This document shows positions 1-44,322 of a DNA stretch of 44,322 nt, one piece after another. Under the pieces are notes generated by a model. It had not been told where the DNA came from. It saw only the letters and a program-made list of their open reading frames with translations, and made no database searches. Source of the DNA: Oscillospiraceae bacterium (GTDB lineage: Bacteria; Bacillota; Clostridia; Oscillospirales; Oscillospiraceae); assembly GCA_015068395.1 (NCBI GenBank), contig SVKP01000048.1, forward strand, positions 1 through 44,322, written 5' to 3'. Numbering within the stretch: the first letter of the stretch is position 1; each line of letters opens with the position of its first letter. Position numbers and translations under genes: made by a program.

Positions 1-192
1 ATCAACGGCATTCAGGTCAAGAAGGAGAGCGGCCAGCCGGTCGTCGACCTCTGCTTCAAGGACAGCAAGGTGCTCATCAACAACACCAACGGCAACGTCC
101 TGCGCTTCATCCCGCCGCTGGTCACCACCAAGGAGGAGGTCGACATCGTCATCAAGGCGGTGGACGACGCCATGACCAAGCTCGGCTGGTAA
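1..192 (+). CDS. argD: Class III aminotransferase, C-terminal end (acetylornithine aminotransferase-like)
   Basis: Only the last 63 codons are present; the gene enters from outside the window, open from base 1 to TAA at 190-192. The segment 'VLINNTNGNVLRFIPPL' followed by 'TKEEVD' and a final helix is the typical C-terminal small domain of PLP-dependent class III aminotransferases, closest in style to acetylornithine/succinylornithine aminotransferase (ArgD), which transfers the amino group between N-acetylornithine and 2-oxoglutarate. A racemase of the ornithine/alanine type two genes downstream fits an ornithine-related role. Other class III transaminases share this motif, so the exact substrate is not certain. 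Confidence 0.75.
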   Translation: MNGIQVKKESGQPVVDLCFKDSKVLINNTNGNVLRFIPPLVTTKEEVDIVIKAVDDAMTKLGW

Positions 193-239
193 GCTTGATT
201 ATTTCTGATAGCATTCATCCGTTCCATTCATAAAAGCCT

Positions 240-305
240 TGCCAAATGCCTGCACTTATGCTACCATCGTCTCTGGGAAAGGGGTGGTAATGCAGGCGTT
301 TGGCA
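240..305 (+). promoter_or_regulatory. Long dyad (RNA hairpin) in the antiporter leader
   Basis: Arms TGCCAAATGCCTGCA (240-254) and TGCAGGCGTTTGGCA (291-305) pair over 15 positions with a single G.U pair, and an inner TACCA/TGGTA pairs as well. No T-run follows, so it is not a plain intrinsic terminator. It lies in the 208-bp gap between the aminotransferase and the nhaC-like gene and may be a cis-acting RNA element or a mobile palindrome. Confidence 0.5.
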
Positions 306-400
306 GGCTCCCGTAAAAGGAACAGCCGGAATTTACCGTAAAACAAAGTTCACCTCAAAAAATCGCTGATCCGAATTAAGAAAGGTTGGTAAACAGAGCA

Positions 401-1870
401 ATGAGTGAAGAGAAAAAGAATTTCCCCAAACCTAAGCTTTGGCATGCGCTGGTCGTTTTGCTGATAACCATTCTGCTGATGGCAAGCTCCATTCTGGAGT
501 TTGACAGCCCCCTGATTATGGGCGTTGACGAGGTCCACGCGCCGATGTTCCTCGGCGTCTGCGCCGCCGCCATCATGGCGATGTGCATCGGCTTCAAGTG
601 GGAAGACCTCGAAAAGATGATGCTCGACGGCATCTATAAGGCGCTGCAGTCGATCCTGATCCTTGCCATCGTCGGTATCCTCGTCGGTGTGTGGATCGAC
701 GCGGGCGTCGTCCCCTCGATGATCTACTTTGGCCTCAAGATCCTCAGCCCGAAGATCTTCCTGCTCGCCGTCGTGCTGATCTGCTCCATCACCTCGCTTG
801 CAACCGGCACCTCCTGGGGCACGATGGCGTCCATGGGCGTCGCGTTCCTCGGTATTTCCTACGGCATGGGCCTCAACCCTGCCATCACCGTCGGCGCAGT
901 CCTCTCGGGCGCGTACTTCGGCGATAAGATGTCCCCGCTGTCCGATACCACCAATCTCGCGCCTGCCATGGCGGGCACGGACGTCATGACGCACGTCAAG
1001 TTCATGATGCTGCCCACCGGCGTTACCTATGTGGTCTGCCTGATCGTCTTCCTGGCGTTCGGCTTTTCCGGTATCAGCGGCAATGCGGACATGAGCCAGG
1101 CGGCTGCGCTCGGCGATGCGATTGCCGACATCTTCACGGTCAGCCCGCTTCTGATCCTCCCGCCGATCATCGTTATCGTTGCGATCGCACTGAAGGTCCC
1201 CGCTATCCCCGGCATCACGCTCGGCATCTTCTCCGGCGGCATCCTCGGCATGATCTTCCAGAAGAATTGCAGCCTCGGCAGCCTGCTGGTTGCCAGCTAC
1301 GGCGGCTTCTCCCTCGACGCCTCCACCGGCCTCGAGGCGGTCGACAACCTGCTTGAGCGCGGCGGTATCGAGAGCATGCTGTTCTCCATCTCTCTGACCA
1401 TCATTGCGATGATGTTCGGCGGCATCATGGAGGGCACGGGCATGATGGCGGTCGTCGTCGAGCAGATCAAGAAGCTCGTCAAGGGCCCTGCCGGCCTCGT
1501 CACCGCGACCGAGATCACCTGTGTGGTCTCCAACGTCACGATGCCCGAGCAGTACATTTCCATCATCATCCCCGGCCGTATGTATGCCGAGGAGTATGAG
1601 AAGATGGGCCTGCATCCGGCATGCCTCTCCAACGCGCTGGAAAGCTCCGGCACGGTCACGTCCGCACTGGTTCCGTGGAATACCTGCGGCGCTTACATTA
1701 CCAGTACGCTCGGCCTGAAGGCGTGGTCCGCCACGGCGAACGGCGGCGCTTACGGTCCGTACGCCCTGTTCAACTGGCTCATGCCGATCGTCAACATCGT
1801 GATGGCGTACATCGGCCTGACGGTCGCGGACATGAACAACGTCCGTCTCGCCAAGAAGAAAAAGGCATAA
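401..1870 (+). CDS. nhaC: NhaC-family Na+/H+ antiporter
   Basis: Integral membrane protein of 489 residues with about a dozen hydrophobic segments. The stretch around residues 130-190 (T-S-L-A-T-G-T-S-W-G-T, then G-A-Y-F-G-D-K-M-S-P-L-S-D-T-T-N-L) is the hallmark of the NhaC family, which exchanges Na+ (or an organic anion/amine, as in malate-lactate antiporters) for H+ across the cytoplasmic membrane. The track start at 386 is a TTG that abuts the AAAGG box; ATG at 401 (MSEEKKN) is preferred although the spacing is long. A racemase gene follows 15 bp later, so the transporter may serve amino-acid or amine exchange rather than pure sodium homeostasis; that is inference. Confidence 0.9.
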   Translation: MSEEKKNFPKPKLWHALVVLLITILLMASSILEFDSPLIMGVDEVHAPMFLGVCAAAIMAMCIGFKWEDLEKMMLDGIYKALQSILILAIVGILVGVWIDAGVVPSMIYFGLKILSPKIFLLAVVLICSITSLATGTSWGTMASMGVAFLGISYGMGLNPAITVGAVLSGAYFGDKMSPLSDTTNLAPAMAGTDVMTHVKFMMLPTGVTYVVCLIVFLAFGFSGISGNADMSQAAALGDAIADIFTVSPLLILPPIIVIVAIALKVPAIPGITLGIFSGGILGMIFQKNCSLGSLLVASYGGFSLDASTGLEAVDNLLERGGIESMLFSISLTIIAMMFGGIMEGTGMMAVVVEQIKKLVKGPAGLVTATEITCVVSNVTMPEQYISIIIPGRMYAEEYEKMGLHPACLSNALESSGTVTSALVPWNTCGAYITSTLGLKAWSATANGGAYGPYALFNWLMPIVNIVMAYIGLTVADMNNVRLAKKKKA

Positions 1871-1885
1871 GAAAGGGATTCAGCT

Positions 1886-2974
1886 ATGAATGCAAGGGAT
1901 CGCTATCCCCAGTTGGAGGTTGATCTCGGCAAGCTGAAGGAGAACCTGACAGCGCTCCGGGAGCGCTGTCAGGATTCTTTTGTCGGGGTCATTGGCGTCG
2001 TCAAGGGAGTGAACGCCTGGAGGGAGGTCGTGTCCGTGTTTGACGGGCAGGGCTTTTCCTACCTCGCGACCTCTCGCGTCGACCAGCTGCAAAAAATGCG
2101 CGCGCAGGGCGTGAAAACACCCCTGATCCTGCTGCGCGTTCCGATGCTCTCCGAGCTTTCCGACGTCGTCTCTCTTGCGGACGCAAGCCTGCAAAGCGAT
2201 ATCACCGTGCTCCGCGCGCTCAACGCGGAGGCGGAGCGGCAGGGAAAGACGCACGGCGTGCTGCTGATGATCGACCTGGGCGACCTGCGCGAGGGTTTTT
2301 GGAGCGCGGAGGAGTTGGTCGACGCGGCGGTCGAGGTCGAGCAGAAAATGAAGCGCCTGCACCTGCTGGGCGTGGGCGTGAATCTGGGCTGTTACGGCTC
2401 GATCCTGCCGGACAGACGCAACATGCAGGGGCTTGTGAGCCTTGCCGTCGACGTGGAGCGCGCTATCGGACGCGAGCTGGAGTTCGTCAGCGGCGGCGCC
2501 TCGACCTCGGCGCAGATGACGCTCTCGGGCATGATGCCCGGGCGCGTCAACAACCTCCGCCTGGGTGAAATCTGCCTGATTGGGAGCGCGAACACCGGCT
2601 TTGCGCCGGATTTCCTGCACCGCGACGTGTTCACCCTCCGCGCAGAGGTCGTCGAGTGCCGCGACAAGCCCAGCTTCCCGGTCGGACAGCTGAGCGTGGA
2701 CGCCTTCGGACACGAGGGGCACTACGTTGACCGCGGCATCCGCCGCCGCGCGCTGCTCGCCATCGGGCGGGTCGACTGCGGTGACTGTTTCGATCTCAAG
2801 CCGCGCATGCCGGGCGTCGAGATTATCGGCGCGTCCGGCGACCACACGATCCTCGACGTCGAGGAGGTAAAGGACCAGATCCATGTGGGCGACGTGCTTG
2901 AATTTGACGTGAATTACGCGTCTTTGGTGCATTTGACCAATACGCCGGGCATCGCGCTCATCAGCAAAGAATAG
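1886..2974 (+). CDS. orr: Alanine/ornithine racemase family PLP enzyme (Orr-like)
   Basis: 362-residue fold-type III PLP enzyme. The start MNARDRYPQLEVDLGKLKEN and the G-V-V-K-G segment (Lys40 is the expected Schiff-base lysine) match the alanine racemase N-terminal barrel. Segments such as 'ATSRVDQLQKMR', 'MIDLGDLREGFW' and 'SGGASTSAQM' are typical of the ornithine racemase/YhfX branch, which interconverts L- and D-ornithine in clostridial ornithine degradation. An AGAAAGG box lies upstream of ATG 1886. It sits between nhaC and an aminopeptidase with gaps of 15 and 17 bp, suggesting one operon. Substrate cannot be fixed from sequence; alanine or another amino acid is possible. Confidence 0.8.
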   Translation: MNARDRYPQLEVDLGKLKENLTALRERCQDSFVGVIGVVKGVNAWREVVSVFDGQGFSYLATSRVDQLQKMRAQGVKTPLILLRVPMLSELSDVVSLADASLQSDITVLRALNAEAERQGKTHGVLLMIDLGDLREGFWSAEELVDAAVEVEQKMKRLHLLGVGVNLGCYGSILPDRRNMQGLVSLAVDVERAIGRELEFVSGGASTSAQMTLSGMMPGRVNNLRLGEICLIGSANTGFAPDFLHRDVFTLRAEVVECRDKPSFPVGQLSVDAFGHEGHYVDRGIRRRALLAIGRVDCGDCFDLKPRMPGVEIIGASGDHTILDVEEVKDQIHVGDVLEFDVNYASLVHLTNTPGIALISKE

Positions 2975-2991
2975 ATTGGGAGGAATATAAA

Positions 2992-4275
2992 ATGGAAAAA
3001 GACGTTCTCTCCGGGCTTCGGGAATTTCTGGTGGAGAGTCCCGGCTGCTTTCACGCCGTCGCGGCGCTCAAAAAGAGGCTGGACGCCGCCGGTTTTACCG
3101 AGCTGTCGGAGTCTGAGCGCTGGAGCCTGACCCCGGGCAAGAGCTACTATGTTATTCGCAGCGGCTCGTCGATCATCTCTTTCAAGCTGCCCGCGGGCAA
3201 GGCGGAGGGCTTCCACATCATCGCCTCGCACAGCGACTCGCCCAGCTTTAAGCTCAAGCCGGACCCGGCGCTCTGGTCGGACGGCCTGCTGCGGCTGAAT
3301 GTGGAGGGTTACGGCGGCATGATCCGCCACACCTGGTTCGACCGTCCGCTCTCCGTCGCGGGGCGCGTCCTCGTGGAGGAGGGTGACAAGCTGGTGCACA
3401 AACTGGTGTACTTCGACCGCGATCTGGTGATGATCCCCTCGCTGGCGATCCATCTGGACCGCGACAAGAAGGAGGACGGCATCAAGATCCAGAGCGAGCT
3501 TCTGCCGCTGCTCGGCGCGACCGACGCCGACGCGTGGAAGAAGCTGCTTTCGGAGGCTGCCGGCGCGGAGCCGGAGCACATCCTCGGCATGGACCTGTTC
3601 CTGACCTGCCGCATGGCGCCCACGGTCTGGGGCGGCAACAACGAATTCATCTCCGCGCCGCGTCTGGACGACCTCGCCTGCGCCTATGGCTCGTTCGCGG
3701 GCTTTGTCGACGCCGAGCCCAAGGACAGCATCGCGCTCCACTGCGTCTTTGACAACGAGGAGGTTGGCAGCCGCTCGATGCAGGGCGCGGAATCCACGTT
3801 CCTGCGCACCACGGCGCGCCGCATCTGCCGCGCGCTCGGCATGGACGACGAGGGCTTCGACACGGCGGTCGCGAACAGCTTCATGCTCTCCGCGGACAAC
3901 GCGCACGCGCTCCATCCGAACTATGCAGGGAAGTACGACCCGGTCAACCGTCCCAGAATGAACCGCGGCGTCGTGCTCAAGCACCATGCGGGGCAGAAAT
4001 ACATGACCGACGGCATTTCCGAGGCGGTGTTCAAGAAGCTCTGCCAGAGCTGCGGCGTGCCGTATCAGGAGTACGCGAACCACTCCGACGTGCCGGGCGG
4101 CTCCACGCTGGGCAACATCTCCAACACGCAGCTTTCGATCCGCGGCGTGGACATCGGCCTTGCGCAGCTGGCAATGCACTCGACGTATGAGACGATGGGC
4201 GCGGAGGATACCGGCCACCTTGCAAAGCTTGCCGAAGCGTTCTATGGCGGCACGCTGCCGAAGGTGGAGCGCTGA
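2992..4275 (+). CDS. apeB: M18 family aminopeptidase
   Basis: 427-residue metallopeptidase of family M18, which removes N-terminal residues (often acidic or hydrophobic) from peptides in the cytosol using two metal ions. Visible family signatures are 'ASHSDSP' near residue 80 (first metal His), 'RLDDLACAYGSF' near 225, 'FDNEEVGSRS' near 255 (metal and general-base Glu), 'SADNAHALHPNY' near 305 and 'HSDVPGGSTLGN' near 370 (last metal His). All expected ligands are present and the length is normal, so it should be active. The start ATG 2992 follows a GGGAGG box. It probably feeds free amino acids to the neighbouring racemase/transaminase genes. Confidence 0.92.
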   Translation: MEKDVLSGLREFLVESPGCFHAVAALKKRLDAAGFTELSESERWSLTPGKSYYVIRSGSSIISFKLPAGKAEGFHIIASHSDSPSFKLKPDPALWSDGLLRLNVEGYGGMIRHTWFDRPLSVAGRVLVEEGDKLVHKLVYFDRDLVMIPSLAIHLDRDKKEDGIKIQSELLPLLGATDADAWKKLLSEAAGAEPEHILGMDLFLTCRMAPTVWGGNNEFISAPRLDDLACAYGSFAGFVDAEPKDSIALHCVFDNEEVGSRSMQGAESTFLRTTARRICRALGMDDEGFDTAVANSFMLSADNAHALHPNYAGKYDPVNRPRMNRGVVLKHHAGQKYMTDGISEAVFKKLCQSCGVPYQEYANHSDVPGGSTLGNISNTQLSIRGVDIGLAQLAMHSTYETMGAEDTGHLAKLAEAFYGGTLPKVER

Positions 4276-4285
4276 TCTTTGACCT

Positions 4286-4309
4286 GTCCGGCAAACACAA
4301 ATGCCGGAC
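4286..4309 (+). terminator. Hairpin after the aminopeptidase gene
   Basis: GTCCGGCA / TGCCGGAC pair over 8 bp around an 8-nt A-rich loop, 10 bp after the aminopeptidase stop. No clear T-tract follows, so it could be a weak or factor-dependent terminator, or an mRNA processing hairpin. Confidence 0.35.
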
Positions 4310-4346
4310 GGGCAGCCAAATTTCGTTATAAGAGAGGCTGGGGGAC

Positions 4347-5882
4347 GTGTATCGCAGCAGATTGCGGGAAAAACTGGATGAAGCCCTGAGCGCGGTGTTG
4401 CCGATCATTGCGATCGTGCTGGCGCTTTCCATGACGATCGCGCCGGTGACGAGCAGCGTGCTGCTGGCATTTTTGTTTGGCGGCGTTCTGCTGGTCGTCG
4501 GCATGATGTTCTTTACACTCGGCGCGGAGCTTGCCATGGAGCCGATGGGCGAGCGCGTGGGCGGCTACATCACGCGCTCACGAAGGCTTGCGGTCATCCT
4601 GTCCACAGGCTTTTTGCTCGGCGCGCTCATCACTGTCTCGGAGCCGGACCTTCAGGTCCTCGCGGGGCAGGTGCAGTCGATCCCGAACCGCGTGCTGATC
4701 CTGTCCGTCGCGGGCGGCGTGGGACTCTTTCTGGTGCTGGCGCTTCTGCGAATGCTGCTGGGCGTCCGCCTGCGCACGCTTCTGCTCGTGTTCTATGCCG
4801 CTGTGCTGGTGCTTGCGTTTATCGCGCCGGGGGACTTCCTCGCGGTCGCCTTTGACGCGGGCGGCGTGACGACCGGGCCGATGACCGTGCCGTTCATCCT
4901 CTCCTTCGGCGTGGGCATCTCCGCGATCCGTAGCGACGCCAAGGCGCAGGGGGACAGCTTCGGGCTGATTGCGCTCTGCTCGGTGGGGCCGGTGCTTGCG
5001 GTGCTGGCGCTGAGCCTGATCTACCGCGTGGACAGCGCGGCGTACAGCCCGGTCGTCGTGCCGAACTTCACCGACACCGTCGAGCTGCGCACGCTCTTTA
5101 CAAAGGCGGTGCCGACCTATCTCGGAGAGATCGCGAAGGCGCTTCTGCCCATCATGACGTTTTTCGGCGTCGTTCAGGTCTCAGGCCTGCATTTGGGGCG
5201 GAAGACGCTGCTGCGCATCGGCGTGGGACTGCTGTACACCTATGTGGGGCTCGTGCTGTTCCTCACGGGCGTCAACGTCGGGTTTATGCCGGCGGGCACC
5301 TATCTGGGCGAGACGCTTGCGGGGCTTTCGTACCGCTGGGTCATCATCCCCGTGGGCATGCTCATCGGCTACTACATCGTCAAGGCGGAGCCTGCCATCT
5401 ATGTGCTGATGAAGCAGGTCGAGGACCTGACCAGCGGCGCCATCACGGGCAAGGCGCTTCAAAGAAGCCTGTCCGTCGGCGTTTCGGTCTCGATCGGGCT
5501 TGCGATGCTGCGGGTTTTGACGGGGCTGTCCATGTTGTATTTCGTCGTGCCCGGATACCTTCTGGCGCTCGCCATGAGCTTCTTTGTGCCGGATATCTTT
5601 ACCGCCATCGCGTTCGACTCCGGCGGCGTTGCGAGCGGCCCGATGACGGCGACGTTTCTGCTTCCGCTTGCCACGGGCGCGACGCTCGCGGTCGGCGGGG
5701 ACGTGGTGACGGACGCCTTCGGCGTCGTCGCAATGGTTGCCATGACGCCGCTGATCGCGATCCAGCTGCTCGGCGTCAGCTATCGAATGCAGGAGCGGCG
5801 CGGCGCGGCGAGATTGGCGGCGGCTACCGCGGCGGAGGAGAAGCTCGACTGGCTTGACGACTATGAGATCATTGCGTTGTAA
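4347..5882 (+). CDS. DUF1538 family membrane protein
   Basis: 511-residue multi-spanning membrane protein. It contains two homologous halves, each ending in a conserved loop: 'FDAGGVTTGPMTVPF' near residue 170 and 'FDSGGVASGPMTATF' near residue 420. This internal duplication is the signature of the DUF1538 family, thought to be transporters. The start is GTG 4347, 4 bp after a GGGGG run; an internal in-frame ATG 10 codons later is possible. The next gene, 14 bp downstream, encodes a tandem PII-like protein, a recurrent partner, so transport is probably gated by a bound small-molecule signal. The transported substrate is unknown. Confidence 0.85.
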   Translation: MYRSRLREKLDEALSAVLPIIAIVLALSMTIAPVTSSVLLAFLFGGVLLVVGMMFFTLGAELAMEPMGERVGGYITRSRRLAVILSTGFLLGALITVSEPDLQVLAGQVQSIPNRVLILSVAGGVGLFLVLALLRMLLGVRLRTLLLVFYAAVLVLAFIAPGDFLAVAFDAGGVTTGPMTVPFILSFGVGISAIRSDAKAQGDSFGLIALCSVGPVLAVLALSLIYRVDSAAYSPVVVPNFTDTVELRTLFTKAVPTYLGEIAKALLPIMTFFGVVQVSGLHLGRKTLLRIGVGLLYTYVGLVLFLTGVNVGFMPAGTYLGETLAGLSYRWVIIPVGMLIGYYIVKAEPAIYVLMKQVEDLTSGAITGKALQRSLSVGVSVSIGLAMLRVLTGLSMLYFVVPGYLLALAMSFFVPDIFTAIAFDSGGVASGPMTATFLLPLATGATLAVGGDVVTDAFGVVAMVAMTPLIAIQLLGVSYRMQERRGAARLAAATAAEEKLDWLDDYEIIAL

Positions 5883-5896
5883 GCGGGAGGCTGACC

Positions 5897-6634
5897 ATGA
5901 GTGAATTATATCTCTTGACCAGCATCGCGGATCGCCGCCTGCTGCCCAAGTTCATCGCGCTTTATCAGGAGAAGGGAATAGCCGTCAACTTTATTTCGCT
6001 CGGATACGGAACGGTGTCCGGCGAACGCGCGGCGCTGTTTCTGGACCAGTCGGAAAAGGCGGTCATCTTCTCCGTGGTGACCTCGGAAAAATGGAAGGAG
6101 GCGAAGCGCGCGCTTCGCCAGAGTATCCGCATCGACGTACCGGGCGTGGGAATCGCCTTTCTGGTTCCGATGAGCAGCATCGGCGGACGGCGCGAGCTCG
6201 CGCTGCTGACGGACGGGCAAAACTTTGTGAGGGGAGAAGAGAGCGTCATGAAGGGAACAGACCGGGAGCTTCTGATCGTAATCAGCAACCAGGGCTACAA
6301 CGAGGCGGTCATGGATGCTGCGCGCGAGGCGGGCGCGTATGGCGGAACAGTCGTCCACGCGCGAGGAACCGGAATGGAGCGCGCCGAAAAGTTTCTCGGC
6401 ATCTCGCTCGCCTCGGAAAAGGACATGGTGTTCATCGTGGTCAAGAGCGAACAGCGCGACCGAATCATGCAGTCGATCATGCTCAAGGCGGGGATGAGCA
6501 CCCCCGCAAAGGCAATCGTTTTTTCGCTTCCTGTCACCGATACGGCGGGGCTGCGCCTGCTCGACGATGAGGAGGACGAAAAAGTGCGGGAGCCTGCAAA
6601 GCCGACGGAGGAGAGCGAACCGAAGGAATCCTGA
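5897..6634 (+). CDS. Tandem PII-like signalling protein paired with DUF1538
   Basis: 245 residues made of two PII/GlnB-like ferredoxin-fold units (about 1-105 and 115-220) and a charged acidic tail. Each unit begins with a hydrophobic strand ('LYLLTSIAD', 'ELLIVISNQG') and ends with a strand plus an 'I-x-F-x-x-P' element. 'YGGTVVHARGTG' in the second half matches the region before a PII T-loop. PII proteins bind ATP/ADP/2-oxoglutarate or other small ligands and control membrane transporters by direct contact. It follows the DUF1538 gene in the same operon with its own GGGAGG box, so it is most likely the regulatory subunit of that transporter. Confidence 0.75.
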   Translation: MSELYLLTSIADRRLLPKFIALYQEKGIAVNFISLGYGTVSGERAALFLDQSEKAVIFSVVTSEKWKEAKRALRQSIRIDVPGVGIAFLVPMSSIGGRRELALLTDGQNFVRGEESVMKGTDRELLIVISNQGYNEAVMDAAREAGAYGGTVVHARGTGMERAEKFLGISLASEKDMVFIVVKSEQRDRIMQSIMLKAGMSTPAKAIVFSLPVTDTAGLRLLDDEEDEKVREPAKPTEESEPKES

Positions 6635-6663
6635 CAAGCTGACGTACATACGGTATGCAAAAA

Positions 6664-6689
6664 GGCGAGGCTCCGTGCCTCGCCCTTTT
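6664..6689 (+). terminator. Bidirectional intrinsic terminator
   Basis: Perfect 8-bp stem GGCGAGGC / GCCTCGCC with 5-nt loop, preceded by A-run and followed by CTTTT. It separates the convergent PII-like gene and the cyclase gene and should work in both directions. Confidence 0.85.
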
Positions 6690-6714
6690 CCTGTTCACAG
6701 CCTGTTCTTTCCCG

Positions 6715-8112
6715 TTATTTGCGCTGGTTCTTGAGCCACGCCTCGTAACCCGCCGGTATGGAGGTGAAATGTATAAGAAAGCCGTTTTCCGTCTTTTCCG
6801 TGACCTTTGCAAACAGCTTGCCGCCTGCCTCAAGCTGGATGTTATCGTAGACGACCAGCTCCGTCTCTGTGTCCAGCACCACGCCGTCGTGCGCCACGGC
6901 GACGATGCCTCCGTAATAAGACCTTGCGCCGCCGTGCTTGCCCTCCAGCTTATGGAAACGCACGGGGATCGGCTGCTCCAAGGCCTGCGGCTTTACTGTT
7001 TGCATTTTTGCCGTTACGTTGTACGGCGCACCGATGCCCGTTACCTGCGAAAGCACCAGCTCGCCGTTGACGCCCTTGGGGTAGACGGTCATCTCCTGTG
7101 CGATCTCAAGCTCCGCCTGGCAAAGCTTTCGAGTAAGCGGGGCAACCAGAACCTGCCCGCCCACGGTATAGCTCTCAATGCGTCCGCAGAGATTGACATG
7201 GCTTCCAACGACGCCGTACTTTGTGCGCTTGAGCGAGCCGATGTTGCCGACGATGACCTCGCCGGTATTGAGACCGATGCCCATTTCGAGCATAGGATAG
7301 CCCCGCTCGGCATTCCAGGCGTTCACCGCCTCCATATGTGCCTCCATCTCCACCGCCGCGGCGACTGCGTCGGCCGCATGGGTCTCGGACGGCACGGGAG
7401 CGCCGAAAATTGCCAGAATACCGTCGCCGATGAACTCGATGATCGTGCCGCCGCGGCCCAGGATCACATCGGTCATTTCCCCAAGATAGTGGTTGAGCAT
7501 GGAGATCAGGTCGACGGCGTCCATGCGCTCGCTCATCGCGGTGAAGCCGCGCAAATCGCTCATCAGAATGGTCAGCGTATGTTTTTTTCCGCCAAGCGAG
7601 AGGCCGTCCGGCGTTTCGAGCAGCTGCTGCACGATTTCGTCGGAGAGGAAACGTCCGAACGTTTCGCTTAAAAGCTTGTTGCGCAGCTCCAGCTGGCTGT
7701 TGAGCGCACGAATGCGCTCCATCGCCTTCACCGCGTCGCGCAGCTCATGGAGCTCCGTCATGTCGCTGAGCACAACGATCACGCCGACAGTCTCGCCGCG
7801 ATCCATCAAAAAGGCGGTTATCATGCGCAGATGTTTTGTCTCCGTGCCGGTGAAGTACGTCACGATATCCTCGTGCGCCCTTGCGCGGTCATAGACCGCG
7901 TCAAGAATTGCCTGTGTAAAACCGTCGTTTCTCTCATCGTCAAAAAAGCAGCTGCCAAAGCGCTTGCCCAGCAGGTCGTTTTCCTCACGGCCCAGAATGG
8001 CAAGCGCGGCGGGGTTGAGGAAGGTGATGATCCCGTCAAAACCGATGGTCATTACGCCCTCGGACATATCGCGTATGATGCTTTGGCGCATCAGCTCCTT
8101 TTTCTTATCCAT
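6715..8112 (-). CDS. PAS domain - class III nucleotide cyclase
   Basis: 465-residue cytosolic signalling enzyme. A PAS sensor occupies about residues 10-125 ('VMTIGFDGIITFLNPAALAILG'), a coiled linker follows, then a class III adenylate/guanylate cyclase domain (about 170-350) and a C-terminal extension of about 115 residues of unknown fold. Metal aspartates are visible in 'SDLRGF' and 'FIGDG', and transition-state Asn/Arg in 'VNLCGRIES'. The base-selecting positions are Glu (IIEFIGDG) and Ser (VVGSHVN) rather than the Lys/Asp pair of classic adenylate cyclases, so ATP versus GTP preference is open. ATG 8112 follows AAAAGGAG with 8-nt spacing. The gene is divergent from the anti-sigma gene. 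Confidence 0.88.
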   Translation of the reverse strand: MDKKKELMRQSIIRDMSEGVMTIGFDGIITFLNPAALAILGREENDLLGKRFGSCFFDDERNDGFTQAILDAVYDRARAHEDIVTYFTGTETKHLRMITAFLMDRGETVGVIVVLSDMTELHELRDAVKAMERIRALNSQLELRNKLLSETFGRFLSDEIVQQLLETPDGLSLGGKKHTLTILMSDLRGFTAMSERMDAVDLISMLNHYLGEMTDVILGRGGTIIEFIGDGILAIFGAPVPSETHAADAVAAAVEMEAHMEAVNAWNAERGYPMLEMGIGLNTGEVIVGNIGSLKRTKYGVVGSHVNLCGRIESYTVGGQVLVAPLTRKLCQAELEIAQEMTVYPKGVNGELVLSQVTGIGAPYNVTAKMQTVKPQALEQPIPVRFHKLEGKHGGARSYYGGIVAVAHDGVVLDTETELVVYDNIQLEAGGKLFAKVTEKTENGFLIHFTSIPAGYEAWLKNQRK

Positions 8113-8161
8113 CGGAAGAACTCCTTTTCCATTTTCGTTGCCGCCTGCTGTTTCAAATACA

Positions 8162-8190
8162 TTTTAAACCATACTGCGCCGGTTTGTAAA
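8162..8190 (-). promoter_or_regulatory. Sigma-70-type promoter of the cyclase gene
   Basis: On the minus strand TTTACA, a 17-bp spacer, then TTAAAA, about 50 bp upstream of the cyclase ATG. Confidence 0.45.
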
Positions 8191-8236
8191 GCAAAAAAGA
8201 CAGACACATACTTCTGTGGAATGAAAAGAGATTCTC

Positions 8237-8266
8237 TTGAATCTCAATAACCTTGTGTGCTATAAT
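8237..8266 (+). promoter_or_regulatory. Sigma-70-type promoter of the anti-sigma gene
   Basis: TTGAAT, 18-bp spacer, perfect TATAAT; about 43 bp upstream of the start codon at 8309, in the divergent intergenic region. Confidence 0.65.
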
Positions 8267-8308
8267 ACTGCAAAACAGGAAAAATGCATTTGGGAGGGGG
8301 AGGCACAG

Positions 8309-8716
8309 ATGGCGGAACTGACCATTGAAGCGAAAACAGAGAATCTTGATGAGGTGCTCGCGTTCGTAAACGGCCAGCTGGAAAAGTACGATTGTTCGCC
8401 GCGCGCGCAAATGCAGCTGGAGATCGCGGTGGAGGAGCTGTTTGTCAACATTGCAAACTATGCCTACAGCCCGGAGGTTGGCAGTGCCACGGTGCGCGTG
8501 GAGCTGCAACAGGACCCGGCTTCCGTGACCGTCACCTTCATCGACCATGGCGTACCGTACGATCCCCTGGCAAAAGAGGACCCGGACGTCACCCTTTCCG
8601 CGGATGAACGCGAGATCGGCGGCCTCGGCATTTATATGGTCAAGAAGAGCATGGACGCAGTTGCTTATGAGTATAAAGACGGACAGAACATTCTGACGTT
8701 GAAAAAGAAACTGTGA
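8309..8716 (+). CDS. RsbW/SpoIIAB-like ATP-binding anti-sigma regulatory protein
   Basis: 135-residue single-domain GHKL ATPase (HATPase_c_2). The N box is 'EIAVEELFVNIANYAY', the G1 region 'FIDHGVPYDP' and the G2 region 'GGLGIYMVKKSMD', giving the full ATP-binding fold of serine-kinase anti-sigma factors. Members phosphorylate an anti-anti-sigma protein or sequester a sigma factor. No anti-anti-sigma gene is adjacent, so the partner is unknown. The track start at 8237 lies inside the promoter; ATG 8309 has a strong GGGAGGGGGAGG box in front and gives the normal family length. It is divergent from the PAS-cyclase, hinting at joint stress signalling. Confidence 0.88.
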   Translation: MAELTIEAKTENLDEVLAFVNGQLEKYDCSPRAQMQLEIAVEELFVNIANYAYSPEVGSATVRVELQQDPASVTVTFIDHGVPYDPLAKEDPDVTLSADEREIGGLGIYMVKKSMDAVAYEYKDGQNILTLKKKL

Positions 8717-8807
8717 TGCTTCCGTTACTATGAGGCCTGGATATTATCAATTGCTGGTTCATGCTGACATTGTCGACTGGGCCAGCTTTTGTTATCCTTA
8801 TGAGCCT

Positions 8808-9581
8808 TTATGCAATCCAGACCGGATGATTGCTTTTCAGCGGCTTGACCATCCGCCAAATCGCCGTTTCTTCCGCATCTGGCCAGTGCTTTTGTATCTG
8901 CTCCGCAATGCGCCGCGCGGATTCCTCCGGCGCTTCACCGTAGGCCGCGGTCACGGCGTCGTAGCCCCAGACCGCCTCGGGAGGGAGCAGGATCGAGACC
9001 GGCATCCCGTACGCGCCGCCGCGCTTGTTCTGTCGGCGCTTGAAATCAATTACGACAAGGTAGAGCTGCATCTGGAGCTCGGTCATGACGCCCGGGAAGT
9101 TCTTTGCACCGTCCTTGCCGAAGCCCGCGAGCTTTTTGAGCTCAGTGGAGAAGACTGAATCGTCCTTCCAGCCGCCGTCACCGTCTGAGAAGACGTCCAT
9201 GATCCGTTTGCTGCGCGCATTCGCCAGCCCCTCGTCGTAGAGGGAATCAAAATCATAGCCGTCGCGGCGGCAGTTGGCAAAGCGGGGAAGCCATTCGAGG
9301 CTGATGAACCCCGCTTTCTTACGGAAAAACTTGCCGTAGGCGACCTCACGGCTGCGGGCGATGATCTCCCGCCACTCCCACGGGTCCTGCTCCGTGTCGC
9401 CCGTCCACCAGAAGTTGGGGGAGACGTGTTCCTCGACGGAGAAGCCCTTGATATCATTGGCAAAGAGCGGCAGGAAGCCAACCTCATTGATCCAGCTTAC
9501 CAGCTCGCGCCAAGAGCGGATGCGGTATGGGTCGTCCCAGTCCATTCCCCGCATGATCCATTCACCGTTCTCAACACTCAT
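8808..9581 (-). CDS. AlkZ-related family protein
   Basis: About 257 residues, no signal peptide or membrane segment. The start region 'MDWDDPYRIRSWRELVSWINEVGFLPLF' and the motifs 'WWTGDTEQDPWEWREIIARS', 'YGKFFRKKAGFIS' and 'KNFPGVMTELQMQLYLV' resemble a clostridial family annotated as AlkZ-related (named for distant likeness to winged-helix DNA glycosylases). I recall this from family style and cannot verify it. Function in DNA repair is unproven. The start is uncertain: ATG 9581 is used here, GTG 9593 is in frame, and neither has a good ribosome site. A 12-codon upstream ORF (9609-9571) with a proper AAAAAGGAG box overlaps the start and may couple translation. Confidence 0.6.
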   Translation of the reverse strand: MSVENGEWIMRGMDWDDPYRIRSWRELVSWINEVGFLPLFANDIKGFSVEEHVSPNFWWTGDTEQDPWEWREIIARSREVAYGKFFRKKAGFISLEWLPRFANCRRDGYDFDSLYDEGLANARSKRIMDVFSDGDGGWKDDSVFSTELKKLAGFGKDGAKNFPGVMTELQMQLYLVVIDFKRRQNKRGGAYGMPVSILLPPEAVWGYDAVTAAYGEAPEESARRIAEQIQKHWPDAEETAIWRMVKPLKSNHPVWIA

Positions 9582-9736
9582 GGCAATCGGCACTGAAATC
9601 CATAAACATGGTGATTTTAACTCCTTTTTGCCCGAATGATGGGATTATAGCAAATCCCGGAGCATTTCTCAAGTCTAAAACAGAGCGTGCGTAAAAATCC
9701 TACACAAATGAGTCAAAGACCGCCATTGGTAAGGGC

Positions 9737-9765
9737 TTGCAATACAGGGGGTATTTTGTTATAAT
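9737..9765 (+). promoter_or_regulatory. Strong sigma-70-type promoter
   Basis: TTGCAA, exactly 17 bp, then perfect TATAAT in an AT-rich stretch. The first plausible start codon with a ribosome site is not until 10045, so the transcript has a leader of about 270 nt. Confidence 0.7.
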
Positions 9766-9771
9766 TAATTA

Positions 9772-10030
9772 ATCTAGAAAAGGGAAATTTTTATTTTATG
9801 GATAGCCGCGTACAATCACAAAGCAGGCAAGCAGACATAGGACTGCCTCTTTTTACTGCTCAAATTCCTTAATCGCGCGTCGTGCCAGCGGGGTTTATCC
9901 CCGTTGGTTACGGTGCGCTTTTTTGCTCCGAGGCGGCGTCCCGCACAGTTCGGTAACACGCGTATATAGGGCAGAACGGTTTAACCGTCAAAAATGCCGG
10001 AACAGAATCAACGAAGAGGTAAAAAACTAC
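9772..10030 (+). ncRNA. Structured leader or independent small RNA (unidentified)
   Basis: No credible gene lies between 9594 and 10044. Downstream of the 9737-9765 promoter the sequence contains a strong hairpin (CCAGCGGGG / CCCCGTTGG, 9885-9907), a 5-bp GTGCG/CGCAC pairing (9913-9946) and a small hairpin followed by CTTTTT (about 9826-9854). This looks like a structured RNA, either a cis-regulatory leader of the 10045 gene or a separate transcript (6S-like RNA is one thing to test). I could not match it to a known RNA family. Confidence 0.35.
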
Positions 10031-10044
10031 GAGGAGTGAAAACA

Positions 10045-10488
10045 ATGAAAAAGAACGAAAATCTTGCGATCGTCATTTCGATCCTGAGCCTTATCTGCTC
10101 GGCGGTGTGCGTTGTGCTGCTGCTGTCAAACGGCAACGCGCCGAAAAAAACACCGGCGGACACGGGCAAGAGTACCCAGTACGTAATGTATGTCGGAACA
10201 AACGACAAGGACACCTATCAGCCGGAGCACAGCCAGGAGGAGGCGCGCGACATCGTCGACGCCGTGTGCCTGAAGTACTTTGAGGGCTATACGCTTCAGG
10301 ACGCGACAGGGGCGTGGACGGACGAGGCGGGTAATATTACCCACGAGTATACGCTGGTCTGCTATTTTGACGACGCGGACAAGGATACTGTGTACCGGGC
10401 GGCGGACGAGGTCATCAAAGCGCTGAACCAGAATACCGTTCTGATTGAGGAAAATGAGATCTCGATCGAGTATTACGGCGGAAAGTAA
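10045..10488 (+). CDS. Small membrane-anchored protein, DUF3574-like
   Basis: 147 residues with a single N-terminal hydrophobic segment (about 8-28) acting as an uncleaved anchor, then an extracellular alpha/beta domain. The region 'DIVDAVCLKYFEGYTLQDATGAW' followed by a strand-rich half resembles the DUF3574 pattern (..VTPRFPDGFTVLDATGQW..). That is a resemblance, not a proven match. Start ATG 10045 is chosen because GAGGAG lies 9 nt upstream; the track start at 9994 has no box. Its function is unknown. The long leader before it suggests post-transcriptional control. Confidence 0.65.
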   Translation: MKKNENLAIVISILSLICSAVCVVLLLSNGNAPKKTPADTGKSTQYVMYVGTNDKDTYQPEHSQEEARDIVDAVCLKYFEGYTLQDATGAWTDEAGNITHEYTLVCYFDDADKDTVYRAADEVIKALNQNTVLIEENEISIEYYGGK

Positions 10489-10543
10489 ACACACGTATGG
10501 CGCGCTGCAGCATTGAAGCGGTATCCGGGAGGGAAACAGTATC

Positions 10544-12019
10544 ATGATGAATATTCTGGAGGAAGCGATCGTCTACGCGACCGTCATGCACCAGGGGAAA
10601 ACGCGCAAATTCGGGAATTCGCCCTATATCCTGCATCCGCTGGAGGTGGCGCAGATCCTCTCCACCATGACGGACGACCAGGAAATCATCACCGCCGGCA
10701 TTCTGCACGACATTGTGGAGGACACCGACGGGACGCTTGAGGAGATAAAAAAGCGCTTCGGCGCACGCGTGGCGGAGCTGGTCTCGTCCGAGTCGGAGGC
10801 GGCGTATCCGGGCGAGGAAAAGAGCGCCACCTGGAAACGGCGCAAGGAGGACTCCCTGCGCGCCCTGCAAAACAGCCGGGATATCGGGGTGAAGATGCTC
10901 TGGCTGGCGGATAAGCTCGCGAACATCCGCTCGCTTGCGGGCGTCTATTCCGAGCGCGGGGAGGAGCTGTGGCAAAGCCTTAACCAGAGCGATCCTGCCA
11001 TGCAGTGCTGGTACTACCGCAGTGTCGCCGAGACCGTGGAGCTTTCCCTCAACAGGACCGGCGCGTTCAAGGAGTTCATCAAGCACATCAACTTCATCTG
11101 GCCGGGAACCTTCGACTCGGACAAGGCGCGCTACAAAAAGTACAGGGAGGTCTCCGTCGACGGCTGCAAGCTCCTCGGACGCGGCGCGAAGGGCGACGTG
11201 TACCGCTATGACGACGAGCTTGTCATCAAGGTTTTCAACCAGAACAACACCTACCGCGACGTGGAGCGGGAGATTGCACTCAGCCGCAAAGCCTTTATCC
11301 TCGGCGTTCCCACGGCGATCTCGTTTGGGATCGTATCCGTCGGGGACCGCTACGGCGCGATGTATGAGCTGGTGAATTCGGAGACGGTCTCCAAGTGTAT
11401 CGGACGCTCACCCGGACAGGCGGAGAACTACGCGAAAATCATGGCGGAGCTGGCGCACACGATCCACGCTGTGTCGGCGGGCGACGACGCGTTTCCAGAC
11501 GCGGCGGAGCGCGCGCGGGAGTATATCCGCGGCGGGATCGCCCGCGAGGATGCGGCGCTTGCGAAAAAGTGCGAAGGGCTTCTGGATACGCTGCCGAGCG
11601 CCGATACGCTGGTCCACGGCGATTTCCACACGGGAAACGTTTTTTTGCAAAACGGCGAGCCGCTGCTCATCGACATGGACCGAATCGCGAGAGGGCACCC
11701 GATCATCGAGCTGAGCGACCTGTATTACTTCTATGTGGCGCTCGGCGAGGACGACCCGGCGGTCGTGGAGCAATTCATGGGCTTTTCCTATGAGACGGCA
11801 AAGCGCTTTTTCCTCGCGTTCCTCAAATGCTATCTCGGAACGGAGGACGAAGCGAGGCTCAACGAGGTGACGGAAAAGGCGTCGCTGCTGGGCTGTTCGC
11901 GGACGATCCGCAGGCTCCGCAAGAAGCGCTCACTGACCGATTCGGACGAACGGACCGTGGAGCGCTGTGTAAGGCGCATCGACGAGCTGACGCGGCGGTT
12001 GGATACGCTGAGATTCTGA
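10544..12019 (+). CDS. HD-domain hydrolase fused to an APH-like kinase domain
   Basis: 491 residues with two enzymatic modules. Residues 1-180 form an HD phosphohydrolase of the SpoT/MESH1 type: H31, 'ILHDIVEDT' (H55-D56, E59-D60) and 'WLADKLANI' near 126. Residues about 200-470 form a protein-kinase-like phosphotransferase: glycine loop 'LGRGAKGDVY', ATP lysine in 'VIKVF', catalytic loop 'HGDFHTGN' near 361 and metal 'LIDMD' near 379. A single polypeptide would couple hydrolysis of a nucleotide such as (p)ppGpp or a similar substrate with phosphorylation of a small molecule. The kinase part resembles TIGR02172-type proteins. GGGAGGG precedes ATG 10544 (ATG 10547 also possible). Substrates are unknown. 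Confidence 0.8.
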   Translation: MMNILEEAIVYATVMHQGKTRKFGNSPYILHPLEVAQILSTMTDDQEIITAGILHDIVEDTDGTLEEIKKRFGARVAELVSSESEAAYPGEEKSATWKRRKEDSLRALQNSRDIGVKMLWLADKLANIRSLAGVYSERGEELWQSLNQSDPAMQCWYYRSVAETVELSLNRTGAFKEFIKHINFIWPGTFDSDKARYKKYREVSVDGCKLLGRGAKGDVYRYDDELVIKVFNQNNTYRDVEREIALSRKAFILGVPTAISFGIVSVGDRYGAMYELVNSETVSKCIGRSPGQAENYAKIMAELAHTIHAVSAGDDAFPDAAERAREYIRGGIAREDAALAKKCEGLLDTLPSADTLVHGDFHTGNVFLQNGEPLLIDMDRIARGHPIIELSDLYYFYVALGEDDPAVVEQFMGFSYETAKRFFLAFLKCYLGTEDEARLNEVTEKASLLGCSRTIRRLRKKRSLTDSDERTVERCVRRIDELTRRLDTLRF

Positions 12020-12078
12020 CGTGTTTACTCGCGGTATCATCCGCGTAACAAATGTAGCTTTTTTAAGGAGGCAGAACC

Positions 12079-12459
12079 ATGAAGATCACTACTTTCAACC
12101 CGCAGATCATTACGAAGGATGCAGCATCGCTCGCCGGCTTTTTTGAGGAGCTGGGCTTTGAGAAACGCCACAACCCGAAGGGGATCGGCGAGCTGAACGT
12201 GGAAGGCATCCGCATGAAGGACGCGAACGGCTTTTATCTTGACATTTCCCAGCCCGATATGGAGCTCCCGCGGGACATGGTGGCGATCCGCATGAATGTG
12301 GACGACTTTGACGCGGCCTATCAGCTGCTGCAAAAGCACGGCTTCCAAAATATCTATGGCGAGAACACGACGGAAACCAAAAGCTCCAAATCCGCCGTTC
12401 TGGTCTCACCGTCCGGCTTTGCCATCAATCTGGTCCAGCACATCAAGGACCACGATTAA
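12079..12459 (+). CDS. VOC (glyoxalase/bleomycin resistance) family protein, copy 1
   Basis: 126 residues, one vicinal-oxygen-chelate domain built of two beta-alpha-beta-beta-beta units ('FFEELGFEKRH', 'IRMKDANGFYLDIS', 'AIRMNVDDFDAAYQLLQKHGF', 'VLVSPSGFAINLVQH'). VOC proteins bind metals or small hydrophobic ligands; this short, metal-ligand-poor type could be a binding protein rather than an enzyme. AAGGAGG lies 7 nt before ATG 12079. It is a tandem paralogue of the next gene. Confidence 0.82.
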   Translation: MKITTFNPQIITKDAASLAGFFEELGFEKRHNPKGIGELNVEGIRMKDANGFYLDISQPDMELPRDMVAIRMNVDDFDAAYQLLQKHGFQNIYGENTTETKSSKSAVLVSPSGFAINLVQHIKDHD

Positions 12460-12495
12460 AACACCATCGGTGTAAAATGAGAAGGAGGTACAGCC

Positions 12496-12888
12496 ATGCA
12501 GATCACGACCTTTAACCCCATGATCCTCACCGGCAAATCCGACGAAGTCATCAAGCTCTTTGAAGAACTGGGCTTTGAGCGCCGCCACGAGGTCGAGAAT
12601 GTCGACGACAAGGGTATTACCAGCGTTCGCATGAAGGACGCAAACGGCTTTTGCGTGGACGTCGCGCAGATCCCCACGGAGAAGGACATCGCGACCATGC
12701 GAATGAACGTCCGCGACTTTGACGAGGCCTACGAATTCCTCAAGGCGCGCGGCTTTACCAATCCGCAGGGCGACCATATCGTCGAATCCGCGTCCGCCCG
12801 CTCCTGCCTGTTGTTCTCCCCGTCCGGCTTCTCGATCCAGCTCACGCAGCACATCAGAAAGGAAGACAGGGAAAAGGGCGCGGACTGA
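12496..12888 (+). CDS. VOC family protein, copy 2
   Basis: 130 residues, clearly paralogous to the preceding gene ('ITTFNPMILTG', 'ELGFERRHEVENVD', 'RMKDANGFCVDVAQ', 'SPSGFSIQLTQHI'). GAAGGAGG precedes ATG 12496, and the 36-bp gap places both in one operon. The pair arose by local duplication. Two similar short VOC chains could form a heterodimer, since many VOC proteins build their active site across subunits. Ligand unknown. Confidence 0.82.
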   Translation: MQITTFNPMILTGKSDEVIKLFEELGFERRHEVENVDDKGITSVRMKDANGFCVDVAQIPTEKDIATMRMNVRDFDEAYEFLKARGFTNPQGDHIVESASARSCLLFSPSGFSIQLTQHIRKEDREKGAD

Positions 12889-12912
12889 GCTCCGCCTGTA
12901 AGTGACTGCGCG

Positions 12913-12942
12913 GGGGCTCCCGCAGATTACGCGGGAAGCCCC
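12913..12942 (+). terminator. Hairpin after the VOC pair
   Basis: GGGGCTCCCGC / GCGGGAAGCCCC pair over 11 bp with one bulge and a 7-nt loop. The T-tract is poor (CCTTG), so it is a likely but not textbook terminator. Confidence 0.45.
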
Positions 12943-13004
12943 TTGAACAGTATGACGAGAGTGAAACAGCTGTCCGAAAGGAGCAAGGGCTGTTTCGGGC
13001 AGGG

Positions 13005-13186
13005 ATGGCGGAAAACTATTTTGAAAAGCGGTCACCGGCGGCACGAAGGAAGAGGCGGAGGCTTACCTGAAGGAGCTGGAGGAAAAATACGGCGTAAAAT
13101 CAAGAGCGGAGCTGCTGTACATGATGACCGAAGAAGAATCCAATCAATGGAGGGCATTGTTGTTCCATGAACCGGGCCGCGGCTGA
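13005..13186 (+). pseudogene. Frame-broken small ORF before sigK
   Basis: ATG 13005 opens MAENYFEK, and after a one-base shift near 13028 a second frame continues as 'VTGGTKEEAEAYLKELEEKYG..' to TGA at 13184-13186, a compositionally normal acidic/helical 60-codon product. The downstream frame has no start of its own (TGA at 13022). This reads as a small hypothetical gene with a frameshift or a sequencing error; I do not recognise the family. An AAAGGAG box lies about 22 bp upstream. Confidence 0.35.
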
Positions 13187-13277
13187 TTTTTCGCGGCGGC
13201 GGACAAGGAGACGAAAAGCGCCGTCTGTAATAGGGACTTCCTGCCGCGGCATAGGGTAGGGCAGGGAGTGATAAAAT

Positions 13278-13946
13278 ATGCTTTCCGCAGCCATCTACCT
13301 TCTGACGCACAGTCTTCTGCTGTCCCTGCACCTTGCGGGCAACACCGGCTCGTTTCCCAGACCGCTTTCGGCGGCGGAGGAGCGCTCCTGTCTGGAGCGC
13401 TGCGCAAACGGGGACGTCGAGGCGCGCAACACCCTCATTGAGCACAATCTTCGCCTCGTGGCGCACATCGTAAAGAAATACTACACGCAGGAGAGCGAGC
13501 AGGACGACCTGCTCTCAATCGGCACGATAGGGCTAATCAAAGGCATAACAAGTTACCGCCCAGAGAAGAACACCCGGCTTGCAACCTACGCGGCGAAGTG
13601 CATCGAGAATGAGATACTCATGTACTTCCGTTCCCGCAAGAAGGCGCAGAACGAAGTATCCCTGTCGGACTCCATCGATACGGACAAGGACGGGAACTCG
13701 CTGTACCTCATTGACGTGGTCGGCGTGGACGACACGATGTACGCCGACCTTCAGGACAAGGAGGACTGCGTCCGTGTTCGCAAGCTTGTCCGCGAGATAC
13801 TCACGCCGCGGGAGCAGGAGGTCATTTCGCTTCGCTACGGGCTCGGCGGACACATGCCGCGCACCCAGCGCGAGATCGCGGCAAAGCTCGGTATCAGCCG
13901 GAGCTATGTATCGCAGCGCGCTTATTTGAAAAACCTCAATATTTGA
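13278..13946 (+). CDS. sigK: RNA polymerase sigma-K factor, 3' end disrupted
   Basis: 222 codons. Residues 1-212 match sigma-K closely: 'LIEHNLRLVAHIVKKY', 'DLLSIGTIGLIKGITSYRPEKNTRLATYAAKCIENEILMY' (region 2, promoter -10 contact) and 'TPREQEVISLRYGLGG..TQREIAAKLGISRSYVS' (region 4). Sigma-K directs late mother-cell transcription in sporulation. In known sigma-K the chain continues RIEKRAL.. for another 20-30 residues. Here it diverges after SYVS into 'QRAYLKNLNI', and base composition drops to AT-rich at the same point. The recognition helix is therefore incomplete and the product is probably inactive unless the element is excised. The N-terminal hydrophobic pro-sequence is present. ATG 13278 follows GGGAG. 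Confidence 0.88.
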   Translation: MLSAAIYLLTHSLLLSLHLAGNTGSFPRPLSAAEERSCLERCANGDVEARNTLIEHNLRLVAHIVKKYYTQESEQDDLLSIGTIGLIKGITSYRPEKNTRLATYAAKCIENEILMYFRSRKKAQNEVSLSDSIDTDKDGNSLYLIDVVGVDDTMYADLQDKEDCVRVRKLVREILTPREQEVISLRYGLGGHMPRTQREIAAKLGISRSYVSQRAYLKNLNI

Positions 13947-14040
13947 GAAGAAATAATTGCAGAATAATGTCGAAAAAGCAAAATTGATAGGTCATTCATC
14001 AAAAAAAGTTGGACAAGGAGTAGCTGCACGCTTATTTGAA
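13913..14040 (+). repeat. Imperfect 18-bp direct repeat at the sigK junction (candidate att site)
   Basis: GCAGCGCGCTTATTTGAA (13913-13930) and GCTGCACGCTTATTTGAA (14023-14040) differ at two positions and lie 110 bp apart. The first copy coincides with the point where sigK diverges. Such repeats are expected at attachment sites of integrated elements. Confidence 0.45.
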
Positions 14041-14055
14041 CAAGGACGTTTTTGA
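13957..14055 (+). pseudogene. Short AT-rich coding remnant
   Basis: An open frame of 32 codons ending TGA 14053-14055 reads '..KAKLIGHSSKKVGQGVAARLFEQGRF'. It has no ribosome site and looks like the 3' end of some other gene carried to the junction by element integration. Family not recognised. The rest of the stretch 13947-14175 shows no other gene. Confidence 0.25.
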
Positions 14056-14175
14056 CTCACTGAACATTTACGTTTTTGCAACTTTTTAGCACAAATGAGA
14101 TTTGAATAGTGTAGATTCTGGAAGCCTGTCAACAAATGGAATGAAAAGTCGAAATGGCCGAAACGGCAGGCAATA

Positions 14176-14214
14176 TGCGCCCCGGTGACGAGAAAAAAAT
14201 CACCGGGGCGCTTT
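14176..14214 (+). terminator. Strong intrinsic terminator directly upstream of repA
   Basis: Perfect 12-bp stem GCGCCCCGGTGA / TCACCGGGGCGC, 11-nt A-rich loop, then TTTT. It ends 25 bp before the repA start and 11 bp before its ribosome site, with no promoter visible in between. It may shield the element from outside transcription or act as a control point. Confidence 0.85.
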
Positions 14215-14239
14215 TATGTTTTTACGAGGAGGCGAGAGT

Positions 14240-15232
14240 ATGCCGCTGCAACTGCGATACTTCTATGGCGGCGAGGCGGACCAGTTCAATTTCTATCGAA
14301 TCCCAAAGGCACTCTTTACGGACAGGCGATTTGGAAAGCTAAGCATGGAGGCAAAGGTGCTGTATGGTCTGCTGCTTGACCGTATGTGCCTGTCAACCGA
14401 GAACGGCTGGTTTGACGGGCAGGGCAGGGTCTATATCTTCTTTACCCTTGAGGATGCGATGGCAATGCTCGGCTATGGAAAGGATAAGCTGGTGAGAATG
14501 TTTAAGGAACTGGACGTCATCGGGCTGATCGAGCGCAAGAAGCAAGGCTTGGGCAGGCCGACCATCATCTATGTCAAGAACTTTGTCCTGCCGCCGGAGC
14601 CAGCCGGACCGCCGACACCCGATCGGGAACCGCAAAACCCCGATCCTGAAAAGACTTCTGGAAAACCGAAGTCTGGACCTCCGGACTCCCAGACTTCTGA
14701 AAAACCGAAGTCTGGACTTCGGCAGGACAGAAGCCCAGACTTCGCCAAAAGCGACACTAATGATACTGAGAGGAATGATACTGAATGTAGTGATACTGAT
14801 CTATCCATCTATCCCCAGCCCCTTTCCTTGCCGGACCGGAGCCAGGGACAACCTTGTCCGGATCGGATGGATTGGATGGATGGGTTCAAAGAACAGGTCA
14901 AATTCAACATCGAGTATGACCGTCTGCTGCGGGAGCGTCCATGCGACGCCGAAATCATCGACGGCTATGTTGAGCTGATAACAGACGCATGCTGCGGCTC
15001 AAAGGCGACTGTCCGAATCTGCCGGGACGATATCCCCGTCGCCATGGTCAGAAAGCGATTCCTTATGCTTACCTATGAGCACATCAAGTATGTACTCAGC
15101 TGCCTCAACAATACCACGACGCGCGTCGCCAACGTAAGGGCTTATACGTTGACGACGCTTTATAATGCGCCGCTGACAATGGAGCAGTTCTACACGATGC
15201 AGGCCGGTTACGACATGGCATGCGGCAAATAA
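14240..15232 (+). CDS. repA: Replication initiator protein A (RepA_N family) of the conjugative element
   Basis: 330 residues. Residues 1-120 are the RepA N-terminal winged-helix domain ('FYRIPKALFTDRRFGKLSMEAKVLYGLLLDRM', 'MAMLGYGKDKLVRMFKELD'). A Pro/Ser/Lys linker with repeats follows (about 125-200). Residues about 225-330 are a C-terminal helical domain ('IEYDRLLRERP', 'VRICRDDIPVAMVRKRF', 'RAYTLTTLYNAPLTM', DUF6017-like). It would bind the element origin and recruit the host replisome. ATG 14240 follows GAGGAGG with 7-nt spacing; the track start at 14216 precedes this box. Origin-like repeats lie inside the linker-coding sequence, as known for RepA_N replicons. Confidence 0.9.
   Translation: MPLQLRYFYGGEADQFNFYRIPKALFTDRRFGKLSMEAKVLYGLLLDRMCLSTENGWFDGQGRVYIFFTLEDAMAMLGYGKDKLVRMFKELDVIGLIERKKQGLGRPTIIYVKNFVLPPEPAGPPTPDREPQNPDPEKTSGKPKSGPPDSQTSEKPKSGLRQDRSPDFAKSDTNDTERNDTECSDTDLSIYPQPLSLPDRSQGQPCPDRMDWMDGFKEQVKFNIEYDRLLRERPCDAEIIDGYVELITDACCGSKATVRICRDDIPVAMVRKRFLMLTYEHIKYVLSCLNNTTTRVANVRAYTLTTLYNAPLTMEQFYTMQAGYDMACGK
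14652..14743 (+). repeat. Repeat cluster in repA linker, candidate replication origin
   Basis: A 26-bp near-identical repeat occurs at 14652-14677 and 14691-14716. The 9-mer GAAGTCTGG appears forward at 14668 and 14707, and inverted (CCAGACTTC) at 14689 and 14735. RepA_N plasmids are known to have their origin iterons within the rep gene, so this is the best origin candidate in the window. Confidence 0.55.
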
Positions 15233-15261
15233 ACACGAAATGTAATGATATGGAGGAAAAA

Positions 15262-16404
15262 ATGAGCAATTATCAGGTGATTATTCAACAGAGAGTTGAC
15301 TTTCCGCGCAGGACGCTTTGCGCCGACATCGTTGAGCGCCTGCTGGACGACCCCGGCGTCAGCAAGAAGGGCGAAAATGTCCTGTCCCTCTACTGCACGC
15401 TCTGTGCCTACGCGAGCGTTCTCCTGCCTGATGAGCTTTATGCGAAGTATGACGAACCCGAGCTTCAGCCGGGGGAGAGCATCGTCAACATCGGCGAGCT
15501 GTCAAGCAGGCTCAGATTCTGGATGCGGGACATTGTGTACGACCAGATGGACTTTTTGCAGTCTCTTGGGCTGATCGAGTATGAGATAACCGACGACGGC
15601 GAGGACTTCCGCTTTAGGATCTGCGAGTGGGAGCGACTGAACAACATAAACGGCGCGATTTGCCGTAACGACGGGGAGGATGGCTTCTTTCGGGTATCGG
15701 ATGAGACGCGGGACATGCTTCGCCAGTTTGGAGATTATTCCGAGATGGACATGATGCTGGACCTATGCCTTTCCATTTTCAACGAAAGCAAAGATCTTTC
15801 GAGTCTTTTTGGCGAACCGGACGAAGATGAAGAGCTGTCAGGCCTGTACATGACGCTGCCCGAAACGGTTTCTCTGTCGAGTCTCTCTGAACGCTGGGGA
15901 CGCTCCAAGCTGCATATCCTGCTGGCGCTGAAAAAATTGGAGCGCAAGGGCTACATCTCCACGATTCAGTTTGAACGATTCTACCGGGATTTCTCGATTT
16001 TTGTCGAGGATCCCATTTCCGTGTGGCTGGATATCTGCGGCACGGAGCTGGATCAGGGTTCCCGCCCGATCCGCATGAAGTTCAATATGCCGGGCGTAAA
16101 GGACTTGGATTGCATCATCAGCGAAAACACGGACGTCGTGGGTCAGTGGTCGGTCGACATTGGCGCGCTGAAGGAGTTCGCGTTGAAGCACATCTGCAAG
16201 ATACTCGATGATAACTGCGATGCCTGCATTTGGTGCCCGCAGAGCAAAATCAGGTTCTTACAGCATTATGGGGACACATGGCCCGGTGAGCTTTCTTTTT
16301 CGATGGAGATCGGCTGCCGATCGGACAAGCCCTCCAGCGTTTGGGAGATCTACGTTTGTGAGACCCGCGGAAGGGGGGCGGGCGAAGATGAGGACTTCGA
16401 GTGA
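15262..16404 (+). CDS. Uncharacterised element protein with helix-turn-helix-like segment
   Basis: 380 residues, soluble and acidic. I do not recognise the family. A helix-turn-helix-like segment ('SLSERWGRSKLHILLALKKLERKGYIS') lies near residue 220, and a Cys-containing region ('DDNCDACIWCPQSK') near 325. ATG 15262 is preferred to the track start at 15220 because GGAGG sits 5 nt upstream. It lies 29 bp after repA and overlaps the next gene, so it belongs to the replication/regulation operon of the element. Confidence 0.7.
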   Translation: MSNYQVIIQQRVDFPRRTLCADIVERLLDDPGVSKKGENVLSLYCTLCAYASVLLPDELYAKYDEPELQPGESIVNIGELSSRLRFWMRDIVYDQMDFLQSLGLIEYEITDDGEDFRFRICEWERLNNINGAICRNDGEDGFFRVSDETRDMLRQFGDYSEMDMMLDLCLSIFNESKDLSSLFGEPDEDEELSGLYMTLPETVSLSSLSERWGRSKLHILLALKKLERKGYISTIQFERFYRDFSIFVEDPISVWLDICGTELDQGSRPIRMKFNMPGVKDLDCIISENTDVVGQWSVDIGALKEFALKHICKILDDNCDACIWCPQSKIRFLQHYGDTWPGELSFSMEIGCRSDKPSSVWEIYVCETRGRGAGEDEDFE

Positions 16405-16987
16405 GAAAAAGCCGACGAGCGATCCTCGCTATCACAATACATGGAAGCTGCTCAAAAGGTATCGGGACGTTACATGGAGCATGGAAAGCTCGCTCGCCTA
16501 TCTGAAAAACGAGTTCCAGATGGAGTATGAGTGCAGCGTGGAGGAGTATCTTGAATCACTGTATGTTGCCGGCGCCGATTTGAGAGGGACCAGACTGGAG
16601 GATCATGCGCGGTGTATCGAGCGCAGCAGCAAAATGATCAATTTGCTCAAAACCTCCGTTGATTTGGTACGCACAAGGCACAAAAGGGGCGAAGAATATT
16701 ACTGGATCCTCTACTATACGTATCTTTCGCCGCAGGAATATGTCAATACAGACGAGATCATAGACCAGCTCCGGCCCCATATCCACGACATCAGCGAGAG
16801 GTCATACTTCCGCAAGCGCCAGAAAGCGGTGGAAACGCTCAGTAATGTGCTGTGGGGCTATACGGCAAAGGAAAGCATGGATATTCTGGAGCAGTTCTAC
16901 CCAGACGAGCTGCCGGCTGGAATAAAATCCGGGAAATGTTTGCCTGAGTGTGGGAGAGGAGAAAAATATCTACTATATAGCATATAG
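16388..16987 (+). CDS. Element protein, possible ArpU/RinA-like transcription regulator
   Basis: 199 residues, basic and helical. The C-terminal half 'ERSYFRKRQKAVETLSNVLWG' resembles the sigma-region-4-like helix-turn-helix of phage late activators (ArpU/RinA type), preceded by 'YYWILYYTYLSPQEY', a layout those proteins share. ATG 16388 overlaps the previous gene by 17 bp and follows a GGGGGG box. The track start at 16208 would bury it in the upstream gene. Transcription control of transfer is a reasonable guess only. Confidence 0.55.
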   Translation: MRTSSEKKPTSDPRYHNTWKLLKRYRDVTWSMESSLAYLKNEFQMEYECSVEEYLESLYVAGADLRGTRLEDHARCIERSSKMINLLKTSVDLVRTRHKRGEEYYWILYYTYLSPQEYVNTDEIIDQLRPHIHDISERSYFRKRQKAVETLSNVLWGYTAKESMDILEQFYPDELPAGIKSGKCLPECGRGEKYLLYSI

Positions 16988-16993
16988 CAGTGG

Positions 16994-17029
16994 CCAACGG
17001 CCGCTGGACACAACACCAGCGGCCGTTGG
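16994..17029 (+). terminator. Perfect 14-bp palindromic hairpin
   Basis: CCAACGGCCGCTGG, 8-nt loop ACACAACA, CCAGCGGCCGTTGG. It starts 7 bp after a stop codon, so termination is plausible, but no T-run follows. It could equally be an origin or nick-region hairpin of the element. Confidence 0.4.
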
Positions 17030-17070
17030 GGCCGCAGAATTCACTGCATTGTGCACTGAGAATATGACAA

Positions 17071-17098
17071 TTGCAAAAGTACCAAATTATGGTATAAT
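17071..17098 (+). promoter_or_regulatory. Sigma-70-type promoter
   Basis: TTGCAA, 16-bp spacer, perfect TATAAT in an AT-rich patch upstream of the small ORF at 17161. Confidence 0.55.
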
Positions 17099-17160
17099 GA
17101 AAATACAATGATGCTACTACGCCTGATTATGGAGCGATTCTGAGCGGTGAACCCGAAGCA

Positions 17161-17376
17161 ATGGAAGAAGCGTTCTTATGGGTTTCGGAAAAGCCATTTG
17201 CTCGCGGTCAAGATCTGTTAAAACACCTTTCTGAAAAGAATTTATCATCATTTCAAATGCACAGCAGACATGCACTATCACGTTTCTTTGCCTACCTAGC
17301 ATGGTACTTGCCTGATGATTTGCAATGTGTCGCGCAAGAGAAAAAACGGATTTATTCGCGGCTTGAAGAGATGTGA
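17161..17376 (+). CDS. Small hypothetical protein
   Basis: 71 codons from ATG 17161; the frame is open upstream to 17098 without an ATG, and no ribosome site precedes 17161. The sequence is helical ('SRHALSRFFAYLAWYLPDDLQ') with normal amino-acid use and AT-richer codons than its neighbours. I do not recognise it. It may be a remnant. The 120 bp after it hold only a 27-codon ORF broken by TAG. Confidence 0.35.
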   Translation: MEEAFLWVSEKPFARGQDLLKHLSEKNLSSFQMHSRHALSRFFAYLAWYLPDDLQCVAQEKKRIYSRLEEM

Positions 17377-17498
17377 GAAACAAGAAGAATTCTAGCGAGG
17401 GTGATATGCTAGAGCTTGCGCCCCTTTTGCTTTGCTTTCGCGCATAGCCTTCTGCATATTTTGCGATTATCTCGGCAAACTGCCCATGAGGTGATTCT

Positions 17499-17765
17499 AT
17501 GGCAAAGCAGGGCATGAAGCGTCCGGAGTGGACGCATACGCAGCCCCGTAATCAGGTCGATCCCGTACCCGAGCTGCATGGGAAAGCCAAACACGGGAAA
17601 GAGCGCGCCAATCCAATTATCAGCGGAACCGAAGGCGCAGACATGAAGGTGTTTCACACGGAGCGCCCGATACCTGCGGATGTGTATCCCGTCATTGATA
17701 CGGATTTGGCACGGGACAATCTGGAAAACGATATCCCCGCCGCTGATTTGAATGAACTGCAATAA
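17499..17765 (+). CDS. Small conserved element protein
   Basis: 88 residues, hydrophilic, start ATG 17499 after GAGGTGA. The pattern 'MKRPEWTHTQPRNQ..PVPELHGKAKHGKE.ANPIISGT' and the ending 'DLARDNLENDIPAADL' is typical of a small protein carried by Firmicutes conjugative elements. Function unknown. Confidence 0.65.
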   Translation: MAKQGMKRPEWTHTQPRNQVDPVPELHGKAKHGKERANPIISGTEGADMKVFHTERPIPADVYPVIDTDLARDNLENDIPAADLNELQ

Positions 17766-17768
17766 TGA

Positions 17769-17800
17769 ACACGCCGTCCGGCTTCGGCCGAACGGCGTGT
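17769..17800 (+). terminator. Hairpin terminator between convergent genes
   Basis: ACACGCCGTCCGGC-TTCG-GCCGAACGGCGTGT, 14-bp stem with one mismatch and a stable TTCG tetraloop, directly after the 17499 gene and facing the minus-strand gene at 17809. Short T-tract only. Confidence 0.6.
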
Positions 17801-17808
17801 TGACATCT

Positions 17809-18042
17809 TTAACAGCAGCACCCTCTGGAAATATCGGTTGCACTGATCTGAGGCGGAAGGCTCATGGTCATGATGCCGCTATACCGGATGCAGATTTGAT
17901 CTCCGACTTGAAAACGGCAGGCGTCCGGCGTATGCACCAGCACTTCTTGCCGGTTACAGCAGTCACAGACCAGCAAATCGCAGTCGCGGACTTGAAGCAC
18001 GCGCGCTTTCATGGATACAGATTCCATCGTAGCAGATTCCAT
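17809..18042 (-). CDS. Small cysteine-rich protein, partner of the vWA gene
   Basis: 77 residues with a beta-barrel-like core and Cys pairs: 'LQVRDCDLLVCDCCNRQEVLVHT', 'VGDQICIRYSGIMTMSLPPQIS', ending in CCC. This compact family is common in Clostridia next to other small genes; its function is unknown to me. ATG 18042 is used because GAGGAGGG lies 7 nt upstream; the track start at 18072 precedes that box. It follows the vWA gene on the same strand with 104 bp between them. Confidence 0.6.
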   Translation of the reverse strand: MESATMESVSMKARVLQVRDCDLLVCDCCNRQEVLVHTPDACRFQVGDQICIRYSGIMTMSLPPQISATDISRGCCC

Positions 18043-18146
18043 AGAGATCCCTCCTCTCTGCTCTCTGCTCATTTGGCAAGAGCCACGCTCCGCTTTGCGA
18101 GACGTGGCTCTTGCGTCCTTTATGCCATGTGCGGCAAATCAGCGGC

Positions 18147-19520
18147 TTACTGCACCGGATTACAGCATTCGAAGCCGTTGTCGATATAGTTGGAGATAAA
18201 ACGCGCCTTGAAGTTCCGCGTGTTGCACATAGCGTCTGCCGCGCCGGAGACGTCCAGACTCTCCGGGAGAACGAAGTTGATGCAGCGAACGTTCACGTTC
18301 TTGCAGGCGGGGCCGGTGTGCGCGGGGATGACCATGGTCTTCATGCCGCGCTTGTACTCGACGCCCTGATCGTCCACCTCGGTGAGGATCGCCGCAAGAG
18401 CGACCCGCCGGTTGGGACAGACGTTTTGCAGTGTGCAGCTCAGCTGCAAAACGCAGCCGAGGGAATCCATGACGACATTCCCGGCATCCACTTCCACCGT
18501 GTCCTCGCAGCCGCCGACTGTAAGCTCCACGGGCTCCGGGCAGCTCTCGGGGATCACGATGACGTCGCACTCCACATCCAGCTCCGGAGAGGGGAATGTC
18601 ACCTCGTTGCCCTCGTTGTCGCTGTAGGAGATGGACTCGTTCACCGCGACCGTGCCGGAGCAGGGGCCGACGTGCTCGACGTTGAACTCCAGCACCGCGC
18701 CTTCGCTCTGCGTGGCGCCCAGCTCATCGATCTGCCACTGCACCGTGGTATCGTTGAGTTGATTGGCCGATCCCTTGGTCGGCATGACCACGGAGGTGAT
18801 GCGGAAGCAGGGCGACACCGTATCGGTGATCACGACGTTCGTCGCGCCGGGCTTGGAAATGTTTCTGGCGAGGTCGGCAAACAGATCCTCCAGCTCCGCT
18901 TCGTCCGGCGTGATCGCCACATAGGCGGAGGCTGGCTTGGAAGCCCAGTCCTCCAGCGCGGAGACGTCCACGCCGCCTGTGCCGTTCAAACCGATGGCGT
19001 AGATGACCACACCCTCGGCTCTTGCCGCAGCGGCGATGGGACTGGGGTTGGGGCCGATGGTGGTGTTGCCGTCGGTGAACATCACCATGACGCGCGCGTT
19101 GGTCGAAGGCCCTTCCAGCAGCTCGGACGCCTTGGTAAAGGCGTCGGCATGGTTGGTGTTGCCGCCTGCGGTCAGGTCGTCCACCGCCGCTTTCAGGTCG
19201 CTCACTGAGGTGATCAACTGCGTGTCCTGCGTGGAGGTACTGGCAAAGCTGACGATACCGATGCGGCTTCCGGAACCGATCTGGCCGTCGTGGGCGCTGT
19301 CGGTCGCTTCATCAATAATGTCGATGAACGCCTTTGCGCCGGCCTTCAGGCTTGCCAGCGCACTTCCCTCCATACTCCCGGAGCGATCCAGAACCAGGAC
19401 GATATCGGTGGGATTGGTCAAAATATCGGGGGCCGCCGTCAAAGACAGCCTCACCTAAAAAGAGCCGTTGCAATCAATGCGCGTTGCGCTGAGCTCTTTG
19501 TTGGAACTGATAATTCCCAT
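18147..19520 (-). CDS. von Willebrand factor A domain protein with in-frame TAG at codon 22
   Basis: Natural start is ATG 19520 (MGIISSNKELSATRIDCNGSF) preceded by GGGAGG, but the 22nd codon is TAG (19457-19455), then the same frame continues from GTG 19454 for 435 residues. The long part has a vWA domain (about 12-200) with an intact metal site 'LDRSGSM' and 'FTDGNTT'. A DUF11-like beta domain ('VVITDTVSPCFRITSV') and a Cys-rich C-terminal domain ('CPNRRVALAAILTEVDDQG') follow. No signal peptide. vWA proteins bind partners through a metal-dependent site. The TAG may be a nonsense mutation (CAG to TAG is one step), an error, or bypassed by GTG initiation, which lacks a ribosome site. Confidence 0.75.
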
Positions 19521-19533
19521 TAGGCATTTCCTC

Positions 19534-19562
19534 CCTGAGCCCCGTTGTCACGAGGGCTCAGG
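19534..19562 (-). promoter_or_regulatory. Hairpin in the vWA leader
   Basis: CCTGAGCCC / GGGCTCAGG, perfect 9-bp stem with 11-nt loop, next to the ribosome site of the vWA gene. It could modulate translation or end the yyaL transcript. Confidence 0.4.
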
Positions 19563-19618
19563 ACATTGTATGCCGGAAAGGGGACGGGTGGCACACTGGT
19601 GCGACTGGCCCCGGCCAC

Positions 19619-21595
<1,977 letters not shown>

Positions 21596-21667
21596 TCATA
21601 TCACCACACATATTTTTGCGCCCATCTGGGGAAATATGCAAGAAGAATCTTGTTGTGGGAGGCTGTG

Positions 21668-23098
21668 ATGGAATCAGTTTGGTCAAAGGCCTGTGCCATT
21701 CCGCCGCGCGACGCGCTGCACGGAAACGCGGAAACGGAGGTCGCGGTGATCGGCGCGGGCATGGCGGGCATCCTGACTGCCGCCGCGCTGCAAAAGGCGG
21801 GCAAGCAGGTCGTCGTATTGGAGGCGAACCGGATCGGAAGCGGACAGACCCGCAATACGACGGCGAAAATCACCGCGCAGCACGCTCTGTTTGCGCGAAA
21901 GCTCATTGCGGCGCTGGGCGTGGACAGGGCGAAACAGTACGCCGCCGCCAACCTTGCCGCGGTGGAAGCCTATCGGGAGCTGATCCGCTCGGAGGGCATC
22001 GACTGCGACTTTGTGGAGACAAGCGCCCATGTCTACGGCGACGATGTGAGGCGCCTTGAACAGGAAGCGGAGGCAGAGAAACGGCTGGGGCTTCCGGCAT
22101 CGTTTATCCGCGAGCCGGACGTCCCCGGCGGCGTGGCGGGCGCGGTGCGCGTGGAGCGGCAGGCACAGTTCCATCCGCTCAAGTTTTTGAAGGCGCTTTC
22201 CGAACCATTGACGGTCTACGAAAACACGCCGGTGCGCCGCGTCACGGGCCACAAGCTGTTTACCGCGAACGGAACGGTGCGGACGGAGTGGGTCGTATTT
22301 GCCTGCCACTATCCGTTTGTCAATTTTCCGGGGCTGTACTTTGCGCGCATGCATCAGGAGCGCTCCTATGTGCTGGCGCTGGAAAACGCGGTGTGCCCGG
22401 ACGGCATGTGGATCGGCGCGGGCAGCGGCGGGTATTCCTTCCGCAAATACGGCGACCTGCTTCTGCTGGGCGGCGGGGGACACCGTACGGGCGAAAACCG
22501 TGAGGGTGGGCGCTACGAGGAACTCCGCGCTCGGGCGGCGGAGTGGTTTCCGGGCAGCCGCGAGGTTGCGCACTGGTCGGCGCAGGACTGTATAGCGGCG
22601 GACGGCGCGCCCTATATCGGGCAGTACGCGAAAAGCCGGCCGCACTGGTACGTGGCGACCGGCTTTGGAAAGTGGGGCATGACGGGTTCAATGGTCTCCG
22701 CCATGCTGCTGTGCGATATGATCTGCGGCAGGGAAAACCCGTATGCCGAGGCATTTGCGCCCGGCCGGTTTGACACGGAGACGGCGCGCGGCGTCGCCGG
22801 AGAGAGCGGACACGCAATCAAGGGCTTGACGAAGCAGCTTTTTCAAATTCCCGCCGTCCAGGAGGCAAGACTGCCGCGTGGACACGGCGGCATTGTGTTT
22901 TTGCATGGGAAGAAAGCCGGCGTTTACAAGGATGAGGACGGTGCCGTCCACGCCGTGGATATCCGCTGTCCGCATTTGGGCTGCCAGTTGGAGTGGAACC
23001 CGGACGAGAAGAGCTGGGACTGCCCGTGCCACGGTTCGCGGTTCGATTTCCGCGGCAAACTGATCTCCGGCCCGGCGCAGAACAACATCAAAGGATAA
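21668..23098 (+). CDS. FAD-dependent oxidoreductase with C-terminal Rieske [2Fe-2S] domain
   Basis: 476 residues. The N-terminal DAO-type FAD domain shows the dinucleotide motif 'VAVIGAGMAGILTAAAL', 'VVVLEANRIGSGQTRNTTAKI' and a late 'GFGKWGMTGSM' FAD contact. Residues about 400-476 form a Rieske domain with both cluster ligand boxes, 'CPHLGC' and 'CPCHGSRFD'. Such fusions are thought to pass electrons from an amine or other donor through FAD to the iron-sulfur centre; the substrate is unknown. ATG 21668 follows GGGAGG; the track start at 21257 runs back into the divergent yyaL gene. It is followed 64 bp later by the SOD gene, suggesting a redox-stress unit. Confidence 0.9.
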   Translation: MESVWSKACAIPPRDALHGNAETEVAVIGAGMAGILTAAALQKAGKQVVVLEANRIGSGQTRNTTAKITAQHALFARKLIAALGVDRAKQYAAANLAAVEAYRELIRSEGIDCDFVETSAHVYGDDVRRLEQEAEAEKRLGLPASFIREPDVPGGVAGAVRVERQAQFHPLKFLKALSEPLTVYENTPVRRVTGHKLFTANGTVRTEWVVFACHYPFVNFPGLYFARMHQERSYVLALENAVCPDGMWIGAGSGGYSFRKYGDLLLLGGGGHRTGENREGGRYEELRARAAEWFPGSREVAHWSAQDCIAADGAPYIGQYAKSRPHWYVATGFGKWGMTGSMVSAMLLCDMICGRENPYAEAFAPGRFDTETARGVAGESGHAIKGLTKQLFQIPAVQEARLPRGHGGIVFLHGKKAGVYKDEDGAVHAVDIRCPHLGCQLEWNPDEKSWDCPCHGSRFDFRGKLISGPAQNNIKG

Positions 23099-23162
23099 CA
23101 GCGAACCGGCCGCGGCAAAAACGCATATCCTGCAAGGAGAACAAAACAAGGAGTTGAGCCTG

Positions 23163-23657
23163 ATGCAGGGTAATCATCGGTTTGCGGGATATGTCTCGGT
23201 GCTTCAAAGAAGGCCGAACGCCTGGGCGATCATGGAGGGGAGTGCCGGGTATCCCGGCATTTCCGGTATTGTACGCTTTTACCAGACCAGATCCGGCGTT
23301 CTGGTGGCCGCCGAAGTATCCGGCCTGCCCGCAGGGGCGGAACCGTGCGGGGAGAAGGTTTTTGGCTTTCACATCCACAGCGGCGAGGAATGTGCGGGCG
23401 ACGCAGCAGATCCCTTTGCCGCCGCGCTGGGCCACTACGATCCAGACGGTTGCCCGCACCCGGAGCACGCGGGCGATATGCCGCCGCTTTTTTCAAACTG
23501 CGGATACGCGTTCCAGGTATTTCTGACAGACCGCTTCTCCGTGCGCGAGATCGTCGGCAGAACGGTCATCATCCATTCCGCGCCGGACGACTTTACCTCA
23601 CAGCCGTCGGGAAACGCGGGAAAGAAGATCGCCTGCGGACGGATCAGAACGCGCTGA
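23163..23657 (+). CDS. sodC: Copper/zinc superoxide dismutase family protein
   Basis: 164 residues. Copper ligands appear in 'GFHIHSG', 'GHYDP' and 'VIIHSAPDDF'; zinc ligands in 'PHPEHAGDMP'; and the disulfide Cys pair in 'EEC' and 'IACG'. The enzyme would convert superoxide to peroxide and oxygen. Two oddities: there is no signal peptide, so the product seems cytosolic, and the usual active-site Arg near the C-terminus (AGARIACG) is Lys (AGKKIACG), which may lower activity. ATG 23163 sits 8 nt after AAGGAG; the TTG at 23154 abuts the box. It is convergent with the DUF421 gene, with a 3-bp gap. Confidence 0.88.
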   Translation: MQGNHRFAGYVSVLQRRPNAWAIMEGSAGYPGISGIVRFYQTRSGVLVAAEVSGLPAGAEPCGEKVFGFHIHSGEECAGDAADPFAAALGHYDPDGCPHPEHAGDMPPLFSNCGYAFQVFLTDRFSVREIVGRTVIIHSAPDDFTSQPSGNAGKKIACGRIRTR

Positions 23658-23660
23658 CGC

Positions 23661-24338
23661 TTATTTGCCTTCAAACAGAGTTAGGTTGTTGTTTTCATCG
23701 CAGACGCCGAGGAAAATCTCCTTCGCGCTGTGAAAGCCCTGCGCGTCCAGTTGCTTTTGCAGCCATTTTTCCTCAAGCCCCCTCCGCTTGAGGTTTTCCG
23801 CCAGAATCCTTCCGTCCATGATGATCTCGGTGCAGATATGCTCCTGCGTCGGCGTCAAGCCGAGATCGGCGGGATTTGCAGGGCGCTTGCCGCTGACCGG
23901 GAGCACGGAGAGCTTGCCGTTATATTCAAAGACGGCGGTCTGAATGTCGTTCAGGTCAAAGTAGCCAAGCTGACGGCACAGCATCATGAACTCGCTGAGG
24001 TCGAGCTTGGCCTTTTTCATATTTTCGCGGTACAGCTTGCCGCTGTCCATCAAAATGGTGGGCGTGCCGTTGATATACTTCCGGCTCTTGGGCAGCCTGC
24101 TTGTGACCAGACTGAGAATGATTGCGACGACGCCGTAGACGGCCATGGCGATCAGCGGCTTCCACGGGGTTTCCAGCTCCGTCGCGAGCTCCGACGCAAT
24201 GGAACCGATGGTGATGCCCGAAATATAGTCGAAAAAGTCAAGCTGCGCGACCTGCTTGTGTCCCATGAGCTTTGCGATCACAAACAGGGCGGCCGCGGAC
24301 AGCAGCGCCGTCAGGACAACTTGAAGGAACTCCATCAT
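23661..24338 (-). CDS. DUF421 (YetF family) membrane protein
   Basis: 226 residues: three hydrophobic helices at the N-terminus, then a cytosolic YetF-type alpha/beta domain ('DYISGITIGSIASELATE', 'NGTPTILMDSGKLYRENMKKAKLDLSEFMMLCRQLGYFDLNDI', 'AVFEYNGKLSVLP'). These are the standard DUF421 hallmarks. Homologues in Bacillus are linked to sporulation and envelope functions, without a defined activity. ATG 24338 follows CCGGAG; the track start at 24374 has no box. It appears to be cargo in the element. Confidence 0.88.
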   Translation of the reverse strand: MMEFLQVVLTALLSAAALFVIAKLMGHKQVAQLDFFDYISGITIGSIASELATELETPWKPLIAMAVYGVVAIILSLVTSRLPKSRKYINGTPTILMDSGKLYRENMKKAKLDLSEFMMLCRQLGYFDLNDIQTAVFEYNGKLSVLPVSGKRPANPADLGLTPTQEHICTEIIMDGRILAENLKRRGLEEKWLQKQLDAQGFHSAKEIFLGVCDENNNLTLFEGK

Positions 24339-24360
24339 TTGTCTCCGGTATAGTTTTGTG

Positions 24361-24807
24361 TTAGTGTATCCCAAAGGCGCGGGAGATAGTCAGTTGTTTT
24401 CGCAAATGGATCGCTGCGTTGCAATTGTGATGATTGTATCGCCCAACTGTGTCAGGATCACACCCAACAAATTCAGCTGATCCACGCTCAGCTTGCAGGC
24501 AATCGCGTTCGCCAGGGCGGTGATGGTTGTTGTCAACTCCAGCGGGTTCATATCGGTATCCCTCCTCTTCATTGTATGCGCCGCACATGAATCTGGCAAA
24601 ACGCACGGAAAGAGATTCCGAATCATCATCGAATGGCAAATCAATAACTTGAACCTCATAATTCTCGGCGATTAATGCTGAGGCATCTTGATAAAAGCTC
24701 TGAAAGCACATCTTACGTGAAAAGGCGCGGTATGCTTGAAACGCCATTTTGTACAAGATATTCTTCTCGTCATCCGTAAGTCGAAATTGGACTGCTTTTT
24801 TGCCCAT
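24361..24807 (-). CDS. Ribbon-helix-helix-like element protein
   Basis: 148 codons from ATG 24807 (MGKKAVQFRLTDDEKNIL). The first 25 residues have the strand-then-helix pattern of ribbon-helix-helix DNA-binding or MobC-like accessory proteins, and the next 65 are helical and acidic. The last 55 codons overlap the whole DUF6774-like gene in another frame and look incidental, so the frame may run on past a lost stop. Four 11-bp direct repeats end exactly at the start codon, suggesting autoregulation or binding by this product; no normal ribosome site is present. Its promoter could be TTGGAT-17-TATCTT on the minus strand near 24880-24910. Confidence 0.45.
   Translation of the reverse strand: MGKKAVQFRLTDDEKNILYKMAFQAYRAFSRKMCFQSFYQDASALIAENYEVQVIDLPFDDDSESLSVRFARFMCGAYNEEEGYRYEPAGVDNNHHRPGERDCLQAERGSAEFVGCDPDTVGRYNHHNCNAAIHLRKQLTISRAFGIH
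24390..24551 (-). CDS. Small element protein, DUF6774-like
   Basis: 53 residues, 'MNPLELTTTITALANAIACKLS' then 'LNLLGVILTQLGDTIITIA'. This layout of two short amphipathic helices is that of a small family frequently found next to conjugation genes (DUF6774 by my recollection). ATG 24551 follows GAGGAGGG with good spacing. It is nested in another frame inside the RHH-like ORF. Function unknown. Confidence 0.6.
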   Translation of the reverse strand: MNPLELTTTITALANAIACKLSVDQLNLLGVILTQLGDTIITIATQRSICENN

Positions 24808-24851
24808 GGCAGGAAATTGGCAGAGAATTGGCAGGAAATTGGCAGGGTTTT
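24808..24851 (+). repeat. Four tandem 11-bp direct repeats (iteron-like)
   Basis: GGCAGGAAATT, GGCAGAGAATT, GGCAGGAAATT, GGCAGGGTTTT without gaps. The 11-bp period is about one helical turn, so a protein could bind along one face. The block lies between the start codon of the RHH-like gene and the -35 box of the rightward promoter. Confidence 0.75.
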
Positions 24852-24856
24852 GCCAT

Positions 24857-24885
24857 TGCAATAGGGGGGCGGCTGTGTTAAGATA
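24857..24885 (+). promoter_or_regulatory. Candidate promoter of the transfer operon
   Basis: TTGCAA, exactly 17 bp, TAAGAT, reading toward the type IV secretion genes. Its -35 box begins 5 bp after the 11-bp repeats. Confidence 0.5.
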
Positions 24886-24888
24886 AGC

Positions 24889-25029
24889 ATGCTCAAAACT
24901 GTATCCAAAATCAAATACGACCGTGACGGGACGCCAGCCGGCGTCCTTTTTTCTTTGCCACGGGTTGAAAAGGCGCTCGCTCCGAGCGCTTTTTTCGTGT
25001 TTGGAACAATGAAAAGGAGGTCATTCTAA
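24889..25029 (+). CDS. Possible leader peptide ORF spanning two terminators
   Basis: 46 sense codons from ATG 24889 (MLKTVSKIKYDRDG..) through both terminator hairpins to TAA 25027-25029, 2 bp before the TTG start of the first transfer gene. No good ribosome site lies in front, and the predicted transcription start is at or just after the ATG, so translation is doubtful. If translated, a ribosome would cover the hairpins. Confidence 0.25.
   Translation: MLKTVSKIKYDRDGTPAGVLFSLPRVEKALAPSAFFVFGTMKRRSF
24929..24952 (+). terminator. Intrinsic terminator 1 upstream of the transfer operon
   Basis: GGACGCC-AGCC-GGCGTCC, perfect 7-bp stem followed by TTTTTT. Confidence 0.8.
24973..24995 (+). terminator. 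Intrinsic terminator 2 upstream of the transfer operon
   Basis: GCGCTCG-CTC-CGAGCGC, perfect 7-bp stem followed by TTTTTT, only 20 bp after terminator 1. No promoter is visible between it and the first transfer gene at 25032. Confidence 0.8.
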
Positions 25030-25031
25030 GT

Positions 25032-25409
25032 TTGAAAGAGCAAAAAAGCCCTCTGCTGAAGCGTCAGCGGAGAATCGTGGTGGGCGAGAAGCTGTGTACG
25101 GCTTTTCTCGCGGTTTCATTTGCCGGCGCGCTTACCGTCCCTGCCTTTGCGGCAGACACCATTTGGACGAAAGCCAGCGCCATCATGCAGGACGTCTACT
25201 CGCAGATCGTTACCATCTCGACCATAGCGGCGGTCGTATGCGCGTCGGTGGCTCTGCTGCTGATGAACTTCTCGCGCTCTGACCGTACCGTGCAGGAGTC
25301 GCGCTCCTGGCTGAAGCGTATTATCGTGAGCTGGGCGATATTGAACGGCCTGGGCTTCATCATGGCTTATATCACGCCCTTCTTTGCAGGCGGAAAGTAT
25401 ACGCCGTAA
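25032..25409 (+). CDS. VirB2-like pilin/conjugation protein
   Basis: 125 residues starting at TTG 25032 with AAGGAGG 11 nt upstream. A signal peptide ('FLAVSFAGALTVPAFAA', cleavage after AFA) is followed by a short mature chain with two hydrophobic helices joined by a basic loop ('NFSRSDRTVQESRSWLKR'), the architecture of TrbC/VirB2 pilins. It is the first gene of the transfer operon and is followed 3 bp later by the VirB6-like gene. Likely the pilus or channel subunit of the type IV secretion system. Confidence 0.75.
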   Translation: MKEQKSPLLKRQRRIVVGEKLCTAFLAVSFAGALTVPAFAADTIWTKASAIMQDVYSQIVTISTIAAVVCASVALLLMNFSRSDRTVQESRSWLKRIIVSWAILNGLGFIMAYITPFFAGGKYTP

Positions 25410-25412
25410 CCT

Positions 25413-26123
25413 ATGGGCATCTTAGACGGCATCGTTGAATGGATCGCGGAACAGATCATGCACGGCCTCGATTTGATCAACACATCAGTTTTGGGCGCGC
25501 TTGGCTGCGACATGGATGTGTTCCTGCGATACTTTCCCGCCGCGAAGACCATGTATGACGTGTTCGTGGCTCTGGCAATCGGCATTATCCTGCTGCTGTG
25601 GGTCTGGAACCTGTTCAAAAATTTCGGGTTTGGTACGGGCAACGAGGCGGAGGACCCGATCAAGCTGAGTATGCGTTCGGTGCTGTTCATTCTGCTCGCG
25701 TACTATTCCGACGACATCGTTAACGCCGCCCTGAAAATCGGCGGAACGCCCTATGACTGGATACTCACATCATCCCTGCCGGAATTGAGCTTTGCGGACT
25801 TCAACTCGGTCATGCTGACCATCATCGGCGTATGCGCGAACGGCGCGGTGACGCTGATCGTCCTGATCCTGCTGCTGATACTGGCTTGGAACTACATCAA
25901 GCTGCTCTTTGAGGCGGCGGAGCGCTATGTGCTGCTGGGCGTACTTGTGTTCACGGCTCCCGTGGCGTTTGCGCTCGGCGCGTCGCAATCGACGGTAAAT
26001 GTATTCAAAAGCTGGTGCCGTATGTTTGCGGGTCAGATGTTCCTGCTTCTGATGAACGCGTGGTGTTTGAAGCTCTTTACCTCTATGGTAGGGACGTTCA
26101 TCGCTAACCCCTTGTCACTCTGA
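25413..26123 (+). CDS. VirB6/TrbL-like integral membrane conjugation protein
   Basis: 236 residues with about six transmembrane segments (for instance 'VFVALAIGIILLLWVWNLF', 'GAVTLIVLILLLILAWNYI', 'VLLGVLVFTAPVAFALGAS'). The late 'SQSTVNVFKSWCRMFAGQMFLLLMNAW' element is typical of the VirB6/TrbL family in Firmicutes elements. It forms the inner-membrane channel of the transfer machine. No clear Shine-Dalgarno, so translation is probably coupled to the pilin gene. Confidence 0.78.
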   Translation: MGILDGIVEWIAEQIMHGLDLINTSVLGALGCDMDVFLRYFPAAKTMYDVFVALAIGIILLLWVWNLFKNFGFGTGNEAEDPIKLSMRSVLFILLAYYSDDIVNAALKIGGTPYDWILTSSLPELSFADFNSVMLTIIGVCANGAVTLIVLILLLILAWNYIKLLFEAAERYVLLGVLVFTAPVAFALGASQSTVNVFKSWCRMFAGQMFLLLMNAWCLKLFTSMVGTFIANPLSL

Positions 26124-26173
26124 TCGGAGGGATCGAAACGAAACAAGCAAATCATATAATAAGGATAATCTGT

Positions 26174-27895
26174 ATGGCGCTCCTGATGGGGGCGCTTTTT
26201 GCTGCTCCTGCGTCTGCCATCACGGAAAGCGAGGTGGAGGCGCAGGCGGCGGCGTCCGGCAAAGAAGCGGTCGTAGGAAACGTGCTGATCTGGTTCCTTT
26301 GCGCCGTTGGTTTTCTCAAGGTCTCGCAGAAGATCGACAGCTTTATGCAGGGCATCGGTCTCAACGTGGGACACACGGGCGGCTCGCTTTTGGCGGAGGC
26401 GCTGATTGCCACGCGCGGCATCAAGATGGTGACGGGCGGCGGAGGTCACACCTCGGGCGGCAATCACTCCGGCGCCGCCGGAGGCAACGGCATCGGAAGC
26501 TACTTCAAGGGCGGGCTTGTTGGCATGGCAAGCAGGCGGGCGGCGAACAACGCCGTCAAGACGGCGACGAGCAATACCACGGTCAACTCTCCTGCGTTTT
26601 CTTCCTCGTCGACATCCGCGCATAGCTCACACAAAGCGTCGAATACGGCGAAAAGCACCCAGAACACCGCGCAGAGCGTCAGACATGACGGGCAAGGTCC
26701 CATTGCCGCGCAGAGCTCCTCGCTGGGTGAGATGCCGCGCCTGAGCGACCAAACGGGGCAGGCACCTGTGTTTGCCGCAGATTCGGCGGATGTGACCGCA
26801 ACTCCGGCGACGGTTGATTTGACCGTGCCGCATGAGCCTGCGCCAATCAATGCCCCTTCGCGGGAACCCGCACAGACGGATATCCTGCGGACTGATACTG
26901 AGCGGACAGACTTCGAGCCGAGGGATGCTTCGCCGATGGACGCCGCCGCGAGTACGGCAGCAACTACGATTGCCGCGAAAACTGCGACCGCATCGGAAAC
27001 CGAGGCCGAGCCTCCCATCATTCTGTATGACGCTCCGCAGGTCGGAATGGCACAGAACACCGCGGCTGCGGAAGTGACCGCGGGCGTCGCCGCTGTTGAG
27101 AGCGCGGAGCAGGCTTCTGTCCCACCAGACAGCACGCCGATTGCACCGACAGCGTCGGATGTCACACTTTCAGAGGGGGGAGACAGCATTGCCGTCAACA
27201 GCTCGGAGCAGATGAACGGGTACTCGACTGAGCGGGAGACGCTGCAAGGCGGGAACGGAACCGTTATTCAGACAGGCCCCGTGGTAAAAACACAGACGAA
27301 CGAACAGTCGAGTGCAAAGTCGTACAGCCGCGCCTCTACGCAAAGCAGTACGGTCAATAACGGCTCGCATACCACGCACTCCGCCGGTAGGCTGATTCCG
27401 TCCGTCCACAACTCCTTTAAGAGCTATGGCATCGGCGGCGCGATGTTTATGAAGTCGCTCTCTCAGGGCGGCGGCTTCGCCAACGAGGTCATCAGCCGCG
27501 TCGCGCGCGGTGATATCCAGAGCACAGGCACGATCACCGGCGAGATGGCTTCGCACGCGCTCAACTCTTATATGGGTATTACCGCTATGGGGAAGGATGA
27601 AAGCTCGCCGGCCTTATACAACGTCGAGATCGGCGGAGGCAGGATCAGCGGCGTCGAGGTCCCCGCGGGAACACATCAGGACGTTCAGTTTTGCATGTAC
27701 GACGCCGCCAAGTACAACGCGCCGGAGGGCGAGCACACGAAGGTCGTCACGGCGGACGGGGCGACGTGGTACAAGCAATACGAGCAGGACGCTGTGGATC
27801 GCAAGCCCTATCATGCGCCGGATGGCACGATCGCCTACAATGAAACCATCGTAAAGCGCATGCCTCACCCTCCGCAGCGCAAAGACCGAATGTAG
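26174..27895 (+). CDS. Secreted/membrane conjugation protein with long low-complexity linker
   Basis: 573 residues. It starts with a hydrophobic stretch ('MALLMGALFAAPASA'), then a second helix ('VLIWFLCAVGFLKVSQ') and a Gly/Ser region. A roughly 300-residue Ser/Thr/Ala/Pro linker follows, and a folded C-terminal domain (about 400-573) with 'IGGAMFMKSLSQGGGFANEVISRVARGDI'. This is a typical operon member in such elements; I do not know its role. The start is doubtful: GGAGGG (26126-26131) sits 43 nt upstream and the frame is open back to it, but without a canonical start codon, so the positive n-region of the signal peptide appears to be missing. Confidence 0.65.
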   Translation: MALLMGALFAAPASAITESEVEAQAAASGKEAVVGNVLIWFLCAVGFLKVSQKIDSFMQGIGLNVGHTGGSLLAEALIATRGIKMVTGGGGHTSGGNHSGAAGGNGIGSYFKGGLVGMASRRAANNAVKTATSNTTVNSPAFSSSSTSAHSSHKASNTAKSTQNTAQSVRHDGQGPIAAQSSSLGEMPRLSDQTGQAPVFAADSADVTATPATVDLTVPHEPAPINAPSREPAQTDILRTDTERTDFEPRDASPMDAAASTAATTIAAKTATASETEAEPPIILYDAPQVGMAQNTAAAEVTAGVAAVESAEQASVPPDSTPIAPTASDVTLSEGGDSIAVNSSEQMNGYSTERETLQGGNGTVIQTGPVVKTQTNEQSSAKSYSRASTQSSTVNNGSHTTHSAGRLIPSVHNSFKSYGIGGAMFMKSLSQGGGFANEVISRVARGDIQSTGTITGEMASHALNSYMGITAMGKDESSPALYNVEIGGGRISGVEVPAGTHQDVQFCMYDAAKYNAPEGEHTKVVTADGATWYKQYEQDAVDRKPYHAPDGTIAYNETIVKRMPHPPQRKDRM

Positions 27896-27905
27896 GAGAA
27901 AACCA

Positions 27906-30818
27906 ATGAAAAACGAAGAACGCGATGTTTACATCATTCCGCCCAATTTTATAGAAGGAGGCACTTTGATGGGCGGAATGCTGAAAACGCGCAATGCCAT
28001 TGAAGCCGCTATTCTTGGAACAGTGGTCGGCTGGCCGGTACTGCATCTGAGCTTTTCGCTCCAGACTCGCATCATCATCCTATGCCTCACGGCGCTGCCG
28101 TTGGTGCTGTTCGCCCTGATCGGCGTATCGGGTGAGAGCCTGTCGTCGTTTTTCCTGCTGCTTTTGAGCTGGTTACGCAACCGAAGGCAGCTCAAAAGCG
28201 ACGGTACGACAGACGGAAAGCGGAAGAAAAGTATGCTTCCAAGCTGGTCTAAGGGTGAAAAGGTCAAATTACCGGACGAAACGCCCAAAAGCCGCAGGCG
28301 CGTTCAAATAGACGTCAAAAAGCGCCAGATGGAGCAGCACAAGACCTTTCTGCCGAAGGAAGATACGGTCCGCCCGCTCAATGCGCTCGCGGACTATGTG
28401 CCAATCGAACGTATCAGGAACGGCGTCATTTACACGCGGGATCACCGCTATGTCAAAATCGTAGAGGTGATCCCCGTCAACTTCCTGCTGCGAAGCGCCC
28501 AGGAGCAGCGCAGTATCATCTACAGCTTTATCAGCTACCTGAAGATCGCGCCGGTCAAGATCCAGCTCAAGGTACTGACCAAGCGCGCCGACATAGACCG
28601 CCACGTTACCGCGGTGCGCAGGGAGCTGGAACACGAGACAGACCCGCATTGCAGGATGCTTCAGGAGGACTATTTGCGCCTCATTTACCAGCTCGGTTCC
28701 CGTGAAGCTATCACACGACGGTTCTTTCTCATTTTTGAGTATGAACCGCTGCCCGGCACGCGGCGGGGAAATGAAGAGCAGGAAGCCGTTTCCCAGCTTC
28801 AAACGGCGGCGCGCTCAGCGGCAAACTACCTCAGACAGTGCGGAAACAGCGTGATCAGCCATGAGGATGAGGACGAAGCCATGGCGGAGATCCTTTACCA
28901 TGTGCTCTGCCGCAGGGAAAGCGACGAGCAGCCGTTCCGTGAAAAGGTCAAGAGGGTCCTCGGCGATTACCTTGCCGCGGGCAGATCGCTGGAAAACGTA
29001 CCGGCAAACGAGTTCTTTGCGCCCTCCTCGCTTGACTTCACCCACGGCAGATACATCTGTGTGGACGGCACCTACTATGCCTATCTGCTTGTTCCGTCTG
29101 ACGGTTACAAGTCCCAGGTCATGGCGGGGTGGCTCTCGCTGCTGGTCAACGCCGGCGACGGCATCGACCTCGACGTGTTCCTGACGCGCCAGCCGAAGGA
29201 GCGCATGATACGAAAACTCGGACAGCAGCTTCGCATCAACCGCAGCAAGATACGCGAGACCAGCGACACGAACACGGATTTTGATGACCTTGAAGGCGCG
29301 ATCCGCAGCGGATATTTCCTCAAAGACGGCCTCGGCAACAACGAGGATTTCTACTATTTGAATCTCCTCATCACCGTAACGGCGGACAATGTGGAGGATC
29401 TGGAGTGGAAATGCGCCGAGATGCGAAAGCTCCTGCTCTCGCAGGATATGAATGTGCAGCCCTGCTCCTTCTGTGAGGAGCAGGCTTTTTTGTCGGCGCT
29501 CCCTCTGGCATCGCTGGAGCATCGACTGTTTGAACGGTCAAAACGGAACGTGCTGACGCTGGGCGCTGCGAGCTGCTATCCCTTCACCAGCTATGAGATG
29601 TGTGATGATAACGGTATTTTGCTCGGGGTCAATCGGCACAACAACTCCCTCATCATCGTGGATATCTTCGATTCCCGCGTCTACAAGAACGCAAATATCG
29701 CGGTACTTGGCACCAGCGGCGCGGGAAAGACCTTTACCTTGCAGCTTATGTCCACGAGAATGCGGCGCAAGGGCATACAGGTCTTTATCATCGCGCCGCT
29801 CAAGGGCCACGAGTTCCACCGCGCATGCACGAGCATTGGCGGAGAATTTATTCAGATATCCCCGGCGTCGAGCAACTGCATCAACGTCATGGAGATCCGC
29901 AAGGTGGACAAGACCGCCGACGAGCTGCTGGACGGCCCGGGCATTGAGAAATCCATGCTTGCCGCGAAGATACAGCGGCTCCATATCTTTTTCAGTCTCC
30001 TGATTCCCGATATGACGCACGAGGAGCGGCAGCTTTTGGACGAGGAGCTGATTAGAACCTACGCAAACCACGGCATCACGCATGAGAACAGCTCGCTCAT
30101 CAACCCTGTCGACCCCGAGCAATACCGCATCATGCCGGTACTGGGCGATCTCTACGAGGTGCTCATGGAGTCCCCGGAGACACGACGGCTCGCCAACATC
30201 ACCAACAGGCTTGTCCACGGCTCCGCCAGCACGTTTAATCAGCAAACCAATGTGTCGCTGGATAACAAATACACGGTGCTCGATATATCCGAGCTGTCCG
30301 GCGATCTTCTGACTGTGGGGATGTTCGTCGCGCTTGACTACGTCTGGGACAAGGCAAAGGAGAACCGCACCGAGGAAAAAGCCATCTTCATCGACGAGTG
30401 CTGGCAGTTGATCGGCGCGAACAGCAACCGCCTCGCCGCCGAGTTTGTGCTGGAGATTTTCAAGATCATTCGCGGCTATGGCGGCAGTGCGATCTGCGCG
30501 ACGCAGGACATGAACGACTTTCTTTCCCTGGAGGACGGCAAGTACGGCAAGGGCATCATCAATGTCTGCAAGACCAAGATCCTGCTCAATCTGGAGGATG
30601 AGGAAGCGCGGCGCGTCCAATCCATCCTGCACCTCTCGGATACCGAAGTCATGGAGATCACGCACTTTGAGCGCGGCAACGGTTTGATTTCCACCAATAA
30701 CAACAATGTGACCGTGGAGATCAAGTGCAGCCAGATGGAGAAGGAGATGATCACCACCGACCGCCGCGAGCTGCAGGAACTGCTGGACCGCGCGGCAGAG
30801 GAGCGCGCGGCGTTGTAA
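27906..30818 (+). CDS. virB4: PrgI-VirB4 fusion: type IV secretion ATPase
   Basis: 970 residues. Residues 1-80 resemble PrgI ('DVYIIPPNFIEGGTLMGGM', then two transmembrane helices), usually a separate small protein. Residues from about 165 on are VirB4/TraC: N-terminal domain, then P-loop ATPase with Walker A 'GTSGAGKT' near 603, Walker B 'AIFIDECWQLIG' near 826 and 'GSAICATQDMNDFL'. It is the conserved energy source of conjugative secretion, docked at the inner membrane. AGGAG precedes ATG 27906. A second strong box (AAGGAGG) precedes an internal ATG at 27969 (MGGMLKTRN). Confidence 0.9.
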   Translation: MKNEERDVYIIPPNFIEGGTLMGGMLKTRNAIEAAILGTVVGWPVLHLSFSLQTRIIILCLTALPLVLFALIGVSGESLSSFFLLLLSWLRNRRQLKSDGTTDGKRKKSMLPSWSKGEKVKLPDETPKSRRRVQIDVKKRQMEQHKTFLPKEDTVRPLNALADYVPIERIRNGVIYTRDHRYVKIVEVIPVNFLLRSAQEQRSIIYSFISYLKIAPVKIQLKVLTKRADIDRHVTAVRRELEHETDPHCRMLQEDYLRLIYQLGSREAITRRFFLIFEYEPLPGTRRGNEEQEAVSQLQTAARSAANYLRQCGNSVISHEDEDEAMAEILYHVLCRRESDEQPFREKVKRVLGDYLAAGRSLENVPANEFFAPSSLDFTHGRYICVDGTYYAYLLVPSDGYKSQVMAGWLSLLVNAGDGIDLDVFLTRQPKERMIRKLGQQLRINRSKIRETSDTNTDFDDLEGAIRSGYFLKDGLGNNEDFYYLNLLITVTADNVEDLEWKCAEMRKLLLSQDMNVQPCSFCEEQAFLSALPLASLEHRLFERSKRNVLTLGAASCYPFTSYEMCDDNGILLGVNRHNNSLIIVDIFDSRVYKNANIAVLGTSGAGKTFTLQLMSTRMRRKGIQVFIIAPLKGHEFHRACTSIGGEFIQISPASSNCINVMEIRKVDKTADELLDGPGIEKSMLAAKIQRLHIFFSLLIPDMTHEERQLLDEELIRTYANHGITHENSSLINPVDPEQYRIMPVLGDLYEVLMESPETRRLANITNRLVHGSASTFNQQTNVSLDNKYTVLDISELSGDLLTVGMFVALDYVWDKAKENRTEEKAIFIDECWQLIGANSNRLAAEFVLEIFKIIRGYGGSAICATQDMNDFLSLEDGKYGKGIINVCKTKILLNLEDEEARRVQSILHLSDTEVMEITHFERGNGLISTNNNNVTVEIKCSQMEKEMITTDRRELQELLDRAAEERAAL

Positions 30819-31016
30819 TACGCATTATCACGCATCAATGCGCAAAAACAGCGTTGTTTCACTCTGTCAGCGCACCGAAAGGCGTATTACCACGCTTTAA
30901 TACGCATTATTCCTTTTTCCGTGGCAAGGTAATACGCAGTAATGCGTGCTACTGCGTATTGCTGCGTATTTGCCTGCCGCGGAGAGGAAATTACACGCAT
31001 TACTACGCATTAGGAG
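30819..31016 (+). repeat. Cluster of direct and inverted ACGCATTA-type repeats
   Basis: The roughly 200-bp gap between virB4 and the next gene holds no ORF but at least eight copies of ACGCATTA-like words (ACGCATTA, ACGCATCA, ACGCAGTA) and their complements (TGCGTATT, GGCGTATTA), often as TAATACGCA. The last two copies end at the ribosome site of the 31026 gene. Confidence 0.7.
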
Positions 31017-31025
31017 GCTTTGAGC

Positions 31026-31556
31026 TTGAAAACACGAAGTCAAATCTATTCCGGGGAGGCATTGAGCATCCTGCGGGATCTCTCCACCTATCACTGTATG
31101 GCGCGCGGGCAGCTTCTGCGGATGCACCCGGGGAAAGAGAATAAGGTCGACAGGCTAATATCCTATCTGGCACGTCAGAAACGGATTCGCGAGGATGGCG
31201 CGTATTGTTACGCGGTGAGCGAGGACGAGGACGCGAAGGACAAGAAGGTGATCGCCGCGCTCTGGGTGCTGGTGGACTTTATCGACCGCGTCGACTTCCA
31301 CGCCGCCGGCAATTTTCCCGCGCAGGTCATATTCCTTGCAGACGACGAGATCTACGAGATCGCCTATGTCGAAAAGGGTAGGGAGGCGCTGGTCTCCCAG
31401 CTTTTGGCGGAGAAGAACGCGAAGGACTCCCTTTTTATCGTCGTCGTGGAATCGGAGGAGCAGATCGCAATGCTCGGCGGCGGCAACATCGTTGGCTACT
31501 GTACCGTTTCCGAGGACGGTCAGGTCAAATACTATCAGAAGGAGGAAGGAGAATGA
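31026..31556 (+). CDS. DUF5697-like conjugative element protein
   Basis: 176 residues, start TTG 31026 placed 8 nt after AGGAGG (the TTG at 31020 is too close). The N-terminus 'TRSQIYSGEALSILRDLSTYHCMARGQLLRMHPGKENKVDRLISYLARQKRI' looks like a winged helix, followed by an alpha/beta domain. This is the DUF5697 pattern found in Firmicutes elements, perhaps a transcription regulator. It is preceded by the unusual repeat cluster, which could be its target. Confidence 0.65.
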   Translation: MKTRSQIYSGEALSILRDLSTYHCMARGQLLRMHPGKENKVDRLISYLARQKRIREDGAYCYAVSEDEDAKDKKVIAALWVLVDFIDRVDFHAAGNFPAQVIFLADDEIYEIAYVEKGREALVSQLLAEKNAKDSLFIVVVESEEQIAMLGGGNIVGYCTVSEDGQVKYYQKEEGE

Positions 31557-31562
31557 GCTTTT

Positions 31563-32213
31563 TTGGATAAATCCGGCATTTCAAAGAGAATCATCGACAT
31601 TTTGGACGAGATATCGCGGCTGAACAACACGCTGTACTCGCTCAATACGCGCGGTGTGCAGCAATACCCGGAGAATTTTGAGGTATTGAGCACGGACGCC
31701 GCGCTCAGGGGGGAGCAGATCGCCTGCCGGCTGCGGCATCTCGTTTACACCGTGTCGAATAAGCCGCAAAATCAATACCTTGAGAGCGCGGCGCAGGCGC
31801 AGGGTGTCGACATTTGGGAAAAGGGCGGCGTAATGGAGATCAAGCTGCCGGGGCTTTTGGCGAAGCGCGAGAAGTGGAAAAGCATGGAGTTTCTGATGGA
31901 GCCGTTTACGGCGGCCATGAACCGCTATGCGCTGGAAAACACGCCCCCGCGCTATGAGCAGTGCGTCGTCTGCTTCATCAGCGTCTATGACAGAGCACTC
32001 CCGGACAGAGCGGTGCGCGACACGGACTCCGCCGAGCTCAAGCGGTATCTTGACGTGATCTCGTCGTTTCTTCTCACGGACGACAGCGCGCTCTACTGCG
32101 ATTCCTACAGCACGATAGAGCTTGGCGAGGAGTGCTGTACGCGCATTGTCATTATGGAGAAGTCGAGGTTTCCGAGCTGGATCGCGGAGCGGGATAAGGC
32201 GGAAACAGCATAG
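31563..32213 (+). CDS. DUF6100-like conjugative element protein
   Basis: 216 residues from TTG 31563, 6 bp after the previous gene. It has helical 'IIDILDEISRLNNTLYSLN' at the start and 'QIACRLRHLVYTVSNK' after it, then an alpha/beta domain ('YEQCVVCFISVYDRALPDRAVRDTDSAELKRYLDVISSFLL'). It resembles DUF6100 proteins of conjugative elements. No known activity. The ribosome site is the AAGGAG at 31544-31549. Confidence 0.6.
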   Translation: MDKSGISKRIIDILDEISRLNNTLYSLNTRGVQQYPENFEVLSTDAALRGEQIACRLRHLVYTVSNKPQNQYLESAAQAQGVDIWEKGGVMEIKLPGLLAKREKWKSMEFLMEPFTAAMNRYALENTPPRYEQCVVCFISVYDRALPDRAVRDTDSAELKRYLDVISSFLLTDDSALYCDSYSTIELGEECCTRIVIMEKSRFPSWIAERDKAETA

Positions 32214-32243
32214 AAAGCTGCGCTTTTTCGACGGAAAAAACAT

Positions 32244-32282
32244 ATCCGGTTTTTGAGCAAAAATCGAAGAAAAAAACCGGAT
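32244..32282 (+). terminator. Hairpin after the DUF6100-like gene
   Basis: ATCCGGTTTTT / AAAAACCGGAT, 11-bp stem with a 17-nt loop. A second hairpin (CGCCCCAGGT / ACCTTGGGCG, 32348-32373) precedes the next gene. Together they fill the 178-bp gap; neither has a classic plus-strand T-tract. Confidence 0.4.
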
Positions 32283-32391
32283 GGGCGTAAAACAGCTTTC
32301 AAAGCGCATAAACAAAGGTTTCCTTTCCTGTCTGCAAGGCAAAAAAACGCCCCAGGTATATTCACCTTGGGCGAAAAACTGAGGTAAAGCG

Positions 32392-33534
32392 ATGAACGAG
32401 ATCGACAAATCGCTCCCGCCCGCTGACTCCTTTGGCGGTGAGCTGCTGGCGCTGATCGCCATGACGGGTGAGTTCCCCGCGACACAGGCAGACCGGCTCA
32501 CCGGCTCTCCGTCCTACCACGAAAAGCTGCTGCTAAATCTCAAGCAGGAGAGGTTTATCCGTTCCTACGTCAAGAACGGGCTTCGTGGCTATCGACTGAC
32601 TGCCCCTGCCAAACGATTGTTGCTTTCCCAATTTCCGACTCTCTTGCCTTTCTTTACAGGTAATGCTGTGACAAACGCGCCAAAGTACGATGTCAAAAGG
32701 CGGCTGCGGCTCCACAATGTATCAAGCGTGCTTGTGACGATGCACAACGCCGGTGTCGCCATACTGCCGTGGGAAAAGCCGGATGTTTTCCAGCTGCCGA
32801 AACAGGGAGGCGAGGTCAGCCTGGACAGGCCGACCTTCTACACCTCGCGCGAGGTCAAGGCGGTGGGGCCGAGGGGGAAGAACGTGACAAGCTCACGCTC
32901 GACCGGCGTGTTGATCGCTGACGACGAGGTGCTGTCCGTGTATAACACGGGTGACGTGGAGATGAGGTGGTATACCGCCTCCGAACTGCGGATGAAGACG
33001 CTGCTCAATGAAGAACTCTGCCAGTCGCGCTTATCGGCCCGGTGCGGGAAAAAGGACGTGTCCGCGCTCATGCTGTCCGACAACATGGAGCACATGGCTG
33101 CTTTTATGACGGGGGGCAAACGTCAAAAGCACAAATACGACATTCTCAACGGCGCGTTCCGACACTTCTATTATCTGACGAACGACCACGCCGGCGAGGT
33201 TCTGCTCCGAACGCTTTGTGACCGACGCATTCGTGATACGCTGGATCGGGTGCTGACCGACGGGCTTTCTCCGCGCGTGCCGGACGCCTCCGTCGAAAAC
33301 GACGGCTTTGACGAAAACGGTGATCCCGTGCTTCTCGGCTATCTGTGCGATATGCCGCGGATACTGCGCTTTAGCAATGCGCTCACGAGGGAAGGCAGGG
33401 AAGGGACGCTTCTCTGCTTTGATTTTCAGGTGGAGGCGATCCGCGCTGTTTGCGGCGAGAGCATGACGATCACACCGATCTATCTTGAAAGCTATGAAGG
33501 GAGCGACATCTATCGACTGGAAAAAGTGGATTAG
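32392..33534 (+). CDS. Conjugative element protein, replication-relaxation-like winged helix
   Basis: 380 residues. The N-terminal region 'LLALIAMTGEFPATQADRLTGSPSYHEKLLLNLKQERFIRSYVKNGLRGYRLT' is a winged-helix DNA-binding module of the kind seen in replication-relaxation (PF13814) proteins. The middle part is basic and the C-terminal part alpha/beta. ATG 32392 follows GAGG. The 3' end overlaps the VirD4 gene by 41 bp, so both are translated together. A DNA-processing accessory role is inferred. Confidence 0.6.
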   Translation: MNEIDKSLPPADSFGGELLALIAMTGEFPATQADRLTGSPSYHEKLLLNLKQERFIRSYVKNGLRGYRLTAPAKRLLLSQFPTLLPFFTGNAVTNAPKYDVKRRLRLHNVSSVLVTMHNAGVAILPWEKPDVFQLPKQGGEVSLDRPTFYTSREVKAVGPRGKNVTSSRSTGVLIADDEVLSVYNTGDVEMRWYTASELRMKTLLNEELCQSRLSARCGKKDVSALMLSDNMEHMAAFMTGGKRQKHKYDILNGAFRHFYYLTNDHAGEVLLRTLCDRRIRDTLDRVLTDGLSPRVPDASVENDGFDENGDPVLLGYLCDMPRILRFSNALTREGREGTLLCFDFQVEAIRAVCGESMTITPIYLESYEGSDIYRLEKVD

Positions 33535-35605
33535 CACCATCATAGCCGCTCCCGTGGCGCTCTGCGCGCTGCTCTACGGGAGCGGCCTGATCGGACAGCT
33601 TGTGTTCAACTACCAATCCTGGCAGGACGCGGGTGGCACGCTGTACGGCGGTTCTTCGCCGACGCTGCCCGATCCCGCCTTTTTTTCATGCCTGCGCGCG
33701 GTTTTTCGGTTCCCGTCGGGACTGATTGGGCTTGGCATCTGCGCTGGGGGCTTTGCCGTCCTGATACTCATGGTCATGCGCATGGGCTACAGCGAGGGCG
33801 GGACCCATGACCGCGCGAGGAACTTTGAATACTCCAACAAAGGCACCTACGGCACCGCGGGCTTTATGACAAAGCGCGAAATGAAGGGCGTGGTCGACGC
33901 CGTGACCGACGTGCGCCGGCACCACGGCATCATACTCGGTGAGCTTGACGGAAAAGTGCTGTGCCTGCCCGAAAAGACGCGCTTCAACGGCAATCTCGCC
34001 GTCTACGGCGCCAGCGGTTCCAAGAAAACACGCTCATTCTGTATGAACATGATCCTGCAATGCGCCTCGCGCACGCCCATGACCTCGCTCATCATCTGCG
34101 ACCCCAAGAGCGAGCTCTATGAGAAATCCAGCGAGTACCTGCGCGACAAGGGCTACGTCGTCAAGAAGTTCGACCTTGTGACGCCGTGCAGCTCCGACTC
34201 GTGGAACTGCCTTGCGGAGATCGGCGGTCAGGAGTTGATGGCGCAGCTCTTCTGCGACGTCATCATCAAGAACACGGGCAGCGGCAAGGGCGACCACTTT
34301 TGGGACAATGCAGAAATGAATCTGCTCAAGGCGCTGGTTTTGTACGTCGAGCGCAATTTCGCGCCGGAGAATCGGAACATCGGCGAGGTCTACAAGCTGC
34401 TGTCCATGAGCTCGGAGAAGGAGCTGAACTCGATTTTTGAGGATCTGCCCAACGAGCATCCGGCAAAAGGACCGTACAACATCTTCAAGCAGTCCAGCGA
34501 GAGCGTCCGCGGCGGGGTCATCATCGGCCTCGGCTCGCGGCTGCAGGTGTTCCAGAACAGGGACATTTGTGAGATCACGAGCCACGACGAGATCGATCTG
34601 GAGCTGCCGGGCAAGAAGCCCTGCGCGTACTTCTGCATCACCAGCGATCAGGACAGCACATTTGATTTCCTCTCGTCGCTGCTTTTGTCGTTTGTCTTTA
34701 TCAAGCTGGTACGCTACGCGGACCAGAAATGCGAGGGCGGCGCGCTCCCTGTCCCCGTGCATGTGCTGGGCGAGGAGCTGTGCGCTTGCGGCGTGATCCC
34801 GGACCTCTCCCGCAAGATCAGCGTGATCCGGTCCCGGAACATCAGCATGAGCTGCGTGTTTCAGAACCTCGCGGGCTTGCAGAACCGCTACCCGCTCAAC
34901 CAGTGGCAGGAGATACTCGGAAACTGCGATATTACGCTGTTTCTCGGCTGCACCGACGCGCTGACGGCGGAGTTCATCAGCGACCGCACGGGCGAAGCCA
35001 GCATCAATGTGACCAGCAAGGCGAAGCAACTCAACACATGGCGCGTTTCCAACTACTCGCCGCAATACCGCGAGACCAGCGGCGTCGGCAGAAGGAAGCT
35101 CTACACCATGGACGAAGTGCTTCGCCTTGATTTGGATAAAGCGCTTGTCATCATTCGAGGAAAAAACGTACTGGAGGTGAACAAATTTGACTACAGCCGG
35201 CATCCCGAGTCCCGGAAGATGCGGCAGAGCAAGGCTTCCGCCCACATACCTGCGTGGCGGGAGCACGAAACCGCTCAGACTGCTCCAACGCCTGCGGAGG
35301 GAGAAAAGCCTTCGCCTGCGCGGACAGCAGAGACTGGCAAGCTGCCAAGCTCTGCTCCCGTAAGCACCCAAAAGGAAAAAGCAGGGGAAAAGGCCGCTGC
35401 CCGAAGCGAACCACTCAAAACCGAGCAGCAGCCGAATGACGCGTCTACGCCTGCGCAAAAACCCAAGCCGCAGGCAGCGGAAAAGCCCAAGGCGAAGAAG
35501 CGCCGGGACGAAAAACCGCTGAATCTGGACGACGCGCCAAAACCGAGGGTCACTACGACAACCAAGGAATCTTTATTATCTCGACCGAAAAAGAAGGAGG
35601 ATTGA
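33494..35605 (+). CDS. virD4: VirD4/TraG-type conjugative coupling protein
   Basis: 703 residues. Two N-terminal transmembrane helices ('IIAAPVALCALLYGSGLIGQLVF', 'GLIGLGICAGGFAVLILMVM') are followed by the coupling ATPase: 'NLAVYGASGSKKTRSF' near 172 at the Walker A position, 'SLIICDPKSELYEKSSEYLRDKGYVV', 'PVHVLGEELCACGVIPDL' (Walker B region) and 'LFLGCTDALTAEFISDRTGE'. It carries the relaxase-DNA complex to the channel. Walker A is degenerate (SGSKKT instead of GxGKT), as in several Firmicutes element VirD4 proteins. A Pro/Ala/Lys-rich tail of about 130 residues follows the ATPase. ATG 33494 is used; the track TTG 33485 has no better box. Confidence 0.88.
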   Translation: MKGATSIDWKKWISTIIAAPVALCALLYGSGLIGQLVFNYQSWQDAGGTLYGGSSPTLPDPAFFSCLRAVFRFPSGLIGLGICAGGFAVLILMVMRMGYSEGGTHDRARNFEYSNKGTYGTAGFMTKREMKGVVDAVTDVRRHHGIILGELDGKVLCLPEKTRFNGNLAVYGASGSKKTRSFCMNMILQCASRTPMTSLIICDPKSELYEKSSEYLRDKGYVVKKFDLVTPCSSDSWNCLAEIGGQELMAQLFCDVIIKNTGSGKGDHFWDNAEMNLLKALVLYVERNFAPENRNIGEVYKLLSMSSEKELNSIFEDLPNEHPAKGPYNIFKQSSESVRGGVIIGLGSRLQVFQNRDICEITSHDEIDLELPGKKPCAYFCITSDQDSTFDFLSSLLLSFVFIKLVRYADQKCEGGALPVPVHVLGEELCACGVIPDLSRKISVIRSRNISMSCVFQNLAGLQNRYPLNQWQEILGNCDITLFLGCTDALTAEFISDRTGEASINVTSKAKQLNTWRVSNYSPQYRETSGVGRRKLYTMDEVLRLDLDKALVIIRGKNVLEVNKFDYSRHPESRKMRQSKASAHIPAWREHETAQTAPTPAEGEKPSPARTAETGKLPSSAPVSTQKEKAGEKAAARSEPLKTEQQPNDASTPAQKPKPQAAEKPKAKKRRDEKPLNLDDAPKPRVTTTTKESLLSRPKKKED

Positions 35606-35613
35606 TAATTTTT

Positions 35614-37122
35614 ATGCCGAGAAAGAAGACGATTGCCCCTATCGAGGAACTGAAAGAAAATGACGCGAGCGTGCCGGACGAAGGCACGACGGCAGAAACT
35701 GCGGCAGACGAAACCGCCGTCGAGCGTGAGAACACAGCCTTGCCCGATACCTCGGAAGCCGATACGGCCGAGGAGAGAGAAAAGAAGACCGAAAACGCCG
35801 ATGGGAAGCGCTTCGGCGGGGAAAGCCCGGAAACCGAGCTTCTTCAGGACGACGACAACGCCGGCACAGACAGCGCGGACACGGCAGAGCCCGTCGCAGA
35901 CGGCGAGGCGCAGGTAAGCACCGACTACAACGAGCTTCTGCATGAGGTGAGCGCCATGGGGCTCAACGGCGGCGGTGAGGAGCCGTTGACGCTGGCCGAC
36001 GCGGAGAAAATGCAGGAACCGGAGGCGGCACAGGAAGCCGACGCGCCGCAAAAGCCGCAGGAAGCGGAAGACGGCGAGCCGACCGGCCTGAGCGACGCGG
36101 ATCGTGCTCTGATGGACGACGAGGAGGGCGCGGAGGAAGCGCCTGCGGAGAGCGAGCCTGTTGAACGCGCTCCCGAAAAGCGTCGTGCCGCGCGAAAGCC
36201 CGCCATTCGCCGTGACAACCGCATCCTGACCATCGACGCGCACGACGAGGTGCAGTCTGAGAAGGACCGCGAGGCGGCGCTCTGGCACGACATCCAGAAC
36301 GCCCACCGTATGCGCCGCGTCCTGACGGGTACGCTGGACAGCGTGGAACGCACGGAATCCGGCATGACGGTCGCGGTCGTGAGCTACAACGGCTTCCGTG
36401 TCGTGATCCCGCACTCGGAGATGCTGCTCTACAATGACAGGCGCGTGTCGGGTTCTCAATATGAGGAGCTGATGGACCGCGTGACCCGCAACCTGAACGC
36501 GCGTCTCGGCTCGGAGCTGGATTTCGTCATCAAGGGCTATGAGAACGAATCCCGCAGCGTGGTCGCCAGCCGGAAGGACGCGATGTACCGCAAGCGCCAG
36601 ACCTTCTACTTAGACACTGACGACCTCGGCGAGCACATGATCTATGAAGGCCGCGTGGTGCAGGCGCGCGTCGTTGCCGTCGCGGAGAAGATCATGCGCG
36701 TCGAGGTGTTCGGCGCCGAGTGCGCCATCCGCGCGCCCGGCATGTCCTGGGAGTGGATCGGCAACGCCCGCGAGCGCTATCATGTCGGAGACCGCGTCCT
36801 CGTCCGCGTGCTTCGCATCAGCGGCGAAAAGGTGGAGGATCTTCGCATCGACGCGGATATTCGCAGCGTGTCCGGCAGCACCGGCGCGGACAGCCTGAGC
36901 AAGTGCGTCGTGCAGGGCCGCTATGTCGGCAAGGTGACGGATGTACGCGGGGGCGTCGTTTTCATCAACCTGAACAATGGCGTCAACGCCATCGCCCATT
37001 CGTGCTATGATTCGCGCTCGCCCGGCAAAAAGGACGACGTGTGCTTCGCCGTGACGCGCCTCGATGAAAAGCAGGGCATCGCCATCGGCGCGATCACCCG
37101 CATCATCCGCCAGAACATCTGA
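35614..37122 (+). CDS. Element protein with acidic N-terminus and S1-like RNA-binding domains
   Basis: 502 residues. Residues 1-195 are acidic low complexity (Glu/Ala/Asp). Residues about 220-500 contain three OB/S1-like units: 'RRVLTGTLDSVERTESGMTV', 'IYEGRVVQARVVAVAEKIMR' with 'YHVGDRVLVRVLRI', and 'VVQGRYVGKVTDVRGGVVFI'. S1 domains bind RNA or single-stranded DNA, so it may handle the transferred strand or an element RNA. ATG 35614 is preferred, 13 nt after AAGGAGG; TTG 35602 is too close. It is in the transfer operon, 8 bp after virD4. Confidence 0.7.
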   Translation: MPRKKTIAPIEELKENDASVPDEGTTAETAADETAVERENTALPDTSEADTAEEREKKTENADGKRFGGESPETELLQDDDNAGTDSADTAEPVADGEAQVSTDYNELLHEVSAMGLNGGGEEPLTLADAEKMQEPEAAQEADAPQKPQEAEDGEPTGLSDADRALMDDEEGAEEAPAESEPVERAPEKRRAARKPAIRRDNRILTIDAHDEVQSEKDREAALWHDIQNAHRMRRVLTGTLDSVERTESGMTVAVVSYNGFRVVIPHSEMLLYNDRRVSGSQYEELMDRVTRNLNARLGSELDFVIKGYENESRSVVASRKDAMYRKRQTFYLDTDDLGEHMIYEGRVVQARVVAVAEKIMRVEVFGAECAIRAPGMSWEWIGNARERYHVGDRVLVRVLRISGEKVEDLRIDADIRSVSGSTGADSLSKCVVQGRYVGKVTDVRGGVVFINLNNGVNAIAHSCYDSRSPGKKDDVCFAVTRLDEKQGIAIGAITRIIRQNI

Positions 37123-37193
37123 GCAATCTCACAGCGCGGGGAGCGGGCGCGCAGCCCGTTTCCCGCACAATTATAATGATGTAGGAGAAAACC

Positions 37194-38339
37194 ATGAAGC
37201 ATTTGAAACGTCTTGCAATGTGCCTGCTCCTGTCCTTCTCGCTTACGGTCGGGGCATTTGCGGCGGATGTGCCCGAAAGCTTTACCTGCGAGAACATCAA
37301 CGGCCAGCAGCGCATCGTAAAGACCTATGTTCTTCCCGCGAGCGCAGACCCCGATGCTCTGCGGGAAGCGCCCTTTGAATATGAGGGCTATCGCTACACC
37401 TGGGCGTATACCACAAAAGAGGACAACCCCTATACCTTGACCAAGACGGTCACGGAAACCGTTACCGTTGAGACCGCAAAAAACGATTTGACCGCCATCC
37501 TTGAACAACTCGCACCCACGATCGCCTATGACGACGGCGAATACGCGGGTGAGCTCGCGCTGGATCATACGACGCTGCAAACCGTGGCCGCCGGGTATGA
37601 GACGCGAAGCAGCACCGTGTCGGAGACAAAAACCATATCCGGGCTTGCATCCAATGATATGTCCTATGTTCCGGGCACGACCGTCAAAAACGGGTTGACG
37701 CTCAAGCTCGCCAATGTCGAATGGCAGGTCACGGCGACGGGGCTTGTCGGGGAGGAGCTGCTCCCGTGCGAGTATCAGGCGGTCGCCACTTACCGGGGCT
37801 CCAGCAGCTATCGAGCGGCGACCGGCTATGTAACGACGGCGGAATATAGAGGAGAGGTCTCGGCGTCCGGTATCGAGAGCATCACATACACCGTCGTCTT
37901 CACAGGCGAACATATCGAGCCTGTCGTCGGCGGGGAGGAAGATGACGCTGCCGTGTCCCGCGGTCAGCACAGCGCCTCACTTCTGAGCGGGCTTGCAGGC
38001 TTTCTCGGTGTTGCTGCACTGCTCGGCGGCGCGGCTTGGCTTTGGTTGCACAGAAAGAACGTCTATGTTTACGTCCCCGGCACAAAGCCTCGCGATTACA
38101 GGCTTGTCCGAAAATATCGCGTGGACGGCGAGCTGAGCATCGACATCACCGACCTCAACGTTGATCCTGAAGGCAATGTCGCGGTGGAGATCCGCCGCCC
38201 GCTTGCCAAAAAGATCAAGGGCAGAGCGTTCACAGTGATCTATAAGGGCAAGGGCTATTGCTACGATGTGCGCAGCGACAGCCCGGGCGACTGGCATGAA
38301 TTCAATTTGAAAACATTTGAGGAGGTACAGCTTGAATAA
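37194..38339 (+). CDS. Secreted, membrane-anchored element protein
   Basis: 381 residues with a clear signal peptide ('MKHLKRLAMCLLLSFSLTVGAFA', cut before ADVPES), a large extracellular beta-rich domain, a transmembrane helix near 265-285 ('LLSGLAGFLGVAALLGGAAWLWL') and a cytosolic domain ('NVYVYVPGTKPRDYRLVRKYRVDGELSIDITDL'). Bitopic layout suggests a structural part or sensor of the secretion system. AGGAG precedes ATG 37194. The 3' end overlaps the sortase gene. Family not recognised beyond its repeated presence in such elements. Confidence 0.65.
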   Translation: MKHLKRLAMCLLLSFSLTVGAFAADVPESFTCENINGQQRIVKTYVLPASADPDALREAPFEYEGYRYTWAYTTKEDNPYTLTKTVTETVTVETAKNDLTAILEQLAPTIAYDDGEYAGELALDHTTLQTVAAGYETRSSTVSETKTISGLASNDMSYVPGTTVKNGLTLKLANVEWQVTATGLVGEELLPCEYQAVATYRGSSSYRAATGYVTTAEYRGEVSASGIESITYTVVFTGEHIEPVVGGEEDDAAVSRGQHSASLLSGLAGFLGVAALLGGAAWLWLHRKNVYVYVPGTKPRDYRLVRKYRVDGELSIDITDLNVDPEGNVAVEIRRPLAKKIKGRAFTVIYKGKGYCYDVRSDSPGDWHEFNLKTFEEVQLE

Positions 38340-39153
38340 GAAAATGAGACTCTTTGCACTGGTTCTCGCGCTGGGGACCATGCTTTCCGTCTGCGCAAAC
38401 GCCGCGGATTACACGTTCGACGACTCCGACGAGGACGACGGCTATTACCAGTCCACATCCTATGAGGACGTCTATGGATCGCAGTACAACTATGGCGGCG
38501 CGAACGTCGTGGACTATCAGGGGCAGGAGCTGGAATACGGCCAGTTCAGCACAACGCAGACCGGCGTGATGGAGCGGACGCCGCTGCCCGGCTTGCAGGA
38601 GTATGTCGGGGGCGAAGCCAACGGCGGCGCGGCGCCGACGATGGGGACCGCGGAAGGCGTTGCGCCTGAGCTTCCCGATACCCAGCCCACCGCGCAGAAT
38701 GACAGCAGCATCACGGTCACGAGCAAGTCGGTCTGCACGCAGCTGACCGAAAGCTTCAAGCTGGAAAACGGCGCGATCGGTTATATCTCCATCCCCGCCA
38801 TCGGCGTGAACAAGTATTATGCGTGGGAGGGAGAAACGACGGAGAGCATGAAAAAGGGCCTCGGCCATTTCACCGGCACCTCCGTCTGGGACGGCAACTG
38901 CTGCTTCTGCGGCCACAATCGCGGCGCGAAGTATGTGATCGGCAGCATCAAGGATCTCCAGCTCGGGGACATCATTGAGTACACGACCTCGCAGGGTACG
39001 CGCACCTATGAGGTGCAGGTCGTCGTGGCGATCCGCAACGACGACTGGAGCTATATCCGCGAGACAAGCGACAACCGCATCACGCTCATCACCTGCGTCG
39101 CCGGCGACGCCTCGCAGCGTTGGTGCGTGCAAGCGGTGCAGGTAACGAAGTAA
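38332..39153 (+). CDS. Class D-like sortase of the conjugation operon
   Basis: 273 residues from TTG 38332 (6 nt after GGAGG; the track start at 38317 precedes the box). A signal peptide ('LFALVLALGTMLSVCANA') is followed by a disordered acidic region to about 125, then a sortase domain ('IGYISIPAIGVNKYYAWEG'). The catalytic triad is visible: His in 'FCGHNRG', Cys in 'LITCVAG', Arg in 'SQRWCVQ'. Sortases join proteins to the cell wall or to pilus subunits at LPxTG-type signals. Here it probably anchors the surface part of the transfer apparatus, although no LPxTG protein is seen in the operon. Confidence 0.85.
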   Translation: MNKKMRLFALVLALGTMLSVCANAADYTFDDSDEDDGYYQSTSYEDVYGSQYNYGGANVVDYQGQELEYGQFSTTQTGVMERTPLPGLQEYVGGEANGGAAPTMGTAEGVAPELPDTQPTAQNDSSITVTSKSVCTQLTESFKLENGAIGYISIPAIGVNKYYAWEGETTESMKKGLGHFTGTSVWDGNCCFCGHNRGAKYVIGSIKDLQLGDIIEYTTSQGTRTYEVQVVVAIRNDDWSYIRETSDNRITLITCVAGDASQRWCVQAVQVTK

Positions 39154-39225
39154 TCCCGCGTCGTTGAAAAACGGGCGCCTCTTTTCGTATAACTCATTAG
39201 AGCGAAAGAGAAGGAGGTGCTCTAT

Positions 39226-40098
39226 ATGAGAAAGACACTGACAGCAATGCTCACCGGCGCTTTGCTGGGAGCAGCCCTGCTCGGAGGCGCGCAGGCCGTG
39301 GGTGAAACCGTAACCGCTCAGCGCAGCACACAGCGAGTCTATGTTGACGGGGAGCAGGTCCAGATGGAAGCTTATGCCATCGGCGGCGCAAACTATGTAA
39401 AGCTCCGCGACGCCGGCGAAGCAGTCGGCTTCAACGTCTACTGGGACGGCTCGGCGGTACAGGTGCAGAGCGACGCGCCGTACACGGGCGAAGCGCCAGC
39501 TCCGAGGCGGGAAACCGGCAGCCGCATCGTCACGCTGCCCACGGATGGCAGCAAGTATGTCCCCAAGGCAGGCGATGTGATCCGCTGCGACGACGGGTAT
39601 CTCTACGAGATCAAGAATACGCTCAGGTGGGAAAACAATGTATTTTCGCCCGAACCGCTGCCCGAACTCCCGACGCCGAGCTACGATTGGAGCGTATTCC
39701 CAACGGTGGCGCTCCCACAGCCGGAGGCGCGGCACTTCACCACCAACACCGGCGAGGAACTGTTCATCCGCAACCTCTTTGAGACGAGACGGATGCAGTA
39801 CACCATCTACGAGGCGCTGAAAAACGAGCCGAGAGCGTGGCGCGACGGCAAGCCGCTGGCGAAGATCTCGCTGACCATCCCATCGGAGGACGAGCCGTAC
39901 ACCATGTATTTCTGGCCCTGGCGTGAGAGCGAGGACGCAGTTTGTCAAGGGTATTTAAGAAAAACGTGGATCCAGTTTCGGAATCCACGTTTTTCGTTAT
40001 ATGGTTGTGCACCTTTGAAGTTCTTTCACAAATGCATCCACATCACTTTCATCTCGCATAAAAAGATTATAAAAAGCGAGAACAAGGTCTCTGCCTGA
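39226..40098 (+). CDS. Secreted copper amine oxidase-N-like domain protein, 3' end truncated
   Basis: 290 codons from ATG 39226, after GAAGGAGG. A signal peptide ('LTGALLGAALLGGAQA') and a stalk-type domain ('RVYVDGEQVQMEAYAIGGANYVKLRDAGEAVGFNVYWDG') follow the copper amine oxidase N-terminal pattern, then a domain ending 'YTMYFWPWRESEDAV'. At about 39941 the GC-rich reading breaks off, and the last 50 residues are antisense to the AT-rich ATPase gene, so the natural C-terminus has been replaced by the inserted defence block. Probably a surface protein of the transfer module, now chimeric. Confidence 0.7.
   Translation: MRKTLTAMLTGALLGAALLGGAQAVGETVTAQRSTQRVYVDGEQVQMEAYAIGGANYVKLRDAGEAVGFNVYWDGSAVQVQSDAPYTGEAPAPRRETGSRIVTLPTDGSKYVPKAGDVIRCDDGYLYEIKNTLRWENNVFSPEPLPELPTPSYDWSVFPTVALPQPEARHFTTNTGEELFIRNLFETRRMQYTIYEALKNEPRAWRDGKPLAKISLTIPSEDEPYTMYFWPWRESEDAVCQGYLRKTWIQFRNPRFSLYGCAPLKFFHKCIHITFISHKKIIKSENKVSA
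39961..39993 (-). terminator. Bidirectional intrinsic terminator at the defence-block edge
   Basis: AAAACGTGGAT / ATCCACGTTTT, 11-bp stem with 11-nt loop and A/T runs on both sides; 3 bp after the stop codon of the minus-strand ATPase gene. Confidence 0.85.
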
Positions 40099-41418
40099 AA
40101 GTGAAAGTGCTTTCATCAAGTCTAAAAACCAGTCATGACAATCTTCGCCACTTAATGACGATAGTATTGTAATTATGCGGTTTTCATCCATATTTAGATG
40201 CAAGCAAAATCTTGAAAGATTGCTGCCATCCTTTATATAATCTCGGAACACATCTTCAATTTGTTTTTCTCCGGGAAGGAAACAGTAATTCCATTGAAAA
40301 TCATTCTTATCAAAACTTGAACGCATATCTCCATCATAGACACCGATAAAATTATATCGAATTTTATCGCTTCGAGGGAATTCCAATCTCTTTGTAATAT
40401 TTGATTCTCCTCCGACCACATCAACAGTATATTTCTTTAGTATATAAGGCGCCTTATCTACAAGAATTGCCATCAAAAGGTCAGATGCGACTTGATCCTC
40501 TACAAATATAGTCCCGACGAAGGTATTATCGACCCCCAAAATATTTTCGGCCGAAAGCCTTTCGTCTGGTATCATAATTGCGGTTTTATCCCCCATACGG
40601 CTCACTATCCTTATATGGTCATTTTGAATATACTGTAATATGTATGGAGAATGCGTTGTCAATATTACTTTTAGATTCTTCTTCTCGATCTGCCTCCCCA
40701 AATAGTTCACAAAGTTTATTTGTGACGAAATGCCAATGTTTGTTTCCGGCTCTTCAATAATTAAAAGTGTTCCTGCCTGAGCACTACTTATGCTCCAAAA
40801 TAAATAGAGAAGAAAGTGTTCTCCTGCACCCATCCCAGCAGAATCATATTGTACGCCCGCTAAGCTTACCCTAAAAAATGGGATAGAGGCGTCTCGCCCA
40901 TCTATATCCTCTAATTCCCAAATGGTGCAAGCCTCATAATCCTTACCAACAATGTAGCTGATATCTCGAATTTCATTTCCCGTTAATTCACGAGGTTCAA
41001 ACTGTTCAATTAGCTCATCAAAATTGGTTTGTCCGATTATGTAGTTCTGAATATTGATACTCTCAATGCAGTCAAGATAAGTAACCCGTCCTTCTGGAAA
41101 CTCTTTGTCGAAAAACCTTTTCGTTTCTTCGTTGGAGCAGTTTATTGCCTGACCATTAATCATTGCCTGACCAGAAACAGTATGCCCATTTATTCGCCGT
41201 TGATCTTGCGCCGATAGTGGTAGGCCAATTACATCTTTAATTGCAGAGATAATCGTGCTTTTACCTACGCCATTTAATCCGCAAATAGCTACAATTTCCG
41301 GCGAAGTTTGAATCTCCCCCAAATTATTTAACCCGTTAAGATTAATAGAAAGAACAGGATTGTTTTGTGCTCTGCTATATATATGTCTCCAGACATCCGG
41401 CACTTCTGCCTTTCTCAT
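39997..41418 (-). CDS. AAA ATPase with TOPRIM-like C-terminus (OLD/PARIS-like defence protein)
   Basis: 473 residues. The ABC/SMC-type ATPase part shows Walker A 'GLNGVGKST' (47-55), a signature-like 'GMGAGEHFLLYLFW' near 195, Walker B 'LLIIEEPE' near 215 and a switch 'TTHSPYI' near 254. From about 300, 'TIFVEDQVASDLL' and 'FIGVYDGDM' look like the Glu and Asp-x-Asp of a TOPRIM nuclease domain, as in OLD nucleases and in DUF4435 of the PARIS system. It would sense phage-related triggers and cut nucleic acid. Its ATG overlaps the DUF262 stop (TAATG), so the two are translationally coupled. AT-rich codon use marks recent transfer. Confidence 0.82.
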   Translation of the reverse strand: MRKAEVPDVWRHIYSRAQNNPVLSINLNGLNNLGEIQTSPEIVAICGLNGVGKSTIISAIKDVIGLPLSAQDQRRINGHTVSGQAMINGQAINCSNEETKRFFDKEFPEGRVTYLDCIESINIQNYIIGQTNFDELIEQFEPRELTGNEIRDISYIVGKDYEACTIWELEDIDGRDASIPFFRVSLAGVQYDSAGMGAGEHFLLYLFWSISSAQAGTLLIIEEPETNIGISSQINFVNYLGRQIEKKNLKVILTTHSPYILQYIQNDHIRIVSRMGDKTAIMIPDERLSAENILGVDNTFVGTIFVEDQVASDLLMAILVDKAPYILKKYTVDVVGGESNITKRLEFPRSDKIRYNFIGVYDGDMRSSFDKNDFQWNYCFLPGEKQIEDVFRDYIKDGSNLSRFCLHLNMDENRIITILSSLSGEDCHDWFLDLMKALSLSGRDLVLAFYNLFMRDESDVDAFVKELQRCTTI

Positions 41419-42590
41419 TAAAACTTCTCACCCCATCCATACTGTTCAGTGAGAGATTCTAAGACATAATTCATGCTCTCTCTTTCTGTAAATTTTCCAA
41501 TAGCGGACTGAAGAAGCTGTGATTTTCCCAAAAGAACGGAATCACTAAAAAGCGCAATAATAATATCCCTATAAATTATCGACAACGCATCCGTGCTGCC
41601 CATGCTGGATCGTTGGTTAAACGTGTTTAGCATAATTTCCAAAAAAGGTAGATCTTTCTGTAAACGCAAGAAACAGGTTTCATATTCGCCGCCAACAGTT
41701 TTATATTTTCCCTTTATTATGGATCTACAATATTCAAAATTAGCAATGACATAAATAAGCTGTTCCGATCCCACACTCAAATGTTGGCGAATATAGATTA
41801 GCCAGCTAAATAGTGTAGCTTTATTAAAGGAGAATTTGAAATCATCAAATGTACTGATACTATCCATAAAGCTCTTTAGCGTTTTTGATACAGTATCAAT
41901 GCAATCTTTAGAAAATGGTTCGTTCTCGCGATATTTTTTTGATATGTCATTAGATGTTATTTTTCTACTCAGTGTTCCAATCTCCACGACATAACAAAAC
42001 TTTGAAATAATTTCGTCATAGGCTAATCTGGAGTTGGAAAAGCCAATTTTTTCTTTATTTGCACCTAAAGAAGAAAAGTAATCAGATAGACATTTCACCT
42101 GATTTCTTGTTTCTCCAATGTATGCATTTCTTTGCTCCGCAGAGGTTAATGCAGATGGTTGATTTAACCTGTAGAAAAGCTCAGCAGGCTCTTCCGGCTC
42201 ATATTCGGTTAAACGAACAACACTAATAGGATACTTGCGAAATTGCCGTTGCCATCCAACAGGTAAGTCCTTATAGAACATACCATTCAATGCTGATATT
42301 TCACCTGAATATGGTTCAATCGTCCCATCTATGGGAATTTTGTTATCATAAAAATCTCTAATGGTTGCCAGCCTTTGTTGCCCATCAAGAACTTCGTCCA
42401 CATTGTCATGACTCTCGACAACATGAATAGGCGGTATTCTCCAACCCCGCAAAATTGAATCAATAAGCTTCTTTTTCTTCTGTGGTGACCATATCTCACC
42501 TCTTTGGAAACTCGGCTGCAAATCTATATCTTTATCTTGAATTCTTCCTACCAACGTCTGTATTTCGATGTCTGTCGTTTGGCATTTCAT
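41418..42590 (-). CDS. DUF262 domain protein (GmrS/ParB-like)
   Basis: 390 residues. The N-terminal DUF262 motifs are complete: 'IDLQPSFQRGEIWSPQKKKKLIDSILRG', 'IPPIHVVE', 'VLDGQQRLATIRDFY' (DGQQR active-site motif of the ParB/sulfiredoxin-like fold), and 'FYRLNQPSALTSAEQRNA'. The C-terminal half is helical and unassigned; no HNH (DUF1524) nuclease is seen, unlike fused GmrSD. DUF262 proteins hydrolyse nucleotides and act in modification-dependent restriction and other phage defence. It is coupled to the downstream ATPase gene. AGGTGAG precedes ATG 42590. Confidence 0.88.
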   Translation of the reverse strand: MKCQTTDIEIQTLVGRIQDKDIDLQPSFQRGEIWSPQKKKKLIDSILRGWRIPPIHVVESHDNVDEVLDGQQRLATIRDFYDNKIPIDGTIEPYSGEISALNGMFYKDLPVGWQRQFRKYPISVVRLTEYEPEEPAELFYRLNQPSALTSAEQRNAYIGETRNQVKCLSDYFSSLGANKEKIGFSNSRLAYDEIISKFCYVVEIGTLSRKITSNDISKKYRENEPFSKDCIDTVSKTLKSFMDSISTFDDFKFSFNKATLFSWLIYIRQHLSVGSEQLIYVIANFEYCRSIIKGKYKTVGGEYETCFLRLQKDLPFLEIMLNTFNQRSSMGSTDALSIIYRDIIIALFSDSVLLGKSQLLQSAIGKFTERESMNYVLESLTEQYGWGEKF

Positions 42591-42707
42591 AATCTCACCT
42601 ACTGTTTTTTATTTCGTAATCATACCGAAGTTCAGCTGATCATTTCAACCTATTCTTCAAGTCTGACTGAGGACGGTTTAGATAAAGACAATTTTGTACC
42701 CACACAA

Positions 42708-43832
42708 TTAACAAAGCTCTTTGAAACATAAACTCCGAGTTCGATCTGTACCTCTTGCTAGCGCATTCAATTTGTCATATTCTAAAACTCTTACTAAATT
42801 CTCAATTTGGCTAGCGTTTGATTGCTTAGAGTGATAAAAAATTGTTGTGTGAATATCATCCTCATGCATCTTTTTTTCAAGGTTATTAAACGGTTCTTCA
42901 AGGATTATGTCGCGCAAAATATCTCTGTCTGTAATGTCCAACGAGTGACCTATAAAAAAGATGTTCTTTTCCTCCCGCTCATCTAACCACTTTGTATAAT
43001 CGTAGCTTGTCTGCTTAAAAATCCTTTGATAGTATTTCTTGAATCCAATAAAGTTTACTCGCACGTTTCGTAGTTCCTCATCCAAGTATTCATCAATACC
43101 TAGCACCATATTCGTTTGTTTCCAATTGTGCTGCAAATCTGCTTTTCCATGTACGTAGCAGTATTTTGGCACCTTTGAAAGCGATGGCGCATATACTTTT
43201 TCAAATGTATCAGTATAATTAAATGAGAGAACAGCATCAATGTCCCCGATTTCAGAAATTACATTAAGCCTTTTTGATATAGGTACAAACTCCAAGCAAA
43301 GGCATAAATATATCTCCAAGCAACGAGTAAAGCGAGCTAAATCTTCCAAAAGCTTTTCAATTGTTAGGGAAAGATCATTTGACTTTCTTAAAGTACCATT
43401 GATATCTGCTTTTTCTAACGCGGCATCAAATGAATGCCTTATCATCGCGTACTGAGAATCTTTGCTATTCTCAGGATCGATTGCTTGAATAACCTCTTTC
43501 AAATTTCCTTCACAACCAACCCAGTTTCGCTTAGGAATTCTTAAAGCGCAAAAATACTCAACCCAAATATTTTCTGACATAAGGCTCAGCAATTCGGACA
43601 ATCGCTTATCTGATTTAATTTCGGCATCATTCATACATTTTAGGCAAAAATCCCTAAAGCTATCGTTCTCTTCGCAAAGTTTTGACCGATCCACCAATTT
43701 ACGATACCCAGGGAGATCACTTGGGTAGGCAATATGAGTATGCAACACTTTCAAAAAATCCAAGAAATTATCATATCCCGTTGGTAACCCATGTGCCTTA
43801 TCAAATCCATTTCCAATCACGAGTATATTCAT
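42708..43832 (-). CDS. AbiH family abortive-infection protein
   Basis: 374 residues. The start 'MNILVIGNGFDKAHGLPTGYDNFLDFL' is diagnostic of the AbiH family, known from lactococcal abortive infection. Further conserved pieces are 'VLSFNYTDTFEKVY' near 207, 'YVHGKAD' and 'FIGHSLDITDRDIL' near 292. The order GxG / SFNYT / HG / G-H-S-L-x-x-x-D resembles the nucleotide-binding signature of SIR2-like proteins, which suggests an NAD-binding effector (inference). ATG 43832 follows AAGGTG; the track start at 43850 has none. It begins 30 bp after the hsdS stop and lies 117 bp before DUF262, all on one strand. Confidence 0.88.
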   Translation of the reverse strand: MNILVIGNGFDKAHGLPTGYDNFLDFLKVLHTHIAYPSDLPGYRKLVDRSKLCEENDSFRDFCLKCMNDAEIKSDKRLSELLSLMSENIWVEYFCALRIPKRNWVGCEGNLKEVIQAIDPENSKDSQYAMIRHSFDAALEKADINGTLRKSNDLSLTIEKLLEDLARFTRCLEIYLCLCLEFVPISKRLNVISEIGDIDAVLSFNYTDTFEKVYAPSLSKVPKYCYVHGKADLQHNWKQTNMVLGIDEYLDEELRNVRVNFIGFKKYYQRIFKQTSYDYTKWLDEREEKNIFFIGHSLDITDRDILRDIILEEPFNNLEKKMHEDDIHTTIFYHSKQSNASQIENLVRVLEYDKLNALARGTDRTRSLCFKELC

Positions 43833-43862
43833 TTTACACCTTGCACCCACTTTCTAATAGTT

Positions 43863-44322
43863 CTATTTGACACTGAGTATCCCCTCCGCGCTTTCCTCCG
43901 TCGGGTCATTCGTCCCAAGCTCGCCGCGGAAGGCGCGGGCGAGGATGGCTTTTTTCATGGTGTCGATTTGGGAGATGACCTGCTCGGCGGCGGATTTGGC
44001 CTGTTGCTCAGCATCCATAATTCTATCAAGAATCTGGACAATCTCTACTTGCTCGGATACGCTAGGCAAATTCAGAATTAGATTTCTCATGGCTTTCAAT
44101 CCCAAATTTTTTATTGTGCTTCCTGTTGCCATCGAATTTGCATAATCGATAAACTCTTTTGAGGTGAAAAAATACCTTAGAAAAAACTTATTCAACCGCT
44201 CATTTACATTAACATAGCATGCGCTTTTCCCCAATATAACGGGTTCACCGTTATAAAATGCGGTTTTGCCAAGTGTTCCATTAATTGAAACAAATACAGT
44301 CGAGTCGGGAAATAATGCTAAT
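43863..44322 (-). CDS. hsdS: Type I restriction enzyme specificity subunit, C-terminal part
   Basis: The frame enters from the right edge (leftover base at 44322) and ends at TAG 43863; about 152 codons are visible. 'FVSINGTLGKTAFYNGEPVILGKSACYVN' and 'SKEFIDYANSMATGSTIKNLGLKAMRNLILNLPSVSEQVEIVQILDRIM' are the second target-recognition domain and spacer helix of HsdS. The tail 'ISQIDTMKKAILARAFRGELG' is the conserved C-terminal repeat. HsdS chooses the DNA sequence methylated and cut by the HsdMR complex. The last roughly 45 codons are GC-rich while the recognition part is AT-rich, a sign of domain shuffling. hsdM and hsdR must lie off the right edge. Confidence 0.88.
   Translation of the reverse strand, partial: LALFPDSTVFVSINGTLGKTAFYNGEPVILGKSACYVNVNERLNKFFLRYFFTSKEFIDYANSMATGSTIKNLGLKAMRNLILNLPSVSEQVEIVQILDRIMDAEQQAKSAAEQVISQIDTMKKAILARAFRGELGTNDPTEESAEGILSVK

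Follow-up and report, generated by a model that had tools for sequence, protein, structure and literature searches.

A phage-late-type activator and one-turn-phased repeats as the probable transfer switch of a family of gut and rumen Clostridia elements

The late activators of Gram-positive phages, such as RinA of phi11, Ltr of phi13, Alt of TP901-1 and the ArpU/DUF1492 proteins, are encoded by a small gene directly upstream of the operon served, which contains packaging and lysis genes, and some four direct repeats separate the gene from the promoter. Four such repeats, between regulator gene and late promoter, are bound by the Ltrs of phages; the repeats lie at -76 to -32 in TP901-1 and at -107 to -42 in phi13, and their deletion abolishes the activity of the phi13 late promoter (PMC13123087). 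In Tn916, leader control is exerted by terminators located between the promoter and the conjugation genes, together with canT antitermination (PMC11658703), the element being controlled by excision and cis RNA. As for the Tn1549/CTn-type ICEs of Clostridia, characterised by a CD1110/CD1115 T4SS, these carry many sigma-like regulators (PMC3158075) and their promoters have been noted as unidentified (PMC7438776). In the literature that we found, which covers the field in part and makes priority not fully checkable, an activator-iteron promoter is not described for such elements.

The stretch of DNA analysed here (the window) comprises 44,322 nucleotides and comes from an Oscillospiraceae metagenome-assembled genome (MAG) with 5.5% contamination. 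A first transfer gene encoding a VirB2-like small membrane protein (25032-25409, plus strand) is followed by T4SS genes, the transfer operon (25413-37122, plus strand, NCBIfam) including a VirB4-like ATPase (27906-30818), a VirD4 of the CD1115 family (33485-35605) and an S1-domain protein (35602-37122). The VirD4 passes the CD1115 cut-off (403.6 bits against 250), which the element shares with the Tn1549/CTn type; the VirB4 is related to CD1110, its best-scoring family, but stays below the cut-off of that family (260.3 bits against 325). It is probably inserted in sigK, because the SigK frame at 13278-13946 ends in an abnormal C-terminus. The skin elements likewise use sigK as an insertion site.

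A sequence-only reading had placed four head-to-tail 11-bp repeats between the start of a small ribbon-helix-helix (RHH)-like ORF and a rightward promoter, and these were confirmed at 24807-24850 (plus strand): iteron 1, TGGCAGGAAAT (24807-24817), iteron 2, TGGCAGAGAAT (24818-24828), iteron 3, again TGGCAGGAAAT (24829-24839), and iteron 4, TGGCAGGGTTT (24840-24850), all of the form TGGCAnnnnnn. No other tandem array in the window scores as high (TRF score 66). The four iterons span about -84 to -41 relative to the inferred transcript start and are proposed here as an activator operator with family-wide equivalents. The transfer promoter follows at 24856-24884 (plus strand) and consists of a -35 TTGCAA (24856-24861), a 17-bp spacer and TAAGAT (24879-24884) preceded by the TG of an extended -10 (TGTTAAGAT). 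Since its -35 is weak it was missed by a generic promoter scanner, although relatives throughout the element family retain it.

For the comparison, 80 relatives of the first transfer gene were used, their promoters being aligned on the -10 without gaps and 32 non-redundant ones kept. The resulting consensus is TTGGCAC..GTT.TGC.aTTg...cGtaAA......TGnTAaAAT, with the TT of the -35 and the TG, TA and T of the extended -10 invariant in all 32 and a second copy of TTGGC located 22 bp upstream in the family signature. Repeats phased at 11 bp and at a constant distance from the extended -10 are a family-wide trait of the transfer promoter; in most relatives the clean units are less numerous than in the window, often two placed 22 bp apart, and the strict 11-bp unit differs from the 18-bp repeats of phi13. 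The unit is TTGGCA in most elements, TTTGCAC in L004 and L005, TTGAGAC in L007, L020, L021 and L084, TTAGAC in L064 and L100, and TTTTCCC in L107. A strict promoter pattern searched against 391 genomes of the class matched the window alone because it demands bases that vary among relatives, which makes it useless for counting. A run of about ten TTGGAATT-type units of 11 bp follows the regulator gene of L111 (minus strand, downstream of 1498).

Between the promoter and the first transfer gene the window contains two intrinsic terminators (24928-24947 and 24967-24995, both on the plus strand). At least one such terminator was found in 25 of the 32 leaders and at least two in 13, with 38 in total compared to a mean of 0.6 in shuffles; the sequence between the hairpins varies, which suggests that they are conserved as a function and not as a sequence, and an Rfam search of seven related loci, leaders included, gave no match. 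Leader terminators set this family apart from the phage late activator systems and are shared with Tn916, with the difference that here they directly follow an activator-type promoter. A conserved ATGCTCAAAACTGTAnCC stretch is present at the inferred transcript start, ahead of the terminators, and the S1-domain (RNA-binding) protein mentioned above may be a partner of the leader RNA.

The gene adjoining the repeats on their left is the RHH-like ORF (24361-24807, minus strand, 148 codons), whose ATG (24807-24805) is overlapped by iteron 1. Neither a Shine-Dalgarno sequence in front of it nor a scanned promoter upstream of it was found, its N-terminal NikA-like resemblance in Pfam is weak and below the cut-off (E = 0.22), and the single-sequence AlphaFold model of its product has a pLDDT of 44. 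The 3' third of the ORF is overlapped by a DUF6774 gene (24390-24551, minus strand, PF20564, E 1.7e-11) with its own Shine-Dalgarno sequence. Only one of the 80 relatives, L002, contains the RHH gene, and a search of viral contigs, plasmids and 394 genomes of the order yielded no homologue beyond the window and L002.

The origin of this arrangement can be traced by comparison with L003, a sister element from a buffalo-rumen MAG that is 95-99% identical to the window. Its homology with the window covers 16195-16939, restarts at 24796 and continues to the right, with a 648-codon gene in L003 where the window contains an insertion of about 7.9 kb (16940-24795). The inserted stretch has a GC content of 0.62 compared to about 0.52 and carries VWA, DsbH/YyaL-like, FAD/Rieske, SodC, YetF, DUF6774 and RHH-like genes. 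Its right junction at 24796 falls on codon 4 of the RHH-like ORF, whose 5' end thus lies at the junction, and is common to L002, an independent assembly 99.0% identical over 3851 bp, which makes an assembly artefact at this point unlikely; the left junction at 16940 has a single witness. In L003 the promoter region is 99.6% identical and all four repeats are present, with no RHH gene. Going by these comparisons, the RHH-like ORF is a chance neighbour of the repeats, the last gene of the inserted cargo.

The stretch between the activator gene and the iteron promoter (16940-24795 in the window, the upstream sides of L022-L081) appears to be a recurrent cargo site, occupied in other elements by genes that were named by eye as XRE regulators, ATPases, radical-SAM-like and DUF4297-like genes, and in one Lachnospiraceae group a divergent XRE gene adjoins the iterons. 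In L138-L147 (e.g., L139), which have cargo between regulator and transfer promoter, a second iteron promoter with the same unit is often still present directly behind the regulator gene.

On the other side of the insertion lies an ArpU/DUF1492-like gene of 199 aa (16388-16987, plus strand), the conserved part of which stops at 16939, where the insertion starts, and whose product we propose as the repeat binder. In 38 of the 80 relatives the repeats are preceded, within 3 kb, by a homologue of this regulator, usually as the gene adjoining them; where an iteron promoter has no regulator within 3 kb, one is present elsewhere in the genome in 11 of 12 cases, and L062 has it on the contig of the promoter, 3.4 kb further upstream. 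Searching other genomes with the regulator alone recovered remote versions (22-38% identity), several of which precede a VirB2-like gene. Still more remote relatives in L117, L120-L129 and L145, apparently on other mobile elements without a VirB2-like gene, have 11-bp-phased arrays of other sequence directly behind them.

Among 43 members of the regulator family, profile matches were obtained to phrog_1558 (42 of 43), phrog_36 (13), phrog_248 (9) and DUF1492 (11), those to phrog_36 and phrog_248, which are annotated as phage transcriptional regulator or activator, being weak; the window regulator itself matches phrog_1558 alone at the 0.001 limit (2.9e-10). Its AF2 model (pLDDT 79) has a C-terminal helix-turn-helix, and the top Foldseek matches among viral models were transcriptional regulator, DUF1492 and Sigma70 proteins, with a probability of 0.95-1.0 but E values of 0.05-0.15, none reaching E <0.001. 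Sequence and fold searches of the PDB were uninformative, the fold search giving no match, and a search of viral contigs with the regulator alignment gave one partial match only. By profile similarity the regulator can be placed with the phage late-activator superfamily (RinA/Ltr/ArpU/DUF1492), its homology to characterised activators being remote and the identity to them too low for assignment to a subfamily. The likeness to the phage systems lies in this profile kinship, with a possible kinship of fold, and in the arrangement of gene, repeats and promoter, from which the window gene has been displaced by the insertion; the difference is that the genes served here are those of conjugation (T4SS).

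The link between regulator and repeats is also seen in the periodicity of the DNA behind the regulator genes. In the 80 bp following 47 non-redundant regulators the Stouffer z was 14.3 at lag 11 and 8.8 at lag 22, every other lag giving 1.3 or less, and for the 20 most remote regulators (<40% identity) it was 12.0 at lag 11; in the controls, random windows of those loci had a mean z of -0.14 and the leader region gave zero.

Further evidence comes from residue 138, an arginine in the window regulator that starts the C-terminal helix of the predicted helix-turn-helix and is, among all columns of alignment A1, the one most strongly associated with repeat class. Arg138 pairs with GC-core (GGCA-type) units, and Pro, Ala, Ser, Thr or Lys with others. 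The phi coefficient was 0.81 when automated and 0.91 after two hand corrections, and fully automated unit calling gave a table of 24/1 versus 3/16 (Fisher p 3.6e-8, ignoring relatedness), the three of 19 non-Arg regulators with a GC-containing unit under the automated rule including one phase artefact (L007). On a tree built with residue 138 and its neighbours masked, six independent changes of the residue were found, and with each of the six the repeat class changed as well (p 0.031, the lowest value that six can give), in a post hoc comparison for which the repeat classes were labelled by hand after the data had been seen. Regulators fetched later agree, 15 of them with Arg and that of L145 with Ser and AGTCCGA units every 11 bp.

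These observations bear directly on which protein occupies the array. According to the sequence-only reading, a single protein bound to the repeats could control transfer, and the RHH-like protein would both repress its own gene and act on the transfer promoter. The part concerning the repeats as the control site of the transfer promoter stands; the RHH-like protein as their binder does not, since L003 keeps repeats and promoter without that gene, which is nearly missing from the relatives, and since the repeats travel with the ArpU-like regulator and co-vary with its recognition helix. On that reading the RHH gene and the repeats should be kept together in sister elements, where the repeats are kept and the gene is missing, and an outcome it named as contrary evidence, loss of the repeats in sisters having both genes, does not apply because the sisters lack the RHH gene. 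RHH proteins often bind tandem repeats, the ORF is adjacent to the array to the point of sharing its start codon with it, and the XRE-type gene at the same place in the Lachnospiraceae group indicates that local regulators can end up there, but with an ORF devoid of a Shine-Dalgarno sequence and of a scanned promoter, and with weak evidence for the RHH fold, we consider this explanation very improbable.

Even less probable is a structural role for the array, or one in replication or transfer (as an oriT-like sequence or RepA iterons), in place of that of a transcription operator. The element does carry a RepA_N/DUF6017 gene nearby (14216-15232), and RepA_N replicons also use iterons, but the register of the array to the -10 is fixed, its unit co-varies with the ArpU-like regulator, and arrays stand between regulator and operon even where the regulators are very different. 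More serious, though still unlikely, is the possibility that the ArpU-like regulator on the iterons is a repressor of transfer, or a dual repressor/activator, since the array abuts the -35 and the sign of control cannot be told from sequence. Against this, activator-dependent promoters typically combine a weak, poorly conserved -35 with a conserved extended -10, the profile relatives of the regulator, and apparently those by fold, are phage transcriptional activators, and the array is located upstream of the core promoter, not over it.

The array, the family-wide promoter, its association with the regulator, their co-variation and the insertion are established by sequence comparison. The repeats retained in L003 without the RHH gene, the conserved promoter, the regulator association, the 11-bp period and the co-variation together make an activator-plus-iteron module the likely transfer switch: there is a good probability that the repeats are the operator of the phage-late-type activator encoded at 16388-16987 and switch the transfer operon, where binding, activation, the direction of control and attenuation are what we infer. 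An element-encoded DUF1492/ArpU/RinA-like activator with a predicted sigma-region-4-like helix-turn-helix would line up in several adjacent copies along a single face of the DNA, each helical turn of 11 bp taking one, in a row ending just upstream of the weak -35, and would recruit RNA polymerase to the extended -10 promoter of the conjugation operon. The two leader terminators would constitute a second, post-initiation control, and might attenuate transcription or be overcome by antitermination as in Tn916. In the window copy the activator would now act in trans and from a distance, because 7.9 kb of cargo landed between its gene and the operator. Such insertions mean that a function read from the immediate neighbour gene can mislead.

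For the family of gut and rumen ICEs as a whole, we lean, with some reserve, towards a conjugation switch made of a phage-late-type activator and fast-evolving operators phased at one helical turn, in which changes from R138 to P, A or T may have repeatedly re-tuned operator specificity, so that each element would have a switch of its own, shielded from those of co-resident elements. How transfer is switched on in Tn1549/CTn-like elements of gut Clostridia, which are carriers of resistance genes, is apparently undescribed in the literature found, and the present analysis provides a named candidate activator, a candidate binding site and a one-residue test of specificity, tying ICE transfer to the control of phage late genes.
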